Assembly (NCBI RefSeq): GCF_000513935.1
Contig: NZ_AZUY01000008.1
Location: 43,086-107,085, forward strand
Source of the DNA: Mesorhizobium sp. WSM3626
GTDB lineage: Bacteria; Pseudomonadota; Alphaproteobacteria; Rhizobiales; Rhizobiaceae
Reading direction: 5' to 3'
Length of the DNA: 64,000 nucleotides
Shown: positions 1 through 64,000 of the stretch, piece after piece
How the letters are laid out: every line of letters begins with the position of its first letter
Numbering within the stretch: position 1 is the first letter of the stretch
The notes under the pieces: generated by a model
Databases searched by the model: none
What the model was told of the DNA's origin: nothing
What the model saw: the letters and a program-made list of their open reading frames with translations, nothing else
Translations under genes and position numbers: made by a program

Positions 1-366
1 GGCGATCATGCCAAGTCGATCATCACCATCACCTCGGTCAGCGCCGAGATGGCCTCTCCGGAACGCTCCGAATATTGCGTGTCGAAGGCAGCGCTTTCCA
101 TGTGGGTGAAGAACCTGGCGCTCAGGCTCGCCCCGGAAAACATCGGCGTGTTCGAGCTGCGGCCGGGCATCATCCGCACCGACATGACGGCAGGCGTGAG
201 TGCCAAATACGACGCGTTGATCGACGGCGGCCTGGTGCCGGCGAAACGCTGGGGCGAAGCCTCCGATATTGGTGCCATGGTGGCGGCGCTCGCGGCCGGC
301 AGACTGGGTTTTTCGACCGGCTCGATCATCAATGTCGACGGCGCGCTCTCCGTGCCCCGGCTGTGA
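1..366 (+). CDS. SDR family oxidoreductase, 3' part
   Basis: The frame is open from base 1, so the gene starts outside the window; 121 C-terminal residues are visible. The short-chain dehydrogenase active site is seen as the serine in ITSVSAE followed by the YCVSK catalytic Tyr/Lys pair, then the cofactor-side loop LRPGIIRTDMT and the C-terminal INVDGALSVPRL. Such enzymes reduce or oxidise a carbonyl/hydroxyl with NAD(P)(H). It ends 12 bp before the GMC oxidoreductase gene, so the two are probably co-transcribed and may act on the same hydroxylated substrate (inference). The substrate cannot be read from this fragment. Confidence 0.9.
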   Translation, partial: GDHAKSIITITSVSAEMASPERSEYCVSKAALSMWVKNLALRLAPENIGVFELRPGIIRTDMTAGVSAKYDALIDGGLVPAKRWGEASDIGAMVAALAAGRLGFSTGSIINVDGALSVPRL

Positions 367-378
367 ACGGATGAGACA

Positions 379-2007
379 ATGACCGACTACATCATCGTGG
401 GCGCCGGTCCGGCCGGCTGCGTGCTGGCCAACCGGCTAAGCGAGGATCCCTCCAATTCCGTGCTGCTGCTCGAAGCCGGCGGCAAGGACTGGCACCCCTA
501 TATCCACATGCCGGCGGGTTTCGCCAAGATGACCAAGGGCATCGCCTCCTGGGGCTGGTCGACCGTGCCGCAGAAACACATGAAGGACCGCGTCTTCTGG
601 TACACGCAGGCCAAGGTGGTCGGCGGCGGTTCTTCCATCAACGCCCAGATTTACACGCGCGGCAATGCCCACGACTACGACGCGTGGGAGAAGGAAGAAG
701 GGCTGGCCGGCTGGGGCTATCGCGACGTGCTGCCCTATTTCAAGCGCGCCGAGAACAATCAGCGTTACGCCAACGATTTTCACGGCGACCAGGGCCCGCT
801 CGGCGTCTCCAACCCGATCTCGCCGCTGCCGATCTGCGAGGCCTATTTCCGCGCCGGCCAGGAGATGGGCATTCCTTTCAACCCGGATTTCAACGGCGCC
901 AGCCAGGAAGGCGTCGGCTACTACCAGCTCACCCAGAAGGACGCCCGGCGCTCGTCCGCTTCGGTTGCCTATCTCAAGCCGATCCGCGACCGGAAGAATC
1001 TCATTGTCCGGACCGATGTGCTGGTCACCCGCATCGTCGTCGAGAACGGCCGTGCCATCGGCGTCGAGGTGGTCGACAAGCCGGGCGGCCAGACAACAAT
1101 CCTGCATGCCGACCGCGAGGTGATCGTCTCGTCCGGCGCCGTCGGTTCGCCGAAGCTTCTGATGCAGTCGGGCATCGGCCCGGCCGACCACCTGAAATCG
1201 GTCGGCATCACGCCGGTACACGATCTGCCGGGCGTCGGCTCCAACATGCAGGATCATCTCGACCTGTTCGTCATCGCCGAATGCACAGGCGATCACACCT
1301 ACGACAATTACGCCAAGCTGCACCGCACGGCCTGGGCCGGCCTGCAATATCTGCTCTTGAAGAAGGGACCGGTGGCTTCCAGCCTGTTCGAGACCGGCGG
1401 CTTCTGGTACGCGGATCCGACCGCCGCCTCGCCCGACATCCAGTTCCATCTGGGTCTCGGCTCCGGCATCGAGGCCGGCGTCGAGAAGCTGAAAAATCCC
1501 GGTGTCACCTTGAACTCGGCTTTCCTGCGGCCGCGCTCGCGCGGAACGGTGCGGCTGAAAAGCGCCGATCCAGCCGACCATCCGCTGATCGATCCGAACT
1601 ATTGGTCCGATCCCTATGACCGCGCCATGTCGCTGAAGGGGCTGCGGCTGGCGCGAGAGATCATGCGGCAGAAGGCACTTGCCCCCTACGTGCTGCGCGA
1701 GGTAATGCCCGGTCCGTCGCTCGCCAGCGATGACGAGTTGATCGACTATGCCTGCCGCACGTCCAAGACCGACCACCATCCCGTCGGCACCTGCCGCATG
1801 GGCCATGACGAGATGGCGGTGGTGACGCCGGATCTCATGCTGCGCGGTATAGAAGGCTTGCGCGTCTGCGACGCATCGGTGATGCCGCGTGTGCCTTCTT
1901 CCAACACCAACGCGCCGACCATCATGGTTGGCGAAAAGGGCGCTGATCTGATCCTTGGCCGCGAGCCGCTGGCGCCGGCGGTGTTTTCCGGCAATCGTGC
2001 TGCTTAG
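379..2007 (+). CDS. GMC family FAD-dependent oxidoreductase (choline dehydrogenase-like)
   Basis: 542 residues, the usual size for bacterial glucose-methanol-choline oxidoreductases. The N-terminus has the FAD dinucleotide-binding motif YIIVGAGPAGCVLANRLS; a GMC signature GGGSSINAQIYTRG lies near residue 85. The C-terminal part carries HHPVGTCRMG with the likely catalytic His, and the closing NTNAPTIMVGEKGA motif. Members oxidise primary or secondary alcohols; the true substrate is unknown, and choline is doubtful because no betaine gene is nearby. It follows the SDR gene and precedes a Dabb protein by 11 bp, suggesting one operon. Confidence 0.92.
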   Translation: MTDYIIVGAGPAGCVLANRLSEDPSNSVLLLEAGGKDWHPYIHMPAGFAKMTKGIASWGWSTVPQKHMKDRVFWYTQAKVVGGGSSINAQIYTRGNAHDYDAWEKEEGLAGWGYRDVLPYFKRAENNQRYANDFHGDQGPLGVSNPISPLPICEAYFRAGQEMGIPFNPDFNGASQEGVGYYQLTQKDARRSSASVAYLKPIRDRKNLIVRTDVLVTRIVVENGRAIGVEVVDKPGGQTTILHADREVIVSSGAVGSPKLLMQSGIGPADHLKSVGITPVHDLPGVGSNMQDHLDLFVIAECTGDHTYDNYAKLHRTAWAGLQYLLLKKGPVASSLFETGGFWYADPTAASPDIQFHLGLGSGIEAGVEKLKNPGVTLNSAFLRPRSRGTVRLKSADPADHPLIDPNYWSDPYDRAMSLKGLRLAREIMRQKALAPYVLREVMPGPSLASDDELIDYACRTSKTDHHPVGTCRMGHDEMAVVTPDLMLRGIEGLRVCDASVMPRVPSSNTNAPTIMVGEKGADLILGREPLAPAVFSGNRAA

Positions 2008-2018
2008 GGAGTGGTAAA

Positions 2019-2336
2019 ATGATCAGGCACTGTGTTTTCGCAAGATTTCGTAGTGATGTGTCCCCGGCCGAGCGCACGGCTATCCACGCCGACCTCGAAG
2101 CGTTGCGGCAGGTGATCGAAGGCATGGAAACGGTTCATTTCAGCGCCAATGTCAGTCCGGAGCCCTTCGCGCGGGGTTTCAGCCATGGCTTCACCATCGA
2201 TTTCCGCGATGTAGCGGCGCGCAACGCCTATCTCGTCCATGAGGCGCATCAGCATGCCGGCGCCCGGCTGGTCGCGGCCCTCGAAGGCGGCACCGACGGA
2301 TTGATGGTCTTCGACCTCGATCTTACGAAAAAGTGA
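2019..2336 (+). CDS. Dabb (stress-responsive A/B barrel) domain protein
   Basis: 105 residues covering a single dimeric alpha-beta barrel domain. The start MIRHCVFARFRSDVS is typical: the Dabb family opens with an I-x-H-hydrophobic strand, followed by a helix and a second half with HEAHQ. The fold is found in small proteins of unclear function and in a few cyclases and aldolases. It is 11 bp downstream of the GMC gene and is followed by a hairpin, so it appears to end the SDR-GMC-Dabb transcript. No catalytic role is assigned. Confidence 0.85.
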   Translation: MIRHCVFARFRSDVSPAERTAIHADLEALRQVIEGMETVHFSANVSPEPFARGFSHGFTIDFRDVAARNAYLVHEAHQHAGARLVAALEGGTDGLMVFDLDLTKK

Positions 2337-2339
2337 ACC

Positions 2340-2377
2340 GCCGGCCTTTCGAAAGCCGGCTGATCGCTGTTCTCTTT
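2340..2377 (+). terminator. hairpin after the Dabb gene, probable terminator
   Basis: GCCGGC is repeated in inverted form around a TTTCGAAA centre, giving a stable stem-loop 3 bp after the Dabb stop. A pyrimidine-rich stretch TGTTCTCTTTT follows. The T-run is imperfect, so termination may be partial. Confidence 0.55.
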
Positions 2378-2426
2378 TGCCGACAAGGCGACATATCGTT
2401 CCTTTGGGGGTACAAAGGAGGACGCC

Positions 2427-3644
2427 TTGAACCTCACCGCCGAGCAGAAGAAAACCGTTCTGGCGTCATTTCTGGGCTGGACGCTCGATGCTTTTGATTT
2501 CTTCCTTCTGACCTTTCTGCTCACCGATATTGCGGCTGAGTTCCAGACTGATGTCCCCGCGGTGTCGAAGGCTCTGTTCCTGACCTTGGCGACCCGCTTC
2601 ATCGGCGCGTTCTTCTTTGGCATGCTTGCCGACAAATACGGTCGCAAGCCGATCTTGATGCTCAACATCGTCAGCTACTCGGTGATCGGGGCGCTGGCTG
2701 CTTTCTCTCCCAATCTCGGCATCTTCCTGGCGCTACGCGCCCTGTTCGGCATCGCCATGGGCGGCGAATGGGGCCTCGGCTCCTCGCTTGCCATGGAATC
2801 CATACCGCCGCGGGCACGCGGCATGGTCTCGGGTATCTTGCAATGCGGTTATCCCGCCGGTTACCTCCTGGCGGCGGTGGTCTATGGGCTGCTCTACGGA
2901 CAGAAGGTCGGCGACTTCGTCCTCGGCTGGCGCTTCATGTTCCTGCTGAGCTTCATACCGGCGCTGATGGTGCTGTTCATCCGCTCGCACGTGCCGGAAT
3001 CGCCCCCCTTCGTCGAGGCACGAAAGCAGGTCAGACCGGGGTTGCTGGAAACGCTGCGGAAGCACTGGCGCGTCGCGCTCTATGCCGTGGTGCTGATGAT
3101 GTTCTTCAACTTCTTCAGCCATGGCACGCAGGACCTCTACCCGACCTTCCTGAAGAAGCAGCATGGCTTTGATCCGCATACGGTGAGCTGGATCACCATC
3201 GTCGCCAATATCGGCGCCATTGTCGGCGGCCTGGCGTTTGGCGCGCTGTCGGAGAAGATCGGCCGCATCAACGCCATTACCATCGCATGCATCATCGCCC
3301 TGCCGGCGATCCCGCTATGGGCCTACAGCTCCACGCCCTTCATGCTGGCAATCGGCGCCTTCATCATGCAGGTCGCGGTCCAGGGTGCCTGGGGTGTCAT
3401 CCCGGTTCACCTCAATGAGCTTTCGCCCGGCGCGGTGCGCGCCACCTTGCCCGGCTTCATATACCAGGCCGGCAATCTCGCTGCCTCCTACGGCGGTCCG
3501 TATCAAGCGGGGATCGCAGAGGCACCCGGCGGCAGTTATGGCCATGCGCTGGCGCTATTTGCCGGCGTGGTCGCCGTCTGCATCATCGTGGTCATCCGCT
3601 TCAGTCCGGAGCGGCGCGGTCAGGTAATGACGGTGCTGGGTTGA
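2427..3644 (+). CDS. MFS transporter, metabolite:proton symporter type
   Basis: 405 residues with about twelve hydrophobic segments. The opening GWTLDAFDFFLLTFLL and the loop-2/3 motif GMLADKYGRKPILM are typical of carboxylate/aromatic-acid or sialate-type symporters, in which an acidic residue in TM1 (the LDAFD motif) takes part in proton coupling. GMVSGILQCGYPAGYLLAA is the TM5 region. It likely imports an organic acid or sugar acid across the inner membrane; the substrate is not evident. A ribosome-binding sequence AAAGGAGG lies about 7 bases before the start. It follows the oxidoreductase genes on the same strand. Confidence 0.85.
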   Translation: MNLTAEQKKTVLASFLGWTLDAFDFFLLTFLLTDIAAEFQTDVPAVSKALFLTLATRFIGAFFFGMLADKYGRKPILMLNIVSYSVIGALAAFSPNLGIFLALRALFGIAMGGEWGLGSSLAMESIPPRARGMVSGILQCGYPAGYLLAAVVYGLLYGQKVGDFVLGWRFMFLLSFIPALMVLFIRSHVPESPPFVEARKQVRPGLLETLRKHWRVALYAVVLMMFFNFFSHGTQDLYPTFLKKQHGFDPHTVSWITIVANIGAIVGGLAFGALSEKIGRINAITIACIIALPAIPLWAYSSTPFMLAIGAFIMQVAVQGAWGVIPVHLNELSPGAVRATLPGFIYQAGNLAASYGGPYQAGIAEAPGGSYGHALALFAGVVAVCIIVVIRFSPERRGQVMTVLG

Positions 3645-3648
3645 AACG

Positions 3649-4494
3649 TCAGCCCATCCTCAGGGCGATGACGCCTGCGACGATGCTGAGCGCGGCGGCA
3701 CCGCGCCAGCCCGTCATCTTCTCGCCGAGCGCGTAGACCGAAATCATCATGGCGAACAGGATCGAGGTCTCGCGCAGTGACGCCACCGAGGCGATCGGCG
3801 CCTTGGTCATCGCCCACATCACGATCCAGTAGGCGGCGCCGGAAAGTACGCCGGTGAACAGCCCGGTCTTCCAGTCGCGCGCCAACACCGGAAGCGCCTT
3901 GGGTCCTCGGAAAACCAGGCAGAGCACCAGCGCCCCAAGCGCATCGCAGATGAACAACCAGGCGGCATAGCTTTGCGCGGTTGCGGCCAGCCGCGCGCCG
4001 CTGCCGTCGGACAGCGTGTAGCTGGCAATGAAGATCGACGTGCCTAGCGCAAATGCGACCGCGCGCAGGTTCAGCTTCTCCAGATGCGCCCCGCCGCGAA
4101 ACGACATTACCAGCGTTCCGGCCGATAGAAGCAGGATGCCCACGATGGCGAGCGGCGCCGGCACCTCGGCGACGACGAACATCCCGCCAATCGCGGCCAG
4201 CAGAGGTGCCGTTCCGCGTGCCAACGGATAGGTCTGGGCGAAATCGCCGGCCTGGTAGGCGCCGATCAGGAAGGTGCGGTAGCCCATGTGGAAGATCACC
4301 GAAGCGGCGATATAGGGCCAGACTTCCACCTTGGGCACCTCGACGAAAGGCAGCACCACGAGGCCAGCGACCCCCATGCCGAACGTCATCAAAGTAATCG
4401 ACAGGAAGCGGTCGAGATGTACCTTGACCAGCGCGTTCCAGATCGCGTGCATGGCGGCCGCGGCAAGCACCGCGAGGAAGACGAAAAGCGTCAT
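3649..4494 (-). CDS. DMT superfamily (EamA-like) transporter
   Basis: About ten hydrophobic segments in 281 residues, the standard size for drug/metabolite exporters built from two five-helix repeats. I chose the ATG at 4494 (MTLFVFLAVLAAAAMHAIW), since upstream codons give a hydrophilic, Ser/Pro-rich tail and overlap the neighbouring gene. AAAMHAIWNALVK is the usual EamA TM1 and SLRETSILFAMMISVYALGEK resembles the last repeat. Substrate unknown. It lies 7 bp downstream of the EEP-domain gene on the same strand and is convergent with the MFS gene, 4 bp apart. Confidence 0.85.
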   Translation of the reverse strand: MTLFVFLAVLAAAAMHAIWNALVKVHLDRFLSITLMTFGMGVAGLVVLPFVEVPKVEVWPYIAASVIFHMGYRTFLIGAYQAGDFAQTYPLARGTAPLLAAIGGMFVVAEVPAPLAIVGILLLSAGTLVMSFRGGAHLEKLNLRAVAFALGTSIFIASYTLSDGSGARLAATAQSYAAWLFICDALGALVLCLVFRGPKALPVLARDWKTGLFTGVLSGAAYWIVMWAMTKAPIASVASLRETSILFAMMISVYALGEKMTGWRGAAALSIVAGVIALRMG

Positions 4495-4501
4495 ATGGAG
4501 C

Positions 4502-5410
4502 TCATCGACCTCCGGAGCCGAAGGGCGTTTCGAGATCGATGTCGACCTGGACGGGGAAGTGATCGGAAGCAAGCTCGCCTATATCGGCGCTGACCGAGCG
4601 CACACGCCCGGCCAACATGCCGCCGACAAAGCAATGGTCAAGACGGCGCTTTGCCAGTCTGCCGTCGATGATCTTCTCATGCGTATGGAAATCACCAGCC
4701 GGTTCAACCGCCACGGCGGCGGCATCGACGAAGCCGTCGAGATAGGCTGCTCCACGATGATATGGCGTGCTGCCGACGATGCGACGGTATTCGACGCTGT
4801 CCGGCTCCATGTTGAAATCGCCCAGCCAGATCGCCGCCGGCGGATTTTCCGGCTCGACTTCCCCATGTGTCCAGTTGCGCGAAGGTTCGTCGTCCACGCC
4901 GCTCCACGGTCCGCCTTCCCCCGGCGTCCGGCGATGCTGCGCCAAGAGATAGTCGATCTGGTCCAGCCGCTCTTCCGCGGCGATGTGCGCGAGATGCAGC
5001 GAAAGCACCCTGACCGACCCGGCCGGCGTGCGGATCATGCATTCGAGCGCGGCGTTGCGGGTGTTGAGCGGACGCAGCGTACGGCGCATCGGCAGCGCGT
5101 GCAGCCGCGACCAGACGATCGGCAGTTTTGACAGGACCATGGTGCCGAATTGCCGGCGGCGGTTGACCAGACGGCCGTCCCGCCATTCGCTGGCATCCAT
5201 GTCGAAGGCCGGGCCATACACCCAGTGATGATCAGGCAGAAGCCGTGAAAGCAGCTCCGGCTGGTCGTCGAAATTGCTGCGCTGCCAGTGCCGCTCGACC
5301 TCCTGCAAGGCGATGATGTCGGCGCCGGCAATCATGCGCGCGGCGCGCGAAAGATCGTAGCGCCCGTCGCTGCCGAACCCGTACTGGATGTTGTAGCTGA
5401 CCAGCTTCAT
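4502..5410 (-). CDS. endonuclease/exonuclease/phosphatase (EEP) family protein
   Basis: 302 residues with the EEP fold motifs in order: VSYNIQYG at the N-terminus, IALQEVE with the metal-binding Glu near residue 37, LSLHLAHI in the middle, WLGDFNMEP (D-x-N) near residue 200, and the terminal catalytic SDHFPVQVDID. There is no signal peptide. Members hydrolyse phosphodiester bonds in nucleic acids, lipids or small molecules with Mg2+; the lack of extra domains prevents a substrate call. It probably shares a transcript with the DMT transporter gene downstream. Confidence 0.87.
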   Translation of the reverse strand: MKLVSYNIQYGFGSDGRYDLSRAARMIAGADIIALQEVERHWQRSNFDDQPELLSRLLPDHHWVYGPAFDMDASEWRDGRLVNRRRQFGTMVLSKLPIVWSRLHALPMRRTLRPLNTRNAALECMIRTPAGSVRVLSLHLAHIAAEERLDQIDYLLAQHRRTPGEGGPWSGVDDEPSRNWTHGEVEPENPPAAIWLGDFNMEPDSVEYRRIVGSTPYHRGAAYLDGFVDAAAVAVEPAGDFHTHEKIIDGRLAKRRLDHCFVGGMLAGRVRSVSADIGELASDHFPVQVDIDLETPFGSGGR

Positions 5411-5526
5411 TGCTTATCCGGCTCACTTCCCGGTGTTGGCAGTAACGGTTCGGTCGATCGCTTGCAATGTGCAGGAGGACGGACGGGGCTTGGGCCAGCA
5501 GGGCGGCGGTCGAGACGCGGCATCTG

Positions 5527-7080
5527 CTAGTCGGTGGTCAACGGCTGAAACCGGCCTGCCGGCGACGCCGCCAGTTCCGCCCAATCGATCTCTTCCTCCA
5601 GCCGGTGATAGGCTTCATCGCCGATCGTGCCGTTGCTGCGCAGTTCCTCCAGCGTGTCGCGCTGGCGGTTGATGGCGTAGAGCCGCAGCCGGTCGTATTC
5701 GGTTGCCGCCTGCGCATCCTCCGGATTTTCCGCGATCTGCCGCTGAGCCTCGTACTGCTCGCGCACGACGGCCGCCGCGGCCGACGTCTTGCGGCTCAAC
5801 ACGTCAAGCGCGGCCTGCATGACGGCAACACGCGCCTGAGCCACTTCGCGATCGACACTCGTGTCCCGTTCGAAGTTGAGTATCCGCAGCAAGGGCTTCA
5901 AGGTCATGCCTTGCAACACCAGCGTGCCCAGAACCACCGCGAAGGCGGCAAGCACGATCGGGTCGCGGCCGGGAAAGCCGGCCGGCAGCGCAATGGCCAC
6001 CACCAGCGTCACCAGCCCCCGCATGCCGCACCAGCCGACCAGCACGGCGCCGCGAAATGTCGGCGCTTCTCGCCTTCTGTCTTCGGCGCCGAAGCGGGCG
6101 AACCATCTTATGATCGCAACGTAACTCGCCACCCAGACGAGACGTGCCAGAATGACGACAACCAGCACCGTCGCGGCAAAGAGAAAGGCTCCGCCCTGCC
6201 CGTCGCCGGAGAGCCGACCGACGATAGAGCGTGCCTGCAGCCCCATCAGCACGAAAGCCAGCACGTTCAGCACGAACACCGCCGATTCCCAGACCGAATA
6301 GGTGCTGACGCGGCGTCTCGCCGACATGCGGCGCGGCGCGCTGCGTGCAATGGTGATGGCATAGACGACGATGGTGATGATGGCGGAAAGACCGAGCCTG
6401 TCGGCCAGGATCCACACCCCGAATGTCCCGGCGAACTGCACCACGGTGCTGCTTGCGGCGTCGTCGATCCGGCTAAGTGTCAGCAGCGAGACACGGCCAA
6501 GCACATAACCCGCGGCCAAACTGCCAATCGTCGACAGCAAGACCACCGGAATGGCGTTGCTCAGCAGGATCGAACCGAGCGCAGCCGAAACCGCCAACCG
6601 GTAGATCAGCAGCGCGGTGGCATCGTTGAGCAGGCTCTCGCCTTGCAGGATGGCGGTGAGGCGGTACGGCACCTTGAACTGGCCGAGCACGGCGCTCGCC
6701 GCCACCGCATCCGGCGGCGCGACGATGGCGCCAAGCGCGACCGCCGCCGCGATCGGCAGCCCGGCCATTTTCCAGCCGACGAAGGCAACGACTAGGGTGG
6801 TGAAGACCACGGCGCCGAGCGCCAGCAGCACCAGAGACAGCCTGTAGCGCTTCAGGTCGCGCAGCGACGTGTCATAGGCGGCATCGAGAAGCACCGGCGC
6901 GATGAACAGGGCAAGCGCGAGTTCCGGATCGATCTCGATCACTGGCGCACCGGGTACGAAAGCAATCGCGACGCCGGCCAGGGCCAGAAGGGACGGATAG
7001 GGAATCTCCAGCCGACGCGACAGCGCCGTCAGCGCGACGGCGGTCAAAAGCAGGATAAGCGTCAGTTCGAAAAGAGCCAT
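5527..7080 (-). CDS. Na+/H+ (monovalent cation:proton) antiporter, CPA1 family
   Basis: 517 residues: about twelve membrane segments in the first 400, then a hydrophilic cytoplasmic tail rich in Glu/Arg. Diagnostic motifs are VLLDAAYDTSLRDLKRY in the first half, APPDAVAASAVL and GESLLNDATALLIY, where the paired Asp residues form the ion-binding site of CPA1 exchangers. It should exchange Na+ or K+ for protons across the inner membrane, in pH and salt homeostasis. It stands alone, about 115 bp upstream of the EEP gene. Confidence 0.9.
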   Translation of the reverse strand: MALFELTLILLLTAVALTALSRRLEIPYPSLLALAGVAIAFVPGAPVIEIDPELALALFIAPVLLDAAYDTSLRDLKRYRLSLVLLALGAVVFTTLVVAFVGWKMAGLPIAAAVALGAIVAPPDAVAASAVLGQFKVPYRLTAILQGESLLNDATALLIYRLAVSAALGSILLSNAIPVVLLSTIGSLAAGYVLGRVSLLTLSRIDDAASSTVVQFAGTFGVWILADRLGLSAIITIVVYAITIARSAPRRMSARRRVSTYSVWESAVFVLNVLAFVLMGLQARSIVGRLSGDGQGGAFLFAATVLVVVILARLVWVASYVAIIRWFARFGAEDRRREAPTFRGAVLVGWCGMRGLVTLVVAIALPAGFPGRDPIVLAAFAVVLGTLVLQGMTLKPLLRILNFERDTSVDREVAQARVAVMQAALDVLSRKTSAAAAVVREQYEAQRQIAENPEDAQAATEYDRLRLYAINRQRDTLEELRSNGTIGDEAYHRLEEEIDWAELAASPAGRFQPLTTD

Positions 7081-7236
7081 GCGCTATCGTAGCGGCCGAA
7101 TGAAACGATTGGCAGTGCCAAAGTCATGGCCGTGAAACAACGGGGTGACACCTCCGGTACCGGTTGTGTCGCCGCGGGCACGAGGAATCCGGATCGCTGG
7201 AGCACCCGTTCGGGAGCGCCTCCGACCGTGGACTAC

Positions 7237-8301
7237 CTAGTGCAACACCAGCATATCGCTCGACGAGAACGAAATCTCGGCCTTTTCACCGACCGCGGGC
7301 GGCGGCGTCGCCGGGCTGTTGAACGTGTCGAGCGACACCGTGTTGCCGCCGATGCCGACGCGAACACGGATCACCGAGCCGAGGAAGTGTACTTCGGAAA
7401 TCTCGCCCGAAAGACTGGAATCACGGCCGGGCTGGCGACCAAGCGAAATTGCCTCGGGCCGCAGCGCCAGCGACAGCATGTCGCCGGACTTCGAGCCGTT
7501 GAGCTTGCCCTTGAGCGAGACTTCCTGCGTGTTGACCTGCACCGTGCCGGATGCGGCGTCGGTGACCTTGCCTTCGAGCACGTTCAGCGTGCCAACGAAA
7601 TTGGCGACGAATTTGGTTGCCGGCCGGTTGTAGATCTCGAACGGTGTGCCGACCTGCTCGGCCTTGCCGCCATACATGACGGCGATGCGGTCGGAGATGG
7701 ACAGCGCCTCTTCTTGGTCATGCGTGACGAAGATAGTGGTGATGCCGAGCTTCTTCTGGATCGAGCGGATTTCCTCGCGCAGCGACACACGCACCTTGGC
7801 GTCGAGCGCCGACAGCGGCTCGTCGAGGAGCAACAGCTTCGGTTTCGGCGCGATCGCACGCGCCAGCGCAATGCGCTGCTGCTGGCCGCCGGAAAGCTGG
7901 TAGGGGTAGTGGTCCGCCATCTGCGGCAGCTTGATCATGTCGAGCATCTCGGCGACGCGGGCATCGATATCCGCCCTGGGCATGCCGGCGACCCTCAGGC
8001 CGAAGCCGATGTTCTGCGCCACGGTCAGGTTCGGGAACAGCGCATAGGCCTGGAACACCATGCCGACATTGCGCTGGTTGGGCTTCAACCGGGTGATGTC
8101 CTTGCCGGCTACGACGATCTTGCCGGCTGATGGCTCCTCGAAGCCGGCGACCATGCGCAGCACAGTGGTTTTACCACAGCCGGACGGCCCAAGAAACGAG
8201 ACGAATTCACCCGGCTCGACGTCGAGATTGAAGTCCTCCACCACCGTGGTGGCGCCGAAGGATTTTCGGACGTGCTGGATGGAGAGGAATGGCTCGGCCA
8301 T
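7237..8301 (-). CDS. ABC transporter ATP-binding protein, spermidine/putrescine/iron type
   Basis: 354 residues. Walker A is GPSGCGKTT near residue 36, the signature YQLSGGQQQRIALARA, Walker B LLLLDEPLSALDAK and the switch VTHDQEEAL. The last 110 residues form the TOBE/OB regulatory domain. I chose ATG 8301 because a GAAAGAA ribosome-binding site precedes it; a TTG five codons upstream is less likely. It is the last gene of the binding protein-permease-permease-ATPase operon and energises import of a cationic small molecule or phosphonate-like solute (inference). Confidence 0.93.
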   Translation of the reverse strand: MAEPFLSIQHVRKSFGATTVVEDFNLDVEPGEFVSFLGPSGCGKTTVLRMVAGFEEPSAGKIVVAGKDITRLKPNQRNVGMVFQAYALFPNLTVAQNIGFGLRVAGMPRADIDARVAEMLDMIKLPQMADHYPYQLSGGQQQRIALARAIAPKPKLLLLDEPLSALDAKVRVSLREEIRSIQKKLGITTIFVTHDQEEALSISDRIAVMYGGKAEQVGTPFEIYNRPATKFVANFVGTLNVLEGKVTDAASGTVQVNTQEVSLKGKLNGSKSGDMLSLALRPEAISLGRQPGRDSSLSGEISEVHFLGSVIRVRVGIGGNTVSLDTFNSPATPPPAVGEKAEISFSSSDMLVLH

Positions 8302-8316
8302 GGTTCTTTCTTTCAA

Positions 8317-9108
8317 TCAATTCGGGCGGTTGGCGGACTTCGGCGCAAACCGCGACAGGACCTGGATCAGCGACATGCAACCCCAGGTGATTACGAAAGC
8401 AATAATGGACAGCGCTGCCGGTTCATAGGCTCGGTTGGCAACCAGGTTCTGCAAATAAGGACCGAAAGCGGGCCGATTGAGCAGACTTGCCATGGTGAAC
8501 TCGCCGATGACGATCGCGAACGTGAGGAAGGCCCCGGAGAGCACGGCGATCAACACGTTGGGAAGGATCACGCGGGTGACGATCGTACCCCAGCCGGCGC
8601 CGAGGATCTGGGCCGCTTCCGTCAGCGTCCGAACGTCGATGGTACGAAGGCCGGTGTCGACTGCTCTGTACATATAGGGCAGCGCCAGCGCCGCGTAGCC
8701 GATGACCAGCAGAGCATTTGTGGCTGTATTGTTAGACAGGAACGGCAGGGGCGAATTCGAGCCGTACATCCTGATATAGCCGAAAACGATGACGATGGCC
8801 GGGATGACCAGCGGCAACAAGGTGATGAACTCGACCACCGGGCGAAGCTGGGGCAGACGCAGCCGGATCCAATAGGCGGTGGGCACAACGATTAGCACAC
8901 CAAGAAGGATGGTGAAGACCGCCACGATCACCGAATACATGAAAGTTGTCTGGAACTGGCTATCGCCGAGCACGACCTTGTAGGCGTCGAAGGAATAGAC
9001 GCCGCGACGCATGCGCAGCGAAAACTCGATCGTCGCGATGAGCGGTATGAAGAAATAGGCCGCGCCGAGGATGAAGACGATCCAGGCCCAGAATTTGCCA
9101 GCCTTCAT
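8317..9108 (-). CDS. ABC transporter permease (second)
   Basis: 263 residues with six membrane segments. It carries the EAA-type loop LTEAAQILGAGWGTIVTRVILPNV used to contact the ATPase. It resembles PotC/PhnV-type permeases. Start chosen at ATG 9108 (MKAGKFWAWIVF), which overlaps the upstream permease stop by 4 bp (ATGA), a sign of translational coupling. The 82 codons upstream of this start are a shadow of the neighbouring gene. Confidence 0.92.
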   Translation of the reverse strand: MKAGKFWAWIVFILGAAYFFIPLIATIEFSLRMRRGVYSFDAYKVVLGDSQFQTTFMYSVIVAVFTILLGVLIVVPTAYWIRLRLPQLRPVVEFITLLPLVIPAIVIVFGYIRMYGSNSPLPFLSNNTATNALLVIGYAALALPYMYRAVDTGLRTIDVRTLTEAAQILGAGWGTIVTRVILPNVLIAVLSGAFLTFAIVIGEFTMASLLNRPAFGPYLQNLVANRAYEPAALSIIAFVITWGCMSLIQVLSRFAPKSANRPN

Positions 9109-10019
9109 TTGAGCCACCTCTCGGAACGGGTCCGGAACCAGATGTAGAAGATGTTGGCCAGCCCGGTGATGAAGATCATGCCGAACGCAATCGCATAGCC
9201 GAGGTGGGCATTGTGCAGCACATCGCCGCGTATCTGCGCGTAGAGCAGGATGGGCACGATGTTGAGCGAAGAGCCCGTTAGCGCATAGGCGGTGGCGATG
9301 GCGCCGAAGGCGTTGGCGAAAAGCAAGATCACGGTGCCCAGGAAACTCGGCCATAGCACGGGTATCACAACCATCCGCCAGTACTGCGACTGTGTCGCGC
9401 CGAGCGTCGCTGCGGCCTCACCCCATTCCTTCTTCAGCCCGTCGATCGCCGGCACGATGATGACCACCATGAGCGGGATCTGGAAGTAGACATAGGTGAG
9501 CGTCAGCCCCCAGAACGACAGCAGGTTGAAACCATGCGCATAGAGATTCAGCCCGACCAGTGTATTGAGCAGAACGGTAACCAGCCCAAGGCGGCCAAGC
9601 GTGGCGATGAAAGCAAACGCAAGCGGCACGCCGGCGAAATTGGAAGCCACCCCGGAAAAGGTCAGCGTTGCCGACCGTATCCAGTTCGGCAGACCGCCTC
9701 GTACGATGGCAATCGCAATGGCCAAGCCTGCAAAGGCGCCGATCAGCGACGAGGCCAGGCTTACCTTGATCGATATCCAATAGGCGGCAACGATGTGCGC
9801 CTGCGACAACGCGAAGATGTTATCCAGCGTGAATTCGCCTGCATCGTTCTGGAATGCGCCGAGCATCAGGTAGAGCGTCGGCAAAATCAGAAACATGATG
9901 GCGAAAATGAAGAACGGCGTCACCCCGAGCCACTGCGTCGGAAACCGCAAGGCGCGCGCTTCTCCTGGGGGCGCGGTCTTTCCCGCAATGGCCTGACTGG
10001 AAAGCGTAAGATCGGTCAT
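9105..10019 (-). CDS. ABC transporter permease (first)
   Basis: 304 residues with a hydrophilic N-terminus and six or more membrane segments. The EAA loop is WGEAAATLGATQSQYWRMVVIPVL. It belongs to the binding-protein-dependent transport inner membrane family, PotB/PhnU-like. I chose ATG 10019 (MTDLTLSS). A GTG 13 codons upstream is possible but lies inside a 24-bp palindrome. It follows the binding-protein gene after that palindrome, so its expression may be lower than that of the binding protein. Confidence 0.9.
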   Translation of the reverse strand: MTDLTLSSQAIAGKTAPPGEARALRFPTQWLGVTPFFIFAIMFLILPTLYLMLGAFQNDAGEFTLDNIFALSQAHIVAAYWISIKVSLASSLIGAFAGLAIAIAIVRGGLPNWIRSATLTFSGVASNFAGVPLAFAFIATLGRLGLVTVLLNTLVGLNLYAHGFNLLSFWGLTLTYVYFQIPLMVVIIVPAIDGLKKEWGEAAATLGATQSQYWRMVVIPVLWPSFLGTVILLFANAFGAIATAYALTGSSLNIVPILLYAQIRGDVLHNAHLGYAIAFGMIFITGLANIFYIWFRTRSERWLK

Positions 10020-10046
10020 GCGCCGGCTACCGTCTTCGAGGAAAGA

Positions 10047-10070
10047 CCGGGCGGCCACGTGGCCGCCCGG
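10047..10070 (-). terminator. perfect 24-bp palindrome between binding-protein and permease genes
   Basis: Half-site CCGGGCGGCCAC is followed directly by its exact reverse complement. On the minus strand it is 11 bp past the binding-protein stop and is followed by TCTTTCCTCG. This placement fits an intra-operon attenuator or RNA-stabilising hairpin that keeps the binding protein more abundant than the membrane parts. Confidence 0.6.
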
Positions 10071-10081
10071 TGGATTTCAAG

Positions 10082-11188
10082 TTACTTGACGTTGGCGCCG
10101 ACGACAGCGTCCCAGTTCTTGGTGATGGCTTCCTTGGCTTTGCCCTGTTCGTCGAGCGTCGGGAACGCGGCGGCGGCATAGGATTCCGCCGGCGGCAGCT
10201 TGGCCAGCACGTCAGCCGGGACCTTGCCGTTCTTGGCAAGATCGTTGAAGCGGATCGGGTGGCAATAGCCCTTCAGCCAGCCGATCTGCCCCTCGTCCGA
10301 ATAGAGGTATTCCATCCACAGCTTGGCTGCATTCGGATGCGGCGCGAAAGCGCTGATCGCCTGCACGTAGACACCGGCGACAACGCCGGTCTTCGGCACG
10401 ATGACGTCGACGGGCGGGTTGCCCTTCAGCGTGTCGCGGCCCGAAAGCGCGTTGTAGTCCCAGGTGACGAGGATCGGCGTCTGGCCCTGGGCGAGCGTCG
10501 CCGTCTTGCCGATGACCGGCACGAAATTGCCGGCGGCGTTGAGCTTCTTGAAGAAGTCGAGGCCAGCGGTGCCGGCGGCTTCACCAGCTGCCGCACCACC
10601 GGAAAGGCCGGCGGCGTAGACGGCCTGGATGGCCTGGTTCGAAGCGCGCGGATCACCGGCAAGCGCGACCGAGTTGGCGAATTCCGGCTTCAGCAGGTCG
10701 GCCCAGTCGGTTGGAGCTTCCTTGACCAGATCCTTGTTCACTTCGAAGGCGAGCACACCGTAATAATCGCCATACCAGGCGCCATCGGCATCCTTGGCGC
10801 TGTCCGGGATCGAGTCCCAGGTCGACACCTTGTAGGGCATCAACAGGCCGTCGGCCTTGGCGGTCGGGCCGAAGGACAGGCCGACGTCGATGACATCAGG
10901 AGCCTGCGGGCCCTTGTTGTCCTTGTTGGCCTTGATCGCCTCGACTTCATCGCCGGAACCGGCGTCGGGGTTGAGTTCGTTGACGGTGATTTCCGGATAT
11001 TTCGCCTTGAAGCCGGCAATGACGTCACCGTAGCCGCACCAGTCATGCGGCAAGGCGATCGTGGTGAGCTGGCCTTCGGCTTTGGCGGCCTTGATGAGAT
11101 CGTCCATCGAAGCGGCGGACGAAATCACCGACGACACCATGAGGGTCGCGGCCGAAAGGGAAAGTACTTTCCCCGTGAATTTGAACAT
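10082..11188 (-). CDS. ABC transporter extracellular solute-binding protein (family 1)
   Basis: 368 residues with an N-terminal signal peptide (MFKFTGKVLSLSAATLMV, probable cleavage near SSAAS). The body resembles the iron/polyamine/2-aminoethylphosphonate binding proteins: AKAEGQLTTIALPHDWCGYGDVIAGFKAKYPEI, then a ligand-cleft region WYGDYYGVLAFEVNKD. A strong GGAGAG ribosome site precedes the ATG. It captures the solute in the periplasm for the two permeases and ATPase downstream. The exact ligand cannot be read. The neighbouring amine-like catabolic operon suggests an amine or amino alcohol, but that is inference. Confidence 0.9.
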   Translation of the reverse strand: MFKFTGKVLSLSAATLMVSSVISSAASMDDLIKAAKAEGQLTTIALPHDWCGYGDVIAGFKAKYPEITVNELNPDAGSGDEVEAIKANKDNKGPQAPDVIDVGLSFGPTAKADGLLMPYKVSTWDSIPDSAKDADGAWYGDYYGVLAFEVNKDLVKEAPTDWADLLKPEFANSVALAGDPRASNQAIQAVYAAGLSGGAAAGEAAGTAGLDFFKKLNAAGNFVPVIGKTATLAQGQTPILVTWDYNALSGRDTLKGNPPVDVIVPKTGVVAGVYVQAISAFAPHPNAAKLWMEYLYSDEGQIGWLKGYCHPIRFNDLAKNGKVPADVLAKLPPAESYAAAAFPTLDEQGKAKEAITKNWDAVVGANVK

Positions 11189-11432
11189 GTGTTCTCTCCA
11201 TTGAACTGACGCCGTTGGACGTCTGCGATGCGGTAGCGTTTCCGTGTGACAGCCAAATGAAAGCTTTGTGAAACCAGCGCCTCGCAGCGTGAAAAGTTAA
11301 CTCTTTTTAACGGACTGTAGCAATTAGCCATCACTTAACTTTCCGGCTAATCATTAATCCGCCGCTATATCGCCCCTTCCCCTTTCCTTTCCCCTCGTTT
11401 CTCGATCAACTTCCGCACCCCGGAAACCGGCC

Positions 11433-12605
11433 TCAGACCGTCCCGGCGATCGCGTTTTCGAGCAGTGTCAGCGCCGCCTTCTTGGTCAGCTTGACTGGGT
11501 TGCCGCCGGCCGTTGGATCGACCACCGCCATGTCGGCGATCAGCGCCTTGCGCTTCTTGTCCATGTCGAGCCCCTTGATCAGACCCGGCAGCGCGTGCGG
11601 CACCTTCAATTCCTTGCGCAGCTTGATGATTGCCTTGGCGAAGCCGTCGAAGCCGCCCTTGATGCCGCAATAGGCGGCAAGCCGGGCAATGCGCTCCTCG
11701 ATGGAGTCCCGGTTGAAGGCCAGCACGTAAGGCATGAACACGGCATTGGTCATGCCGTGATGAGTGTCGTAGAGCGCGCCGATCGGATGCGACAGCGAGT
11801 GGATGGCGCCCAGCCCCTTCTGGAAGGCGGCAGCACCCATGGCGGCCGCGCTCATCATATGGGCGCGGGCGACGAGGTCCCCACCGTTGGCATAAGCCTT
11901 CGGCAGGTTCTCGAAGACCAGGCGCACGCCTTCCACGGCAATGCCATCGGCCATGGGATGATAGCCCGGCGCGCAATAGGCTTCGAGGCAATGGGCAAGC
12001 GCGTCCATGCCGGTGCCGGCGGTGATGAAGCCCGGCATGCCGACCGACAGTTCCGGATCGGCAATGACGATCGCCGGCAAAAGTTTCGGGTGGAAGATGA
12101 CCTTCTTGGTATGGGTCGCCTCATTGGTGATGACACCGGCGCGACCGACCTCCGAGCCGGTGCCTGCCGTGGTCGGCACGGCGATGATCGGGGCGATCGC
12201 ATCGGAGTCGGCGCGCGTCCACCAATCACCGACATCCTCGAAATCCCAGACCGGCCGCGTCTGGCCGGCCTGAAAAGCGATCAGCTTGCCGAGGTCGAGC
12301 GCCGAGCCGCCGCCGAAAGCGATGACACCGTCATGCTTGCCCTTCTTGAACACCGCGATGCCGGCGGTGAGGTTGGAGTCCACCGGGTTCGGCTTCACCT
12401 CGGAGAACACGCCATAGGGCACCTTGGCCTCATCGAGAATCCTGAGCGTCGAGGCGACGACCGGCAGTTTCGCCAGGCCCGGATCAGTCACGAAAAGCGG
12501 CCGCTTGATGCCGGTGGCCGCGAGCACCTCCGGCAATTCCTTGATGCGCCCGGCGCCGAAGCGGACGGTGGTGGGGTAGTTCCATTTGGAGATGAGCTTG
12601 GACAT
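11433..12605 (-). CDS. iron-containing alcohol dehydrogenase
   Basis: 390 residues of the Fe-ADH/1,3-propanediol dehydrogenase family. Motifs seen: GAGRIKELPEVL at the N-terminus, the nucleotide-binding FGGGSALDLGK, AVPTTAGTGSEV, and the metal-binding region DALAHCLEAY...HSLSHPIGALYDTHHG, whose Asp and His residues bind Fe2+. Members oxidise alcohols or reduce aldehydes with NAD(P). It is 17 bp downstream of the aldehyde dehydrogenase gene and is the last gene of the operon starting at 17949. In that setting it could oxidise the hydroxyl of a gamma-glutamylated amino alcohol (inference). Confidence 0.93.
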   Translation of the reverse strand: MSKLISKWNYPTTVRFGAGRIKELPEVLAATGIKRPLFVTDPGLAKLPVVASTLRILDEAKVPYGVFSEVKPNPVDSNLTAGIAVFKKGKHDGVIAFGGGSALDLGKLIAFQAGQTRPVWDFEDVGDWWTRADSDAIAPIIAVPTTAGTGSEVGRAGVITNEATHTKKVIFHPKLLPAIVIADPELSVGMPGFITAGTGMDALAHCLEAYCAPGYHPMADGIAVEGVRLVFENLPKAYANGGDLVARAHMMSAAAMGAAAFQKGLGAIHSLSHPIGALYDTHHGMTNAVFMPYVLAFNRDSIEERIARLAAYCGIKGGFDGFAKAIIKLRKELKVPHALPGLIKGLDMDKKRKALIADMAVVDPTAGGNPVKLTKKAALTLLENAIAGTV

Positions 12606-12622
12606 TGCTTGTCTTTCAAAAA

Positions 12623-14011
12623 TCAGATGGCTTCGCGCAGGTGGAATGACTTCGGCCTCGTTAGATTGTCGTAGCCGATGGCCGACAGCCCGGCGCCCTT
12701 GCCGGTGTCCTTGACACCGGTCCAGACCAGCGCCGGATCGAGATAGTCGCAGCGGTTCATGAACACCGTGCCGGTCTCGACCCTGTCGCCGATCGCCACC
12801 GCATGCTCGGTGTCGCGCGTCCAGATCGAGGCGGTCAGCCCATAGGCGCTGTCGTTCATCAAAGCGATCGCCTCTTCGTCGTTGCGCACCTTCATGATGC
12901 CGACGATCGGGCCAAAACTTTCCTCGCGCATGACGCTCATCTGGTGGTCGACTCCGGTCAACACCTCCGGCGCCAGGTAGGGCGAGCCGGGCTCGTCGTT
13001 AGCCACCTTCATATTGATATGGGCCTTAGCGCCCTTGCGAAGCGCTTCGGCCTTCTGCTCGCGGATCAGGTCGGCGAAACGCGCCTGCGCCATCGGCCCC
13101 ATCGTCGTCACCTGCTCCACAGGATTGCCGACGACATAATTCTTCGTCTCGGCGATGAAGCCTTCGACGAACTCGTCATAGACCTTCTCGTGCACATAGA
13201 CGCGCTCGATGCCGCAGCAGCACTGGCCGGAATTGAAGAAAGCGCCGTCGACCAGATTGGCGACCGCATGGTCCATCTTGGCATCGGGCAGCACATAGGC
13301 CGGATCCTTGCCACCAAGCTCGAGGCCAAGCGTCATGAAGGTGCCTGCCGCCGCCTTTTCGATGGCGCGGCCGCCGCCGACCGAGCCGGTGAAATTGACA
13401 TGGTCGATCTTGCCCGAACCCAGCAGTTTTTCGGTCTGGGCGTGGTTGAGAACCCCGTTCTGGAACACGCCCTTGGGTAGGCCAGCCTTGTCGAAGGCCT
13501 GCTGGAAGCGCTCCCCGACCAGCAATGTCTGCGCCGCATGTTTCAGGATAACGGCGTTGCCGGCCATCAGCGCCGGTACGATGGTGTTGACGGCGGTGAG
13601 ATAAGGATAGTTCCACGGCGCGATCACCATGACCACGCCGAGCGGATCCTTCTTCACATAGCGGCGGAAGCCGTTCTTCGGGTTGGAGGCCGGCACCGAC
13701 TTGAGCGCCTGCTCGGCGATCTCGACCATATAGTTGGTGCGTTCCTTGACGCCGCCGAACTCGCCGCCATAGCGAACCGGCCGCCCCATTTGCCAGGCTA
13801 TCTCCGGCACGATCTCGTCGGTCATCGCGACCAGCGCTTCGAGCATCGCCAGCATGTATTTGCCGCGCTCGACGATCGGCGTCTCAGCCCACTTCTCCTG
13901 CGCCGCCTTGGCGCGCTCGACCGCGGCGTTGATCGCCTGACCCGTCGCGATCGGACGCTCGGCGTAGATCGAGCCGTCGATGGGAGATTTTAACTTGACC
14001 GTTTCGGTCAT
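12623..14011 (-). CDS. aldehyde dehydrogenase family protein
   Basis: 462 residues, slightly short for the family (about 480-500) at the N-terminus. Key motifs: IAPWNYPYLTAVNTIVPALMAGN for cofactor binding, NFTGSVGGGRAIEKAA, the general-base Glu in LELGGKDPAYVL, and the catalytic Cys in FFNSGQCCCGIERVYV. It oxidises an aldehyde to an acid with NAD(P)+. It sits between the glutamine-synthetase-like ligase and the Fe-ADH, so the substrate is probably the aldehyde formed in that pathway, such as a gamma-glutamyl aminoaldehyde (inference). Confidence 0.93.
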   Translation of the reverse strand: MTETVKLKSPIDGSIYAERPIATGQAINAAVERAKAAQEKWAETPIVERGKYMLAMLEALVAMTDEIVPEIAWQMGRPVRYGGEFGGVKERTNYMVEIAEQALKSVPASNPKNGFRRYVKKDPLGVVMVIAPWNYPYLTAVNTIVPALMAGNAVILKHAAQTLLVGERFQQAFDKAGLPKGVFQNGVLNHAQTEKLLGSGKIDHVNFTGSVGGGRAIEKAAAGTFMTLGLELGGKDPAYVLPDAKMDHAVANLVDGAFFNSGQCCCGIERVYVHEKVYDEFVEGFIAETKNYVVGNPVEQVTTMGPMAQARFADLIREQKAEALRKGAKAHINMKVANDEPGSPYLAPEVLTGVDHQMSVMREESFGPIVGIMKVRNDEEAIALMNDSAYGLTASIWTRDTEHAVAIGDRVETGTVFMNRCDYLDPALVWTGVKDTGKGAGLSAIGYDNLTRPKSFHLREAI

Positions 14012-14094
14012 TCGTTCAGTCCTCGCACTTCATGAATCTTGATTTGCGCCGCCGCCATTCCAGCGATGGGCGGAGAGGGCAGCGGCGGCTTGGT

Positions 14095-15465
14095 TTAATA
14101 TCGTTCGAACCCTCTGTGCAGTTCCCAATCCGTGATCCGGCGATCGTATTCGAACTGTTCCCACTTCGCTGTGTGGACATAGTGCTCGAGCACATCCTCC
14201 CCGAGCGCCTGCTTCAGCATCTTCGACTTGGCCAGCGTCTCCGTGGCATCGCGCAACGTCTTCGGAATCTCCGGCAAACGAGAAGCCTGATAGGCGTCGC
14301 CGACGAAAGGCTTCTGCAATTCCAGCTTCTCGTCGATGCCGGCAAGGCCGGCCGCGATCAGCGCCGCGAAGGCCAAATAAGGATTGAGGTCGGCGCCGCC
14401 GATGCGGCATTCCATGCGGATGCCCTTGGTGCCCTCGCCGCACAGGCGGAAGCCGGCGGTGCGGTTGTCCTCGCTCCACATGATCTTGGTCGGCGCGAAG
14501 GTGCCGGCCTGGAAGCGCTTGTAGGAGTTGATGTAGGGCGCCAGGAACCAGGTGAAGTCCTTGGCGTATTTCAATTGTCCGGCCGCCCATTGCTGGCCGA
14601 GCGTCGACAAGGTCCAGTTGGCCTTCTTGTCGAAGAACAGCGGCGTCTTGCCATCGGCGCTCCACAGCGAGTTGTGGATGTGGCTGGAATTGCCGGCGAG
14701 CCCGTAATTGTACTTCGACATGAAGGAGATCGCCTTGCCTTCGGACTCGGCGATTTCCTTGGCGCCGTTCTTCAGGATGACGTGGCGGTCGGCCATGTCG
14801 AGCGCTTCGGCATAGCGCACATTGATCTCTTCCTGGCCCGGGCCCCACTCGCCCTTGGAATTCTCGATCGGAATGCCGGCCGCTTCCATCTCGTTGCGAA
14901 GCCGGCGCATGACGCCTTCTTCCTTGGTGGTGATGCCGATCTGGTAATCGCCGATATAGGGCGAAGCGGTGTCGAGACCTTGCCAGTGCTTCTTGCGGGC
15001 GGAATCATAGGTCTCGTTGAACAGGTAGAATTCGAGCTCGGAAGCGAAATAGCCGATATAGCCGCGCTCGCTCAGCCGCTTGACCTGTTTCTTCAGGATG
15101 GCGCGCGGCGAATGCGGCAGGTCGTCATGGGTGTGGTGGTCGAGCACGTCGCAGATCACCAGCGCCGTCTTCTCCAGCCATGGAATGCGCCGCAGCGTCG
15201 CCAGGTCCGGCTTCATGACGAAATCGCCATAGCCCTTCGACCAGCTTGCCGCCTTGTAACCCGGCACCGGTTCCATATCGATGTCGGCCGCCAGCAGATA
15301 GTTGCAGCCATGCGTCTCGTCATGCGCGGAATCGACGAAATATTGCGCCAGGAACCGTTTTCCCGCCAGTCGGCCCTGCATGTCGACGATGCAGGCCAGC
15401 ACCGTGTCGATCTCGCCATTGGAGACCGCTTTCTTCAACTGATCGAACGAGAAATTTCCGGCCAT
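14095..15465 (-). CDS. glutamine synthetase family protein, probable gamma-glutamyl-amide ligase
   Basis: 456 residues with the GS catalytic core. GEWGPGQEEINVRYAEALDMAD holds metal-binding Glu residues, NSSHIHNSLW holds the ATP/metal His, and RMECRIGGADLNPYLAFAA the Glu/Arg pair near the C-terminus. The C-terminus WEQFEYDRRITDWELHRGFERY is of the PuuA/IpuC kind and lacks the adenylylation Tyr loop of housekeeping GlnA. Such enzymes join glutamate to an amine or amino alcohol using ATP. The permease lies upstream and aldehyde and alcohol dehydrogenases downstream, which supports a catabolic ligase. The amine is not known. Confidence 0.88.
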   Translation of the reverse strand: MAGNFSFDQLKKAVSNGEIDTVLACIVDMQGRLAGKRFLAQYFVDSAHDETHGCNYLLAADIDMEPVPGYKAASWSKGYGDFVMKPDLATLRRIPWLEKTALVICDVLDHHTHDDLPHSPRAILKKQVKRLSERGYIGYFASELEFYLFNETYDSARKKHWQGLDTASPYIGDYQIGITTKEEGVMRRLRNEMEAAGIPIENSKGEWGPGQEEINVRYAEALDMADRHVILKNGAKEIAESEGKAISFMSKYNYGLAGNSSHIHNSLWSADGKTPLFFDKKANWTLSTLGQQWAAGQLKYAKDFTWFLAPYINSYKRFQAGTFAPTKIMWSEDNRTAGFRLCGEGTKGIRMECRIGGADLNPYLAFAALIAAGLAGIDEKLELQKPFVGDAYQASRLPEIPKTLRDATETLAKSKMLKQALGEDVLEHYVHTAKWEQFEYDRRITDWELHRGFERY

Positions 15466-15510
15466 TCCTTTGGCACTCCAGTGCTTGGTCGTTGAAAGGG
15501 AGAAACAAAA

Positions 15511-15537
15511 CCATGGCCGGCGCGATGCCGGCCATGG
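15511..15537 (-). terminator. hairpin with T-run between permease and ligase genes
   Basis: CCATGGCCGGC is separated by GCGAT from its exact reverse complement (11-bp stem, 5-base loop). On the minus strand it is followed at once by TTTTGTTTCTCCC, the form of an intrinsic terminator. It lies inside the operon, between the APC permease stop (15553) and the ligase start (15465), so it would attenuate the catabolic genes relative to the first two. Confidence 0.7.
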
Positions 15538-15552
15538 CCATGATGGCGGATG

Positions 15553-17109
15553 TCAGTGGCCCGTTTCGCCGACCGCCTGCTCCGCTGCTTTGATCGCCGC
15601 CTGGCGCGCCGCGATGATGTCGCCGAGCGGCGGACCCTGGAAGCGGTTGCGCTCGAAAGCGAACCAGACGATCGCAGTCAGGATGAAGAAGCCGACAGTG
15701 ATGTAGAGCGCCCAGTCATTCGGCGGCTGGATGCCGATGATGAAGATCAGGACCATCGACACAATCGACAGGAAGCCGAACAGCATGAACACGCCGCGCC
15801 CCATGTTCCACGGCCCCATCTTGTCCCACTTCGGTGTGCCCCAGGCCAGCATGCCGAGCACGATCGGCACGATGAAGGATAGGAACAGGAAGATGACGGT
15901 GCAGGACACGACGATGGTGTAGGCCGAGGTGCCGGCGACCGAAACCAGCGTCGAGCCCCAGACGAACAGCACCGACAGGATCGACGCCGTCCAGATCGCC
16001 GCCACCGGCGTTCGGTAAGTCGGGCTGACCTTGGCAAGGGCCGATGAACCGGGCAGGCCGCCGTCGCGCGAGAAGGCGAAGATCATGCGCGAGGCCGACG
16101 TGACGGTGGCAAGGCCGCACAGCAGCTGAGCGACGAAAACGACGAGATAGACGAATTCCTTGATGCCGGGGCTGACGCGCTGGTCGAAGGCCCAGAAGAA
16201 CACGTTCCAGCCCTGCTTGGCGGCGTCGTCCATGTTGGGGATCATCAGCACGAAGGCGACGAGGAACAGATAGCCGAACAGTGCCGACCAGATCACCGAC
16301 ATGACCATGGCGCGCGGCACCGAGGAAGCCGCCTTGATGGTTTCCTCGGAAGTGTGCGCCGAAGCGTCGTAGCCGGTGATCGTGTAGATCGGGAGCAAGA
16401 GCCCGAGCGCGAACACCCAAGCGTTCGAAACCTGCGGCCAGACGCCGCCGCCGGCATCGCCGGAGTAATTGTGGAACGTAAACAGCCGGCCGAAATCCCA
16501 ATGTTCCGCCGAGATCAGGCAGACCACCGCGATCAGGATGGCGCCGAAGAAGATCAGATAGCCCGAGAAATCAGTCAGCTTCGCCGTCAGCTTGATGCCG
16601 AGATGGTTGATCAGGGCCTGGGCGCCGGTGATGATGATCAGGAAGATCATCTGGTTGGTCAGCGTGCCCTCGATGCCAAGCGCTGGCCCGAAGGCGCCGA
16701 CGAAGAACGTCCAGGTGCCGACATTGATGGCACCGAGCACGGTGATCAGGCCGAGCAGATTCAACCAGGCTGTCACCCAGCCGGTGCCACGGTTGCCGAG
16801 GATGGAACCCCAGTGATAGAGGCCGCCGGCGGTCGGATAGGCCGAGCTGATCTGCGACATGGCGACGGCGAAGGTCAGCGAGACAAAACAGCCGACCAGC
16901 CAACCGATGCCGATGCCGATGCCGCCGGCGCCTGAGGTGCCTTGCGCCAGCGAATTGATGCCGCCCGACAGGATGCAGATAATGGAGAAGGAAACCGCGA
17001 AATTCGAAAAGCGGCTGAGGCGCCGCTCCAGTTCCTGGGCGTAGCCCATGCTGTGGAGGGCCTTTACGTCCTCCGCTTTGTCAACGTCTGTATAGCCCGG
17101 TGCTGTCAT
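15553..17109 (-). CDS. APC family amino acid/amine permease
   Basis: 518 residues with about twelve membrane segments. The start region YAQELERRLSRFSNFAVSFSIICILSGGINSL is typical of the amino acid/choline (ACT) group of APC carriers, which includes GABA, choline and polyamine permeases. YPTAGGLYHWGSILGNRGTGWVTAWLNLLG is the conserved TM3 region and GYDASAHTSEET the TM6-7 region. It should import an amino acid or amine by proton symport. Genes upstream (amidohydrolase, 21 bp away) and downstream (ligase) suggest the same substrate feeds the pathway. Confidence 0.9.
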   Translation of the reverse strand: MTAPGYTDVDKAEDVKALHSMGYAQELERRLSRFSNFAVSFSIICILSGGINSLAQGTSGAGGIGIGIGWLVGCFVSLTFAVAMSQISSAYPTAGGLYHWGSILGNRGTGWVTAWLNLLGLITVLGAINVGTWTFFVGAFGPALGIEGTLTNQMIFLIIITGAQALINHLGIKLTAKLTDFSGYLIFFGAILIAVVCLISAEHWDFGRLFTFHNYSGDAGGGVWPQVSNAWVFALGLLLPIYTITGYDASAHTSEETIKAASSVPRAMVMSVIWSALFGYLFLVAFVLMIPNMDDAAKQGWNVFFWAFDQRVSPGIKEFVYLVVFVAQLLCGLATVTSASRMIFAFSRDGGLPGSSALAKVSPTYRTPVAAIWTASILSVLFVWGSTLVSVAGTSAYTIVVSCTVIFLFLSFIVPIVLGMLAWGTPKWDKMGPWNMGRGVFMLFGFLSIVSMVLIFIIGIQPPNDWALYITVGFFILTAIVWFAFERNRFQGPPLGDIIAARQAAIKAAEQAVGETGH

Positions 17110-17130
17110 TGGAAGTCCCCTGTTTGTTTC

Positions 17131-17949
17131 TCAGCTGGCCGATTGGACTGACTTTCTGACTGAATGCGATCTGGGCCGCGTGGCCTCCTCTGGCTCCAGA
17201 TTGGAAAAAATGCCGGTGAGCAGATCCGCCCATTTCCGCTGCCCGGTCTCGCCGGAGATTTCGTCGTTGCGGATCTCGATCATCGCACAGGGCAAGCCGC
17301 GCGAACGTGCGTGCCGTTCCAGCGTGAAATAGACGCGGTCGGCCGGCGAATAGGGCTCGTTGACGCCGACGGTTACGCCGGCAAGCCGCTTGAGTGCCGC
17401 GATCAGCGGCGCCGCCAGGCGGCGATCCTCGTCATGGATAATGCCGATGTGCCAGGGCCGGTTTTTGGACTTGTAGACCGGCGTGAAGGAATGGACGGAG
17501 ACCAGCCGCGTCTCCTGGCCGCGCGCCAGCCGCTCCTCGACGATGCGCCCGATCGTGCTGTGAAATGGCTGCCATGACAGGGCCACCCGCGCCGCGAGCT
17601 GCTTCTGGGACAGGCCGGTATTGCCCGGTATGGCTGTCGTTTCGCTGACCTGCGGCACCAGGTCCGGCGCGTCGAGCGGCCGATTGCAGTCGACGACCAA
17701 CCGCGAAATCCGGGTTTCGACCAGCGTGGCATCGAGTGCCTGCGCCATCCGCGACGCAACCGGCAGCGCACCGGGATCCCAGGCGATGTGGCGCGTCAGG
17801 TCCTCGGCGGCGAGGCCGAGCGTGCCGAATTCGGTCGGCAGGAAATTGGAAGCGTGGTCGCAGGTCAGTACGAAAGGGCTCGATCCGCCGGCGTTCATCA
17901 CCCGCACGGTATCAGACGATGCAAGGCTGGCGGGCCGTGCTTTCTCCAT
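17131..17949 (-). CDS. N-formylglutamate amidohydrolase family protein
   Basis: 272 residues. Family motifs: FVLTCDHASNFLP with a metal-binding His near residue 30, LVVDCNRPLDAPDLVP, VSVHSFTPVY, and MIEIRNDEISGETGQRKWADLL at the C-terminus. The family includes N-formylglutamate deformylase of histidine degradation and many zinc amidohydrolases found with gamma-glutamyl pathways. No hut gene is present here, so a role in releasing glutamate from a gamma-glutamyl amide is a reasonable inference. It is the first gene of the minus-strand operon and divergent from the RpiR regulator. Confidence 0.85.
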   Translation of the reverse strand: MEKARPASLASSDTVRVMNAGGSSPFVLTCDHASNFLPTEFGTLGLAAEDLTRHIAWDPGALPVASRMAQALDATLVETRISRLVVDCNRPLDAPDLVPQVSETTAIPGNTGLSQKQLAARVALSWQPFHSTIGRIVEERLARGQETRLVSVHSFTPVYKSKNRPWHIGIIHDEDRRLAAPLIAALKRLAGVTVGVNEPYSPADRVYFTLERHARSRGLPCAMIEIRNDEISGETGQRKWADLLTGIFSNLEPEEATRPRSHSVRKSVQSAS

Positions 17950-18090
17950 AGTCTGCCGTCCCCGGGGAGCGCTGTATCGTATGTTACGTATTTTGCCTCA
18001 TTGCGTCCCTACGGATGATTTCATACAGTTTGTTTGGCTTTGTCAAATGCGATCTGGGGAAAAGATCGTCGACGGCCAGGGTGGGAGAAG
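17950..18090. promoter_or_regulatory. divergent regulatory region with operator-like inverted repeat
   Basis: This 141-bp stretch separates the divergent amidohydrolase and RpiR genes and should hold both promoters. At 17978-17988 CGTA-TGT-TACG forms a short inverted repeat in an AT-rich patch (TATCGTATGTTACGTAT). It may be the operator of the adjacent RpiR protein. The call rests on position and symmetry only. Confidence 0.35.
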
Positions 18091-18918
18091 ATGATTTCCA
18101 ACATTGCCGAATTGATCGCCGACCGCATCGGCGCGATGCCCGCCGGCGAACGGCGAGCGGCGCAGACGCTGATCGCGAACTATCCGATGATCGGCCTGAA
18201 GACGGTCGCCGAATTCTCATCCGCGGCCGGCGTCTCCTCGCCGACAATCCTGCGTTTTGTCGCCCGGCTCGGCTTCCAGAACTATCCCGAGTTCCAGTCG
18301 GGCCTGCAGGACGAACTGGCGGCGCAATTGCAGTCGCCGGCGATACGAACGCTCAATCCGCCCTCGCCCAATGGCGGCACGGTGTCGCCCATGCTGGAAG
18401 CGACGCTCGACAACATGCGCGAGACCTTCAGGCATCTATCCGACAGGCAGCTTGCCGACATTGCCACCAGGCTGGCCGAGCGGCGCGGCAAGACCTTCCT
18501 CATCGGCGGCCGCTTCACCGATCCGCTGGCGCGCTACATGGCAGCCCATCTGGCCGTCATCCAGCCCGATGTCTTTCACCTCGCCGGCCAGGAGAGCATG
18601 TGGCGCGACAGGCTGATCGACATGGGCAAGCGCGACGTGCTGGTGATCTTCGACATCAGGCGCTACCAGGGCAGCCTCCTCCGCTTTGCCGAGAAGGCGC
18701 ATCAGCGCGGCGTGCAGATCGTGCTGTTCACCGACCAGTGGCTGTCGCCGATCGCCCGCTTTGCCCGCCACGTCATCGCCGGACGAACCGCAGTGCCTTC
18801 CGCATGGGACTCCTCGGCGGCGCTTTTTGTCGTCGCCGAAACGCTGATCGGCGCCGTCACAAGACAACTCGAGGCCGACGGTGCCCGGCGCATCCGCGAG
18901 ATGGAAGGCCTGCGATAA
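18091..18918 (+). CDS. MurR/RpiR family transcriptional regulator
   Basis: 275 residues. The N-terminal RpiR helix-turn-helix is visible as TVAEFSSAAGVSSPTILRFV near residues 33-52, and a C-terminal SIS domain begins about residue 130 (KTFLIGGRFTDPLARYMAAH). I chose ATG 18091, preceded by GGGAGAAG; an upstream in-frame start gives a basic tail without a ribosome site. RpiR proteins sense phosphosugars or related metabolites and bind DNA as dimers. Its divergent position suggests control of the operon ending at 11433. Confidence 0.88.
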   Translation: MISNIAELIADRIGAMPAGERRAAQTLIANYPMIGLKTVAEFSSAAGVSSPTILRFVARLGFQNYPEFQSGLQDELAAQLQSPAIRTLNPPSPNGGTVSPMLEATLDNMRETFRHLSDRQLADIATRLAERRGKTFLIGGRFTDPLARYMAAHLAVIQPDVFHLAGQESMWRDRLIDMGKRDVLVIFDIRRYQGSLLRFAEKAHQRGVQIVLFTDQWLSPIARFARHVIAGRTAVPSAWDSSAALFVVAETLIGAVTRQLEADGARRIREMEGLR

Positions 18919-19118
18919 GCAGATCCCCCGGGGGCATCGCATCGGCTCCGCTGCAGCGTCCCGAATTCACGTTACCGAGATTTAATGTGCACGATTGCGT
19001 GATAATTGCCATAAACCGATGATATCGGGGCGTGGCCGGTTGTTGCCGCCAGCCCGCATCGTCGCTGCATCCGCTTCCACCTGGAACCCAGCGGACGATT
19101 GTTGCCGCTGGAGTATCG

Positions 19119-20273
19119 ATGTCGAGCTGGAAACAGATTGTCCTTGCATTTGTGATCGTGGTCGCCGCCGTGGCTGCGTGGGCGCGTTTCTACCCCGGCG
19201 CTCCCGAAGTGCTGTCACGCTGGGGGATTGACTGGGCATATGGCGCGATGCCTCCAGCAAAGGACACCGCAGCGGCTGGCGCCCGGCAGACGGAGCGCAC
19301 CCGGATTGCCACGATCGTCGCGTCGCCAGCCAGCATGGCCACGATCAACGACCGCTTGCAGGCGATCGGCACCGGCCGCGCCAACGCCTCGGTGACCGTC
19401 AATCCCTATAGTTCCGGCCGCCTTGCCGAACTGCTGGTCGAATCCGGCAGCCACGTCGATAAGGGGCAGATCATCGCATCGCTCGATTCCGATACGGAGA
19501 TCATCGCCCAGAACCGGGCCAAGCTCGCTTTGCAGGATGCCCAGTCCAAGCTCGACCGCGTCAAGTCGTTGCGTGCCTCAAACGCCGCGACGCCGGTCGC
19601 GGTCGCCGATGCCGAAGTGGTGCTGGCCGGCGCCAAGCTGGCGCTTCAGGATGCCGAGCTTGCGCTGCAGCGCCGCTCGATCCTGGCGCCTATCGCCGGT
19701 ACCGTTGGCATCCTGCCGATCTCGGCCGGCAACTATGTGACCAACCAGTCGGCGATCGCCACGCTTGACGACCGCTCCTCGATCCTGGTCGATTTCCAGG
19801 TGCCCGAGCGCTTCGCCGCCGCCGTCAAGGTCGGCGCGCAACTGACGGCGACGCCGATCGCCAATCCGAGCAACGCCTATACCGGAACGGTGTCGGCGAT
19901 CGACAACCACATCGACGAAAAGAGCCGTACCCTGCTGGTCAAGGCCAAGATCGCCAACCCGGCCGATTCGCTGCGCGCCGGCATGTCGTTCTCCATCACC
20001 ATGAAATTCCCCGGCGAGACTTATCCGGCCGTCAGCCCGCTGGCGATCCTGTGGGGATCGGAGGGCGCCTATGTCTGGCAGATCGAGGACGGCAAGGCCA
20101 GGCGGTTGCCGGTTCGCATCATCCAGCGCAACACCGAAACCGTATTGATCGACGCGAAGATCGACAGCGGCGACATGGTGGTCATCGAAGGCACCCAAAG
20201 TGTCAGCGAAGGCGGCGAGGTTCGCATCGCCGGCCAGGACCAGCGCGCCGCCAACGCCGCGGAAGGCTCATGA
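19119..20273 (+). CDS. RND efflux periplasmic adaptor (HlyD/MFP family)
   Basis: 384 residues. A single N-terminal membrane segment (WKQIVLAFVIVVAAVAAWARF) anchors it. The lipoyl-like part GRLAELLVESGSHVDKGQIIASLDSDTEI is followed by an alpha-helical hairpin (about residues 140-195), the second lipoyl half RRSILAPIAGTVGILPISAGNYV, and the beta-barrel domain. ATG 19119 follows a GGAG site. It links the RND pump to an outer-membrane channel. Its stop overlaps the pump start by 4 bp. No outer-membrane factor gene is adjacent. Confidence 0.92.
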   Translation: MSSWKQIVLAFVIVVAAVAAWARFYPGAPEVLSRWGIDWAYGAMPPAKDTAAAGARQTERTRIATIVASPASMATINDRLQAIGTGRANASVTVNPYSSGRLAELLVESGSHVDKGQIIASLDSDTEIIAQNRAKLALQDAQSKLDRVKSLRASNAATPVAVADAEVVLAGAKLALQDAELALQRRSILAPIAGTVGILPISAGNYVTNQSAIATLDDRSSILVDFQVPERFAAAVKVGAQLTATPIANPSNAYTGTVSAIDNHIDEKSRTLLVKAKIANPADSLRAGMSFSITMKFPGETYPAVSPLAILWGSEGAYVWQIEDGKARRLPVRIIQRNTETVLIDAKIDSGDMVVIEGTQSVSEGGEVRIAGQDQRAANAAEGS

Positions 20274-23200
20274 CCGGCTCCGCCAACGCCTCCAGCGACA
20301 CCGGCTTCACCGCGCTGTTCATCCGCAGGCCGGTCATGGCCTTCGTGCTGAACACCCTTATTGCCGTTGCCGGCCTCGCTGCCTTTTACGGTGTCGAGAT
20401 CCGCGAATTGCCCGACGTCGACCGTGCCGTCGTCACGGTCTCCACCACCTTCGAAGGGGCCGCCGCCGAAACCGTCGATCGCGAATTGACCGACACGATC
20501 GAGGGCGCCGTCGCCCGCGTCTCCGGTGTCAAGTCGATCTCGTCATCCTCGTCCTTCGGCTCGAGCCGTGTCACCATCGAGTTCAACGACGGGGTCGATC
20601 TCAACGTCGCCGCCTCGGACGTGCGTGACGCGGTCGGCCGCGTCGCCAACCAGATGCCGGACACGGCCGATCCGCCGCGCATCGTCAAGGCCGACGCCAA
20701 TTCCGACGCGGTGATGCGCCTGGCGGTGACCTCCGACACCATGTCGATCCAGGACATGACGGTGGTGGTCCAGGACCAGATCGAGGACGAACTGGCCGCC
20801 GTGCCTGGTGTCGCCGACGTCCAGGTCTATGGCGATCGCGACAAGATCTTCCGCATCGACGTCGACCAGAACAAGCTGGCCAGCCTTGGCTTCACGGTCG
20901 CCGATCTCCGGGCGGCGCTTGCCTCCGTCGCCTTCGATTCCCCGGCCGGGTCGATCACCACGACCAACCAGGACCTGATCGTCCGCACCACGGCCGACGT
21001 GACGACGCCTGAGGAATTCGAGAACATCATCATCGGCGGCACGACGCGCATCCGCGATGTCGCGACCGTCACGCTCGGCCCCGATATCGGCCAGACGACG
21101 CTGCGCTCGGACGGCAAGACCGGCATCGGCATCGGCATCATCCGGCAGGCGGAATCGAACACGCTGGACATTTCGACCGGCGTCCAGGCCGCCGTCGCCA
21201 AGCTGCAGGAGAACCTGCCCAAGGGCATGTCGATCAAGATCACCAGCGACGACGCTGTCTTCGTCAAGGGTGCGGTGCACGAGGTCGAGATCGCGCTTGG
21301 CCTGTCGGTCACCATGGTGCTGATCGTGATTTATGTCTTCCTGCTCGACTGGCGCGCCACGCTGATCCCGGGCTTGTCGATGCCGGTCGCCATGATCGGC
21401 ACCATAGCCGCCATCTATCTGGCCGGCTTCTCCGTCAACATCCTGACGCTGCTTGCTTTGGTGCTGGCCACCGGCCTTGTCGTCGATGACGCCATCGTGG
21501 TGCTGGAAAACATCGTGCGACGGCGCAACGAAGGCATGGGCCCGCGCGCGGCCGCCGTGCTCGGTGCACAGGAAGTGTTCTTCGCCGTCGTCGCCACGAC
21601 GCTGACTCTGGTCGCCGTCTTCGTGCCGATCTCGTTCCTGCCGGGCCAGACCGGCGGCCTGTTCCGCGAATTCGGCTTCGTGCTTGCGATGTCGGTGCTT
21701 CTGTCCTGCGTGGTGGCGCTGACGCTTTGTCCGATGCTTGCCTCACGCATGCTGACCAGCGCGTCGCTCCACCACGAAGGCGGTCACGGCATTGGCGCAC
21801 GCATCGGCGGCGTCCTGAATGCCGGCTACAAGCGTGCGCTCCATGCATGTCTCGACGCGCCGTGGATCGTGGTTCTGGTCGCGGTGCTGTTTGCCGGCAT
21901 TGCGTTTGCGCTGTTCGGCACCATCCGCCAGGAGCTGACGCCAACCGAGGACCGCGCCGCCGTGCTGTTGCGCATCAACGCCCCGCAAGGCGTCAGTCTC
22001 GACTATACGACGCAGCAGATGCAGAGAATCGAGCGCCTGATCCAGCCCATGCGCGATTCCGGCGAGATCCGCTCGACCTTCGAAAACGCCGGCCAGAACG
22101 GCTCCTACAACTCCGGTTTCATGGTGATGACGCTGGCGCCGTGGGACGAGCGCAGCCGCAGCCAGCAGGAGATCATGGCCGAGATCAGCCAGTTGACCAG
22201 GCAGGTGCCCAGCGTGCGCATCTTCCCGGTCCAGCCCAACAGCCTCGGCATCCGCGGCGCCGGCAATGGCCTGCAATTCGCGCTGGTCGGCAACGACCGC
22301 AAGGCGCTTGGCGACGCGGCGGTCAAGATCATCGCCGAGATGCAGAAGGATCAGCGTTTCCAGACGCCGCGCCTGTCGATCGACCCGACGCAGCCGCAGC
22401 TCGCCGTGGCCATCGACCGCGAGCGCGCTTCCGATCTCGGCATCGACATCACCGGGCTCGCCAACACCATGCAAGCCATGCTCGACGGCAACGACGTCGT
22501 CGATATTTACATCGCCGACCGTAGCTACGGCGTGAAGCTGGTCTCGACCACCAACCCGATCAACGACCCGACCGATCTGGAAAATGTCTTTCTCAAGACG
22601 GCGGATGGCCGCTTCGTGCCGATGTCGACCATCGCCACGCTGACCGAGCGCGCCGTGCCGCCGTCGCTCTCGCGCGAACAGCAGCAGCCTTCGGTGGCAA
22701 TTACCTCGAACCTCTCAGGCAATTTCGCGCTTGGGGACGCGCTGACACGCGCGCAGGAGATCGCCGCGCCGCTTCTGCCGCCCGGCAGCCGCATCCTGCC
22801 GCTGGCCGAAGCCGCGACTTTGGGCGAAACCAACAGCGCCATGGTCACCATCTTCGGCTTCGCGCTGGTCATCATCCTCTTGGTGCTAGCCGCCCAGTTC
22901 GAGAGTTTCGTCAGCGCCGTCATCATCATGGCGACGGTGCCGCTCGGCCTTGCCTGCGCCATTTTCGCCTTGCTGCTCTCGGGCACCAGCCTCAACGCCT
23001 ACAGCCAGATCGGCCTGGTGCTTCTGGTCGGCGTCATGGCCAAGAACGGCATCCTGATCGTCGAATTCGCCAACCAGCTGCGTGATCGCGGCCTCGGCGT
23101 GCGCGAAGCGATCGAGCAGGCTTCCACCATTCGCCTGCGGCCGGTGATGATGACGATGATCTGCACAATTCTCGGCGGTGTGCCGCTTGTGCTGGCCGCC

Positions 23201-23401
23201 GGCGCGGGCGCCGAGGCACGCGTGGCGCTCGGCTGGGTCATCGTCGGCGGGCTTGGCCTGGCCACCGTCTCGACGCTGTTCCTGACACCGGTCGCCTATC
23301 TCCTGCTTGGCCGCTTCGTCACCCCGAAGACCCACGAGGAAGCACGGCTGAAGCGCGAACTCGAGGAAGCCGTCTACACCAATGTGGAACCGGCGCAATA
23401 G
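20270..23401 (+). CDS. RND family efflux pump, inner-membrane transporter
   Basis: 1043 residues, full length for HAE-type RND pumps. Start at ATG 20270 is fixed by the ATGA overlap with the adaptor gene. FIRRPVMAFVLNTLIAVAG is TM1. LATGLVVDDAIVVLENIVRRR in TM4 holds the paired Asp residues of proton relay, and GVMAKNGILIVEFANQLRD lies in TM10 with its conserved Lys. Two large periplasmic domains are present in the usual places. It should export drugs or toxic organic compounds, driven by protons. It ends 7 bp from the convergent GtrA gene. Confidence 0.95.
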   Translation: MTGSANASSDTGFTALFIRRPVMAFVLNTLIAVAGLAAFYGVEIRELPDVDRAVVTVSTTFEGAAAETVDRELTDTIEGAVARVSGVKSISSSSSFGSSRVTIEFNDGVDLNVAASDVRDAVGRVANQMPDTADPPRIVKADANSDAVMRLAVTSDTMSIQDMTVVVQDQIEDELAAVPGVADVQVYGDRDKIFRIDVDQNKLASLGFTVADLRAALASVAFDSPAGSITTTNQDLIVRTTADVTTPEEFENIIIGGTTRIRDVATVTLGPDIGQTTLRSDGKTGIGIGIIRQAESNTLDISTGVQAAVAKLQENLPKGMSIKITSDDAVFVKGAVHEVEIALGLSVTMVLIVIYVFLLDWRATLIPGLSMPVAMIGTIAAIYLAGFSVNILTLLALVLATGLVVDDAIVVLENIVRRRNEGMGPRAAAVLGAQEVFFAVVATTLTLVAVFVPISFLPGQTGGLFREFGFVLAMSVLLSCVVALTLCPMLASRMLTSASLHHEGGHGIGARIGGVLNAGYKRALHACLDAPWIVVLVAVLFAGIAFALFGTIRQELTPTEDRAAVLLRINAPQGVSLDYTTQQMQRIERLIQPMRDSGEIRSTFENAGQNGSYNSGFMVMTLAPWDERSRSQQEIMAEISQLTRQVPSVRIFPVQPNSLGIRGAGNGLQFALVGNDRKALGDAAVKIIAEMQKDQRFQTPRLSIDPTQPQLAVAIDRERASDLGIDITGLANTMQAMLDGNDVVDIYIADRSYGVKLVSTTNPINDPTDLENVFLKTADGRFVPMSTIATLTERAVPPSLSREQQQPSVAITSNLSGNFALGDALTRAQEIAAPLLPPGSRILPLAEAATLGETNSAMVTIFGFALVIILLVLAAQFESFVSAVIIMATVPLGLACAIFALLLSGTSLNAYSQIGLVLLVGVMAKNGILIVEFANQLRDRGLGVREAIEQASTIRLRPVMMTMICTILGGVPLVLAAGAGAEARVALGWVIVGGLGLATVSTLFLTPVAYLLLGRFVTPKTHEEARLKRELEEAVYTNVEPAQ

Positions 23402-23407
23402 AGATAG

Positions 23408-23818
23408 TTATTTCAGCAGCCGGCCTTCGATCGACCAGCGGGCGGCAAGGAAGTTCAACACAGCCGCTACGATGACGCCGCCGATCTTTGCCGGCCACAC
23501 ACCGGTGATACCGGCGAAGAGTGCGATCGACAGGCTGGAAACGCCGAGCGAAATCAACGCCCCAGCCGTGACAAACCGCAGGAAGGCGTCATGCAGCCGG
23601 ATGGCGTGATTGCGCTCGAACGACCAGAAGCCATTCGCCACGAAAGAGAAGATCACGGCGATCGACCACGAGACGACATTGGCGGACAGCGGCGGGACGT
23701 GCAGCTTGAGCAGCAGGGAAAAGCCGGCAAGATCGATGGCCGTGTTCGCCAGTCCGACAAGCGCAAAGCGGACGATCTTGCTGCCGGTCGAACGCTGGGG
23801 CTGTTTGCCGCCGCTCAT
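23408..23818 (-). CDS. GtrA family membrane protein, probable lipid-linked sugar flippase
   Basis: 136 residues with four membrane segments. KIVRFALVGLANTAIDLAGFSLLL is the classic GtrA opening and ANGFWSFER the conserved loop. GtrA proteins are thought to flip undecaprenyl-phosphate sugars across the inner membrane. Start at ATG 23818 overlaps the deacetylase stop by 4 bp. It is the last gene of a four-gene coupled operon. Confidence 0.88.
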   Translation of the reverse strand: MSGGKQPQRSTGSKIVRFALVGLANTAIDLAGFSLLLKLHVPPLSANVVSWSIAVIFSFVANGFWSFERNHAIRLHDAFLRFVTAGALISLGVSSLSIALFAGITGVWPAKIGGVIVAAVLNFLAARWSIEGRLLK

Positions 23819-24633
23819 CCCATGCCGTCCATGATCTCGACACCGGCGCGGGCCAGGTGTGCGCCGAACGCATCCGAGGCCAGAACCCCAAATTCCACTT
23901 CGCGCACGCTTTGCATCGGGTCGCGCGCGCACAGTGTTTCGTCGACATGGCCAGGGTGGCACATGAACAGTCCATGGTCCGGCAGCGCTTCGACCGCAGC
24001 CTCCAGCAATGGGGCAAATTTTTCGGGTTGCCGCCAGTCATAGATGCCGGCGAGCGGCTTCCAAACGGCAAAGCCGGCGCGCTGCATCGATCGGTTGAAG
24101 CCGGCGGCCACGGCAGCGATTGCCGCGATCTTCGGTGCGACGGCGGCATCACCCAGCGCGGGAGCGCCGCGCAACACCGGCCTGCCCGCAGCTTCACGAA
24201 AATTCGCCCGCAGCCATCCGCGCACGACGGGCAGGAAATGCACGTGCTGATGTCCATCGATGAAGTCGGGCTTGCGGCCCAGCGCCTCGACGAAATGACT
24301 ATATTGCGCGCCGAGTTCGGCATGGACGTCGCGCTCATCGATCCGGCTGCGCAAGACCGGCAGGGCCAGCGAACGAAGCGGCGGCAGCCGGCCCTCAGGC
24401 GCCAGGCTCGATTTGCCCGTGACGGCTGGCTGGTCCGTAAGGGTCAGGTGCAGTCCGATCGCCGCGTGACCGCACAGTGGCCTTATACGCGCCGCTGCCC
24501 CGGCCCATTCCGGAAAACCGGTCATGCAGCTGGTGCCGGTCAGGCGTCGCCGGTCGAGCAGGTCGAGAATCCCGGCGCAAACCCCTGGCGCCAGGCCGTA
24601 GTCATCGGCGATCAGGCGAATGCGCCGCGTCAT
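23815..24633 (-). CDS. ChbG/HpnK (YdjC-like) carbohydrate deacetylase
   Basis: 272 residues. The start MTRRIRLIADDYGLAPGVCAGI has the paired Asp (ADDYG) that binds metal; GLHLTLTDQP supplies a His, and FIDGHQHVHFLP the H-x-x-x-H-type metal site; MCHPGHVDE closes the domain. The family removes N-acetyl groups from chito-oligosaccharides or from lipid-linked amino sugars, as in Francisella NaxD and hopanoid HpnK. ATG 24633 overlaps the GT2 stop by 4 bp. Gene context, between a polyprenyl-phosphate glycosyltransferase and a GtrA flippase, favours a lipid-linked amino sugar (inference). Confidence 0.88.
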   Translation of the reverse strand: MTRRIRLIADDYGLAPGVCAGILDLLDRRRLTGTSCMTGFPEWAGAAARIRPLCGHAAIGLHLTLTDQPAVTGKSSLAPEGRLPPLRSLALPVLRSRIDERDVHAELGAQYSHFVEALGRKPDFIDGHQHVHFLPVVRGWLRANFREAAGRPVLRGAPALGDAAVAPKIAAIAAVAAGFNRSMQRAGFAVWKPLAGIYDWRQPEKFAPLLEAAVEALPDHGLFMCHPGHVDETLCARDPMQSVREVEFGVLASDAFGAHLARAGVEIMDGMG

Positions 24634-25631
24634 CCGCGGGACGCGCCCGCGGCGCCGTCCGAAACGTCGCTGCGCACGACATCGCGCACGATATACACCG
24701 GACGGTCCTTGCTCTCCGACAGCGTGACCCAGACATATTCGCCGATCAGGCCAAGGAGGGTGAGGTTGAGGCCACCGAGCAGGACGACGGCGACCATCAG
24801 GCTGGGATAGCCAGGCACTGCAATGCCGTAGAACATCACTTCGAAGAACACCTTGGCGCCATAAACGACGCCCGCCAGCGCCGCCAGCATGCCGCTCAAG
24901 CTGATGATGCGCAGCGGGATGACGGAAAACGACGTAAAGCCTTCCAGCGAAAAGGCGATCAGGTTGAGCCGGCTCCATTTCGATGTGCCGATGGCACGGT
25001 TTTCCGGCGAATAGGGTATGGCTTTCTGGCGGAAGCCGGCCCAGGCGAACAGGCCCTTGTTGAAGCGCCGCTTGTCGCGCAAGCTTGTCAGCGCGCGCGC
25101 CACGGTACCGCGCATGACGCGAAAGTCTCCCGCATTCTCGGGGATATCGAAACGCTGGCTGCTGTTGATCAGGCTATAGAACAGCTTCGCCAGCTGGCTG
25201 CGCCGCCAACTGGCCTCGCGCCGGTCGTTCTGGGCGTAGACGACGTCGATATCGGGGTGTTCCACCAACTCGGCAATCATCTGCAGGCTGACATCCATGG
25301 AATGCTGAAGGTCGGAGTCCATGATCAGCACCATGTCGCCGCGCGAATGGTCGAGGCCGGCGAGCACCGCGACCTCCTTGCCGAAATTGCGGCTGAGCCG
25401 CACGACCTCCCAGGAACCCGACAGCGCCAGCGAAAACCGCTCGGCGCCATCGTCGCGACTGCCATCGTCGATCAGGATCTTATGGACGGCCATGCCGAAA
25501 CGGCTTGATACCGCTTCCTCGAGCCTCTCGAGCAGCCCGGCAAAGGCCGACGCCGACTGCGCCTCGTTGAAGAAGGGCGCTACGATATCAAGTTTCTGCC
25601 GCGACTCAGCCATGTGCAACGGGTCCGACAT
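24630..25631 (-). CDS. GT2 glycosyltransferase, polyprenyl-phosphate sugar synthase type
   Basis: 333 residues. The GT-A catalytic part covers residues 1-230: VAPFFNEAQSASAFAGLLERL, LIDDGSRDDG, NFGKEVAVLAGLDHSRGDMVLIMDSDLQH (D-x-D metal site) and the Q/R-x-x-R region FAWAGFRQKAIPYSPENR. Two C-terminal membrane helices follow, as in GtrB/ArnC/DPM1-type enzymes. It should transfer a sugar from a nucleotide to undecaprenyl phosphate on the cytoplasmic face. Start at ATG 25631; ATG 25613 is an alternative. It overlaps the GT87-like gene by 26 bp. Confidence 0.9.
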   Translation of the reverse strand: MSDPLHMAESRQKLDIVAPFFNEAQSASAFAGLLERLEEAVSSRFGMAVHKILIDDGSRDDGAERFSLALSGSWEVVRLSRNFGKEVAVLAGLDHSRGDMVLIMDSDLQHSMDVSLQMIAELVEHPDIDVVYAQNDRREASWRRSQLAKLFYSLINSSQRFDIPENAGDFRVMRGTVARALTSLRDKRRFNKGLFAWAGFRQKAIPYSPENRAIGTSKWSRLNLIAFSLEGFTSFSVIPLRIISLSGMLAALAGVVYGAKVFFEVMFYGIAVPGYPSLMVAVVLLGGLNLTLLGLIGEYVWVTLSESKDRPVYIVRDVVRSDVSDGAAGASRG

Positions 25632-26772
25632 TCACCGCCTTGTCGCGCGCCTTGGCCCAGAACCACCAGATCAGCGAACAGGCGATGAAGGTGACCGCGA
25701 GCGGCCGGAACCAAGGGTAGAAGAAATTATGCATGTGGCGCTCGACGCTGGTCAAACCTGTGAGGAACAATACCGTCGACAGCACCGAAGCCAAGACGCC
25801 ACTACGCTCCTCCCGCCACAGTGTGGCGATAGCGAGACCGGCAGGCACGGCGATCATGGCATAGGTATTTGGCTCGACGCGCGGATTGAAGACGCACATG
25901 TAGAAGGCGGCCGTCAGTAAGATCGCCAGTCCGGCCATCCCGGGCTGGAGCTTGCGGTCGAACCAGAGGACGATCGATAGCGTAAGCAGTGCCACGACGA
26001 CGCGCACGATCGTGGCGGCGAATTCAGGCATGGGCACTCCTGCCGAGGTGAAAGGCGCCGTGAAGTCGGTGGGGACAAAGTGGCCGGACTGGTCGACGGC
26101 CATCGAGGTCAGCATGCGGGCGAAATCACCGTACTGCGCGTTGAGATAGCCGGCAGGTGCGAAGGCATACGGTATGGCGAGCACGAACAGCACCGCCAGC
26201 ACGAGCATGGGTATCAGCCGTAGGCGCAGGGCTCCCACCAGCAAAAGCATGATGATCGCGGTCGGTTTGGCAATGATGGCGACCGAAGCCCAGAAGAAGG
26301 TCTCGGCGCGCCGCCCTTCGAGCGCCGACAGGGTCAGGAGCCAGCAGGCGCCGGTCAAGAGGATCGTCGCCTGGCCGTTGCGGATCGCACCCAGCGCCAT
26401 CGGCAGGGCAAGGAAGAGCCCGAAGGAAAGCAGCCACGGCAATTCCCCGCCGCCGATTTTGCGCACTTGCCGCATCGCCGCGAAGGTGAGCGCCGCGAAG
26501 CCCACCGCATGCCACACCACGCCGCCCAGATACGGTCCAAGCTTCAGCACCGGAATGTAGAGTGCGGCAAAGGCCGGCGCGTAGAGATAGCCCATCTCCG
26601 ACTGGAGATTGTACAGCGGCTGGCCGCTGAGGAATGCCTCGCTGCCATATCCGTAGGCCTGCATCACCGTGCGCGTGTGGGGCGACCATAGCACCAGGCC
26701 GAGAACGACCAGGAACGCCCCGACCCACATGCCCAGCCCCAAACGGTCGAAAACCGGCTTGGAAATCGTCAT
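25606..26772 (-). CDS. multi-membrane protein, GT87/DUF2029-like glycosyltransferase
   Basis: 388 residues with about ten membrane segments. I chose ATG 26772 (MTISKPVFDRLGLGMWVG); the 50 codons upstream are Pro/Gly-rich with no membrane character. The first periplasmic loop AYGYGSEAFLSGQPLYN and the segment YLYAPAFAALYIPVL, with a Y-x-P-x-F motif, fit the DUF2029/GT87 GT-C fold. These enzymes use lipid-phosphate sugars as donors on the periplasmic face. First gene of the coupled set GT87-GT2-deacetylase-GtrA; it could be the final transferase. Family assignment is moderate. Confidence 0.72.
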   Translation of the reverse strand: MTISKPVFDRLGLGMWVGAFLVVLGLVLWSPHTRTVMQAYGYGSEAFLSGQPLYNLQSEMGYLYAPAFAALYIPVLKLGPYLGGVVWHAVGFAALTFAAMRQVRKIGGGELPWLLSFGLFLALPMALGAIRNGQATILLTGACWLLTLSALEGRRAETFFWASVAIIAKPTAIIMLLLVGALRLRLIPMLVLAVLFVLAIPYAFAPAGYLNAQYGDFARMLTSMAVDQSGHFVPTDFTAPFTSAGVPMPEFAATIVRVVVALLTLSIVLWFDRKLQPGMAGLAILLTAAFYMCVFNPRVEPNTYAMIAVPAGLAIATLWREERSGVLASVLSTVLFLTGLTSVERHMHNFFYPWFRPLAVTFIACSLIWWFWAKARDKAVNVGPVAHG

Positions 26773-26958
26773 CAACACACCCCGCACGCCATCGCGGAAG
26801 ACGCCCCAGCCTGGCGTCGTCCCGGCATTCGATGGCGGCGGCATATCACGGACAAAGCGACCAGGCATAGGGGGGCACAATGGCGCAAACGGCGATCCGG
26901 CCGTTCCGATAGCGCCGGACACGTGATTGTGTCGAGCGTCGAGAGCAAGGTCACCGCT

Positions 26959-27996
26959 TCAAGGCCGGATGAAGACCTTGCCGTTGGGCTTGGCCAGTTC
27001 CGCCGGCACGCGTGCCATTGCCTCGGCCAGCGGAATGACCGCCGTCACGTCGGTCGACCAGCGTCCATCGGAAAAACGCTTCTGCGCCTCGAGGATCGCC
27101 GGACCACGCCGATCCCTAGATTGCCGCATCCATTCGCTCAGCCAGAAGCCCTCTATGTGCTTGTGCTGGAAGATCAGTTGGCCGGGTTCGCGGATGACCG
27201 TGGCCTCGGGATCGAGCCGGCCATAGATGATCCAGCGCGCCCGTTTCGGCATTGCATTGAAGATGGCTGAAGCCAGCGGGCCCGTGACAGCATCGAGGAA
27301 GATGCGCGGCTGTTCGACCTTCATCACCTCGCGCAGCGTGGCCTCGAAATCCGGTGCCTTCTCGTTGAGGACATGCGCCGCGCCAAGCTCTTTAAGCATG
27401 GCGATCTGCTCTTCGCGGCGCACGGTGACAACAGGCCGGAACCCTTCCTCGCTGGCAAGGCCGATGATCAGCTTGCAGAGCTGGCTGGCGCCGGCGGTCA
27501 TGACGAAGGCCTTCTCGCCTTCCTGTTTGACGATGTCGAACATGGCGATCGCGGTCAGCGGATTGACGATCATCGCGGCGCCGTCCTCGTCACGAACCGT
27601 ATCGAGCAACGGAATGCAGGCCGCCGCCTCTGCGACTGCATATTCGGCCCACGAGCCCCAATTGCTGAGACCAGTGGCGAAAGCGACACGCTTGCCGACG
27701 AGGCTTTTGGGATAGGCCTCCTCGCCAGCCGCGACGACCGTGCCGACGCCCTCGAAGCCGGCCGGCTGACCCTTGGCGCGAGGCTGGCCATACTGGCCCT
27801 TGATGAAGGCGACATCCGATGGATTGATCGAAGCCAGGCTGACCTTGATCAGCACCTGGGTCGGTCCGGGCGCAGGCACGGCGATGCTGCCCCGCTCGAG
27901 ATAGGGCTCCATCGCCTCGAGCGCACTGCCGCTCGGCGTCCTGGTATAGCCGTCACCGACCAAGAGCAGCGCCTTCATTTCGGAGGGGATGGTCAT
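26959..27996 (-). CDS. zinc-binding dehydrogenase, quinone-oxidoreductase-like (MDR superfamily)
   Basis: 345 residues. The N-terminal GroES-like half includes LIKVSLASINPSDVAFIKGQYG and PAGFEGVGTVVAAGEEAY; the C-terminal Rossmann half includes VMTAGASQLCKLIIGLASEEGFRPVVTVRREEQ. The catalytic zinc Cys ligands of alcohol dehydrogenases are absent, as in quinone oxidoreductases and enoyl-thioester reductases. ATG 27996 is chosen since AAGGAG lies 8 bases upstream; GTG codons just before it are worse spaced. It is 57 bp downstream of the acyl-CoA dehydrogenase gene and may reduce a double bond in the same catabolic route (inference). Confidence 0.85.
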   Translation of the reverse strand: MTIPSEMKALLLVGDGYTRTPSGSALEAMEPYLERGSIAVPAPGPTQVLIKVSLASINPSDVAFIKGQYGQPRAKGQPAGFEGVGTVVAAGEEAYPKSLVGKRVAFATGLSNWGSWAEYAVAEAAACIPLLDTVRDEDGAAMIVNPLTAIAMFDIVKQEGEKAFVMTAGASQLCKLIIGLASEEGFRPVVTVRREEQIAMLKELGAAHVLNEKAPDFEATLREVMKVEQPRIFLDAVTGPLASAIFNAMPKRARWIIYGRLDPEATVIREPGQLIFQHKHIEGFWLSEWMRQSRDRRGPAILEAQKRFSDGRWSTDVTAVIPLAEAMARVPAELAKPNGKVFIRP

Positions 27997-28053
27997 CACT
28001 GACACTCCTTGGTTGCCGCGGGAAAACCCGTATGTGGCCAGCCGAACTGCCGC

Positions 28054-29295
28054 TCAGAGCTTCTCCTGCGTGTATTTCTTCAACTCCGTACGCGCCACCT
28101 GGCGGCGATGGACTGCGTCAGGCCCGTCGGCGAGACGCAGCGTCCTCAGATGCGTCCACGAGCGCGCCAGTGGCGTATCCTGGCTGATGCCCTGGGCGCC
28201 GAACATCTGCACCGCCTCGTCGGTGACCTTGAGCGCCACGCGTGGCGCGACGACCTTGATCTGGCTGATCCAGGGAGCGGCGGCCCGCGCGTCTCCCTGG
28301 TCGATCATCCATGCCGCCTTGAGGCAGAGCAGGCGGGCCATCTCGATCTCCATGCGGCATTCGGCGATGATGTCGAAATTGGCGCCAAGCTTCGCCAGCT
28401 TCTGGCCGAAGGCCTCGCGGCGCACGGAACGCTGGCACAGCATCTCCAGCGCCATCTCGGCTTGGCCGATGGCGCGCATGCAGTGATGGATGCGGCCGGG
28501 GCCGAGCCGGCCTTGCGCGATCTCGAAGCCCCTGCCCTCGCCCAGGATCAGGTTCGAGGCCGGTACCCGGACATTGTCGAAGCGAAGATGCATATGGCCA
28601 TGCGGCGCGTCATCGTCGCCATAGACCTGCATGGCGCGGACCTTGGTCACGCCTTTCGTGATCGAGGGTACCAGGACCATCGAGTGGCGGCGGTGCTGCG
28701 GCTCGTCATCGCCGCCGGTCCGCACCATGACGATGTAGATGGCGCAGCGCGGATCGCCAGCGCCCGACGCCCACCATTTCTCGCCGTTGAGCACATAGTC
28801 GCCGCCCTGCCGCCCGCAGCGCATGGAAATGTTGGTGGCGTCGGAGGAAGCGACATCCGGCTCCGTCATCAGATAGGCCGAGCGGATTTTTCCGTCCAGC
28901 AACGGCTCGAGCCATTCCCGTTTGTGCTCGGCCGAGCCGTAACGTTGCAGAACCTCCATATTGCCGGTATCCGGTGCCGAGCAGTTGAATGTTTCGGCGC
29001 CGAGATGCGCCTTGCCCATCTCCTCGGCCAGATAGGCGTATTCGACAGTGGACAGGCCGTAGCCACGTTCCGAGCCGGTCAACCAGAAGTTCCACAGGCC
29101 GCGCTCCCGTGCGGTCTTCTTCAGCCCTTCGAGGATCTCGCTCTGGCGTTTGCTGTAGACCCAGCGGTCGCCGGCCTTGCCGACTTCGCCCAGGAACTCC
29201 TTGTCGAGCGGCATGATCTCGTCGCGCACCATGGCCGCGACGCGTGCGTGGATCGGCTTCAGCCGCTCGGTCATGCCGAGATTCATCTGCGTCAT
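28054..29295 (-). CDS. acyl-CoA dehydrogenase, ACAD10/ACAD11-like
   Basis: 413 residues. The order of motifs is that of the ACAD10/11 group: NFWLTGSERGYGLSTVEYA, NCSAPDTGNMEVLQRYGS, the FAD region LMTEPDVASSDATNIS, then GRGFEIAQGRLGPGRIHHCMRAIG and a C-terminal ARSWTHLRTLRLADGPDAVH. These flavoenzymes act on acyl-CoAs, and in the ACAD10/11 group on 4-hydroxyacyl-CoA derivatives together with a kinase domain. Here the matching kinase is encoded separately on the other strand (30750-31784). Divergent from the SDR gene, sharing a 116-bp promoter region. Confidence 0.92.
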   Translation of the reverse strand: MTQMNLGMTERLKPIHARVAAMVRDEIMPLDKEFLGEVGKAGDRWVYSKRQSEILEGLKKTARERGLWNFWLTGSERGYGLSTVEYAYLAEEMGKAHLGAETFNCSAPDTGNMEVLQRYGSAEHKREWLEPLLDGKIRSAYLMTEPDVASSDATNISMRCGRQGGDYVLNGEKWWASGAGDPRCAIYIVMVRTGGDDEPQHRRHSMVLVPSITKGVTKVRAMQVYGDDDAPHGHMHLRFDNVRVPASNLILGEGRGFEIAQGRLGPGRIHHCMRAIGQAEMALEMLCQRSVRREAFGQKLAKLGANFDIIAECRMEIEMARLLCLKAAWMIDQGDARAAAPWISQIKVVAPRVALKVTDEAVQMFGAQGISQDTPLARSWTHLRTLRLADGPDAVHRRQVARTELKKYTQEKL

Positions 29296-29411
29296 CGGTC
29301 GCTAACCCTTCATGCAGGCCGGGCATTTTATCCGTGGCAAGGATGACCGTACTTCGGATAGCCTTGTCAACGCGAACTGTTTTGCCCGCGGGCGAAGGCG
29401 CGGAGATTTGG

Positions 29412-30227
29412 ATGAGCTATCTGGATGAGCTGTTTTCGGTTGCCGGCAAGACCGCGCTGGTGACGGGAGCGGCGACCGGCATCGGCCGCATGGCGGCAAC
29501 CGCGCTGGTCAAGGCCGGCGCTAGCGTCATGATCGCCTCGCGTAAGGGCGAGGACTGCATCAAGGTCGCCAGCGAGTTGAACGGACTTGGCGCCCCGGGC
29601 CGGGCGGAAGGCTTTGCCGCCGACGTTTCGAGCGAGGCTGGCATTGCCGCCCTGGTCGGTGAGGTCAAGGCACGGACCGAAAGACTGCATATTCTGGTCA
29701 ACAATGCCGGCGTGTCCTGGGGCGCGCCGCTGGAGAGCTTTCCCTATCACGCCTGGGCCAAGGTGTTCGGCGTCAATGTCACCGCGGTCTTCCATCTGAC
29801 ACGCGAATTGCTGCCGCTGCTTGATGCTGCCGCAAGCGAAGCCGATCCGGCCCGGGTGATCAATCTGGGATCGGTGATGGGCACGCAGCCGCTGGCCGAC
29901 GATGCCTATTCCTACACCGCCTCCAAGGCCGCCGTGCATCATCTGACACGCACGCTGGCGTTCGAATTCGCTGACCGCCGCATCACCGTCAACGCCTTCG
30001 CACCAGGCCCATTCCAGAGCCGCATGACCGCATTCGCCACCGGCACGGACGAACAGGCCAGGCATGTCGGCGTCCATGTCCCGATCGGCCGCATCGGCAC
30101 GCCGGATGACATTGCCGGCGCAACGCTCTATTTGTGCAGCCGTGCAGGCAGCTATGTCACCGGCGCCATCCTGCCGATCGACGGCGGGCAGTCGGTGCAG
30201 CATGGGTTGACCTTATTCAAGGAATGA
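29412..30227 (+). CDS. SDR family oxidoreductase
   Basis: 271 residues. Cofactor motif ALVTGAATGIGRMAA (TGxxxGIG) near residue 16, ILVNNAGVSWG (NNAG), the serine in INLGSVMGTQ, and YSYTASKAAVH with the catalytic Y-x-x-x-K. ATG 29412 follows a CGGAG ribosome site. It opens the plus-strand catabolic operon SDR-MaoC-kinase-TetR and probably interconverts a hydroxyacyl and ketoacyl thioester (inference). Confidence 0.92.
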   Translation: MSYLDELFSVAGKTALVTGAATGIGRMAATALVKAGASVMIASRKGEDCIKVASELNGLGAPGRAEGFAADVSSEAGIAALVGEVKARTERLHILVNNAGVSWGAPLESFPYHAWAKVFGVNVTAVFHLTRELLPLLDAAASEADPARVINLGSVMGTQPLADDAYSYTASKAAVHHLTRTLAFEFADRRITVNAFAPGPFQSRMTAFATGTDEQARHVGVHVPIGRIGTPDDIAGATLYLCSRAGSYVTGAILPIDGGQSVQHGLTLFKE

Positions 30228-30267
30228 CATTCTCCGGCCGCAGAAGCCGGGAGTGAAACAGGAGGAC

Positions 30268-30753
30268 ATGAGCGTGGAACCGATCAGTCTCGATGTGCTT
30301 CTGGCCAGTGTCGGCAAGGAGGTCGGCGTTTCGCCCTGGCGCGTGGTCACGCAACGCATGATCGACCAGTTCGCCGACGCCACCGATGATCACCAGTTCA
30401 TCCACTGCGATCCGGAGCGGGCCAAGCGCGAAACGCCGTTCGGTGGCACCATCGCGCACGGCTTCCTGTCGCTGTCGCTGTTGTCGGCGATGACGTTCGA
30501 GACCATGCCGCCGCTGGAAAACGGCAAGATGGGTGTCAACCATGGCTTCGATTCGCTGCGCTTCCTGGCGCCGGTGAAGACCGGCGCGCGCATCCGCACC
30601 CGTTTCGTGCTGGCCGACGTCAAGGTCAGGCCATCGGGCTGGGTGCAGACGGCGCATGACGTGACCATCGAGATTGAAGGTTCCAAAAAGCCGGCGCTGA
30701 CCGCCCGCTGGCTGACGCTGACCTTACTTGAACGTCAGCCCGAGACGGTATGA
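30268..30753 (+). CDS. MaoC family dehydratase (hotdog fold)
   Basis: 161 residues. The hydratase-2 motif is seen as the Asp/His pair in FADATDDHQFIHCDPERAK and FGGTIAHGFLSLSL. Start chosen at ATG 30268 with AGGAGGAC just upstream; five earlier codons are unlikely. R-specific enoyl-CoA hydratases of this type add or remove water on acyl-CoAs. It overlaps the next gene by 4 bp (ATGA), so the two are coupled. Confidence 0.92.
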   Translation: MSVEPISLDVLLASVGKEVGVSPWRVVTQRMIDQFADATDDHQFIHCDPERAKRETPFGGTIAHGFLSLSLLSAMTFETMPPLENGKMGVNHGFDSLRFLAPVKTGARIRTRFVLADVKVRPSGWVQTAHDVTIEIEGSKKPALTARWLTLTLLERQPETV

Positions 30754-31784
30754 GCGACCCGAACGCGCTCGATCAGGCGGCGCTTGCGCCTTACCTCGAG
30801 GCGCACATCCCGGGCTTTTCCGGGCTCGCGGCAATCGAAAAATTCAAATCCGGCCAATCCAATCCGACCTATCTCCTGACAGCGGCAAGCGGCCGTTACG
30901 TGCTGCGCGCCAAGCCGCCAGGCCAACTCTTGAAATCGGCGCACCAGGTCGACCGCGAATTCCGGGTGATGGAGGCGCTTTCGGGCACCGCCGTGCCGGT
31001 GCCCAAAATGCTGCATCTGTCGGCAGAGGGCTCGCCGATCGGCCGTATGTTCTACGTCATGGATTTCCTCGATGGCCGCATCTTCTGGGATCCGGCGCTG
31101 CCTGTGATGCGCGGCAACGATGAGCGCGCCGCGATCTACGATGCCATGAACGGCACGCTTGCTGCCCTGCACGATGTCGATGTCGAGGCCGTGGGTCTCA
31201 GCGATTTCGGCCGCCCCGGCAATTACTTCGAGCGGCAGCTGGCACGCTGGACCAGCCAGTACCGTGCCTCCGAAACCGGCACCATTGCCGACATGGATCA
31301 GCTGATTGCCTGGCTGGAGATGGATATGCCGGCCGATGATATCAGGGCCTCGCTGGTGCATGGCGACTATCGGCTGGACAATCTGATCTTCGCGCCGGAC
31401 CAGCCGAGGGTACTGGCGGTGCTCGACTGGGAATTGTCGACATCAGGCCACCCCTTCGCCGACATCGCCTATCAATGCATGCAATGGCGCCTGCCGCATG
31501 CATCCGGCTTTCGCGGCCTGGGCGGCATCGATCGCTCGGCACTCGGCCTGCCTTCCGAGGAAGACTATGTCGCCGCCTATTGCCGGCGACGTGGGCTGAC
31601 CGGCATCGGCAATTGGACATTCTTCCTCGCCTTCTCCTTCTTCCGCCTGGCTGCAATCTGCCAAGGTGTCTACAAGCGGGCGCTCGACGGCAACGCTTCC
31701 AACCCGGAGAAGGCCAGAACCTATGGCGAGGCGGTGAAATTGCTCTCGCACCTCGCCGCTCAACTGATCAACAAGCAGGCGTAA
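30750..31784 (+). CDS. APH-family phosphotransferase, ACAD10/11-kinase-like
   Basis: 344 residues. Kinase-fold motifs: FKSGQSNPTYLLTAASGRYVLRAKPPG with the ATP-binding Lys near residue 52, MDFLDGRIFWDP in the hinge, the catalytic loop VHGDYRLDNLIF (H-x-D-x-x-x-x-N) and the metal loop LAVLDWELSTSGHPFADIAY. This motif set matches the kinase part of human ACAD10/11 and of the bacterial LvaA group, which phosphorylate 4-hydroxyacyl-CoA. Antibiotic resistance is unlikely given the acyl-CoA neighbours. Confidence 0.88.
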   Translation: MSDPNALDQAALAPYLEAHIPGFSGLAAIEKFKSGQSNPTYLLTAASGRYVLRAKPPGQLLKSAHQVDREFRVMEALSGTAVPVPKMLHLSAEGSPIGRMFYVMDFLDGRIFWDPALPVMRGNDERAAIYDAMNGTLAALHDVDVEAVGLSDFGRPGNYFERQLARWTSQYRASETGTIADMDQLIAWLEMDMPADDIRASLVHGDYRLDNLIFAPDQPRVLAVLDWELSTSGHPFADIAYQCMQWRLPHASGFRGLGGIDRSALGLPSEEDYVAAYCRRRGLTGIGNWTFFLAFSFFRLAAICQGVYKRALDGNASNPEKARTYGEAVKLLSHLAAQLINKQA

Positions 31785-31839
31785 GGGGAGACGGGATGGG
31801 TCGCTTCTGACGCCTGCCGCTTGGGAACCCACGGCGCCC

Positions 31840-31867
31840 TTGTTCGTTTCCGTACAGCGTATATAAT
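31840..31867 (+). promoter_or_regulatory. promoter of the TetR gene with operator half-site
   Basis: TTGTTC at 31840-31845 and a consensus TATAAT at 31862-31867 are 16 bp apart. Between them lies CGTACA (31851-31856), the same half-site found in the repeats upstream of the secreted-protein gene at 32737. This fits autoregulation by the TetR protein encoded just downstream. Confidence 0.6.
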
Positions 31868-31902
31868 TTAGCCGAGGCACCAACCAGACAAGGGCAACGG
31901 AC

Positions 31903-32547
31903 TTGCCGCTGAGCGTCCAGAAACGCCGCGAGAAACAAAAGGCCGAACTGCGCTCGGAGCTTGTCGCGGCCGCACACAAGCTCGTCCAGGAAGAAGGCTA
32001 TGAAGGCCTGACCATCCGCAAGCTGGCCAAGCGGGTCGGCTATGCGCCGATGTCGGTCTATTCCTACTTCGCCGACAAGCAGGACATCCTCTTCGCGCTG
32101 GCCGAGGACGCATTTGAAACGCTCGCCCGGCGCATCGAGGAGCACCCGTCCGACGATCCGATCGAGGCCTTGCAGGCGGTGATGACCGAATATGCGGCCT
32201 TCGGGCTCGGCAATCCCAATGAATACCGCACTGTCTTCATGACCGAAAAGACCAAGCTGCCGGAAGGCAGGAGCTACGAGGACATGGAGGAAGGCAACCC
32301 GGCGATGAAGGTGCTGATCAGCAGGGTCGAGGCCTGCGTCGCCGCCGGCAAATTGCGTGGCGATCCGCGCGCCATCGCCACCATGCTGTGGGCGGTCGGC
32401 CATGGCACGATCTCGCTGCTGATCACATTCCCCTTCTATCCCTTCGGCGACGCGCAGGCTTTCGTGAAGCGGATGTGCGATTTCACCCTTGCCACGCTCA
32501 GCACGCAAGATGTGCCGCCGTTGACCGAAACACCGGTCAACTGCTGA
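31903..32547 (+). CDS. TetR family transcriptional regulator
   Basis: 214 residues from a TTG start. The helix-turn-helix is LTIRKLAKRVGYAPMSVYSYFADKQDILFALAED near residues 34-67; the remaining helical part is the ligand domain. The TTG start lies about 35 bp after a good TATAAT box. It follows the kinase gene by 118 bp with its own promoter. Likely targets are the flanking acyl-CoA operons, its own promoter and the small secreted-protein gene downstream, based on shared CGTACA sequences (inference). Confidence 0.9.
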   Translation: MPLSVQKRREKQKAELRSELVAAAHKLVQEEGYEGLTIRKLAKRVGYAPMSVYSYFADKQDILFALAEDAFETLARRIEEHPSDDPIEALQAVMTEYAAFGLGNPNEYRTVFMTEKTKLPEGRSYEDMEEGNPAMKVLISRVEACVAAGKLRGDPRAIATMLWAVGHGTISLLITFPFYPFGDAQAFVKRMCDFTLATLSTQDVPPLTETPVNC

Positions 32548-32631
32548 GCGCGACCTCTTCGTTTTTCCAGATTTCCTCACCGCCTCTCCCAGCCAGAATG
32601 GGGCGGATTTCTTGGTTAACAAAAAGTCTAC

Positions 32632-32701
32632 CGTACGTGTACAATTTCTCTTGAACTTCGCGATCGACGGACGTATTTGTACAGAGCAACGTACATGTAC
32701 G
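32632..32701 (+). promoter_or_regulatory. three operator-like repeats (CGTAYNTGTAC) and promoter
   Basis: Three 11-bp copies occur: CGTACGTGTAC at 32632, CGTATTTGTAC at 32672 and CGTACATGTAC at 32690. The last extends to a perfect 12-bp palindrome CGTACATGTACG. A promoter TTGAAC (32651-32656), 17 bp, TATTTG (32674-32679) has its -10 inside the second copy, so protein binding there should block transcription. Confidence 0.65.
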
Positions 32702-32736
32702 GAACAAATTCACCCCGTCGAACACGGAGACTGACC

Positions 32737-32988
32737 ATGAAAAAGACACTCCTCACCCTCGCCGCCGTCCTGGCGCTTTCGGGTTCGGCCTTTGCCGCCA
32801 ACAACACCCCCCACGCGGTCAAGCATTCGACTGCAGCGACCTGCGTCGACACCAAGACCAATGTGAAGCTCGATTGCGCTTCGACCGGATCGGTCGACAA
32901 GAAGGCTTCCACGGGAGCCACGACCGACGGCAAGGGTCCCAGGCTCGGGATCACGGTGAACCCGTGGATTATGCCGAGCGCCTACTGA
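32737..32988 (+). CDS. small secreted protein, unrecognised
   Basis: 83 residues. A clear signal peptide (MKKTLLTLAAVLALSGSAFA) would be cleaved after AFA, leaving about 63 residues rich in Thr, Lys and Ala. Two Cys residues ten apart (TCVDTKTNVKLDCAS) could form a disulfide. A GGAG site precedes ATG 32737. I do not recognise the family. Its promoter carries three operator-like repeats close to a TetR gene, so it is probably induced under a specific signal. Confidence 0.75.
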   Translation: MKKTLLTLAAVLALSGSAFAANNTPHAVKHSTAATCVDTKTNVKLDCASTGSVDKKASTGATTDGKGPRLGITVNPWIMPSAY

Positions 32989-33002
32989 GATTTTCCGAAA
33001 GT

Positions 33003-33023
33003 CTGGCCGGCTCAGCCGGCCAG
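33003..33023. terminator. hairpin between convergent genes
   Basis: CTGGCCGGC-TCA-GCCGGCCAG is a perfect 9-bp stem with a 3-base loop between the convergent ends of the secreted-protein gene and the Gfo/Idh/MocA gene. No strong T-run follows on either strand, so the efficiency is uncertain. Confidence 0.5.
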
Positions 33024-33032
33024 ATGGTGATT

Positions 33033-34082
33033 TCAGGCGATCAAGACCGGCAGCTTGGCCGCTGAACTTTCGAAGGCCGCGTCGATCAGCTTCTGCATGT
33101 CGGCGGCGCGCCGGAACGACGGATCGCCGTTCCGTCCCGTGTCCAGCGCATCGGCGAAGCGCCGGGCATTGTGCTTGACGTCAGGCGGCGTCAGCATCCG
33201 CCAACGGTGCTGATCGACGTCGTCACCCAGGCAGGCCGACAGCCGCGAAACCTTGCCGTCGGTCTCGACCTTGATCGCGCCCTTGGTGCCGTGCAGGGCC
33301 AGCGACAAATCATTGCCATGGCCCGTCGTGTAGCGGCTGGCCATGATCGTGGCCAGCGCGCCTGAGCTGAGCCGCGCCGTTACCGCCAAACTGTCATTGA
33401 CGTCGAGCACATAGTCACCGATGCGGTCGCCCTCCGCCTTCGGAAACGTCACCAGATCGGCATGCAGCGAGACGATATCCTGGGCCGCGCCATAGGTCGC
33501 GAAGTCGAGGATATGGATGCCGACATCGCCCAGAACACCCGTCGAACCGTGCCGGCTCGACAGGCGCCACAGCCATTTGTCGTCGACCCGCCAGTCACCC
33601 CAGAACTTGCTGACCAGCCAGCTTTGCCGGTAGTTCGCCTCGACATGGCGCAGCTCGCCGATCTCGCCGGCCTCCACCATGCGCCGCGCCTCGTGGATCA
33701 CCGGCGTGTTACGATAGGTCAGGTTGACCATGTTGACGAGCCCGGCCGCCTCGGCGGCTTCGCTCATCGCAAGCGCATCGGCATGGTTCGGCGCCAGTGG
33801 CTTCTCGCAGAACACATGTTTCCCGGCGGCCAGCAGGGCGAGCGTCGTCGCCTTGTGGACCTGGTCCGGCGTCGCGTTGATGGCGGCATCGAACTCGCCC
33901 CAAGCGATCGCAGCTTCGAGGCTTTCGAAGAAATTGCCTATTTTGTTGGCGGCGGCGAACGCCGCCGCGCGGCCCGGCAGATGATCGACGCAAGCGACGA
34001 TGGTACAGCTCGGAACCTGACCGAACTCCTCGATATGATGTGCCGCGATCCAGCCGGTGCCGAGCAAAAGCAGGCGATGCAT
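33033..34082 (-). CDS. Gfo/Idh/MocA family oxidoreductase
   Basis: 349 residues. N-terminal Rossmann motif LLLGTGWIAAHHIEEF, then the conserved CEKPLAPNHADAL (E-K-P) near residue 94 that shapes NAD(P) and substrate binding. The C-terminal half is the alpha-beta dimer domain, including GVLGDVGIHILDFATY with the usual G-D-x-x-x-H. Such enzymes oxidise or reduce sugars and inositols. Its start overlaps the ThuA-like stop by 1 bp (TGATG), so the pair is coupled and resembles the ThuA/ThuB trehalose-derivative pair of rhizobia. No thuEFGK transporter is nearby. Confidence 0.92.
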   Translation of the reverse strand: MHRLLLLGTGWIAAHHIEEFGQVPSCTIVACVDHLPGRAAAFAAANKIGNFFESLEAAIAWGEFDAAINATPDQVHKATTLALLAAGKHVFCEKPLAPNHADALAMSEAAEAAGLVNMVNLTYRNTPVIHEARRMVEAGEIGELRHVEANYRQSWLVSKFWGDWRVDDKWLWRLSSRHGSTGVLGDVGIHILDFATYGAAQDIVSLHADLVTFPKAEGDRIGDYVLDVNDSLAVTARLSSGALATIMASRYTTGHGNDLSLALHGTKGAIKVETDGKVSRLSACLGDDVDQHRWRMLTPPDVKHNARRFADALDTGRNGDPSFRRAADMQKLIDAAFESSAAKLPVLIA

Positions 34083-34867
34083 CAGCTCAGCCCCCTCTCA
34101 CCGTCGGCATGCAGACGCAGGCCTTTCTGGACGATCTTCTCCTTGGCCTTGTCCGTCGGCACATTCGGCGCGTTGGTGATGCCGGACCATGCCGGGGCGG
34201 GGTTGTGCGCCCAGTGCACGGCGTTGCGCAGCACCTGCTGCACGCCTTCATTGTGATAGATCGGATAGGTCTCGTGGCCCGGTGAGAAATAGAAGATTTT
34301 TCCCGCTCCCCGCTGATAGGTCAGGCCGGAGCGGAACACCTCGCCGCCCTCGTACCAGGAGATAAACACCGTCTCCAGCGGCTCCGGCACCGCGAACGGC
34401 TCGCCATACATTTCCGTCTCGCCGATCTCGAGGCATTCGCCGATGCCTTGCGCGATCGGGTGGCCGCGATTGATCGCCCAGACACGCTCGCGCTCGCCCG
34501 CCTCGCGCCATTTCAGCGAACAGGGCGTGCCCATCAGCCGCTTGAAAATCTTCGAGTAGTGGCCAGAATGAAGCACGATCAGCCCCATGCCTTCCCAGAC
34601 CCGCTTCTGGACGCGCTCGACGATCTCGTCCTTGACCTCGCCATGGGCGGCATGGCCCCACCATAGAAGCACGTCGGTGGCCGCCAGGCGCGTGTCGCTC
34701 AGGCCGTGCTCGGGTTCCTGCAAGGTGGCGGTGGTCGCTTCGATGCGCTTGTCCTGGTTGAGCGCGGCGGCGATGGTACCGTGCATGCCCAAGGGATAGA
34801 GGTCGCGCACGGCGGCATTGGTCTGTTCATGGACGTTCTCGCCCCAGACAACGGCTTTAACAGGCAT
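34082..34867 (-). CDS. ThuA-like domain protein (trehalose utilisation family)
   Basis: 261 residues from ATG 34867, which has a strong GGGGAGGA site. [26 protein letters not shown] opens the ThuA fold. [14 protein letters not shown] and [19 protein letters not shown] follow, and [32 protein letters not shown] is the typical end. The family has a class-I-amidotransferase-like fold without a known catalytic triad and works with Gfo/Idh/MocA dehydrogenases on keto-sugars. It is coupled to such a gene directly downstream. Confidence 0.9.
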
Positions 34868-34944
34868 TTTTCCTCCCCAAAGCGCTTTGAGTACCGTATC
34901 CGATGAGGTCTTGGGAAGATGTCTGTCAACCAAAATTTGTGAAA

Positions 34945-35802
<858 letters not shown>

Positions 35803-35810
<8 letters not shown>

Positions 35811-38796
35811 TGAGGCGCCCTCCCGTCTCGTCGAAGAACACCATGCCGGCAACCTCCACTTCAATCACCCCGTCCGGCATCGGCACGTAGAGCGTATCGC
35901 CCATCCGGTCACGCCCGCCGGCGACCAGCGCCAGGGCGATGGAACGGCCGCAATTCTGCGACCAGTAGCTCGAGGTGACGTGGCCGATCATCTTCATCGG
36001 GATTGCCTGCTTCGGGTCCTCGACGATCTGAGCGCCTTCTTCCAGCACCACCTTGGGGTCCTTGGTCTTCAAGCCGACCAGTTGCTTGCGGCCCTTGGCG
36101 ACCAGGTCCGGCCGCGCCATGCCCCTGATACCGACGAAGTCGGCCTTCTTCTTGCCGACCGCCCAGTCGAGGCCGGCATCGTTTGGCGTCACCGTGCCGT
36201 CCGTATCCTGGCCGACGATGATGTAGCCCTTCTCGGCGCGCAGCACGTGCATCGCCTCGGTGCCGTAAGCGGTGGCGCCATGCTTCTGGCCCTCGGCCCA
36301 CAATACTTCCCAGACGGCCTGGCCATAGTCGGCCGGGACATTGACTTCGAAACCGCGCTCGCCGGTGAACGACATGCGGAACAGCCGTGTCGGCACGCCA
36401 CAGATCTTGCCTTCGCGCACCGACATGTGCGGCAGCGCTTCATCAGACATGTCGATGCCTTCGACCAGCGGCGCGATGATGTCGCGGGATTTCGGACCCT
36501 GCACGGCAATGACCGCCCACTGCTCGGTGATCGAGGTCAGCCAGACATTGAGATGCGGGAACTCGGTCTGGAGGTAATCCTCCATGTGGTTCATGACGCG
36601 CGGCGCGCCGCCCGTCGTCGTCGTGACATGGAAGCGGTCCGGCGCCAGCCTGCCCACGACACCGTCATCATAGATGAAGCCATCCTCGCGCAGCATGATG
36701 CCATAGCGGCAGCGGCCTGGCTCCAGCTTCTCCCACGGATTGGTGTAGAGCAGTTCCATGAACTTGGCCGCGTCCGGGCCGACCACTTCGATCTTGCCCA
36801 GCGTCGAGGCATCGAACAGGCCGGCTTGATTGCGGACCCCAACGCATTCGCGGTCGACCGCCGCATGCATGTCCTCGCCGGCTTGCGGGAAATACCAGGC
36901 GCGCTTCCACTGGCCGACATCCTCGAACACCGCGCCTTGCGCCTCGGCCCACGGATGGATCGCGGTTCTGCGTGTCGGGTCGAACAGCGGCCCACGCGCA
37001 TGGCTGACAATCGCGCCGAAGGTGACAGGCGTGTAGGGCGCGCGGAACGTGGTCAGGCCGACCTCCGGGATCGGCTTGCCCAGCGTTTCGGCGGCAATCG
37101 CCAGGCCGTGCATGTTGGAGGTCTTGCCCTGGTCGGTCGCCATGCCGTTGGTGGTGAAGCGCTTGACATGCTCGATCGAGCGCATGCCTTCATGCACCGC
37201 CTGGCGGATGTCCTTGGCGGTCACGTCGTTCTGGAAATCGACGAAGGCTTTAACCGTCGTGTCCGGTCCGGCGCCGGGCGCCGCACCCAGCATGCCGCGC
37301 GACCAGCTCTCCGAGGCGTCCACCTTCGGCTTCACACCCTTGGCGGCTTTCGCGCCGGCATCCTTGGCCGCCCTGGCGCCCGCCGCATAGGCCTCGTCGA
37401 CCGTCGCCGCCAGTCCGTCGGTGCCGTTGCAGGCGCCGACCGAGACGCAGTCCTGCGCGTAGGTGCCGGGCACGAACCGCTTGGTCTCGTCGTTAAAGGC
37501 GACCTTGCCGCGCGACTGCGAGAACAGATGCACCGACGGTGTCCAGCCGGCCGACATCAGGATCGCATCGACCGGAATTGTGCGTTCGCCCCCACCATTC
37601 TTCGGCTGCACCGTCATCGACGACACGCGCAGCTTGCCGCCGGCGCGGATCACAGCACGCCCGGAATTGATCTCGATGCCGAGCGCCCTCGCCTCGTCGA
37701 TCACAGGGCCGGTCGGGTTGTCGCGCAAATCGACGATCGCCGCCACGTTGACGCCGGCCTTCTTCAGGTCGATCGCGGCGCCGTAGGCCGAGTCATTGGC
37801 GGTGTAGATACCGACATTTTTTCCGACCGCGACACCATAATGGTTGAGGAAGGTGCGCGCCGCGGCCGCCAGCATGACGCCTGGCCGGTCGTTATTGGCG
37901 AACACCATGTGGCGCTCGATGGCGCCGGAGGCCAGCACCACGCGCTTGGCTCGGACCTGCCATAGCCGTTCGCGCGGCAGGTCATGGCCGGGAGCCTTCA
38001 GGTGATCGCTGACGCGCTCGACCAGGCCGACGAAATTCTGCGCGTAATAGCCGAACGCCGTGGTGCGCGGCAGCACGCGAACATTGTCCATCGCACCCAG
38101 CCTGGCGATCGCCGCTTGCGCCCAGGCAAAGCCGTCCTTGCCGTCGATCTTCGCGCCAGACTCGAAGCGCAGGCTGCCGCCGAACTCGGCCTGCTCGTCC
38201 GCAAGGATGACACGCACGCCGGTCTCCGCCGCGGCAAGCGCCGCCGCGATACCAGCCGCACCGCCGCCCAGTACCAGAACGTCGCAATGGGCGTAGCGCG
38301 AGGAATAATGGTCGGGATCCGGCCTGTCGGGGGAAACGCCAAGACCGGCTGCTTCGCGGATCTTCGGTTCGTAGAGGCTCTTCCAGGCCGCCTTCGGCCA
38401 CATGAAGGTCTTGTAGTAGAAACCGGCCGAGAACAGCGGTGATGCCAAATCGTTGACCGCGCCGACGTCGAAGGACAGCGACGGCCAGCGGTTCTGCGAA
38501 TTGGCGGCAAGCCCGTCATAGAGCTCCTGCACGGTGGCGCGCACGTTGGGCGTCTTGCGCGCGTCATCACGCACGATCTGCACCAGGGCGTTGGGCTCTT
38601 CCGCGCCGGCCGAGAGGATGCCGCGCGGGCGGTGGTACTTGAACGAACGGCCGACCAGATGCACGCCGTTGGCAAGCAGCGCCGAAGCCAATGTGTCGCC
38701 CTCGATGCCGGCATAGGACTGGCCATCGAAGCTGAAGCGGGCGGTCTTGGCCTGGCTGAGGCGTCCGGCGCCGGGAATGCGCAACGCGCCGCTCAT
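35803..38796 (-). CDS. soxA: sarcosine oxidase, alpha subunit
   Basis: 997 residues. An N-terminal ferredoxin-like part (residues 15-90, GRSFKYHRPRGILSAGAEEPNALVQI) precedes a FAD/NAD-binding half with CDVLVLGGGAAGIAAALAAAE near residue 172. The C-terminal third is an aminomethyltransferase (GcvT-like) domain that binds tetrahydrofolate and captures the methyl carbon. Start fixed by the ATGA overlap with soxD. Cytoplasmic, part of the alpha-beta-gamma-delta complex. Confidence 0.96.
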
Positions 38797-39104
38797 TTGG
38801 CAAGCCCTTCGTTGGAGTTTTTGGGCAGCTTGGAAGGTTTCGGCTCGCCGGCCCTGTAGGTCATGACGAACTTGTCGGTGACGGTGTCGCGCACCGCGTT
38901 GAAGAAGCGCGCGCAGCCATGCATGTGCCGCCAGCGCTCATAAATGATGCCCTTGGGATTCGAGCGGATGAAAAAGAACTTCTCGAAATCGTCGTCGCTC
39001 TCGCCGACCATGTTGGCCGAACGCGCGACATGCGCCTCGCCGGCGTTGCGGAATTCGAGTTCCGGGCGCTCTTCCTCGCAATAGGGGCAGCGGATGAGAA
39101 GCAT
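38793..39104 (-). CDS. soxD: sarcosine oxidase, delta subunit
   Basis: 103 residues from ATG 39104. The zinc-binding start LLIRCPYCEEERPELEF and the core FFIRSNPKGIIYERWRHMHGCARFFNAVRDTVTDKF are standard for SoxD. The single zinc ion is held by three Cys and a His. The 19 codons upstream of this ATG are basic and lie in the intergenic region. It is coupled to soxA by a 4-bp overlap and lies 11 bp after the extra 140-residue gene. Confidence 0.95.
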   Translation of the reverse strand: MLLIRCPYCEEERPELEFRNAGEAHVARSANMVGESDDDFEKFFFIRSNPKGIIYERWRHMHGCARFFNAVRDTVTDKFVMTYRAGEPKPSKLPKNSNEGLAK

Positions 39105-39115
39105 CGTGTTTGTTC

Positions 39116-39538
39116 CTACAATTCGCCGTGGCCGACGCGCGCGCCGGGGAGTTGGTCGCAAAGCTTCTGGCCCATAGTCATGAAGGGAGCGACGAGTCGC
39201 AGCCGCTCCTCGACGCTCGTCGCCGCACTGAAGAGATCGCGGTTGGCCATGTTGCCGAGCGTCAGCTGCATCGGATCGGTCGTAATGATGACGCCACGCG
39301 GTTGGAAATCCTCGTCCTCATCCAGCCCATGCGGCCTGCCCTCGAAGAACATCACCACTTTCTGGCCGACACTCCAGACGCAGGCGAGCATTCCCTCGTC
39401 GACGGAAAACGGCCAGCCGGCCTCGTTTCCGGCACGGCTGATCGGCTGTAGCCGCACCTCCTGCGCCGTGGGAACATGGAACATGCCTTGTTCCCCCGCC
39501 AGCATCAGCGGCATCGCGACTGCCACTTCGGCCATCAT
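39116..39538 (-). CDS. unrecognised 140-residue protein inside the sox operon
   Basis: 140 residues, starting [15 protein letters not shown]; the first ATG overlaps the soxB stop by 1 bp, and the stop is 11 bp before soxD. Translation is therefore coupled with soxB, which argues strongly for a real gene. Sequence features: FHVPTAQEVRLQPISRAGNEAGWPF, VWSVGQKVVMFFEGRP, an acidic LDEDEDF patch, then GVIITTDPMQLTLGN. No transmembrane segment or Cys cluster is clear. I do not recognise the family; the usual operon is soxBDAG without it. A role in assembling or regulating the oxidase is a guess. Confidence 0.78.
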   Translation of the reverse strand: MMAEVAVAMPLMLAGEQGMFHVPTAQEVRLQPISRAGNEAGWPFSVDEGMLACVWSVGQKVVMFFEGRPHGLDEDEDFQPRGVIITTDPMQLTLGNMANRDLFSAATSVEERLRLVAPFMTMGQKLCDQLPGARVGHGEL

Positions 39539-40791
39539 CAGTGCGCCACCGCCGCCGCCGCTGCCTCGTCGATGAGGCGGCCGGTGCGGAAGCGCTCGAT
39601 GGTGAAGGGCGCGTTGATCGGATGCGGATCGTCCTTGGCGATGGTGTGGGCGAAGACATGGCCCGAGCCAGGTGTCGCCTTGAAGCCGCCCGTGCCCCAG
39701 CCGCAATTGACGTAGAGGCCGGACACCGGCGTCTTGGCCAGGATCGGCGAGCGGTCGGGCGTCACGTCGACGATGCCGCCCCACGAACGCAGCATCTTCA
39801 TGCGCGTGAAGATCGGGAACATCTCGCAGATGGCGTCCAGCGTATGCTGAAGAATGTGAAGTCCGCCGGTCTGCGAATAGGAGACATACTGGTCGGTGCC
39901 GGCGCCGATCACCAGTTCGCCCTTGTCGGACTGCGAGATATAGGCGTGCACCGTGTTCGACATCACAACGCAAGGCACGACCGGCTTGACCGGCTCCGAT
40001 ACCAGCGCCTGCAGCGGATAGCTCTCCAGCGGCATGCGCACGCCGGCCATGTTCATGATGACCGAGGAATGGCCGGCGGCGACGACGCCAACCTTCTTGG
40101 CGCCGATGAAACCGCGCGTCGTGTCTACACCCATGACCGCGCCATTGGCCGCCCGCTTGACGCCGGTGACCTCGCAATTCTGGATGATGTGGACGCCGCG
40201 CGCCGAGGCGCCGCGCGCATAACCCCAGGCAACCGCGTCGTGGCGCGCCGTGCCGCCGCGGCGCTGCAAGGCAGCCCCGACGACCGGATAGCGCGCGTCT
40301 TTCGAGGTGTTGAGCGGCGGACAGAATTCCTTGGCCTGCTCCGGCGTCAGCCATTCATTGTCGATGCCGTTCAGCCGGTTGGCATGGACATGGCGCTTCA
40401 GCACCTGGATGTCGTGCACATTGTGGGCGAGCATCATGACGCCGCGCGCCGAATACATGACGTTGTAGTTGAGCTCCTGGGAGAGCCCGTCCCACAGCTT
40501 CAGCGCATGGTCGTAAATCCCTGCGCTCTCGTCATAGAGATAGTTGGATCGGATGATGGTGGTGTTGCGGCCGGTATTGCCGCCGCCCAGCCAGCCCTTT
40601 TCCAGCACCGCGACATTGGTGATGCCGTGCACGGTTGCGAGATAATAGGCCGTCGCCAGGCCATGACCGCCGGCGCCGACGATGATGACGTCGTATTCCT
40701 TCCTGGGCTCAGGCGAGGACCATTGTTCCTCCCAGCCCTTGTGGCCGCGCATGGCCTCGCGGGCGATGGCGAATACAGAGTATTTCTTCAC
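39538..40791 (-). CDS. soxB: sarcosine oxidase, beta subunit
   Basis: 417 residues from a GTG start at 40791 ([19 protein letters not shown]), preceded by GAGG with 7-base spacing; this matches the typical SoxB N-terminus. The FAD motif [20 protein letters not shown] is at residues 33-52. [13 protein letters not shown] near residue 184 holds the His expected to carry covalent FMN. The upstream frame extending to 40866 has no SoxB character. It oxidises sarcosine at the FAD site. First gene of the sox operon. Confidence 0.95.
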
Positions 40792-41000
40792 GGTCCAGCC
40801 TCGCGCCAAAAGGTCTCGCGGATTGCAGCCGGGTCTTCCTTCGGCCCAGCGCGCGAGGTGTATCACTAGCGAAACGGCGCTGCCATCCTTGCGCTGTTTG
40901 CGACGGCGCTTGCCGTTTTGCGCCGTGCTGAAAAAGAGCTATCCGGTCTGGCCCCTGTGATTGGCTTCAGTCACACTTCCCGGCGTCGGGGATTCGGAGG

Positions 41001-41375
41001 ATGATGGTGGGCAACGCCTGGTGGAATCTCACATTGCGCTTCCTGCTGGAGCTGGCGGCCTTGCTTGGCCTCGGCATGGCGGGCTGGAGCCTTTTCGAGG
41101 GCTGGTGGCACTGGATCCTGGCCCTTGCCTTGCCACTCATCGCTGCAGCGTTGTGGGGGATTTTTGCCGTGCCCGGCGATCCGAGCCGTTCAGGGAATGC
41201 ACCGGTACCGGTGCCCGGCGCTGTCAGGCTGGCGCTGGAATTCGTCGTCCTGTTCGGCGGCGCGGCGGGTTTCCATGTGGCGGGCCATGCCGCCACGGGC
41301 ACCATCATGGCCGTGCTGATCGTCATCAGCTACGCGTTCTCGCTGGACCGATTGGCTTGGCTGCTGCGGCAATAG
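41001..41375 (+). CDS. YrdB family (DUF2568) membrane protein
   Basis: 124 residues with four membrane segments: LTLRFLLELAALLGLGMAGW, ILALALPLIAAALWGIF, LALEFVVLFGGAAGFHVAG and the last 20 residues. The N-terminal motif N-L-x-L-R-F-L-L-E-L and the AVPGDPSRSG loop are typical of this family. Function is unknown. ATG 41001 or 41004 are both possible. It stands alone, divergent from soxB. Confidence 0.85.
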   Translation: MMVGNAWWNLTLRFLLELAALLGLGMAGWSLFEGWWHWILALALPLIAAALWGIFAVPGDPSRSGNAPVPVPGAVRLALEFVVLFGGAAGFHVAGHAATGTIMAVLIVISYAFSLDRLAWLLRQ

Positions 41376-41469
41376 TTGGTGCGAGCCTCTGCGGCTTTCG
41401 GGTGGCTCTCGCACCGCCGACCTGCGACCAAGCATCCGGTCGCCGGCAAAGCTGGCGCGAAGGACAAGG

Positions 41470-42237
41470 ATGCCAGACATGCTCGCACTCGCCAACAAGA
41501 TCGCCATCGTCACCGGTGCCAGTTCCGGCATCGGCCGCGCCACCGCCAAACTGTTCGCGGAGGAAGGCGCCAAGCTGGTCATTTCCGCTCGCCGCCAAGC
41601 GGAGCTTGATGCACTCACCGTTGAAATCGAGGATGCCGGCGGCACGGCCGTCGCTCTCGCGGGGGATGTCACCGACGAGACCTACGCGAAAGCTCTCGTC
41701 GAACTGGCGGTCGGCAGCTTCGGTGGACTCGACATCGCGTTGAACAATGCCGGCTCCGTCGGACCGATGGGTCCTGTCCCCGACGTGTCGGCACAGACAT
41801 GGCACGGGACGGTGGACACCAATCTGACCAGCGCCTTTCTCGGTGCGAAGTATCAGATACCGGCCATGCTCGAGCACGGCGGCGGCTCGCTGATCTTCAC
41901 GTCGAGCTTTGTCGGTTACACAGCCGGCATGCCGGGCATGGCCGCCTACGCCGCGGCCAAGGCCGGCCTGATCGGATTGACGCAGGTGCTGGCCGCCGAA
42001 TACGGACCGAAGGGGCTGCGCGTCAACGCGCTGCTGCCCGGCGGGACCGACACGCCAGGCGCGACGACGACCACGCCTGAGGCCCGCGCCTTCGTCGAGG
42101 GCCTCCACGCCCTGAAGCGCATGGCGCAGCCGCAAGAGATCGCCCGCTCCGCGCTTTACCTCGCCTCCGACGCCTCGAGCTTCACCACGGGAACCGCGCT
42201 GTTTGCGGATGGCGGCGTGTCGATCAACCGGACGTGA
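41470..42237 (+). CDS. SDR family oxidoreductase
   Basis: 255 residues. KIAIVTGASSGIGRATAKLFAEEGAKLVIS is the cofactor site, ALNNAGSVGPMG the NNAG motif, FTSSFVGYTAG carries the catalytic Ser, and YAAAKAGL the Tyr/Lys pair; TGTALFADGGVSI ends the fold. The arginines at S-A-R-R after beta-2 suggest NADP(H). The start may be ATG 41470 or 41479. Substrate unknown; no partner gene is close. Confidence 0.9.
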   Translation: MPDMLALANKIAIVTGASSGIGRATAKLFAEEGAKLVISARRQAELDALTVEIEDAGGTAVALAGDVTDETYAKALVELAVGSFGGLDIALNNAGSVGPMGPVPDVSAQTWHGTVDTNLTSAFLGAKYQIPAMLEHGGGSLIFTSSFVGYTAGMPGMAAYAAAKAGLIGLTQVLAAEYGPKGLRVNALLPGGTDTPGATTTTPEARAFVEGLHALKRMAQPQEIARSALYLASDASSFTTGTALFADGGVSINRT

Positions 42238-42364
42238 AGGATTTTTTGCGGGGACAGGCCTGTTCGTCGTTGTGACGCAGGCCGCCGGTCTTGCTTTTTC
42301 GGCGCGATTTGGCGATTCCGTTTCTATCTAAACGGGTCTTCTTGCCAAGACGGGTCCTGGAACC

Positions 42365-42751
42365 ATGATGCTGATCCGAACCTATGTCGCCCAGAGTGCA
42401 ATCGAAGGCGTCGGAATGTTCGCCGCCGAGCCCATCCGGAAGGGCGCCTCGATCTGGCGCCTGGATCCGGATTTCGATCGGCTGATCCCGATGGACAAAT
42501 ACGAGACGGCGCCGCAACCCCTGAAGGAATTGCTCGACCGTTATGCCTATCCGAGCCCGGACAAGCCCGGCTTCATCGTCTATGAGGTCGACAATGGCCG
42601 CTTCATGAACCATTCGGCGACCCCGAACACCGATTTTTCGCAATATGGCGGCGCCACCGCGACCCGGGATATCGCCGTCGGCGAGGAGATCACCTGCGAT
42701 TACGGTGAGTTCTTCGAGGATTTCGAGCGGCTGCACCTGGCCACGGCGTAA
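42365..42751 (+). CDS. small SET-domain protein
   Basis: 128 residues, nearly all SET domain. GVGMFAAEPIRKGASIWRLDPD is the N-terminal beta part, FMNHSATPNT the pseudoknot motif (N-H-S) that binds S-adenosylmethionine, and VGEEITCDYGEFFED the closing motif with the catalytic-type Tyr. SET proteins methylate lysines; in bacteria the target is usually unknown. No pre-SET or DNA-binding domain is present. It stands alone upstream of rpsU, so a ribosomal or basic-protein target is a tempting but unsupported idea. Confidence 0.87.
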   Translation: MMLIRTYVAQSAIEGVGMFAAEPIRKGASIWRLDPDFDRLIPMDKYETAPQPLKELLDRYAYPSPDKPGFIVYEVDNGRFMNHSATPNTDFSQYGGATATRDIAVGEEITCDYGEFFEDFERLHLATA

Positions 42752-42927
42752 CAGGCACACTATCTCCAGGCGACCGTGGCAATTTGGCTGTCGTCCGTCA
42801 TTTCGACTGTGGACAGCGAGGCTTGATTCTGCTATCAGCCGCCACAATTCGTGGTGTCGAGCGCCGCGGAGGCTTGTGGCTATGGCTACTTGCCTGTTGA
42901 TATCAAACCCGAAAGACAGGATTGCCC

Positions 42928-43194
42928 GTGCAGGTACTCGTCCGCGACAATAACGTTGATCAGGCGCTTCGCGCGCTGAAGAAGAAGATGCAGCGCGAAG
43001 GCATTTTCCGCGAAATGAAGATGCGCGGCCACTACGAGAAGCCTTCCGAGAAGCGCGCCCGTGAAAAGGCCGAAGCCGTTCGCCGCGCCCGCAAGCTGGC
43101 TCGCAAGCGCGCACAGCGCGAAGGCCTGCTGCCGATGACCCCGCGTCCGGTTGCTGCTGGCGGTGCCGCCGGTGCAGCGCGTCCGCCGCGCTGA
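42928..43194 (+). CDS. rpsU: 30S ribosomal protein S21
   Basis: 88 residues. I chose the GTG start at 42928 ([20 protein letters not shown]), because ACAGGA lies 6 bases upstream and this is the usual rhizobial N-terminus; a TTG two codons earlier would touch the ribosome site. The core [37 protein letters not shown] is strongly conserved. The C-terminal tail is extended with Ala/Gly/Pro (residues 70-88). S21 sits on the 30S platform near the anti-Shine-Dalgarno end. A terminator follows. Confidence 0.97.
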
Positions 43195-43230
43195 TTATCG
43201 CCAATATTTCGTCCTTTTCGAAGGATACCA

Positions 43231-43269
43231 GGGTGGCGCGATGCGGAATCGCCGCCACCCTTTTATTTT
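43231..43269 (+). terminator. rho-independent terminator of rpsU
   Basis: GGGTGGCGCGAT pairs with ATCG-C-CGCCACCC around a GCGGA loop, with one bulged C, and TTTTATTTT follows. It lies 36 bp after the rpsU stop. Confidence 0.9.
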
Positions 43270-43335
43270 GATTGTGACCCGGCCCGGAGGGGGGAACCGG
43301 ACCTGAACGACGGCGCAAGTGAGGACAGGGCAGAC

Positions 43336-44178
43336 ATGAACGCAACAAGCGTGGAGCGCGGGACCGCATTGCGTGGTTTCGCCCTGACAGCGGCCCTGCT
43401 TTCCGGACTGGTGCTTGCGGGCTGCCAGACATCGGGCCCGGCCGGCGAGTTCAACAACATCGACAAGGCGCAAGGGTCGAGCGAGAACATCTCCTCGCTA
43501 TCGGCGGTCATCCAGCGCAATCCCCAGGATCCTGAAGGCTACAATGTGCGCGGTTCGGCCTATGGCCGCGGCGGCCAGTACCAGCAGGCGCTCAAGGATT
43601 TCAACCAGGCCATCCAGCTCAATCCGAATTTCTATCAGGCCTATTCGAACCGGGCCCTCATCCAGCGCTTCCTCGGCAACCAGGAAGCCGCACTCGCGGA
43701 CTACAATCGCTCGATCCAGATCAACGGCAATTACGACGCCGCCTATATCGGCCGCGGCAATCTCTACCGCAAGGCGGGCCGCACCCAGGATGCCTTCACC
43801 GACTTCCAGAAGGCGATCCAGCTCGACACGACGGATGCCCGCGCATACCACAATCGCGGCCTGATCTATCAGAGCCAGGGCCAGCACAAATTCGCCATCG
43901 AGGACTTCTCGACCGCCATCTCGCTGGCCCCTGACGCCGCCGAGCCCTACAACGGCCGTGGCCTCTCCTATCTTGCGACCGGCGACGAGGACAACGCCTT
44001 CTCCGACTTCAACATGGCCATCAAGCTCGACGGCCAGAACGCCGAGGCCTGGGCCAACCAGGCGCTGATCTACGAACGGCGCGGCGACAAGGCAAAGGCG
44101 GCGAAGGCCTATCGCGAGGCCGTGCGCCTCAACCCCACCTATCAGCCGGCCAAGGACGGCCTCGCCCGCGTCAGCTGA
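43336..44178 (+). CDS. TPR-repeat lipoprotein
   Basis: 280 residues. A lipoprotein signal peptide ends in the lipobox LAGC with Cys at residue 30. From about residue 65 there are six tetratricopeptide repeats, each opening with an A/G-Y-x-x-R-G or A-Y-x-N-R pattern and ending in P-x. The general shape is that of NlpI-like TPR lipoproteins that scaffold cell-envelope enzymes. No catalytic domain is present. It lies 141 bp after rpsU and has its own upstream region. Confidence 0.9.
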   Translation: MNATSVERGTALRGFALTAALLSGLVLAGCQTSGPAGEFNNIDKAQGSSENISSLSAVIQRNPQDPEGYNVRGSAYGRGGQYQQALKDFNQAIQLNPNFYQAYSNRALIQRFLGNQEAALADYNRSIQINGNYDAAYIGRGNLYRKAGRTQDAFTDFQKAIQLDTTDARAYHNRGLIYQSQGQHKFAIEDFSTAISLAPDAAEPYNGRGLSYLATGDEDNAFSDFNMAIKLDGQNAEAWANQALIYERRGDKAKAAKAYREAVRLNPTYQPAKDGLARVS

Positions 44179-44388
44179 CATCGGCTTCCTCAAGCCCGCG
44201 CCAAGCGCCCCATTGCATCGTGCGTGTCCGAAAGGACACGCGGCGCGGCGGATCGCCGCCAATCCGGCAACCCTGTGTTAACCCCCGCGACAAGCCGTTA
44301 ACCCCTGCCTTGTTCGCGCCAAGTTTTCGGCGGAACGGTCGCGGCGCCCGAGACGTTACTGAAGACTGATTGCGAAAGGACCCTCCCC

Positions 44389-44865
44389 ATGATCAAGAAA
44401 CTCGTCTGCGCCGCTGCTCTTGCAACGACCGTTTTCGCTGCCGCCCCGGCCAGCGCCGGCAGGCTGCAACTCGGCACGCTCGACTGCACCATCGATGGCG
44501 GCACCGGCTATATCGTGACGTCCAACAAGGGCGTGTCCTGCGTCTTCCGGCCCCATCATCACGGGCCGTCGGAAATCTATACAGGTGTCATCTCGAAGCT
44601 CGGTGTCGATGTCGGCAAGACGCATCAGGGCCAGCTCATCTGGGCGGTTTTTGCCGCGACGCGCGACCGTGACGCGGGCGACCTTGCCGGCAGCTACTAC
44701 GGCGTCAACGCCGAGGCGAGCGTCGTGACTGGCGGCGGCGCCAACCTGCTGGTCGGAGGCTTCGACAGCGCCTTCATGCTGGAGCCGCTCAGCGTCCAGG
44801 CGCAGACCGGCGTCAATCTCGCCGTGGCGGTGACTTCGCTGGAGCTGATCCACTCGCTCAAATAA
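44389..44865 (+). CDS. DUF992 domain secreted protein
   Basis: 158 residues. A signal peptide (MIKKLVCAAALATTVFAAAPASA) is followed by the DUF992 pattern: GTLDCTIDGGTGYIVTSNKGVSCVF with two Cys, YTGVISKLGVDVG, and GSYYGVNAEASVVTGGGANLLVGG. The family is common in rhizobia and predicted to be periplasmic; its role is unknown. A perfect terminator hairpin lies 37 bp after its stop. Confidence 0.9.
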   Translation: MIKKLVCAAALATTVFAAAPASAGRLQLGTLDCTIDGGTGYIVTSNKGVSCVFRPHHHGPSEIYTGVISKLGVDVGKTHQGQLIWAVFAATRDRDAGDLAGSYYGVNAEASVVTGGGANLLVGGFDSAFMLEPLSVQAQTGVNLAVAVTSLELIHSLK

Positions 44866-44902
44866 GCGGTTTGGGGCCTCGGCTCCAGACCCTTCACTCT
44901 GC

Positions 44903-44944
44903 GGCGCGGAACCGGATAGGATGGTTCCGCGCCGTCTGTTTTTT
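44903..44944 (+). terminator. rho-independent terminator after DUF992 gene
   Basis: GGCGCGGAACC pairs perfectly with GGTTCCGCGCC (11 bp) around a 9-base loop, and GTCTGTTTTTT follows. Confidence 0.93.
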
Positions 44945-45198
44945 GGGGACGCCATGCCGAGGACAGCTATCGCCGCTGCCATGATTGCAAATCATGCTTG
45001 CCGGCAAGCGGTGCATCCAGGACGACGCTGGTCCAAACATATCTCGAAAAAATCGCTTGAGCTCAATCGCGGTTGAGGTTCTACAAACCCGTCCCGAGCA
45101 AAACAGCATCTCGACGCCGCGCGCATGGTCCTGCCGGACGCCTCGCGCTGGCTTCTGGTGCCGTGCGGCTGCATCAAGATATGCAAAGCAGGGATGAC
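44945..45198 (+). promoter_or_regulatory. gene-free stretch with two abutting palindromes
   Basis: No convincing gene lies here. At 44980-44996 CATGATT-GCA-AATCATG is a perfect inverted repeat, and at 44996-45009 GCTTGCCGGCAAGC is a perfect 14-bp palindrome sharing one base with it. They lie about 190 bp upstream of the MFS gene and may be an operator; no regulator gene is adjacent. Confidence 0.4.
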
Positions 45199-46635
45199 AT
45201 GACCGAGATCAGCACAAACAGGGTAGACTGGCGCGCATTGTGGGCAAGCGGCGACCTGGCGCGCTTCTGCTTCATCAGCCTCGGCATCCTGCTTCATGCC
45301 ACCAATGAGACGATGGTGGCGACCGTCATGCCGGCCATGGTCGGCGAACTGGCCGGCGTGCAGCTCGTCGGCTGGTCGCTGGCGATCTACGAACTCGGCG
45401 CCATCGTCGCCGGTGCCGCGGCGGGACGGCTGGTGAGCTATGTGGCGCTGCGCACCAACATGATGGTCGCCGCCCTGCTTTACGCCGCCGGGGCGCTGAT
45501 CTGCGCCACCTCGCCTTCGATGCAATTGTTCCTGGCCGGCCGGCTGATCGAGGGGCTGGGCGGTGGCGCGCTGGTGTCGCTGGCCTTCGTCTCGGTCGAG
45601 CGGCTGTTTTCGCGTGCCATCTGGCCGCAGCTTTTCGGCATCATGTCGGCGATCTGGGGCGTCGCGGCGTTCAGCGGCCCGCTCCTCGGCGCTGTTATGA
45701 CCGAATTGCTGTCGTGGCGCTGGGCCTTCGGCGTCTTCACTCTCGGCGGCACCGCCATGGCGCTGGCAAGCTTCCTCGTACTCGACACGCCGGAAGCGAC
45801 AAGACCCAGCACGAGCGCCGGCAAGGCGCCGCCTTTTCCGTTCATGGCGCTTGGCTGCCTTGCTATTGCCGTGGTGCTGATCGCCTCGGCCGGCGTCGAC
45901 ATCGCCCTGCTGCGTTCCTCGCTGCTGATCGTGCTGGGGCTGGCAGGTCTCGCGCTGTTCTTCTACATCGATGCGCTGAAGCCGCGCTCCCGGCTTTTCC
46001 CGGCGCGGCTGTTCTCATGGCGCACGCCGGTCGGCGCCGGCATGACCATGGTGGCCGCCTTTTCCATCGCGACCTGCTCCTTCGGCGTCTACGGGCCGCT
46101 GCTGCTGACCAGCCTGCACGACATTCCGCTGCTGACCACCGGCTACATCATCGCCGCCGAATCGATCGCCTGGTCGATCCTGTCGATCCTCGTCGCCAAC
46201 GCGCCGCCGCGGCGCGAAAGGCTGATCATCGTCTGCGGCGCACTGATGATCGCGGCGGGCATCGCCGGCTTCGCGTACACGATACCACTGGGCTCGATCG
46301 CGCTGATCCTGGTCTGCGCCCTGTTGCAGGGCGGCGGCTTCGGCATTGCCTGGCCGTTCCTCACCCGCGTCATCGTCGCCTCCGCCCCGGACGACGAACA
46401 GACCATCGCCTCGGCCGCGGTGCCGACCATGCAGCGCATCGGCTATGCCGTGGGCGCCGCCCTTGCCGGCATCGTCGCCAATGCCAGCGGTTTTTCGCAA
46501 GGCCTGAACCATGACGCGGCCGCTGGTGTCGCGAGCTGGCTGTTCCTTGCCTTCGTGCCGCTCGGCGTTCTCGGCTGCCTCGCCGCCTTGCGGATATCGG
46601 CGGCGGCAAATCGGCCGCTCGCAGCCATCGGCTGA
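45199..46635 (+). CDS. MFS transporter, drug-exporter type
   Basis: 478 residues, with 12-14 membrane segments. HATNETMVATVMPAMVGELAGVQLVGWSLAIYELGAIVAGAAAGRL is the N-terminal motif region of multidrug or siderophore exporters, with motif C-like glycines in MSAIWGVAAFSGPLLGAVM. ATG 45199 follows AGGGATGAC; ATG 45181 is possible. It probably exports a small molecule by proton antiport. It ends 25 bp from the convergent kdpE gene. Confidence 0.85.
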   Translation: MTEISTNRVDWRALWASGDLARFCFISLGILLHATNETMVATVMPAMVGELAGVQLVGWSLAIYELGAIVAGAAAGRLVSYVALRTNMMVAALLYAAGALICATSPSMQLFLAGRLIEGLGGGALVSLAFVSVERLFSRAIWPQLFGIMSAIWGVAAFSGPLLGAVMTELLSWRWAFGVFTLGGTAMALASFLVLDTPEATRPSTSAGKAPPFPFMALGCLAIAVVLIASAGVDIALLRSSLLIVLGLAGLALFFYIDALKPRSRLFPARLFSWRTPVGAGMTMVAAFSIATCSFGVYGPLLLTSLHDIPLLTTGYIIAAESIAWSILSILVANAPPRRERLIIVCGALMIAAGIAGFAYTIPLGSIALILVCALLQGGGFGIAWPFLTRVIVASAPDDEQTIASAAVPTMQRIGYAVGAALAGIVANASGFSQGLNHDAAAGVASWLFLAFVPLGVLGCLAALRISAAANRPLAAIG

Positions 46636-46659
46636 CGCAGGTTCTATCGGACGGCTAAT

Positions 46660-47349
46660 TCACTCGACACGCAGGCGGTAGCCGACACCGGTCTCGGTGG
46701 TGATGTAGCGCGGCTGGTCGGGGGTTTTTTCGATCTTCTGCCTGAGCTGGCGCACATAGACCCTGAGATACTGCACGTCGGTCGAATCGTCCCAGATCTG
46801 CTTCAGGATGAAGTGGTGGGTCAGCACCTTGCCGGCGTGCTGCACCAAGATGCGCAGTATGTCGTACTCCTTCGGAGAGAGCTTCACCTCCCTGTCCTCG
46901 ACCTTGACGATGCGCTTGACCAGATCAACGCTGAGGTCGCCGCTCTGGAAAACCGGCTTTTCGCCCTGTTGCTGGAACTTGTGGCGCAGCGCAACGCGGA
47001 TGCGCGCCACCAGTTCGTTCATACCGAACGGCTTGGTGACATAATCGTCGGCGCCGAGTTCGAGCGCGCTGACGATACCGGCCTCGTCGGTGCGGCTGGA
47101 AAGGATGACGACGGGAATGTCGACGCCCTCGTCACGCCATTTGCGCAGCAGGTCGTGGCCCCCTATGCCGGGCAGGCCGAGATCGAGCAACACCAGGTCG
47201 GGCTTTTCCTGTTCCATCAGCTCGATCGCCACCTTGGCGTTGGGCGCCTCGCTGACCGTGTAGCCTTGGCTGGCAAGGCCGACCCGAAGCAGCTTGCGGA
47301 TCGGCGGCTCGTCATCGACAACCAGTATCCTGACATTCGAATTGGTCAT
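46660..47349 (-). CDS. kdpE: KdpE, response regulator of potassium uptake
   Basis: 229 residues. The receiver domain has the acidic pair VDDEPP, the phosphorylated Asp in LVLLDLGLPG, the Thr/Ser in VVILSSRTDE and Lys in DDYVTKPFG. The OmpR-type winged helix follows (KLSPKEYDILRILVQHAGKVLTHHFIL, YLRVYVRQLRQKI, TETGVGYRLR). KdpE activates the kdp operon when phosphorylated by KdpD. Coupled to kdpD by an ATGA overlap. Confidence 0.96.
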   Translation of the reverse strand: MTNSNVRILVVDDEPPIRKLLRVGLASQGYTVSEAPNAKVAIELMEQEKPDLVLLDLGLPGIGGHDLLRKWRDEGVDIPVVILSSRTDEAGIVSALELGADDYVTKPFGMNELVARIRVALRHKFQQQGEKPVFQSGDLSVDLVKRIVKVEDREVKLSPKEYDILRILVQHAGKVLTHHFILKQIWDDSTDVQYLRVYVRQLRQKIEKTPDQPRYITTETGVGYRLRVE

Positions 47350-50081
47350 CGAGGCTGGTCCACGCCGGGTTCGTCGCCGCGGTTGCCGACACCGCGCGCT
47401 TGCGCCGGCACTGGCATCCTGATGGTGAAGGCGGCACCGGGGCGGTCGGTCCGGTTGGCGGCCGCGATCGTGCCGCCCATCGCCTCGACGAAGCCACGGC
47501 AGATCGACAGGCCGAGCCCGGTGCCGGCGCGCACCTGATCGCCCTTGCGCACCCGGTAGAAGGTGTCGAACACGCGTTCCAGGTCCTGCGCCGGAATGCC
47601 CGGCCCCTCATCCATGATCTGCACGACGACAGAGCCATTGTCGGCCCAAGCCTGGACGCGGATCGCCGAGCCCGGCGGCGAATATTTCGACGCATTGTCC
47701 AGAAGGTTGAACAGCACCTGCTCGAACAACACGGGATCGAGCTTCAGCATCGGCAGGTCGGGCGGAATATCGACCTCGATCTTGTGTTCACTGGCGATCT
47801 TGCGGGCACGATCGAGTGCCGTACCGACGATATCTCCAAGATAGTGAAGGGCGTAGTTCGGCTCCATCGCACCGGACTCGATCTTGGTCATGTCGAGCAG
47901 ATTGGCGATGAAGCGGTTCAGCCGTTCCGATTCGTCGATCACCGTCGACAGAAGCTCCGCCCTGTCCTGCTCGGGCAGGTCGGGCGCGAACTCCTTGAGT
48001 GTGCCGGCCGCCCCCATGATGGCCGCGAGCGGCGTCTTCAGGTCATGCGAAATCGATGTCAGCAGCGCCGAGCGCAGCCGGTCGGCTTCGGCGGCCAGCT
48101 TGGCGCGGTCGACATCGGCGACGAGCTGGACGCGTTCGATCGCCACCGCCGCCTGGTCTGCCAGCGCGTCGAGCAGCCGCTGTTGCTCGGGCGTCAAAAG
48201 CGGGCCCTGCTTGTCATTGTCGAGACCGACGACGCCGATTGCCGTGCGTCCCGTGCGCAAGGGAAGATAGAGGCGCTTGGCGCCGGGCAGCGTGTCGGCG
48301 CCGCGTCCGGCGGCACGGTTGTGCTCCCAGGCCCAGCGGGCGGCGGCGATGTCGGCCTCGGCCAGCGTGTCGTCGGGCGGATAGCCTGCCTTGACGGTGA
48401 TGGTGCCGTCTTCCGGCAGCAGCAGCACCACGCGCAGCTTCAGCATGGAGGCTATCTGGAAAGCGGTGGCCCAGAGCACGTCATCGAGCGTGCCGGCGCC
48501 GGCGAGCTTCTTGGAGAACAGATAGATGTCCTCGGTTGCCCGCGCCCGTGAGCGGGCGGCGGCGGCCTGACGCTGGACGCGCGCCGTCAGGTTGCTGGCG
48601 ATGACGGCAACGGCGACGAAGACGGCAATCGCGACGATGCTCTCGGGATCCCGGATCGTCAGCGTGTAGCGCGGCTCGAGGAAAAAATAGTTGAAGGCAA
48701 GGACACTGAGGAAACAGGCGTAAAGCGCCGGCCAGAGACCACCGGCCACCGCCGATGTCAGCACGGAGAGCAGGAAGACGATCGCCAGGTTGCGAACGTC
48801 GAGGAACTGGTCGAGAACAGTGCTGAGGGCCAATGATCCGGCAACGTAAGCCGTGGCGAGCAAATACGGCTTGGCCTGAAACTGCCTCTGCTCGGCTGCC
48901 GCGCTCACTCTCCTGGAAGGCGTCTCGGTGTCCCGCTCCGTTCCGGAGATGACATGGACGCTGATGTCGCCGGCATTGCGGATCAGATCATAGGTGAGCG
49001 ATCCCTCGATCAGTTCCCGCCAGCGCGACCGGGTCGGCCTGCCGACCACGATGTGGGTGAAATTGTTCGCCGTCGCATGGCGAACGATGTCCTGCGCCAC
49101 GCTCTGGCCCGGAATGGTCGTCACCTCGGCGCCGAGCTGCTCGGCCAGGCGCAGGAGTGTGGCGAGCCTGTCCTTGTCGTCCTCGGACATGCCGGCCGAG
49201 CGAGGCGTGTCGACATGAAGTGCCGTCCATGGCGCACGAAGCCTGTCGGCCAGCCTGCGTGCGTAGCGAATGCGGGCCGCCCCGCCCGGACGCGCATCGA
49301 CGCAGACGAGAACCCGTTCCCCGGCAGCCCAAGGACCCTGGATGGCGTGGGACTGCATGTGGTTGAGCAACTGCTCGTCGACGCGCTGGGCGGTACGCCG
49401 CAGCGCCAGTTCCCGTAACGCCGTCAGATTGCCCGGCGAAAAATAGTTCTCTACGGCACGCTGCGCCGTGTTGGGGAAATAGACCTTCCCCTCCTCCAGC
49501 CGCTTGATCAGGTCGTCGGGCGTCAGATCGATGATTTCGACATCGTCGGCCTGGTCGATAATGGAATCGGGCACCGTCTCGCGCACCCTGACCCGCGTGA
49601 TCTGGGCGACGATGTCGTTCAGGCTTTCGACATGCTGGATGTTGAGCGTCGTATAGACGTCGATGCCCCGCGCCAGGATTTCCTGGACGTCGAGATAGCG
49701 CTTGGGGTGGCGGCTGCCGGGCGCGTTGGTGTGCGCGAGTTCGTCGACCAGGACCAGCGCCGGACGCCGGGCAAGGATGGCATCTATATCCATCTCGTCG
49801 AGGACACGCCCCCTGTAATCGACCTTGCGGCGGGCAATGACTTCATAGCCCTCGACCAGGGCCCGGGTTTCCTTGCGGCCATGCGTCTCGACCACGCCGA
49901 TCACCACGTCGACGCCGTCGGCCAGCCTGGCGCGGCCCGACATCAGCATCTCGTAGGTTTTGCCGACACCCGGTGCCGCGCCCAGGAATATGCGCAGACG
50001 GCCGTGCCCTTCCCGCCCGGCATGCTCTAGCAGCGCGTCGGGAGATGGTCTGTTTTCGACGTAGCTTCTGTTGTCCGGCAT
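47346..50081 (-). CDS. kdpD: KdpD, sensor histidine kinase of potassium uptake
   Basis: 911 residues. N-terminal KdpD domain with Walker A GAAPGVGKTYEML at residues 34-46 and LVDELAHTNAPGSRHPKRY; a Usp-like domain follows (about 245-370). Four membrane helices lie about residues 405-510, then a GAF-like part. The dimerisation domain has SHDLKTPLAAIMG, with the phospho-His near residue 680, and the ATPase domain has NLLDNASKYSPPG, DEGPGIP and GTGLGLSICRG. It senses K+ limitation and controls KdpE. Separated from kdpC by a 57-bp gap containing a strong hairpin. Confidence 0.96.
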   Translation of the reverse strand: MPDNRSYVENRPSPDALLEHAGREGHGRLRIFLGAAPGVGKTYEMLMSGRARLADGVDVVIGVVETHGRKETRALVEGYEVIARRKVDYRGRVLDEMDIDAILARRPALVLVDELAHTNAPGSRHPKRYLDVQEILARGIDVYTTLNIQHVESLNDIVAQITRVRVRETVPDSIIDQADDVEIIDLTPDDLIKRLEEGKVYFPNTAQRAVENYFSPGNLTALRELALRRTAQRVDEQLLNHMQSHAIQGPWAAGERVLVCVDARPGGAARIRYARRLADRLRAPWTALHVDTPRSAGMSEDDKDRLATLLRLAEQLGAEVTTIPGQSVAQDIVRHATANNFTHIVVGRPTRSRWRELIEGSLTYDLIRNAGDISVHVISGTERDTETPSRRVSAAAEQRQFQAKPYLLATAYVAGSLALSTVLDQFLDVRNLAIVFLLSVLTSAVAGGLWPALYACFLSVLAFNYFFLEPRYTLTIRDPESIVAIAVFVAVAVIASNLTARVQRQAAAARSRARATEDIYLFSKKLAGAGTLDDVLWATAFQIASMLKLRVVLLLPEDGTITVKAGYPPDDTLAEADIAAARWAWEHNRAAGRGADTLPGAKRLYLPLRTGRTAIGVVGLDNDKQGPLLTPEQQRLLDALADQAAVAIERVQLVADVDRAKLAAEADRLRSALLTSISHDLKTPLAAIMGAAGTLKEFAPDLPEQDRAELLSTVIDESERLNRFIANLLDMTKIESGAMEPNYALHYLGDIVGTALDRARKIASEHKIEVDIPPDLPMLKLDPVLFEQVLFNLLDNASKYSPPGSAIRVQAWADNGSVVVQIMDEGPGIPAQDLERVFDTFYRVRKGDQVRAGTGLGLSICRGFVEAMGGTIAAANRTDRPGAAFTIRMPVPAQARGVGNRGDEPGVDQPR

Positions 50082-50098
50082 CGGGTCCGATCATGAAT

Positions 50099-50129
50099 GG
50101 CGCCGGGGACCGTGTCGATCCCCGGCGCC
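50099..50129 (-). other. intercistronic hairpin between kdpC and kdpD
   Basis: GGCGCCGGGGA pairs perfectly with TCCCCGGCGCC (11 bp) around a 9-base loop. On the minus strand it lies 9 bp after the kdpC stop. No T-run follows, so it is more likely an RNA stability or processing element than a simple terminator. Confidence 0.65.
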
Positions 50130-50138
50130 GGCCATCAC

Positions 50139-50702
50139 CTATTTCGCGGCATCCAGCGCCAGGTTGAGAGCCAGCACATTGACCGCCGGCTCGCCGAGCA
50201 CGCCCAACTCCCGGTCCACGACCTGGCTGTCGACGAGCGCCTTGACCTTGGCTTCGTCGATGCCCCTTGCCTTGGCCACGCGCGGAACCTGGAAATAAGC
50301 GGCCTCGGGGCTGATCTGCGGATCAAGGCCGCTGCCGGATGTGGTCATCAGGTCCATCGGCACCGGCGCATTCGGATTTTCCGCCTTCAGCTTCGCGGCA
50401 TCGCCCTTGATGCGCTCGATCAACTTCGGATTGGTCGGGCCAAGATTGGAGCCGCCCGAGGCGCCGGCATCATAGCCATTGCCCGCCGCCGAAGGTCGTC
50501 CGTGAAAATACTTGTCGCTGGCGAAGGCCTGGCCGATCAGTTCGGAGCCGACCACCTTGCCGTCCTTCTCGATCAGGCTGCCATTGGCCTGGCGCGGGAA
50601 CAGCGCCTGGGCGATGCTGGTCATGCCGATGGGATAGACGAGCCCGGTCAGCACGGTGAAGAAGATGATCATGATGATCGCGGGTCTGATTTGCTTGAGC
50701 AT
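50139..50702 (-). CDS. kdpC: KdpC, potassium-transporting ATPase subunit
   Basis: 187 residues. One N-terminal membrane helix ([32 protein letters not shown]) is followed by the soluble domain with [30 protein letters not shown] and the C-terminal [19 protein letters not shown]. It stabilises the KdpFABC complex and affects ATP affinity. It follows kdpB by 11 bp. Confidence 0.96.
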
Positions 50703-50713
50703 CGGAATGATCC

Positions 50714-52807
50714 TTATGCAAGGCCGAGGGCCGTGATGGCCATGTCGATTATCTTGATGCCGACGAACGGCACGACGATGCCGCCGAGGCCGTAGACGAG
50801 AAGGTTGCGGCTGAGCAGCGCACCGGCGCCGATCGCCCGGTATTTCACGCCGCGCAGCGACAGCGGGATCAGCGCGATGATGATCAGCGCGTTGAAGATG
50901 ATGGCCGACAGGATGGCGCTCTGCGGTGTCGCAAGGTGCATGATGTTGAGCGCCTGCAACGGGCCCGTCCTTTGGCCTGGCGCGATGTAGAAGATGGCGA
51001 ACATGGCCGGAATGATGGCGAAGTACTTGGCGACGTCATTGGCGATCGAGAAGGTGGTCAGCGATCCGCGCGTCATCAACAGCGCCTTGCCGATCTCGAC
51101 GATCTCGATGAGCTTGGTCGGATCACTGTCGAGGTCGACCATGTTGCCGGCCTCGCGGGCGGCGACCGTGCCGGTGTTCATGGCCACGCCGACATCGGCC
51201 TGCGCAAGGGCTGGCGCGTCGTTGGTGCCGTCGCCGCACATGGCGACCAGCTTGCCCTTGGCCTGTTCGTCGCGGATCAGCTTCAGCTTGTCCTCGGGCG
51301 TTGCCTGGGCGAGGAAGTCGTCGACGCCGGCTTCCGCCGCGATGGCTGCCGCCGTCATCGGATTGTCGCCCGTGATCATCACCGTGCGGATGCCCATGCT
51401 GCGCAGTTCGGCGAAGCGCTCGCGGATGCCGCCCTTGACGATGTCCTTGAGGTGGACGACGCCGAGCAGCCGCCCGTCCCTCTCGACCGCCAGCGGCGTG
51501 CCGCCCGATTTGGCGACCTCGTCGGCGATCGCCTGCAGGTCGCGCACGGTATCGCTTCCGGGCCGTGTGCCATGCGTGGCTGATGTCGGCTGGCTGACAT
51601 AGGTCAGAATCGAATCGACCGCGCCCTTGCGCACCGAAGAGCCGTCTACGTCGACGCCGCTCATGCGGGTCTGTGCCGTGAAGGGCACGAACGTGGCGTG
51701 CAATGTCGCCATGTCGCGGGCACGGATGGCATATTTCTCCTTGGCCAGCACCACGATCGAGCGGCCTTCCGGCGTCTCGTCGGCGAGCGAGGCAAGCTGT
51801 GCCGCGTCGGCCAGTTCCTGCTCGCTGACGCCCTTGACCGGGCGGAACTCGGTCGCCTGGCGATTGCCGAGCGTGATGGTGCCGGTCTTGTCGAGCAGCA
51901 GCGTGTCGACGTCGCCGGCGGCTTCGACGGCACGGCCCGACATGGCCAGCACATTGAAGCGCACCAGGCGGTCCATGCCGGCAATGCCGATGGCCGACAG
52001 CAGCGCGCCGATCGTGGTCGGGATAAGGGTCACGAACAGCGCGACGAGCACGGTCACCGAGATATAGCCGCCTGAGTAGGAGGCAAAGCTCGGGATGGTC
52101 GCGGTGGCCAGCACGAAGATCAGTGTCATGCCGACGAGCAGGATGTTGAGCGCGATTTCGTTCGGCGTCTTCTGGCGCTCGGCGCCTTCGACCAGCGAGA
52201 TCATGCGATCGAGGAAAGTATGGCCGGCGGCGGCGGTGATGCGCACGCGGATCCAGTCGGAGAGCACCTGCGTGCCGCCGGTGACCGCCGAGCGATCGCC
52301 GCCGGATTCGCGGATGACCGGCGCGGACTCCCCTGTGATCGCCGCCTCGTTGACCGAGGCGACGCCTTCCACCACCTCGCCGTCGGACGGGATGATGTCG
52401 CCGGCCTCGACGAGAACGATGTCGCCGACCTTCAAACCGGTGCCGGGCACCAGCTTGAATTTCGTCCGGTCCTCGCCGGCCAACAGCTTGGCCTGGGTTT
52501 CGGTGCGCGCCTTGCGCAGCGAATCCGCCTGCGCCTTGCCGCGCCCTTCGGCGACGGCTTCGGCGAAATTGGCAAACAGCACCGTGAACCACAGCCAGAT
52601 GATGATCTGCAGCGTGAAGCGCAGATCGCCGCCACCGGTGACGAGGTCCTTGACGAACAGCACCGATGTCAGCGCCGACACGACGGCGACGACGAACATC
52701 ACCGGATTGCGGGCCAGCGTGCGCGGATCGAGTTTGCGGAAGGCACCGCCGATGGCGGGCCACAGGATGCCGGCATCCATGATGCTGGCCGATTTTGACT
52801 GGCTCAT
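50714..52807 (-). CDS. kdpB: KdpB, P-type ATPase subunit of potassium transporter
   Basis: 697 residues. The phosphorylated Asp is in [11 protein letters not shown] at about residue 306, the actuator loop TGES at 158-161 (its Ser corresponds to the inhibitory phosphorylation site in E. coli), the nucleotide-site region [21 protein letters not shown], and the hinge [19 protein letters not shown]. It drives K+ uptake through KdpA by ATP hydrolysis. It is coupled to the 71-residue gene by a 4-bp overlap. Confidence 0.97.
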
Positions 52808-53019
52808 TTTGAAGCTCCGGCTTCAGTATTGATGTGCGGCACCGATTGGTCGGATGCCGGAAAGAGATGAGGAAGCCCGTAGGCCAGAAGCCAGAGCGCG
52901 ATCATGGCGGCGGCAAGCCCAAGAAATGTCGACAGGGTCGGGAAAGGAGGCGGCATTCCCTCCTTCCCCGGATCGGCCCGATGCCTGACATTGCGGCGCT
53001 TGTTGCTGAACCAGGACAT
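52804..53019 (-). CDS. 71-residue single-helix membrane protein between kdpA and kdpB
   Basis: Starts at ATG 53019, 7 bp after the kdpA stop, with GAGG overlapping that stop codon; its own stop overlaps the kdpB start by 4 bp. The N-terminal 35 residues are basic and polar ([19 protein letters not shown]), followed by one helix [23 protein letters not shown] and a short polar tail. It is not KdpF, which is present elsewhere in this operon. I do not recognise it. Its tight coupling on both sides suggests it is made in step with KdpA and KdpB and may be an accessory or regulatory subunit of the complex (inference). Confidence 0.8.
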
Positions 53020-53026
53020 GTCTGCC

Positions 53027-54730
53027 TCAGAATATCTGTCCATGAATCGTTGCCAGGTGCTCGACAACAGGTCCGACGGCGAGCGCCGGGAAGAAGGTCA
53101 GGCCGCCGACGATGACGATGACGCCGACCAGCAGCCCGACGAACAGCGGGCCGTCGGTCGGGAAGGTGCCGGCCGAGGCGGGCACGGTCTTCTTCGCCGC
53201 CAGCCCGCCGGCGATGGCGAGCGCCGGTATGATGACCAGGAAACGGCCCATCAGCATGCCGATGCCGAGCGTGATGTTGTACCACGGCGTGTTGCCGCTG
53301 AGGCCGCCGAAGGCCGAACCGTTGTTCGCCGCCGCCGAGGTGTAGGCGTAGAGGATTTCGGAGAAGCCGTGCGGTCCGCCATTGGCGATCGAGGCCACCG
53401 CGCTCGGCAGCACCACCGCGATGGCGGTGAAGACCAGCATCGCCAGAGGCAGGCACAGGATGGCCAACATCGCCATCTTGACCTCCTTGGCCTCGATCTT
53501 CTTGCCGAGATATTCGGGCGTTCGGCCGACCATCAGGCCGGCGACGAAGACGGCGATCAGGATGAACATCAGCATGCCGTAGAAACCGGCGCCGACGCCG
53601 CCGACGATGACTTCGCCGAGCTGCATGTTGATGAGCGGGATCATGCCGCCGAGCGCGGTGAAACTGTCATGCATGGCGTTGACCGCGCCGCAGGAGGCAG
53701 CCGTGGTGATGACCGCGAACAGCGCCGAGAGCGCGATGCCGAAACGGGTCTCTTTGCCTTCCATGTTACCGCCGTCGATGCCGAGCGCATGGACCAGCGG
53801 ATTGCCCGCCGCTTCCGCCCAATAGCAGACGGCGACGCCGGCGATGAACAGCACGCCCATGGCGGCCAGGATCGCCCAGCCCTGACGCTGATTGCCGACC
53901 ATGCGGCCGAAGACGTTGGTCAAGGCAGCGCCGACGACGAAGATCGACAGCATCTGGATCAGGTTGGAGATGGCATCGGGGTTTTCGAATGGATGTGCCG
54001 CGTTGGCATTGAAGAACCCGCCGCCATTGGTGCCGAGCATCTTGATGGCGACCTGCGAGGCGACCGGGCCGAGCGCGATCGTCTGCCTGGCGCCCTCCAG
54101 CGTGGTGGCGTTGACGTAAGGCCCGAGCGTCTGCGGCATGCCGAGCCAGACATAGACAAGGGTAAGCACGACGCAGAGCGGCACAAGCACATAGAGCGTG
54201 GCGCGCGTCATATCGACCCAGAAATTGCCGATCGATCTTCCGGAAGCGCGGGCAAAGCCGCGGATCAGCGCGATCGCAATGGCAATGCCTGTGGCGGCCG
54301 AAACGAAATTCTGGACAGTCAGGCCGGCCATCTGCACGAGGTAGGACATCGTGCTTTCGCCGCCGTAGTTCTGCCAGTTGGTGTTGGTCATGAAGCTGGC
54401 GGCGGTGTTGAAGGCGAGCGCCGGGTCGACCGCGCTCATGCCCGCCGGATTGTAAGGCAGGCCGCCCTGCAGGCGCTGCAGGACATAGAGCACCAGGAAG
54501 CCTGCCAGGTTGAACAGCAGCAGCGCCACCGCATAGCTGGCCCAGTGCTGTTCCTCGCGCTCGCTGGTTCCGCAAATGCGGTAGAGCCCCTGTTCGAGCG
54601 GGCGGAAGATCGGCGAAAGCGGCGTGCGATCACCTTTGAAGACGCGGTGCATGTAGAAGCCGAGCGGCTTCACCAGCAAAACGAGGATCCCGCAATAGAG
54701 GAGGATCTGTATCCATCCGTTCATGGTCAT
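53027..54730 (-). CDS. kdpA: KdpA, potassium-binding channel subunit
   Basis: 567 residues with ten or more membrane segments. The four pore-loop repeats can be traced by [53 protein letters not shown] and [20 protein letters not shown], whose glycines form the K+ selectivity filter. ATG 54730 lies 25 bp after the kdpF stop. It binds and passes K+ in the Kdp complex. Confidence 0.97.
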
Positions 54731-54755
54731 GATGTAGCTTCCGTGCGCCGGTGGA

Positions 54756-54845
54756 TTAGAAACGCTCTGGACGAATGAGGGCGTAGGTGAGGTAGGCGAG
54801 CAGGAACAAGGTCACGCCACCACCGAGGATGTAATCGAAAAGCAT
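54756..54845 (-). CDS. kdpF: KdpF, small subunit of potassium transporter
   Basis: Translating the minus strand from ATG 54845 gives a 29-residue peptide: [11 protein letters not shown], then the hydrophobic [13 protein letters not shown] and the ending RPERF. The L-x-Y-A-L-I-R-P-E-x-F end is the hallmark of KdpF. An AAGGG ribosome site lies about 7 bases upstream. It stabilises the KdpABC complex in the membrane. It precedes kdpA. Confidence 0.95.
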
Positions 54846-54861
54846 GATTCGACCCTTCCGC

Positions 54862-54942
54862 TCAGATTCTGTCGCAGGCTTTGACGTAGACGAAGGACAG
54901 GGCGAAGAACAAAACCCCGATCCCGAGAACAATGACGTCCAT
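54862..54942 (-). CDS. 26-residue membrane peptide at the head of the kdp operon
   Basis: Translation from ATG 54942 gives 26 residues: MDVIVLGIGVLFFALSFVYV followed by KACDRI and TGA. It is one hydrophobic helix with an acidic Asp at position 2 and a polar end with Cys-Asp-Arg. An AAGGA site lies 8 bases upstream. The stop is 16 bp before kdpF. From memory, similar peptides ending in C-D-R-L or C-D-R-I occur before kdpF in other bacteria, though they are rarely annotated. A role in the Kdp complex is inferred from location only. Confidence 0.75.
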   Translation of the reverse strand: MDVIVLGIGVLFFALSFVYVKACDRI

Positions 54943-55140
54943 GATTGCGTTCCTTGCTTTCACTTGTGTCTTTCAGCCACAATCGAACAGGCCAAACCGC
55001 TCGCGCTTGCTCGTCGCTTCGATGGCGACGGCATTCAAAGCTTCTGTCGGCGTGTTATATGGACCCGATCGCCATAAAGGTTCGAGACGGGATGGATGGG
55101 AAAGAAATAGGAATTTTATAAAGGTTTTCGGGGTGGGCGG
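54943..55140 (-). promoter_or_regulatory. kdp operon promoter region with repeated ATAAAGGTT
   Basis: Read on the minus strand, the motif AACCTTTAT occurs twice, at plus positions 55074-55082 and 55118-55126, 44 bp apart, in an AT-rich patch. A -10-like TATAAC lies at 55054-55059 without a good -35 box, as expected for an activated promoter. These are candidate KdpE sites. Confidence 0.45.
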
Positions 55141-55355
55141 CGGGCCACCGGCGATAGGGGTCGCCTTCGACGACGACCAGCGAGCCACGGTTTGGAGGTG
55201 GCACCGATTATCAGGATTGTGAAAGCGGCAAAGGACCATCCCAAGCCAACGCCAGGCGGGAATTGCGGCCTAACGCAGTGAGGCGCTGTAGGATGCTGTT
55301 GCATGCAGTCGCATCCCATGGCATTTCCGATGACAGGGCTTCTTGGCGGGCAAGG
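55141..55355. other. stretch without a convincing gene
   Basis: Apart from the kdp control region, I see no coding signal here; reading frames that cross it are short or run into the tRNA gene. It is the spacer between kdp and tRNA-Ser. Confidence 0.5.
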
Positions 55356-55372
55356 TTTGAAAAATTTTCAAA
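55356..55372 (-). terminator. AT-rich inverted repeat after tRNA-Ser
   Basis: TTTGAAAAATTTTCAAA is a near-perfect palindrome 24 bp past the 3' end of the tRNA on its strand. With the following pyrimidines it may terminate the tRNA transcript. Confidence 0.4.
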
Positions 55373-55396
55373 TTACCCAGGAAAATCAAGCGGTTA

Positions 55397-55486
55397 TGGC
55401 GGAGAGAGCGGGATTCGAACCCGCGTTACGGTCTCCCGTAAACACACTTTCCAGGCGTGCGCCTTCAACCACTCGGCCACCTCTCC
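55397..55486 (-). tRNA. tRNA-Ser (anticodon GGA)
   Basis: On the minus strand the acceptor arm GGAGAGG pairs with TCTCTCC, closing with one G-U pair; the discriminator G and an encoded CCA end follow. The anticodon loop CTGGAAA gives anticodon GGA, and a long variable arm (about 55423-55441) together with the T arm GCGGGTTCGAATCCCGC marks a class II serine tRNA. It decodes UCC and UCU. Confidence 0.97.
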
Positions 55487-55861
55487 GTCCTTGCATTTTT
55501 CGCGTTGGCCGGTTTCGCCGCGCGGGTTGGGGACAATGCAGTCCCTTCAGGGAGGCCGGCACGCGATATCAGCGCCGTGGGTGCCGCCAACCAGCAAACA
55601 CCTTCCCTTCGCACCTGAGCCGTCAAAGCAACAGGCGCGGGGCTCATCTAGTCGATCCCGCGCCGAATGCCAAGCCATAACGGCGGTCTATTCGCTTTGC
55701 CGGCCACACACCGCTTCGCCAAGCTGCGTCGCACCCGTTTTTCAAGCCGCCGCCGCCCGAATGATGTGCACAGCCATGGCCGTAGGGCCGGCCGCGCTTG
55801 ACTTCGCCGCGGCCCACCTGTCGAGTGAAGCGGAGGCTTTGCGGGGGGGCATCGTCCGGAG
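55487..55861. other. 375-bp stretch without a supported gene
   Basis: Several reading frames cross this region but none has a family motif, ribosome site or hydrophobic pattern. It contains a run of seven G at 55845-55851, just upstream of the next gene. It probably holds the promoters of the tRNA and of the 55862 gene. Confidence 0.5.
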
Positions 55862-56593
55862 ATGTCTTCAAGCAGTGAAAAACCGGGCGGAACGCCGGAC
55901 AGTGGACAGACGCCGACAGGGCACCCGGACAGCGGGCTGTCCTACGTGCCGGTGGGCTGGCTCATCTTCGTCATGGCCTGGTCGGTCTACGGCCTGGCCT
56001 CGGCCTGGTGGCTGACCGGCAATTCCGGCCTGCCGGACAGGATCTTCTATTTCCTCCTCGGCGGGCTTGCCGTCGACATCATCACCATTCTGTGGGGACT
56101 CTACCTGCTCGGCCTTGCCTTTGGCCGCTCGGCGCGCTTCCCGCGCCACTTCATCATCTGGCAGGTGGCGACCATCGTCTGGGTGCTGGCGAGGCTGGCT
56201 TATGTGCTTGCCGTGCCCGATTTCGTCTTCTCCGCCAGGAGCTTGCTCATAAGCAGCGCCGAAATCGCCATCGGCCTGCTCTGCATCTATCTGCTGCGCC
56301 GCGGCTCCGGCGCCGAAGGCGTCTATGCCAGGCCGCGGGCGGAAGCGCCATCGGTCTTCGTTTCCATCGTCGCTGCCTTGCTCGGCATCATCCTGGGCGC
56401 GGTCATCGGCGCCGTTGGCGGCTTCCTGGCCGGCTCGGTGATCGCCGATCTCGCCGAGGTCAGTTGCTTCGAGGGCGGCTGCGGCTACTTTGCCGCCTTC
56501 ATCGGCTTGGCCGGGCTGGTGGTCGGCGCCATTGCCGGGGGCATTCTTGCCGTCTTGCTCGTTCACCGCCGCCGGCGCGAGCCGGCCGCATAG
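55862..56593 (+). CDS. multi-membrane protein of unknown function (DUF2569-like)
   Basis: 243 residues. After a polar 28-residue N-terminus rich in Ser, Gly and Pro come four helices (VPVGWLIFVMAWSVYGLASAWW through LLISSAEIAIGLLCIYLL) that resemble DUF2569. Two glycine-rich helices follow (ALLGIILGAVIGAVGGFLAG and FAAFIGLAGLVVGAIAGGI). A small loop ADLAEVSCFEGGCGYF has two Cys. Family assignment is weak; no function is proposed. The SD-like GGAG touches the ATG, so the start may be elsewhere. Confidence 0.65.
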   Translation: MSSSSEKPGGTPDSGQTPTGHPDSGLSYVPVGWLIFVMAWSVYGLASAWWLTGNSGLPDRIFYFLLGGLAVDIITILWGLYLLGLAFGRSARFPRHFIIWQVATIVWVLARLAYVLAVPDFVFSARSLLISSAEIAIGLLCIYLLRRGSGAEGVYARPRAEAPSVFVSIVAALLGIILGAVIGAVGGFLAGSVIADLAEVSCFEGGCGYFAAFIGLAGLVVGAIAGGILAVLLVHRRRREPAA

Positions 56594-56726
56594 GGTTCAG
56601 CAAGCGCGGGGCTTCAAATTCGCGTATCGCGATTGCGGACAAGCCGCACGCATTCTATTTCTGGTATCGGGACATGTGCCGGAGGTCTCCTGGTTAGCGT
56701 CCAGGAGGGACCGGGGGAGAGCCTTG

Positions 56727-57050
56727 ATGTTTCGCTTCGTCTTTCGTCTTGCAGCCATGGTCGCGCTGTCGGTTTCCGTCATCATGGCGGTGCTCGACAC
56801 GACGCGCACGGTGGCGGCTTCGGCCCTTGTGCTGACCCCGCTCAACGCGAGCTGGCTGGCCGTCTCGCCGGACACGCGGGCCGCCTTCGAAAGCTTCGTC
56901 CGCACCAAGGCCAGTCCGCTGCTGTGGGATGGCGCCATCGCCTGGGTGCTCAACCAGCCGGGCTTTGCCGTATTCGCGGTGCTGGCCTTCCTGCTTTACG
57001 CCATCGGCTACCGGCGGCAGCGGCGCACCGGACGGTTCGCGGCGAACTGA
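56727..57050 (+). CDS. small membrane protein, function unknown
   Basis: 107 residues with two membrane segments, one at residues 5-22 (VFRLAAMVALSVSVIMAVL) and one at 80-95 (FAVFAVLAFLLYAIGY), separated by a soluble loop of about 55 residues. A GGGGGAGAG site precedes ATG 56727. Arginine residues close the C-terminus. I do not recognise a family. It is 133 bp after the previous membrane protein gene. Confidence 0.68.
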   Translation: MFRFVFRLAAMVALSVSVIMAVLDTTRTVAASALVLTPLNASWLAVSPDTRAAFESFVRTKASPLLWDGAIAWVLNQPGFAVFAVLAFLLYAIGYRRQRRTGRFAAN

Positions 57051-57296
57051 CCCCATCGCCTGCACCATTCGGGCCGCCTCCTCACGGCTTGCACACAAGG
57101 TCAGATCGCTGTGTGGCTTGCCCGCGGCACGCTTTTCCAAAAGGTCAAAATTCCGCGTGAATTTTGTTTCGGGCCGTGCCAGATTGCCCGGGAGCGGGAG
57201 GGGAATACACTCCTGGCTGACGTCGTTTGCCGGCCGGAGAACCGGGCAGGCAGGCGGTGCGTAACGGAAAAAAATAACCGACAGGGTGTGGATCAC

Positions 57297-58286
57297 ATGA
57301 AACGTATCGTTCTCGGCCTCCTGGCCGCAACCGCAATGGTTCTTCCGGCTTTCGCCGCGGATGTCCAGCCGGCCATCCTTTACGATCTGGGCGGCAAATT
57401 CGACAAATCCTTCAACGAGGCTGCCTATCACGGCGCCGAGAAGTTCAAGACCGAGACCGGCACCCCTTACGTCGAGTTCGAAGTGTCCAACGCCTCGCAG
57501 CGCGAGCAGGCGCTGCGCCGCTTCGCCGAGGACGGCCACAACCCGATCGTCATGGCCGGCTTTGCCTGGGAGGATGCGCTGAAGAAGATCGCGGCCGAAT
57601 ACCCGGACCTCAACTTCGCCATCATCGACGATGCCGTCGACCTGCCCAATGTCCGCTCGCTGGTGTTCAAGGAGAATGAAGGTTCCTATCTCGTCGGCAT
57701 CATGGCGGCGATGGCGTCGAAGTCGAAGAAGGTTGCCTTCGTCGGCGGCATGGACATCCCGCTGATCCGCAAGTTCGAATGCGGCTATGTCGGCGGCGCC
57801 AAGTCTGCCGGCGCGACCGACGTCATCCAGAACATGACTGGTGACACGCCGGCGGCGTGGAACGATCCGGCCAAGGGCGGCGAGATCGCCAAGACGCAGA
57901 TCGACCAGGGCGCCGACGTTGTATACGCGGCCGCCGGCGGCACCGGCGTCGGCGTGCTGCAGGCAGCGGCGGATGCCGGCAAGCTCGGCATTGGCGTCGA
58001 TTCCAACCAGAACGGCCTGCAGCCCGGCAAGGTGCTGACCTCGATGCTGAAGCGCGTCGACGTTGCCGTGTACACCGCCTTCATGGACGGCAAGAACGGC
58101 ACCTTCAAGGGTGGCGTCGAGAATCTCGGCCTCAAGGAAGGTGGCGTCGACTACGCCATGGACGACAACAACAAGGCGCTGGTAACGGCCGAGATGAAGG
58201 CGGCGGTCGAAAAGGCCAAGGCCGACATCATCGCCGGCACGGTCAAGGTCCACGACTACACCGCCGACAACGCCTGCCCCTATTGA
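57297..58286 (+). CDS. BMP family nucleoside-binding ABC protein
   Basis: 329 residues. Signal peptide MKRIVLGLLAATAMVLPAFA is followed by the BMP/PnrA pattern: AILYDLGGKFDKSFNEAAYHGAEKF, GFAWEDALKKIAAEYPDLNFAIID, FKENEGSYLVGIMAA, VGGMDIPLIRKFECGYVGGA and AAGGTGVGVLQAA. These proteins bind purine or pyrimidine nucleosides. The gene is followed by its own terminator, and the matching transporter genes start about 1.4 kb downstream. It likely feeds nucleosides to that importer. Confidence 0.93.
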   Translation: MKRIVLGLLAATAMVLPAFAADVQPAILYDLGGKFDKSFNEAAYHGAEKFKTETGTPYVEFEVSNASQREQALRRFAEDGHNPIVMAGFAWEDALKKIAAEYPDLNFAIIDDAVDLPNVRSLVFKENEGSYLVGIMAAMASKSKKVAFVGGMDIPLIRKFECGYVGGAKSAGATDVIQNMTGDTPAAWNDPAKGGEIAKTQIDQGADVVYAAAGGTGVGVLQAAADAGKLGIGVDSNQNGLQPGKVLTSMLKRVDVAVYTAFMDGKNGTFKGGVENLGLKEGGVDYAMDDNNKALVTAEMKAAVEKAKADIIAGTVKVHDYTADNACPY

Positions 58287-58313
58287 TCGGCGGCGCCATA
58301 CGGCAATGACTGG

Positions 58314-58346
58314 AACCGCCGGGCAACGCCCGGCGGTTTTGCTTTT
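58314..58346 (+). terminator. rho-independent terminator after the BMP-type gene
   Basis: AACCGCCGGGC-AAC-GCCCGGCGGTT forms an 11-bp perfect stem and is followed by TTGCTTTTG. Confidence 0.88.
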
Positions 58347-58387
58347 GCCTGATCGGACGAAGCTCGCAAATGACACAGGAGCGAGGA

Positions 58388-58864
58388 ATGCAGCCAACGA
58401 TCGAACCCATGCGCGAGCATGATATCGACGTCGTGGCGCGACTGCGGATTGCCGCCTTCTTCGAGGGCACGGGAAGGACGCTGGAAGAGGATGCGGCAGG
58501 GCTCCGCAACCTTCTGACCAGAGACGGCTTTGAAACGGCTCTGGTTGCCCGTGTCAACGATGTGCCGGTCGGCACCTGCCTGCTGGTGCACCATGAACTG
58601 GAACCGGCGCATGATGTGACACCATGGCTGGCCGGGCTTGTCGTTGATGCCGGCCATCGAGGCAAGGGAACCGGCACCGCGCTGGTCAAGGCGATCGAAG
58701 CGCATGCGGCGTCAGTCGGCGTCGAGATGCTCTACCTCTACACATGGCAAGCGCGCGAGTTCTACGCGGCACTCGGCTGGGAAACGGTCGAGATGTGCGA
58801 GCAGGGCGGCGAAACGATGATGCTGATGTCGCGCCGGCTGGATCACAGTTTCCCCACGAGATAG
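58388..58864 (+). CDS. GNAT family N-acetyltransferase
   Basis: 158 residues. The acetyl-CoA motif is LAGLVVDAGHRGKGTGTALVKAIEAHA (R/H-x-G-K-G-x-G), with the beta-bulge strand YLYTWQAREFYAALGWETVE after it. ATG 58388 has AGGAGCGAGGA upstream; an ATG six codons earlier is less favoured. It transfers an acetyl group to an unknown amine. Its last 22 bp overlap the convergent anti-sigma-like gene. Confidence 0.9.
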   Translation: MQPTIEPMREHDIDVVARLRIAAFFEGTGRTLEEDAAGLRNLLTRDGFETALVARVNDVPVGTCLLVHHELEPAHDVTPWLAGLVVDAGHRGKGTGTALVKAIEAHAASVGVEMLYLYTWQAREFYAALGWETVEMCEQGGETMMLMSRRLDHSFPTR

Positions 58865-59241
58865 CCGAGCGCGAAGACCACTATCAGCCCGATGGCAATG
58901 ACGTACCCACGCCTGCCGCCAAGCGCGTGCACGCCAACGCCGTGTGGTGGCCGGGACAGGCTTCGGATCACTGTCGGTGACCTGGCATCGTTGCCGCCCA
59001 GGCCAACGCTGCGCATTTGCGGCAATTCGGCGAGGCGTTGCGTAACCAGCGCCCAATGATTGGCGCCGGTCGGTTTTTCGGCGCGGTCGAAAACATGCAT
59101 GCGTTCGGCGAGACGCACCACCGCGTCGCGGAAGGCAGGATCGATCTCGAGATCGCGCTCGGCCCGCTCGCGCTCGGCATCGTTCATCAGGCCGAGCACA
59201 TAGTCGCCGGCCCTCGCGATGCGGTCGCTTTCACCTGCCAT
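58843..59241 (-). CDS. anti-sigma-factor-like membrane protein
   Basis: 132 residues from ATG 59241, with GGGGAGG upstream. The N-terminal pattern RAGDYVLGLMNDAERERAERDLEIDPAFRDAVVRLAER resembles the RskA/ChrR-type anti-sigma N-terminal domain. A single C-terminal membrane helix (RGYVIAIGLIVVFALGYLVG) anchors it, with the N-terminus in the cytoplasm. There is no sigma-factor gene within the window, which is unusual, so the partner is unknown. A role in binding a sigma factor is an inference from weak similarity. Confidence 0.6.
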   Translation of the reverse strand: MAGESDRIARAGDYVLGLMNDAERERAERDLEIDPAFRDAVVRLAERMHVFDRAEKPTGANHWALVTQRLAELPQMRSVGLGGNDARSPTVIRSLSRPPHGVGVHALGGRRGYVIAIGLIVVFALGYLVGKL

Positions 59242-59263
59242 GGCCAAGACCCTCCCCTTTTGC

Positions 59264-59473
59264 TCACCAGTGTGGCGGTTTGGTCACTGGCACGTCCGGT
59301 GCCGCCTGCTCTTCGAGCGCCAGGAAGCGGTCGGTCAGCGCATCGAGCTTGCGCTGCATGCGTTCGATCACCTTCCATTGCTCGGCGATCTGGCCCGACA
59401 GTTCCTCGATGGTCTTTTCCTGCTCGGCGGCGCGGATCTCCAGCGTCGTCAGCCGGTCGGTGGGCATGATCAT
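59264..59473 (-). CDS. slyX: SlyX family protein
   Basis: 69 residues, all predicted helical coiled coil: DRLTTLEIRAAEQEKTIEELSGQIAEQWKVIERMQRKLDALTDRFLALEE, followed by the typical proline-rich end PVTKPPHW. The length and shape match SlyX, a small protein of unknown function. The start may be ATG 59473 or 59467. It is 22 bp upstream of the anti-sigma-like gene on the same strand. Confidence 0.9.
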   Translation of the reverse strand: MIMPTDRLTTLEIRAAEQEKTIEELSGQIAEQWKVIERMQRKLDALTDRFLALEEQAAPDVPVTKPPHW

Positions 59474-59686
59474 GCAAAGTCCTCAGTTTTGTACCGCGAC
59501 ACCTTGCGCCGCAATGTCAAATCGACCTCTGCATATTAGCGAATGCGAGAGTTTCGGCCACGTTCGAAATTGACAAGAGTGCGGGGATTTGTCGAGAGTG
59601 GAGGCTGCTCCGGACAATTGGCACGGGCGGAGCGTCATGCTAGGCGTCTTGACCAAGCGATAAAAAATAAGAGTGGGACGGGCTGC

Positions 59687-61219
59687 ATGGCGCAAGCCGC
59701 AATCGAACTGATCGGCATCAACAAGAATTTTGGCGCTGTGCGCGCCAACCGCGACATCAATCTGGAGATCGCGCGCGGCACCATCCACGGCATCGTCGGC
59801 GAGAACGGAGCCGGCAAGTCGACGCTGATGTCGATCCTCTATGGTTTCTACCAGGCCGACAGCGGCGAGATTCGTGTCGGCGGCCAGCCGGCGTCGATCA
59901 AGACCCCCAACGACGCGATCGCGCTCGGCATCGGCATGGTGCACCAGCATTTCATGCTGGTCGACAATTTCTCGGTGCTGGAGAACATCATCCTCGGCGC
60001 CGAAACCGATGCGCTTCTGAAGAGCAGCATCGCGAAGGCGCGCTCCGAGCTTGACCGGCTGGAGCGCGAATATGGGCTGGAAGTCGATCCCGATGCGATC
60101 ATCGAAGAACTGCCGGTCGGGCTGCAGCAGCGTGTCGAAATCCTGAAGGCGCTTTATCGCGGCGCCGAAATCCTGATCCTCGACGAACCGACGGGCGTTT
60201 TGACGCCGGCCGAGGCCGACCACCTGTTCCGCATCCTCAGGCAATTGAAGGAACAGGGAAAGACGGTGGTGCTGATCACCCACAAGCTGCGCGAGATCAT
60301 GGCCATCACCGACACCGTGTCGGTGATGCGTCAGGGCACGATGGTGGCGACCAGGGAGACCAGGAAAACCACTGTCGAGGAACTGGCGGAACTGATGGTC
60401 GGGCGGCGCGTGCTGCTGAGGGTCGAAAAGGGCGAGGCCGAAGCCGGTGCCGTCAAGCTCGTGGTCAAGAACCTGACGGTCAGGGATTCCCGCGGCGTCA
60501 CCATGGTCGACGACGTCTCCTTCGATTTGCGCGCCGGCGAGATCGTCGGCATCGCCGGCGTCGCCGGCAATGGCCAATCCGAACTGCTCGAGGCGATTTC
60601 CGGCATCAGGCATGCCGTTTCCGGTTCCGTGATGCTCGAGGGCAAGCCGATCGATCTCACCGGCAAGGCCGATCCCGGCGAATTGCGCGACCGCGGCCTC
60701 GCCCACGTGCCGGAAGACCGCCATCATGTCGGGCTGGTGCTGGCCTTCGAGGAAAACGAGAATTCCATTCTCGGTTACCATGACGATCCCCGCTACCTCA
60801 AAGGGCCGTTCCTCAACATCGATGCCATCATGGCCGATGCCAGGGACAAGATCGAGAAATACGACATCCGTCCCGGCAATCCGCGCCTGAAGACCGCCAA
60901 TTTCTCCGGCGGCAACCAACAGAAGATCGTGCTCGCACGGGAAATCGAACAGGACCCGGGCGTGCTGATCGTCGGCCAGCCGACGCGCGGCGTCGATGTC
61001 GGCGCCATCGAATTCATCCACAAGCGCCTGATCGCCATGCGCGACCAGGGCAAGGCGGTGCTGGTGGTCTCGGTCGAGCTCGACGAGATCCGTTCGCTTT
61101 CCGACCGTATCCTGGTGATGTTTGCCGGCCGCATCGTCGGCGAGCGCGGCCCCGACGCAACCGAAGGCGAGCTTGGCTTGCTGATGGCCGGTGTCGAACA
61201 TCAGGAGGCCGCGCAATGA
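59687..61219 (+). CDS. nucleoside ABC transporter, double ATP-binding protein
   Basis: 510 residues holding two ATPase domains. The first has a full Walker A (GENGAGKSTLMSILYG) and Walker B (EILILDEPTGVLTPAE), with a variant signature VGLQQRVEI; the second has a degenerate Walker A (GVAGNGQSELLEAI) and signature FSGGNQQKIVLARE. This layout is that of sugar/nucleoside importers such as NupA and RbsA. ATG 59687 precedes the permease genes, with a 4-bp overlap to the first. It energises nucleoside import. Confidence 0.94.
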   Translation: MAQAAIELIGINKNFGAVRANRDINLEIARGTIHGIVGENGAGKSTLMSILYGFYQADSGEIRVGGQPASIKTPNDAIALGIGMVHQHFMLVDNFSVLENIILGAETDALLKSSIAKARSELDRLEREYGLEVDPDAIIEELPVGLQQRVEILKALYRGAEILILDEPTGVLTPAEADHLFRILRQLKEQGKTVVLITHKLREIMAITDTVSVMRQGTMVATRETRKTTVEELAELMVGRRVLLRVEKGEAEAGAVKLVVKNLTVRDSRGVTMVDDVSFDLRAGEIVGIAGVAGNGQSELLEAISGIRHAVSGSVMLEGKPIDLTGKADPGELRDRGLAHVPEDRHHVGLVLAFEENENSILGYHDDPRYLKGPFLNIDAIMADARDKIEKYDIRPGNPRLKTANFSGGNQQKIVLAREIEQDPGVLIVGQPTRGVDVGAIEFIHKRLIAMRDQGKAVLVVSVELDEIRSLSDRILVMFAGRIVGERGPDATEGELGLLMAGVEHQEAAQ

Positions 61220-62355
61220 GCACCCCTTACGCCAAATTGCCGGCCTGGGCCGACTACGGGCTGATCCCGCTGATCAACCTGTCGGTCGCCTTCATCGTCG
61301 CCGGCTTCGTCGTCATGCTGGTCGGCGAAAACCCGTTCCGCGCCGCCGTCATCCTGGTCGAAGGCGCCTTCGGCAAGGGAACAGGCATCGCCTTCACCCT
61401 GTTCTATGCCACGACCTTCATATTCACCGGGCTTTCGGTGGCGGTGGCGGCGCATTGCGGCCTGTTCAACATCGGCACCGAGGGACAGGCCTACATCGCC
61501 GGTCTCGGCATCGCCATCGTCTGTCTTTCCTTCGACAGCACTCTGCCCTGGTGGCTGACATTTCCGCTGGCCATCGTCGCTTCGGCGCTTGTGGGCGCAT
61601 TGTGGGCGCTGATCCCCGCCTACCTGCAGGCCAGGCGCGGCTCGCACATCGTCATCACGACGATCATGTTCAACTTCATCGCCGCATCGATCATGGTCTA
61701 CCTGCTGGTCGGTCCGTTGAAGCCGGCGGGGTCGCAGGCGCCGCAGACGCGCAACTTCCTCGCCGGCGCGGAACTGCCGAAGCTAAACTGGATCATCGAA
61801 CTGTTCGGCGCCAAGATCCGCTCGGCGCCGCTCAATGTCTGCTTCCTGCTGGCGCTGGTGATGGCCTTCCTGGTCTGGCTGCTGATCTGGCGCACCAGGC
61901 TCGGCTACGAGATGCGCACCTATGGCCACAGCCCGAAGGCGGCTCGCTATGCCGGCATTTCGGAAACCCGCATCATCATTACCGCGATGATGATCTCGGG
62001 CGCGCTGGCCGGCATGATGGCGCTCAATCCGGTGATGGGCGACCAGCACAATGTCGCGATCGACTTTGTTTCGGGCGCCGGTTTCGTCGGTATCGCCGTG
62101 GCGCTGATGGGCCGCCTGCATCCGGTCGGCATCGTGCTGGCGGCGATCCTGTTCGGCATGCTCTACCAGGGTGGTGCCGAACTCGCCTTCGAGATGCCGG
62201 CGATCAGCCGCGACATGATCGTCATCATTCAAGGGTTGGTCATCCTCTTCGCCGGCGCGCTGGAGCACATGTTCAGGCCCTATATCCAGGCTCTGTTCGC
62301 TTCGTTCAGCCCCAAATCGGTGGGCATGCAGGCGGTCACCGGGAAGGGAGCCTGA
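61216..62355 (+). CDS. nucleoside ABC transporter permease (first)
   Basis: 379 residues with about nine membrane segments. GLFNIGTEGQAYIAGLGIA is the signature of the BPD_transp_2 permeases, with TYGHSPKAARYAGISETRIIITAMMISGALAGM forming the coupling loop. It partners the next permease. Start fixed by ATGA overlap with the ATPase gene. Confidence 0.93.
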   Translation: MSTPYAKLPAWADYGLIPLINLSVAFIVAGFVVMLVGENPFRAAVILVEGAFGKGTGIAFTLFYATTFIFTGLSVAVAAHCGLFNIGTEGQAYIAGLGIAIVCLSFDSTLPWWLTFPLAIVASALVGALWALIPAYLQARRGSHIVITTIMFNFIAASIMVYLLVGPLKPAGSQAPQTRNFLAGAELPKLNWIIELFGAKIRSAPLNVCFLLALVMAFLVWLLIWRTRLGYEMRTYGHSPKAARYAGISETRIIITAMMISGALAGMMALNPVMGDQHNVAIDFVSGAGFVGIAVALMGRLHPVGIVLAAILFGMLYQGGAELAFEMPAISRDMIVIIQGLVILFAGALEHMFRPYIQALFASFSPKSVGMQAVTGKGA

Positions 62356-62356
62356 A

Positions 62357-63328
62357 ATGGATATCTTCAACCCAATCATCCAGGTGCTGGACTCGACCAT
62401 CCGCCTGTCGGTGCCGCTGCTGCTTGCCTGCCTCGCCGGCCTCTATTCGGAGCGGGCCGGCATTTTCGACATCGGCCTCGAAGGCAAGATGCTGGTCGGC
62501 GCCTTCGCGGGTGCTGCCGCGGCTTCCGTGTTCCATTCGGCGCTCATCGGTCTCGGCATGGCGATCCTGATCTCTGTCGCCTTCGCGCTGGTGCACGGCT
62601 TTGCCTCGATCACCCATCGCGGCAACCAGATCGTTTCGGGCGTGGCGATCAACTTCGTCGCCGCCGGATCGACCATCATCCTTGGCCAGGCCTGGTTCCA
62701 GCAGGGCGGCCGCACGCCGGCGCTGCAACCGGGCGAGCGGTTCGAGGCGATCATCTGGCCTGGCGCCGACGCGGCCAGGGACGTGCCTGTCATCGGTCCG
62801 ATCTATGCCGAACTGATCTCCGGCCATTCGATCCTCGTCTATTTCGCCTTTGCGATGGTGCCGTTCACCTGGTGGGTGCTGTTTCGCACGCGCTTCGGTC
62901 TCCGGCTGCGCGCGGTCGGCGAAAATCCGGCCGCGGTCGATACCGCCGGCATCTCGGTCGCCTGGCTGCGCTACCGCGCGCTGATCTGCACCGGCATCCT
63001 CACCGGCGTCGCCGGCGCCTATCTGTCGATGGTGCAGAATGGTGGCTTCGTGAAGGACATGACCGCCGGCAAGGGCTACATCGCGCTGGCCGCGCTGATC
63101 TTCGCCAAATGGAAGCCGGTCAACGCCATGTTCGCCTGCTTGCTGTTCGGTTTCCTCGACGCGGCGTCGATCCGCCTGCAGGGGACACCGCTGCCCATTG
63201 TCGGCAAGGTGTCGGTGCAGTTCATGCAGGCCCTGCCTTATGTGCTGACCGTCATCCTGCTCGCCGGCTTCATCGGCAAGGCCATACCGCCGCGCGCCGG
63301 CGGCGTGCCCTACGTCAAGGAACGCTAA
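62357..63328 (+). CDS. nucleoside ABC transporter permease (second)
   Basis: 323 residues with eight or so membrane segments. ERAGIFDIGLEGKMLVGAFAG is the BPD_transp_2 signature and LRAVGENPAAVDTAGISVAWLRYRA the coupling loop. It starts 1 bp after the first permease ends. The pair forms the membrane channel for the BMP-type binding protein. Confidence 0.93.
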   Translation: MDIFNPIIQVLDSTIRLSVPLLLACLAGLYSERAGIFDIGLEGKMLVGAFAGAAAASVFHSALIGLGMAILISVAFALVHGFASITHRGNQIVSGVAINFVAAGSTIILGQAWFQQGGRTPALQPGERFEAIIWPGADAARDVPVIGPIYAELISGHSILVYFAFAMVPFTWWVLFRTRFGLRLRAVGENPAAVDTAGISVAWLRYRALICTGILTGVAGAYLSMVQNGGFVKDMTAGKGYIALAALIFAKWKPVNAMFACLLFGFLDAASIRLQGTPLPIVGKVSVQFMQALPYVLTVILLAGFIGKAIPPRAGGVPYVKER

Positions 63329-63390
63329 GGGTCGACAGTTCGGCGGACGAAGCACCGGGTTTTGGACACGATCATCGGAGAAACAACTGA

Positions 63391-63783
63391 ATGTCGCATG
63401 ATCTGTTCGAAGCGGCCAAGTCAGCCATGGCCAAGGCCTATGCGCCCTACTCGAAATTCCCGGTGGGGGCCGCCTTGCGCACCGAGGACGGACGTATCTT
63501 CACCGGCGCCAACATCGAGGTCGCCTCCTATCCCGAGGGCTGGTGCGCCGAGACCACCGCGCTTGGCCATTACATCATGGGCGGCGGCGGCAAGATCGTG
63601 GAAATCGCCGTCCTTGCCGAACGCATGGCCAAATGCTCGCCTTGTGGCGGCTGCCGCCAGCGGCTGGCCGAATTCTGCCGTCCGGAAACGAAGCTCTATC
63701 TGTGCGATGCTACGGGCATCGCAGAGACAGTCACGATGGGCGACATGCTGCCCTATGGTTTTCGCGGCGATATTCTCAAATGA
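63391..63783 (+). CDS. cdd: cytidine deaminase
   Basis: 130 residues. Catalytic zinc motif is WCAET (C-A-E, where Cys is one zinc ligand and Glu is the base), with the second site SPCGGCRQRLAEF providing two more Cys. YAPYSKFPVGAALRTEDGRIFTGANIE is the typical N-terminus of the tetrameric enzyme. It converts cytidine or deoxycytidine to uridine forms. It lies 62 bp after the transporter genes, in line with a nucleoside salvage operon. Confidence 0.96.
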   Translation: MSHDLFEAAKSAMAKAYAPYSKFPVGAALRTEDGRIFTGANIEVASYPEGWCAETTALGHYIMGGGGKIVEIAVLAERMAKCSPCGGCRQRLAEFCRPETKLYLCDATGIAETVTMGDMLPYGFRGDILK

Positions 63784-63822
63784 TAAGCTGGCTCAAAATG
63801 AAAAGCTGGCTCAAATGAAACG
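63775..63822 (+). repeat. short tandem repeat spanning the cdd stop codon
   Basis: Unit CTCAAATGATAAGCTGG (63775-63791) is repeated as CTCAAAATGAAAAGCTGG (63792-63809) and partly as CTCAAATGAAACG (63810-63822). It covers the last two codons and stop of cdd and most of the gap before the next gene. Confidence 0.85.
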
Positions 63823-63831
63823 TAGGCCGAC

Positions 63832-64000
63832 ATGACGGAAAAGGCGCTGGACCATCTTATCGAAAGGCTCGATGGCCTGGCGCCGTCGACCGCGCTGGTG
63901 CTGGGTTCGGGCCTGGGCGGCCTGGTCGACCGGATCGAAAACCCCATCCGCGTCTCCTATGCCGACCTGCCGGGCTTTCCCCGGAGCGGTGTCAGCGGCC
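63832..64000 (+). CDS. purine-nucleoside phosphorylase, 5' part
   Basis: 56 codons are visible before the window ends. From ATG 63832 the protein starts with a short helix, then LVLGSGLGGLVDRIENPIRVSYADLPGFP, the phosphate-site glycine motif of the trimeric (PunA/XapA-type) phosphorylases. It would split purine nucleosides into base and ribose-1-phosphate. It follows cdd and the nucleoside importer, which supports the salvage role. Confidence 0.9.
   Translation, partial: MTEKALDHLIERLDGLAPSTALVLGSGLGGLVDRIENPIRVSYADLPGFPRSGVSG

What the first reader, a model, noticed from the sequence alone, without database searches (positions are those of the whole stretch)
11433..18918. Candidate gamma-glutamylation pathway for an amino alcohol
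One minus-strand operon encodes an amidohydrolase of the N-formylglutamate type, an APC amine permease, a GS-like ligase of the PuuA/IpuC kind, an aldehyde dehydrogenase and an iron alcohol dehydrogenase, with a divergent RpiR regulator. In order of chemistry this would import an amino alcohol, attach glutamate, oxidise alcohol to aldehyde and acid, then remove glutamate. No amine oxidase gene of the PuuB type is present, which argues against the polyamine route. Known parallels are gamma-glutamyl ethanolamide formation in Streptomyces and the isopropylamine/alaninol route in Pseudomonas. The combination with Fe-ADH looks distinct from these.
Basis: partly seen in the sequence, partly recalled or inferred. 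Interest (0 to 1): 0.68.

Follow-up and report, generated by a model that had tools for sequence, protein, structure and literature searches.

The report
Ethanolamine breakdown operon with glutamate tag
A soil bacterium related to plant-root symbionts carries a gene set that very probably tags ethanolamine, a piece of membrane lipid, with glutamate, oxidises it to glycine and takes the tag off again; the pathway is already described in other bacteria, but a neighbouring importer that may answer to phosphate hunger looks less familiar.

Summary
The reading (gamma-glutamylation of an amino alcohol) is very probably right, and the likely substrate is ethanolamine. The route is not new. Westermann et al. 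2023 (PMC10132767) describe the same order in Phaeobacter: RpiR, gamma-glutamylglycine amidohydrolase, importer, ligase, aldehyde dehydrogenase, gamma-glutamylethanolamide dehydrogenase, and cite Chromohalobacter and Agrobacterium. The Fe-ADH is therefore not distinctive. The window differs in the importer: an APC permease stands where Phaeobacter has the TRAP system EtoVWX.

Three results go beyond the finding. (1) In 121 genomes of the family this ligase (86) and the cobalamin enzyme EutB (22) rarely coexist (4; Fisher p 1e-8; p 4e-4 on a RecA tree); a wider sample of 289 shows no significant exclusion. (2) An ABC importer beside the operon carries a PHO-box-like site, as pstS and phnH do in this genome; it may bring in a phosphorus-bearing ethanolamine compound. 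(3) A 62-63% identical ligase sits in putative rhizobitoxine clusters, where serinol, another amino alcohol, is expected. No activity was measured. Filed as a new member of a known kind.

The parts
18091..18918 (+). RpiR/MurR-type regulator (HTH_6 + SIS), divergent; listed ORF starts at TTG 18034, likelier ATG 18091
   Evidence: Pfam HTH_6, SIS; sequence and conserved upstream blocks
17974..18047 (-). conserved intergenic blocks TTTGACAAA (18039-18047), GTATGAAATCAT (18015-18026), GTAACATACGATAC (17974-17987): candidate operon promoter and RpiR operator
   Evidence: alignment of 20 intergenic regions; TTGACAA is invariant in the 20; not found by the sigma-70 consensus scan
17131..17949 (-). 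FGase family, predicted gamma-glutamylglycine amidohydrolase
   Evidence: PF05013 161 bits; only 25.8 of 278.75 bits for the HutG deformylase model; PDB match 2odf, Atu2144
15553..17109 (-). APC permease, predicted ethanolamine importer; stands where other operons have TRAP EtoVWX-type or Eat-like permeases
   Evidence: PF13520; comparison with relatives
14095..15465 (-). GS-like ligase, predicted gamma-glutamylethanolamide synthetase
   Evidence: PF00120; below GlnA, GSIII and PuuA cut-offs; PDB 11zs and 5dm3; catalytic Glu of GlnA replaced by Phe323
12623..14011 (-). aldehyde dehydrogenase, predicted gamma-glutamyl-aminoacetaldehyde to gamma-glutamylglycine
   Evidence: PF00171 392 bits; NSGQCC and LELGGKD motifs present
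11433..12605 (-). iron-containing alcohol dehydrogenase, predicted gamma-glutamylethanolamide dehydrogenase
   Evidence: PF00465 and PF25137; GMDALAH and AIHSLSHP/DTHHG motifs
11246..11263 (-). PHO-box-like site CTTTCATTTGGCTGTCAC, 57 nt upstream of the SBP start
   Evidence: the pattern was written after the site had been seen
10082..11188 (-). ABC substrate-binding protein (SBP_bac_6), distantly like 2-aminoethylphosphonate-binding proteins
9105..10058 (-). ABC permease 1
   Evidence: PF00528
8317..9108 (-). ABC permease 2 (likely start MKAGKF at 9108, inside ORF 8317-9354)
7237..8316 (-). ABC ATPase (PhnT2-like, just under cut-off: 437 of 457.7 bits)

Best explanation
This is a cobalamin-independent ethanolamine catabolic operon. 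Ethanolamine enters (probably by the APC permease), the GS-like ligase joins it to the gamma-carboxyl of glutamate with ATP, the Fe-ADH oxidises the alcohol to an aldehyde, the ALDH oxidises that to gamma-glutamylglycine, and the FGase-family amidohydrolase releases glycine and returns glutamate. RpiR controls the operon. Shown here: gene content, conserved order, loss of the ammonia-site glutamate, kinship to the operon type described elsewhere, and rare co-occurrence with EutB in the family sample. Inferred: every reaction, the substrate, the direction of transport and the regulation.
For: Published operon with the same gene order and ethanolamine assignment: Phaeobacter MED193_10021-10056, five of its proteins raised on phosphorylethanolamine, EtoX Kd 7.9 uM for ethanolamine; the Streptomyces paper proposes dehydrogenase, aldehyde dehydrogenase and FGase steps to glycine. 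The ligase is closest to PDB 11zs (Brucella melitensis, 71% in Foldseek) and 5dm3 (Csal_0679). Same order with a TRAP importer in Ruegeria B32 and Paracoccus denitrificans. The TRAP binding protein beside the ligase of Brucella grignonensis matches 4uab at E 2e-152. In five of five relatives tested (of 15 with neither APC nor TRAP) the gene before the ligase is a permease whose best NCBIfam model is ethanolamine permease TIGR00908 (329-374 bits, cut-off 381.75). GlnA Glu327 is Phe in 16 of 16 family members. Ligase 86 of 121, EutB 22 of 121, both 4; Fisher p 1.3e-8, dependent-evolution test p 3.6e-4 on 119 tips. Own genome: no EutB match. In 3 of 11 plasmid records opened, bhc genes for glyoxylate/glycine carbon lie directly downstream.
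Against: No activity, growth or expression was measured. The window's own permease does not match the ethanolamine permease model. In the wider class sample exclusion with EutB is not significant (ligase 31, EutB 23, both 1 of 289; p 0.49). Much of the family signal appears to come from one run of 11 EutB-bearing tips (tip order), and the two-trait test is sensitive to single events. 12 of 66 relatives lack a nearby FGase, among them the seven Pseudomonas loci in that set. The second ammonia-site residue is less clear: Pro in 13 of 16, but Asp, as in GlnA, in one Ruegeria homologue. Homologous ligases in putative rhizobitoxine clusters suggest that the family is not confined to ethanolamine.
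Confidence: 0.85

Rival explanations
1. Same chemistry, but the main substrate of the window's enzyme set is another amino alcohol (alaninol, 1-amino-2-propanol, serinol or a mixture).
For: The importer in the window differs from the ethanolamine TRAP system; a 62-63% identical ligase lies in putative rhizobitoxine clusters where serinol is an intermediate.
Against: Rare coexistence with EutB, which acts on ethanolamine; nine relatives with 74-90% identical ligases (L077, L079-L081, L085-L089) have a TRAP importer of the 4uab-matching kind before the ligase.
Confidence: 0.1
2. Polyamine or alkylamine route of the PuuA/PauA/IpuC kind.
For: GS-like ligase, ALDH and an amidohydrolase occur in both kinds of route (E. 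coli Puu genes).
Against: No amine oxidase in the operon, ligase far below the PuuA model cut-off (194 of 650 bits), 28% identity to E. coli PuuA, FGase instead of a PuuD-type hydrolase, and an alcohol dehydrogenase that putrescine would not need.
Confidence: 0.03
3. An ordinary ammonia-assimilating glutamine synthetase next to unrelated genes.
For: It belongs to the GS fold and matches the GlnA model at 246 of 429 bits.
Against: Ammonia-site Glu327 is Phe in 16 of 16 members; gene order conserved in 63 of 66 relatives for ALDH and for ADH; seven other GS-like places in this genome, two of them probably one gene.
Confidence: 0.02

Closest known systems
Phaeobacter sp. MED193 ethanolamine operon MED193_10021-10056 (RpiR, GGAH, EtoVWX, ETAGA, GAADDH, GETADH), PMC10132767 (passages seen)
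   Same: Same gene order and predicted chemistry; RpiR next to the amidohydrolase
   Different: TRAP importer EtoVWX in place of the window's APC permease; no linked ABC importer is named in the figure legend seen
Chromohalobacter salexigens Csal_0678/0679 and Agrobacterium C58 pathway (Vetting et al. 2015; not held, known only through PMC10132767)
   Same: Ligase 5dm3 (Csal_0679) is a direct homologue; the Agrobacterium protein Atu2144 (2odf) is the nearest solved FGase, though that it belongs to the C58 pathway was not checked
   Different: C. salexigens has a TRAP ethanolamine-binding protein
Streptomyces coelicolor GlnA4 gene region (PMC6529630, passage seen)
   Same: gamma-glutamylethanolamide synthetase with predicted dehydrogenases SCO1611/1612 and FGase SCO1615
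   Different: Actinobacterial; sequences were not compared here
E. coli Puu pathway
   Same: Logic of glutamate tagging, oxidation and untagging
   Different: PuuB oxidase, PuuD hydrolase; ligase only 28% identical
Pseudomonas KIE171 ipu isopropylamine/alaninol route (recalled)
   Same: GS-like ligase acting on amines
   Different: Gene set not compared here; I looked for papers only

Membership tests
gamma-glutamyl ethanolamine operon (Phaeobacter/Chromohalobacter type) | ligase of the Csal_0679 family | tested here: met
   5dm3 at E 4e-169 over the full length
gamma-glutamyl ethanolamine operon (Phaeobacter/Chromohalobacter type) | FGase, ligase, ALDH and ADH together in this order with divergent RpiR | tested here: met
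   Phaeobacter order
gamma-glutamyl ethanolamine operon (Phaeobacter/Chromohalobacter type) | an importer gene in the operon (its type varies among relatives) | tested here: met
   APC between FGase and ligase in the window; within 8 kb of the ligase 36 of 66 relatives have an APC, 15 a TRAP, 15 neither. The TRAP type itself is absent from the window
gamma-glutamyl ethanolamine operon (Phaeobacter/Chromohalobacter type) | activity on, and induction by, ethanolamine | not testable with these tools
   needs assay
glutamate-ammonia ligase (GlnA) | catalytic Glu327 and score over the model cut-off | tested here: not met
   Phe323; 246 of 429 bits
gamma-glutamylputrescine pathway (Puu) | PuuB oxidase in the operon and score over the PuuA model cut-off | tested here: not met
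Pho regulon (for the ABC importer only) | PHO-box-like direct repeat upstream | tested here: met
Pho regulon (for the ABC importer only) | PhoB-dependent induction at low phosphate | not testable with these tools
   needs expression data

The most novel reading that the evidence does not exclude
The ABC system at 7237-11188 is a PhoB-controlled importer of a phosphorus-bearing ethanolamine compound (phosphoethanolamine, glycerophosphoethanolamine or 2-aminoethylphosphonate). In 48 of the 86 ligase-bearing genomes of the family sample it lies within 12 kb of the gamma-glutamyl ethanolamine ligase, so that lipid head groups taken up for phosphate would also feed nitrogen and carbon metabolism. 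The operon itself acts as the B12-free replacement for EutBC in this family.
Probability: 0.35. Interest if true: 0.55.

Novelty: new member of a known kind. Interest (0 to 1): 0.36.

Why it matters
Ethanolamine use is usually taught as the EutBC, B12-dependent route. In the sampled family the glutamate-tag ligase is about four times as common as EutB (86 against 22 of 121 genomes) and the two seldom meet. If the linked ABC importer is indeed switched on by phosphate shortage, root bacteria would have a direct genetic link between scavenging phosphorus from membrane head groups and using their nitrogen and carbon, as proposed for the ocean with a different importer (PMC10132767).

Tried and rejected
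A structure model of the Brucella grignonensis TRAP binding protein (meant to read the ligand from PDB titles) had mean pLDDT 41.6 and was not searched; that 4uab is Csal_0678 with bound ethanolamine is therefore recalled, backed by what PMC10132767 says of Csal_0678. Vetting et al. 2015 and Yuan et al. 2006 are not held. A first gene-order listing chose many antisense frames and was cut; it was replaced. I looked for a gene always next to the ABC importer in 14 genomes with EutB and no ligase and in 2 with neither; the widespread extra frames run against the ABC genes and I discounted them as antisense on that reading, without a further test. Campylobacter literature on a possible homologue of the ABC binding protein led nowhere. 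The passages seen of two S. meliloti stress papers did not name this operon; I did not know its locus tags there. The sigma-70 scan found no site in the RpiR-FGase gap. EutB exclusion in the wider class sample was not significant. The pattern search finds only the window's site in the genome, but its pattern was written after that site was seen, so I give it no weight. Chromohalobacter, Streptomyces and ipu gene sequences were not compared beyond PDB matches.
Full report
WHAT IS THERE. The window lies in a Mesorhizobium genome: a 99%-identical ligase is found in two Mesorhizobium sp. M7A strains and a 98% one in M. amorphae; the window's own genome is 6.28 Mb in 106 contigs. The six genes of the finding are real and at the stated places. 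Profile searches name them as an FGase-family amidohydrolase, an APC permease, a GS-like ligase, an aldehyde dehydrogenase, an iron-containing alcohol dehydrogenase and a divergent RpiR regulator. None of the NCBIfam matches shown for the four enzymes reaches its curated cut-off (for the ALDH the best 25 of 45 are shown), so automatic annotation leaves their exact function open. Below the Fe-ADH, after 244 bases, follows an ABC importer on the same strand: binding protein, two permeases, ATPase.

IS THE ORDER MORE THAN CHANCE. Of these 80, 66 have at least 5 kb on both sides of the ligase. Of the 66, 63 have the ALDH and 63 the Fe-ADH directly downstream, 54 the FGase, 52 the divergent RpiR, and 53 FGase, ALDH and Fe-ADH together. 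The 12 without FGase include the seven Pseudomonas loci in that set. The 80 are the closest relatives, so these figures do not speak for the whole family.

WHAT THE LIGASE IS. In the PDB the nearest chains are 11zs, a Brucella melitensis protein, and 5dm3, Csal_0679 of Chromohalobacter salexigens (titles). Its identity to E. coli GlnA and PuuA is 27 and 28%. The glutamate of GlnA that serves the ammonium site (E. coli Glu327; its role is recalled) is Phe323 here, and Phe in 16 of 16 aligned family members. The residue aligned with GlnA Asp50 is Pro in 13 of 16, but it is Asp in one Ruegeria homologue (L154), and that stretch aligns poorly and is modelled with low confidence. An ammonia-only enzyme is therefore unlikely.

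WHICH SUBSTRATE. Four lines point to ethanolamine. First, literature: passages of PMC10132767 describe the Phaeobacter operon RpiR, gamma-glutamylglycine amidohydrolase, TRAP importer EtoVWX, ethanolamine gamma-glutamylase, aldehyde dehydrogenase and gamma-glutamylethanolamide dehydrogenase. [quoted passage not shown] salexigens and Agrobacterium C58 (its reference 32, Vetting et al. 2015, not held). A passage of PMC6529630 proposes the same steps for Streptomyces, with an FGase as last enzyme; a passage of PMC5812351 lists ethanolamine as a surprising TRAP ligand from the same survey. Second, the importers: within 8 kb of the ligase 36 of the 66 relatives have the window-type APC, 15 a TRAP system and 15 neither. 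The TRAP binding protein of one (Brucella grignonensis) matches PDB 4uab at E 2.4e-152; that 4uab is Csal_0678 with ethanolamine is recalled. Five of the 15 with neither were tested; all five hold, before the ligase, a permease whose best NCBIfam model is ethanolamine permease TIGR00908, each below its cut-off (329 to 374 of 381.75 bits). The window's own APC does not match that model. Third, rare coexistence with EutB: see below. Fourth, product: of 11 plasmid records opened (of 38 with a match), 3 carry beta-hydroxyaspartate-cycle genes directly downstream, which fits glycine and glyoxylate as the way out. The order of the published operon, with an annotated iron-containing alcohol dehydrogenase in last place, is seen in Ruegeria sp. 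B32 and Paracoccus denitrificans.

ALTERNATIVE TO EutBC. In a sample of 121 genomes of the window's family (109 genera; Rhizobiaceae in GTDB, recalled) the ligase (E at most 1e-100) is in 86 and EutB in 22; 4 have both, 18 EutB alone, 82 the ligase alone, 17 neither; Fisher p 1.3e-8. On a RecA tree of 119 of the 121 (two without a full RecA match, G043 and G077, were dropped) a model in which the two traits influence each other fits better than independence (likelihood ratio 20.7, 4 df, p 3.6e-4; parsimony needs 13 changes for the ligase, 9 for EutB). Against this: by tip order one run of 11 tips contributes half of the EutB-bearing genomes, such tests can be misled by single events, one marker makes a weak tree, and in the class-wide sample of 289 the counts (31, 23, both 1) are no evidence of exclusion (p 0.49). 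The window's genome has no EutB match.

THE ABC IMPORTER. Its binding protein is weakly like 2-aminoethylphosphonate-binding proteins (58-59 bits, cut-offs 310-395). A homologue (E at most 1e-90) is in 69 of 121 genomes: 49 of 82 with the ligase alone, 14 of 18 with EutB alone, 4 of 4 with both, 2 of 17 with neither, though many of the last are very small genomes. Of the 53 genomes with both ligase and binding protein, 48 have them within 12 kb. In the stretches fetched around it from the 14 EutB-only genomes I saw no ligase, but in two (G050, G107) pieces of the operon type. Upstream of the binding protein, 57 bases from its start, stands CTTTCATTTGGCTGTCAC, close to the PHO box (CTGTCAT given for E. 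coli in a passage of PMC4415409, two units of 11 bases). In 58 upstream regions (the window and 57 loci) the best match to CTGTCATN4CTGTCAT scores 12 or more of 14 in 17 and 11 or more in 32, against 0.17% and 2.2% of shuffles, and 0 of 60 upstream regions of the FGase reach 11. Most best sites sit 70 to 100 bases before the gene on its own strand; five are on the other strand and one is far away, and those look like chance. The 58 are related, so they are not independent, and the test was made after the window's site had been seen. In the window's genome 29 sites lie within two mismatches of the consensus, against 9 for the reversed control. Nine frames downstream of such sites were scanned with Pfam: one is PstS (two overlapping sites; over the cut-off of NCBIfam), one PhnH, one a phosphonate-type binding protein (below cut-off), one DUF3419 (that this covers betaine-lipid synthase BtaA is recalled). 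The other five are a glycosyl hydrolase 25 (behind one of the three best sites), a sigma factor, a helix-turn-helix regulator, an M24 peptidase and an Fe-S assembly protein, which I would not call Pho genes. So the ABC importer is a good candidate for the Pho regulon, and its cargo would then contain phosphorus. This is inference; no expression data were seen, and the S. meliloti passages read did not name it.

REGULATION. Between RpiR and FGase three blocks are conserved in 20 aligned regions, TTGACAA being invariant. They are candidates for the operon promoter and the RpiR operator.

A COUSIN IN A BIOSYNTHETIC CLUSTER. In 4 of the 11 plasmid records opened (three Paraburkholderia, one Robbsia andropogonis) a ligase 62-63% identical to the window's is the seventh and last gene of a run with an aminotransferase, a transsulfuration-type PLP enzyme, a desaturase, a gamma-glutamyl hydrolase, a LysE exporter and homoserine succinyltransferase. 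For P. phymatum a passage of PMC5789663 describes a putative rhizobitoxine operon of seven genes; that it is this run is inferred. A passage of PMC3222319 names serinol as an intermediate. A gamma-glutamyl tag that shields serinol and is later removed by the hydrolase would explain both genes. I did not see this proposed in those passages or in the listing of one search.

VERDICT. Ordinary in its core: a new member of a described pathway. The unusual parts are the importer swap, the rare coexistence with EutB in this family sample, and the Pho-linked ABC importer.

Noticed in passing
L157, L293, L294, L295: A 62-63% identical GS-like ligase is the last gene of putative rhizobitoxine clusters together with a gamma-glutamyl hydrolase: possible gamma-glutamyl protection of serinol.
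   Followed up: partly
L155, L296, L297: On two Aminobacter plasmids and one Paracoccus pantotrophus plasmid the operon is followed directly by beta-hydroxyaspartate-cycle genes (bhc), joining ethanolamine to glycine/glyoxylate assimilation; one is plasmid pMET3 of Aminobacter sp. NyZ550.
   Followed up: partly
window 11246-11263 and 57 homologous upstream regions: PHO-box-like site, mostly at a similar distance upstream of the ABC binding protein.
   Followed up: yes
L279 and L281: In two EutB-bearing genomes without the ligase the ABC importer stands near an ALDH (G050) or an APC and Fe-ADH (G107), like remnants of the operon.
   Followed up: no
window 18034-18091: The first-start RpiR frame overlaps the conserved promoter blocks; ATG 18091 is the likelier start.
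   Followed up: yes
window 19032-23401: Two long frames directly after RpiR look like a membrane-fusion and an RND-type efflux protein (by eye; families not searched).
   Followed up: no
L092-L099: Pseudomonas loci carry the ligase, mostly with ALDH, Fe-ADH and APC, but no FGase or RpiR was found nearby (L095 and L096 have short flanks); which hydrolase removes the glutamate there is open.
   Followed up: no
G057, G071, G092, G094: Four genomes hold both the ligase and EutB; G071 has only a more distant EutB match (476 bits) and G057 such a match besides a normal one, against 641-728 bits for the best match of the other 21 genomes.
   Followed up: no
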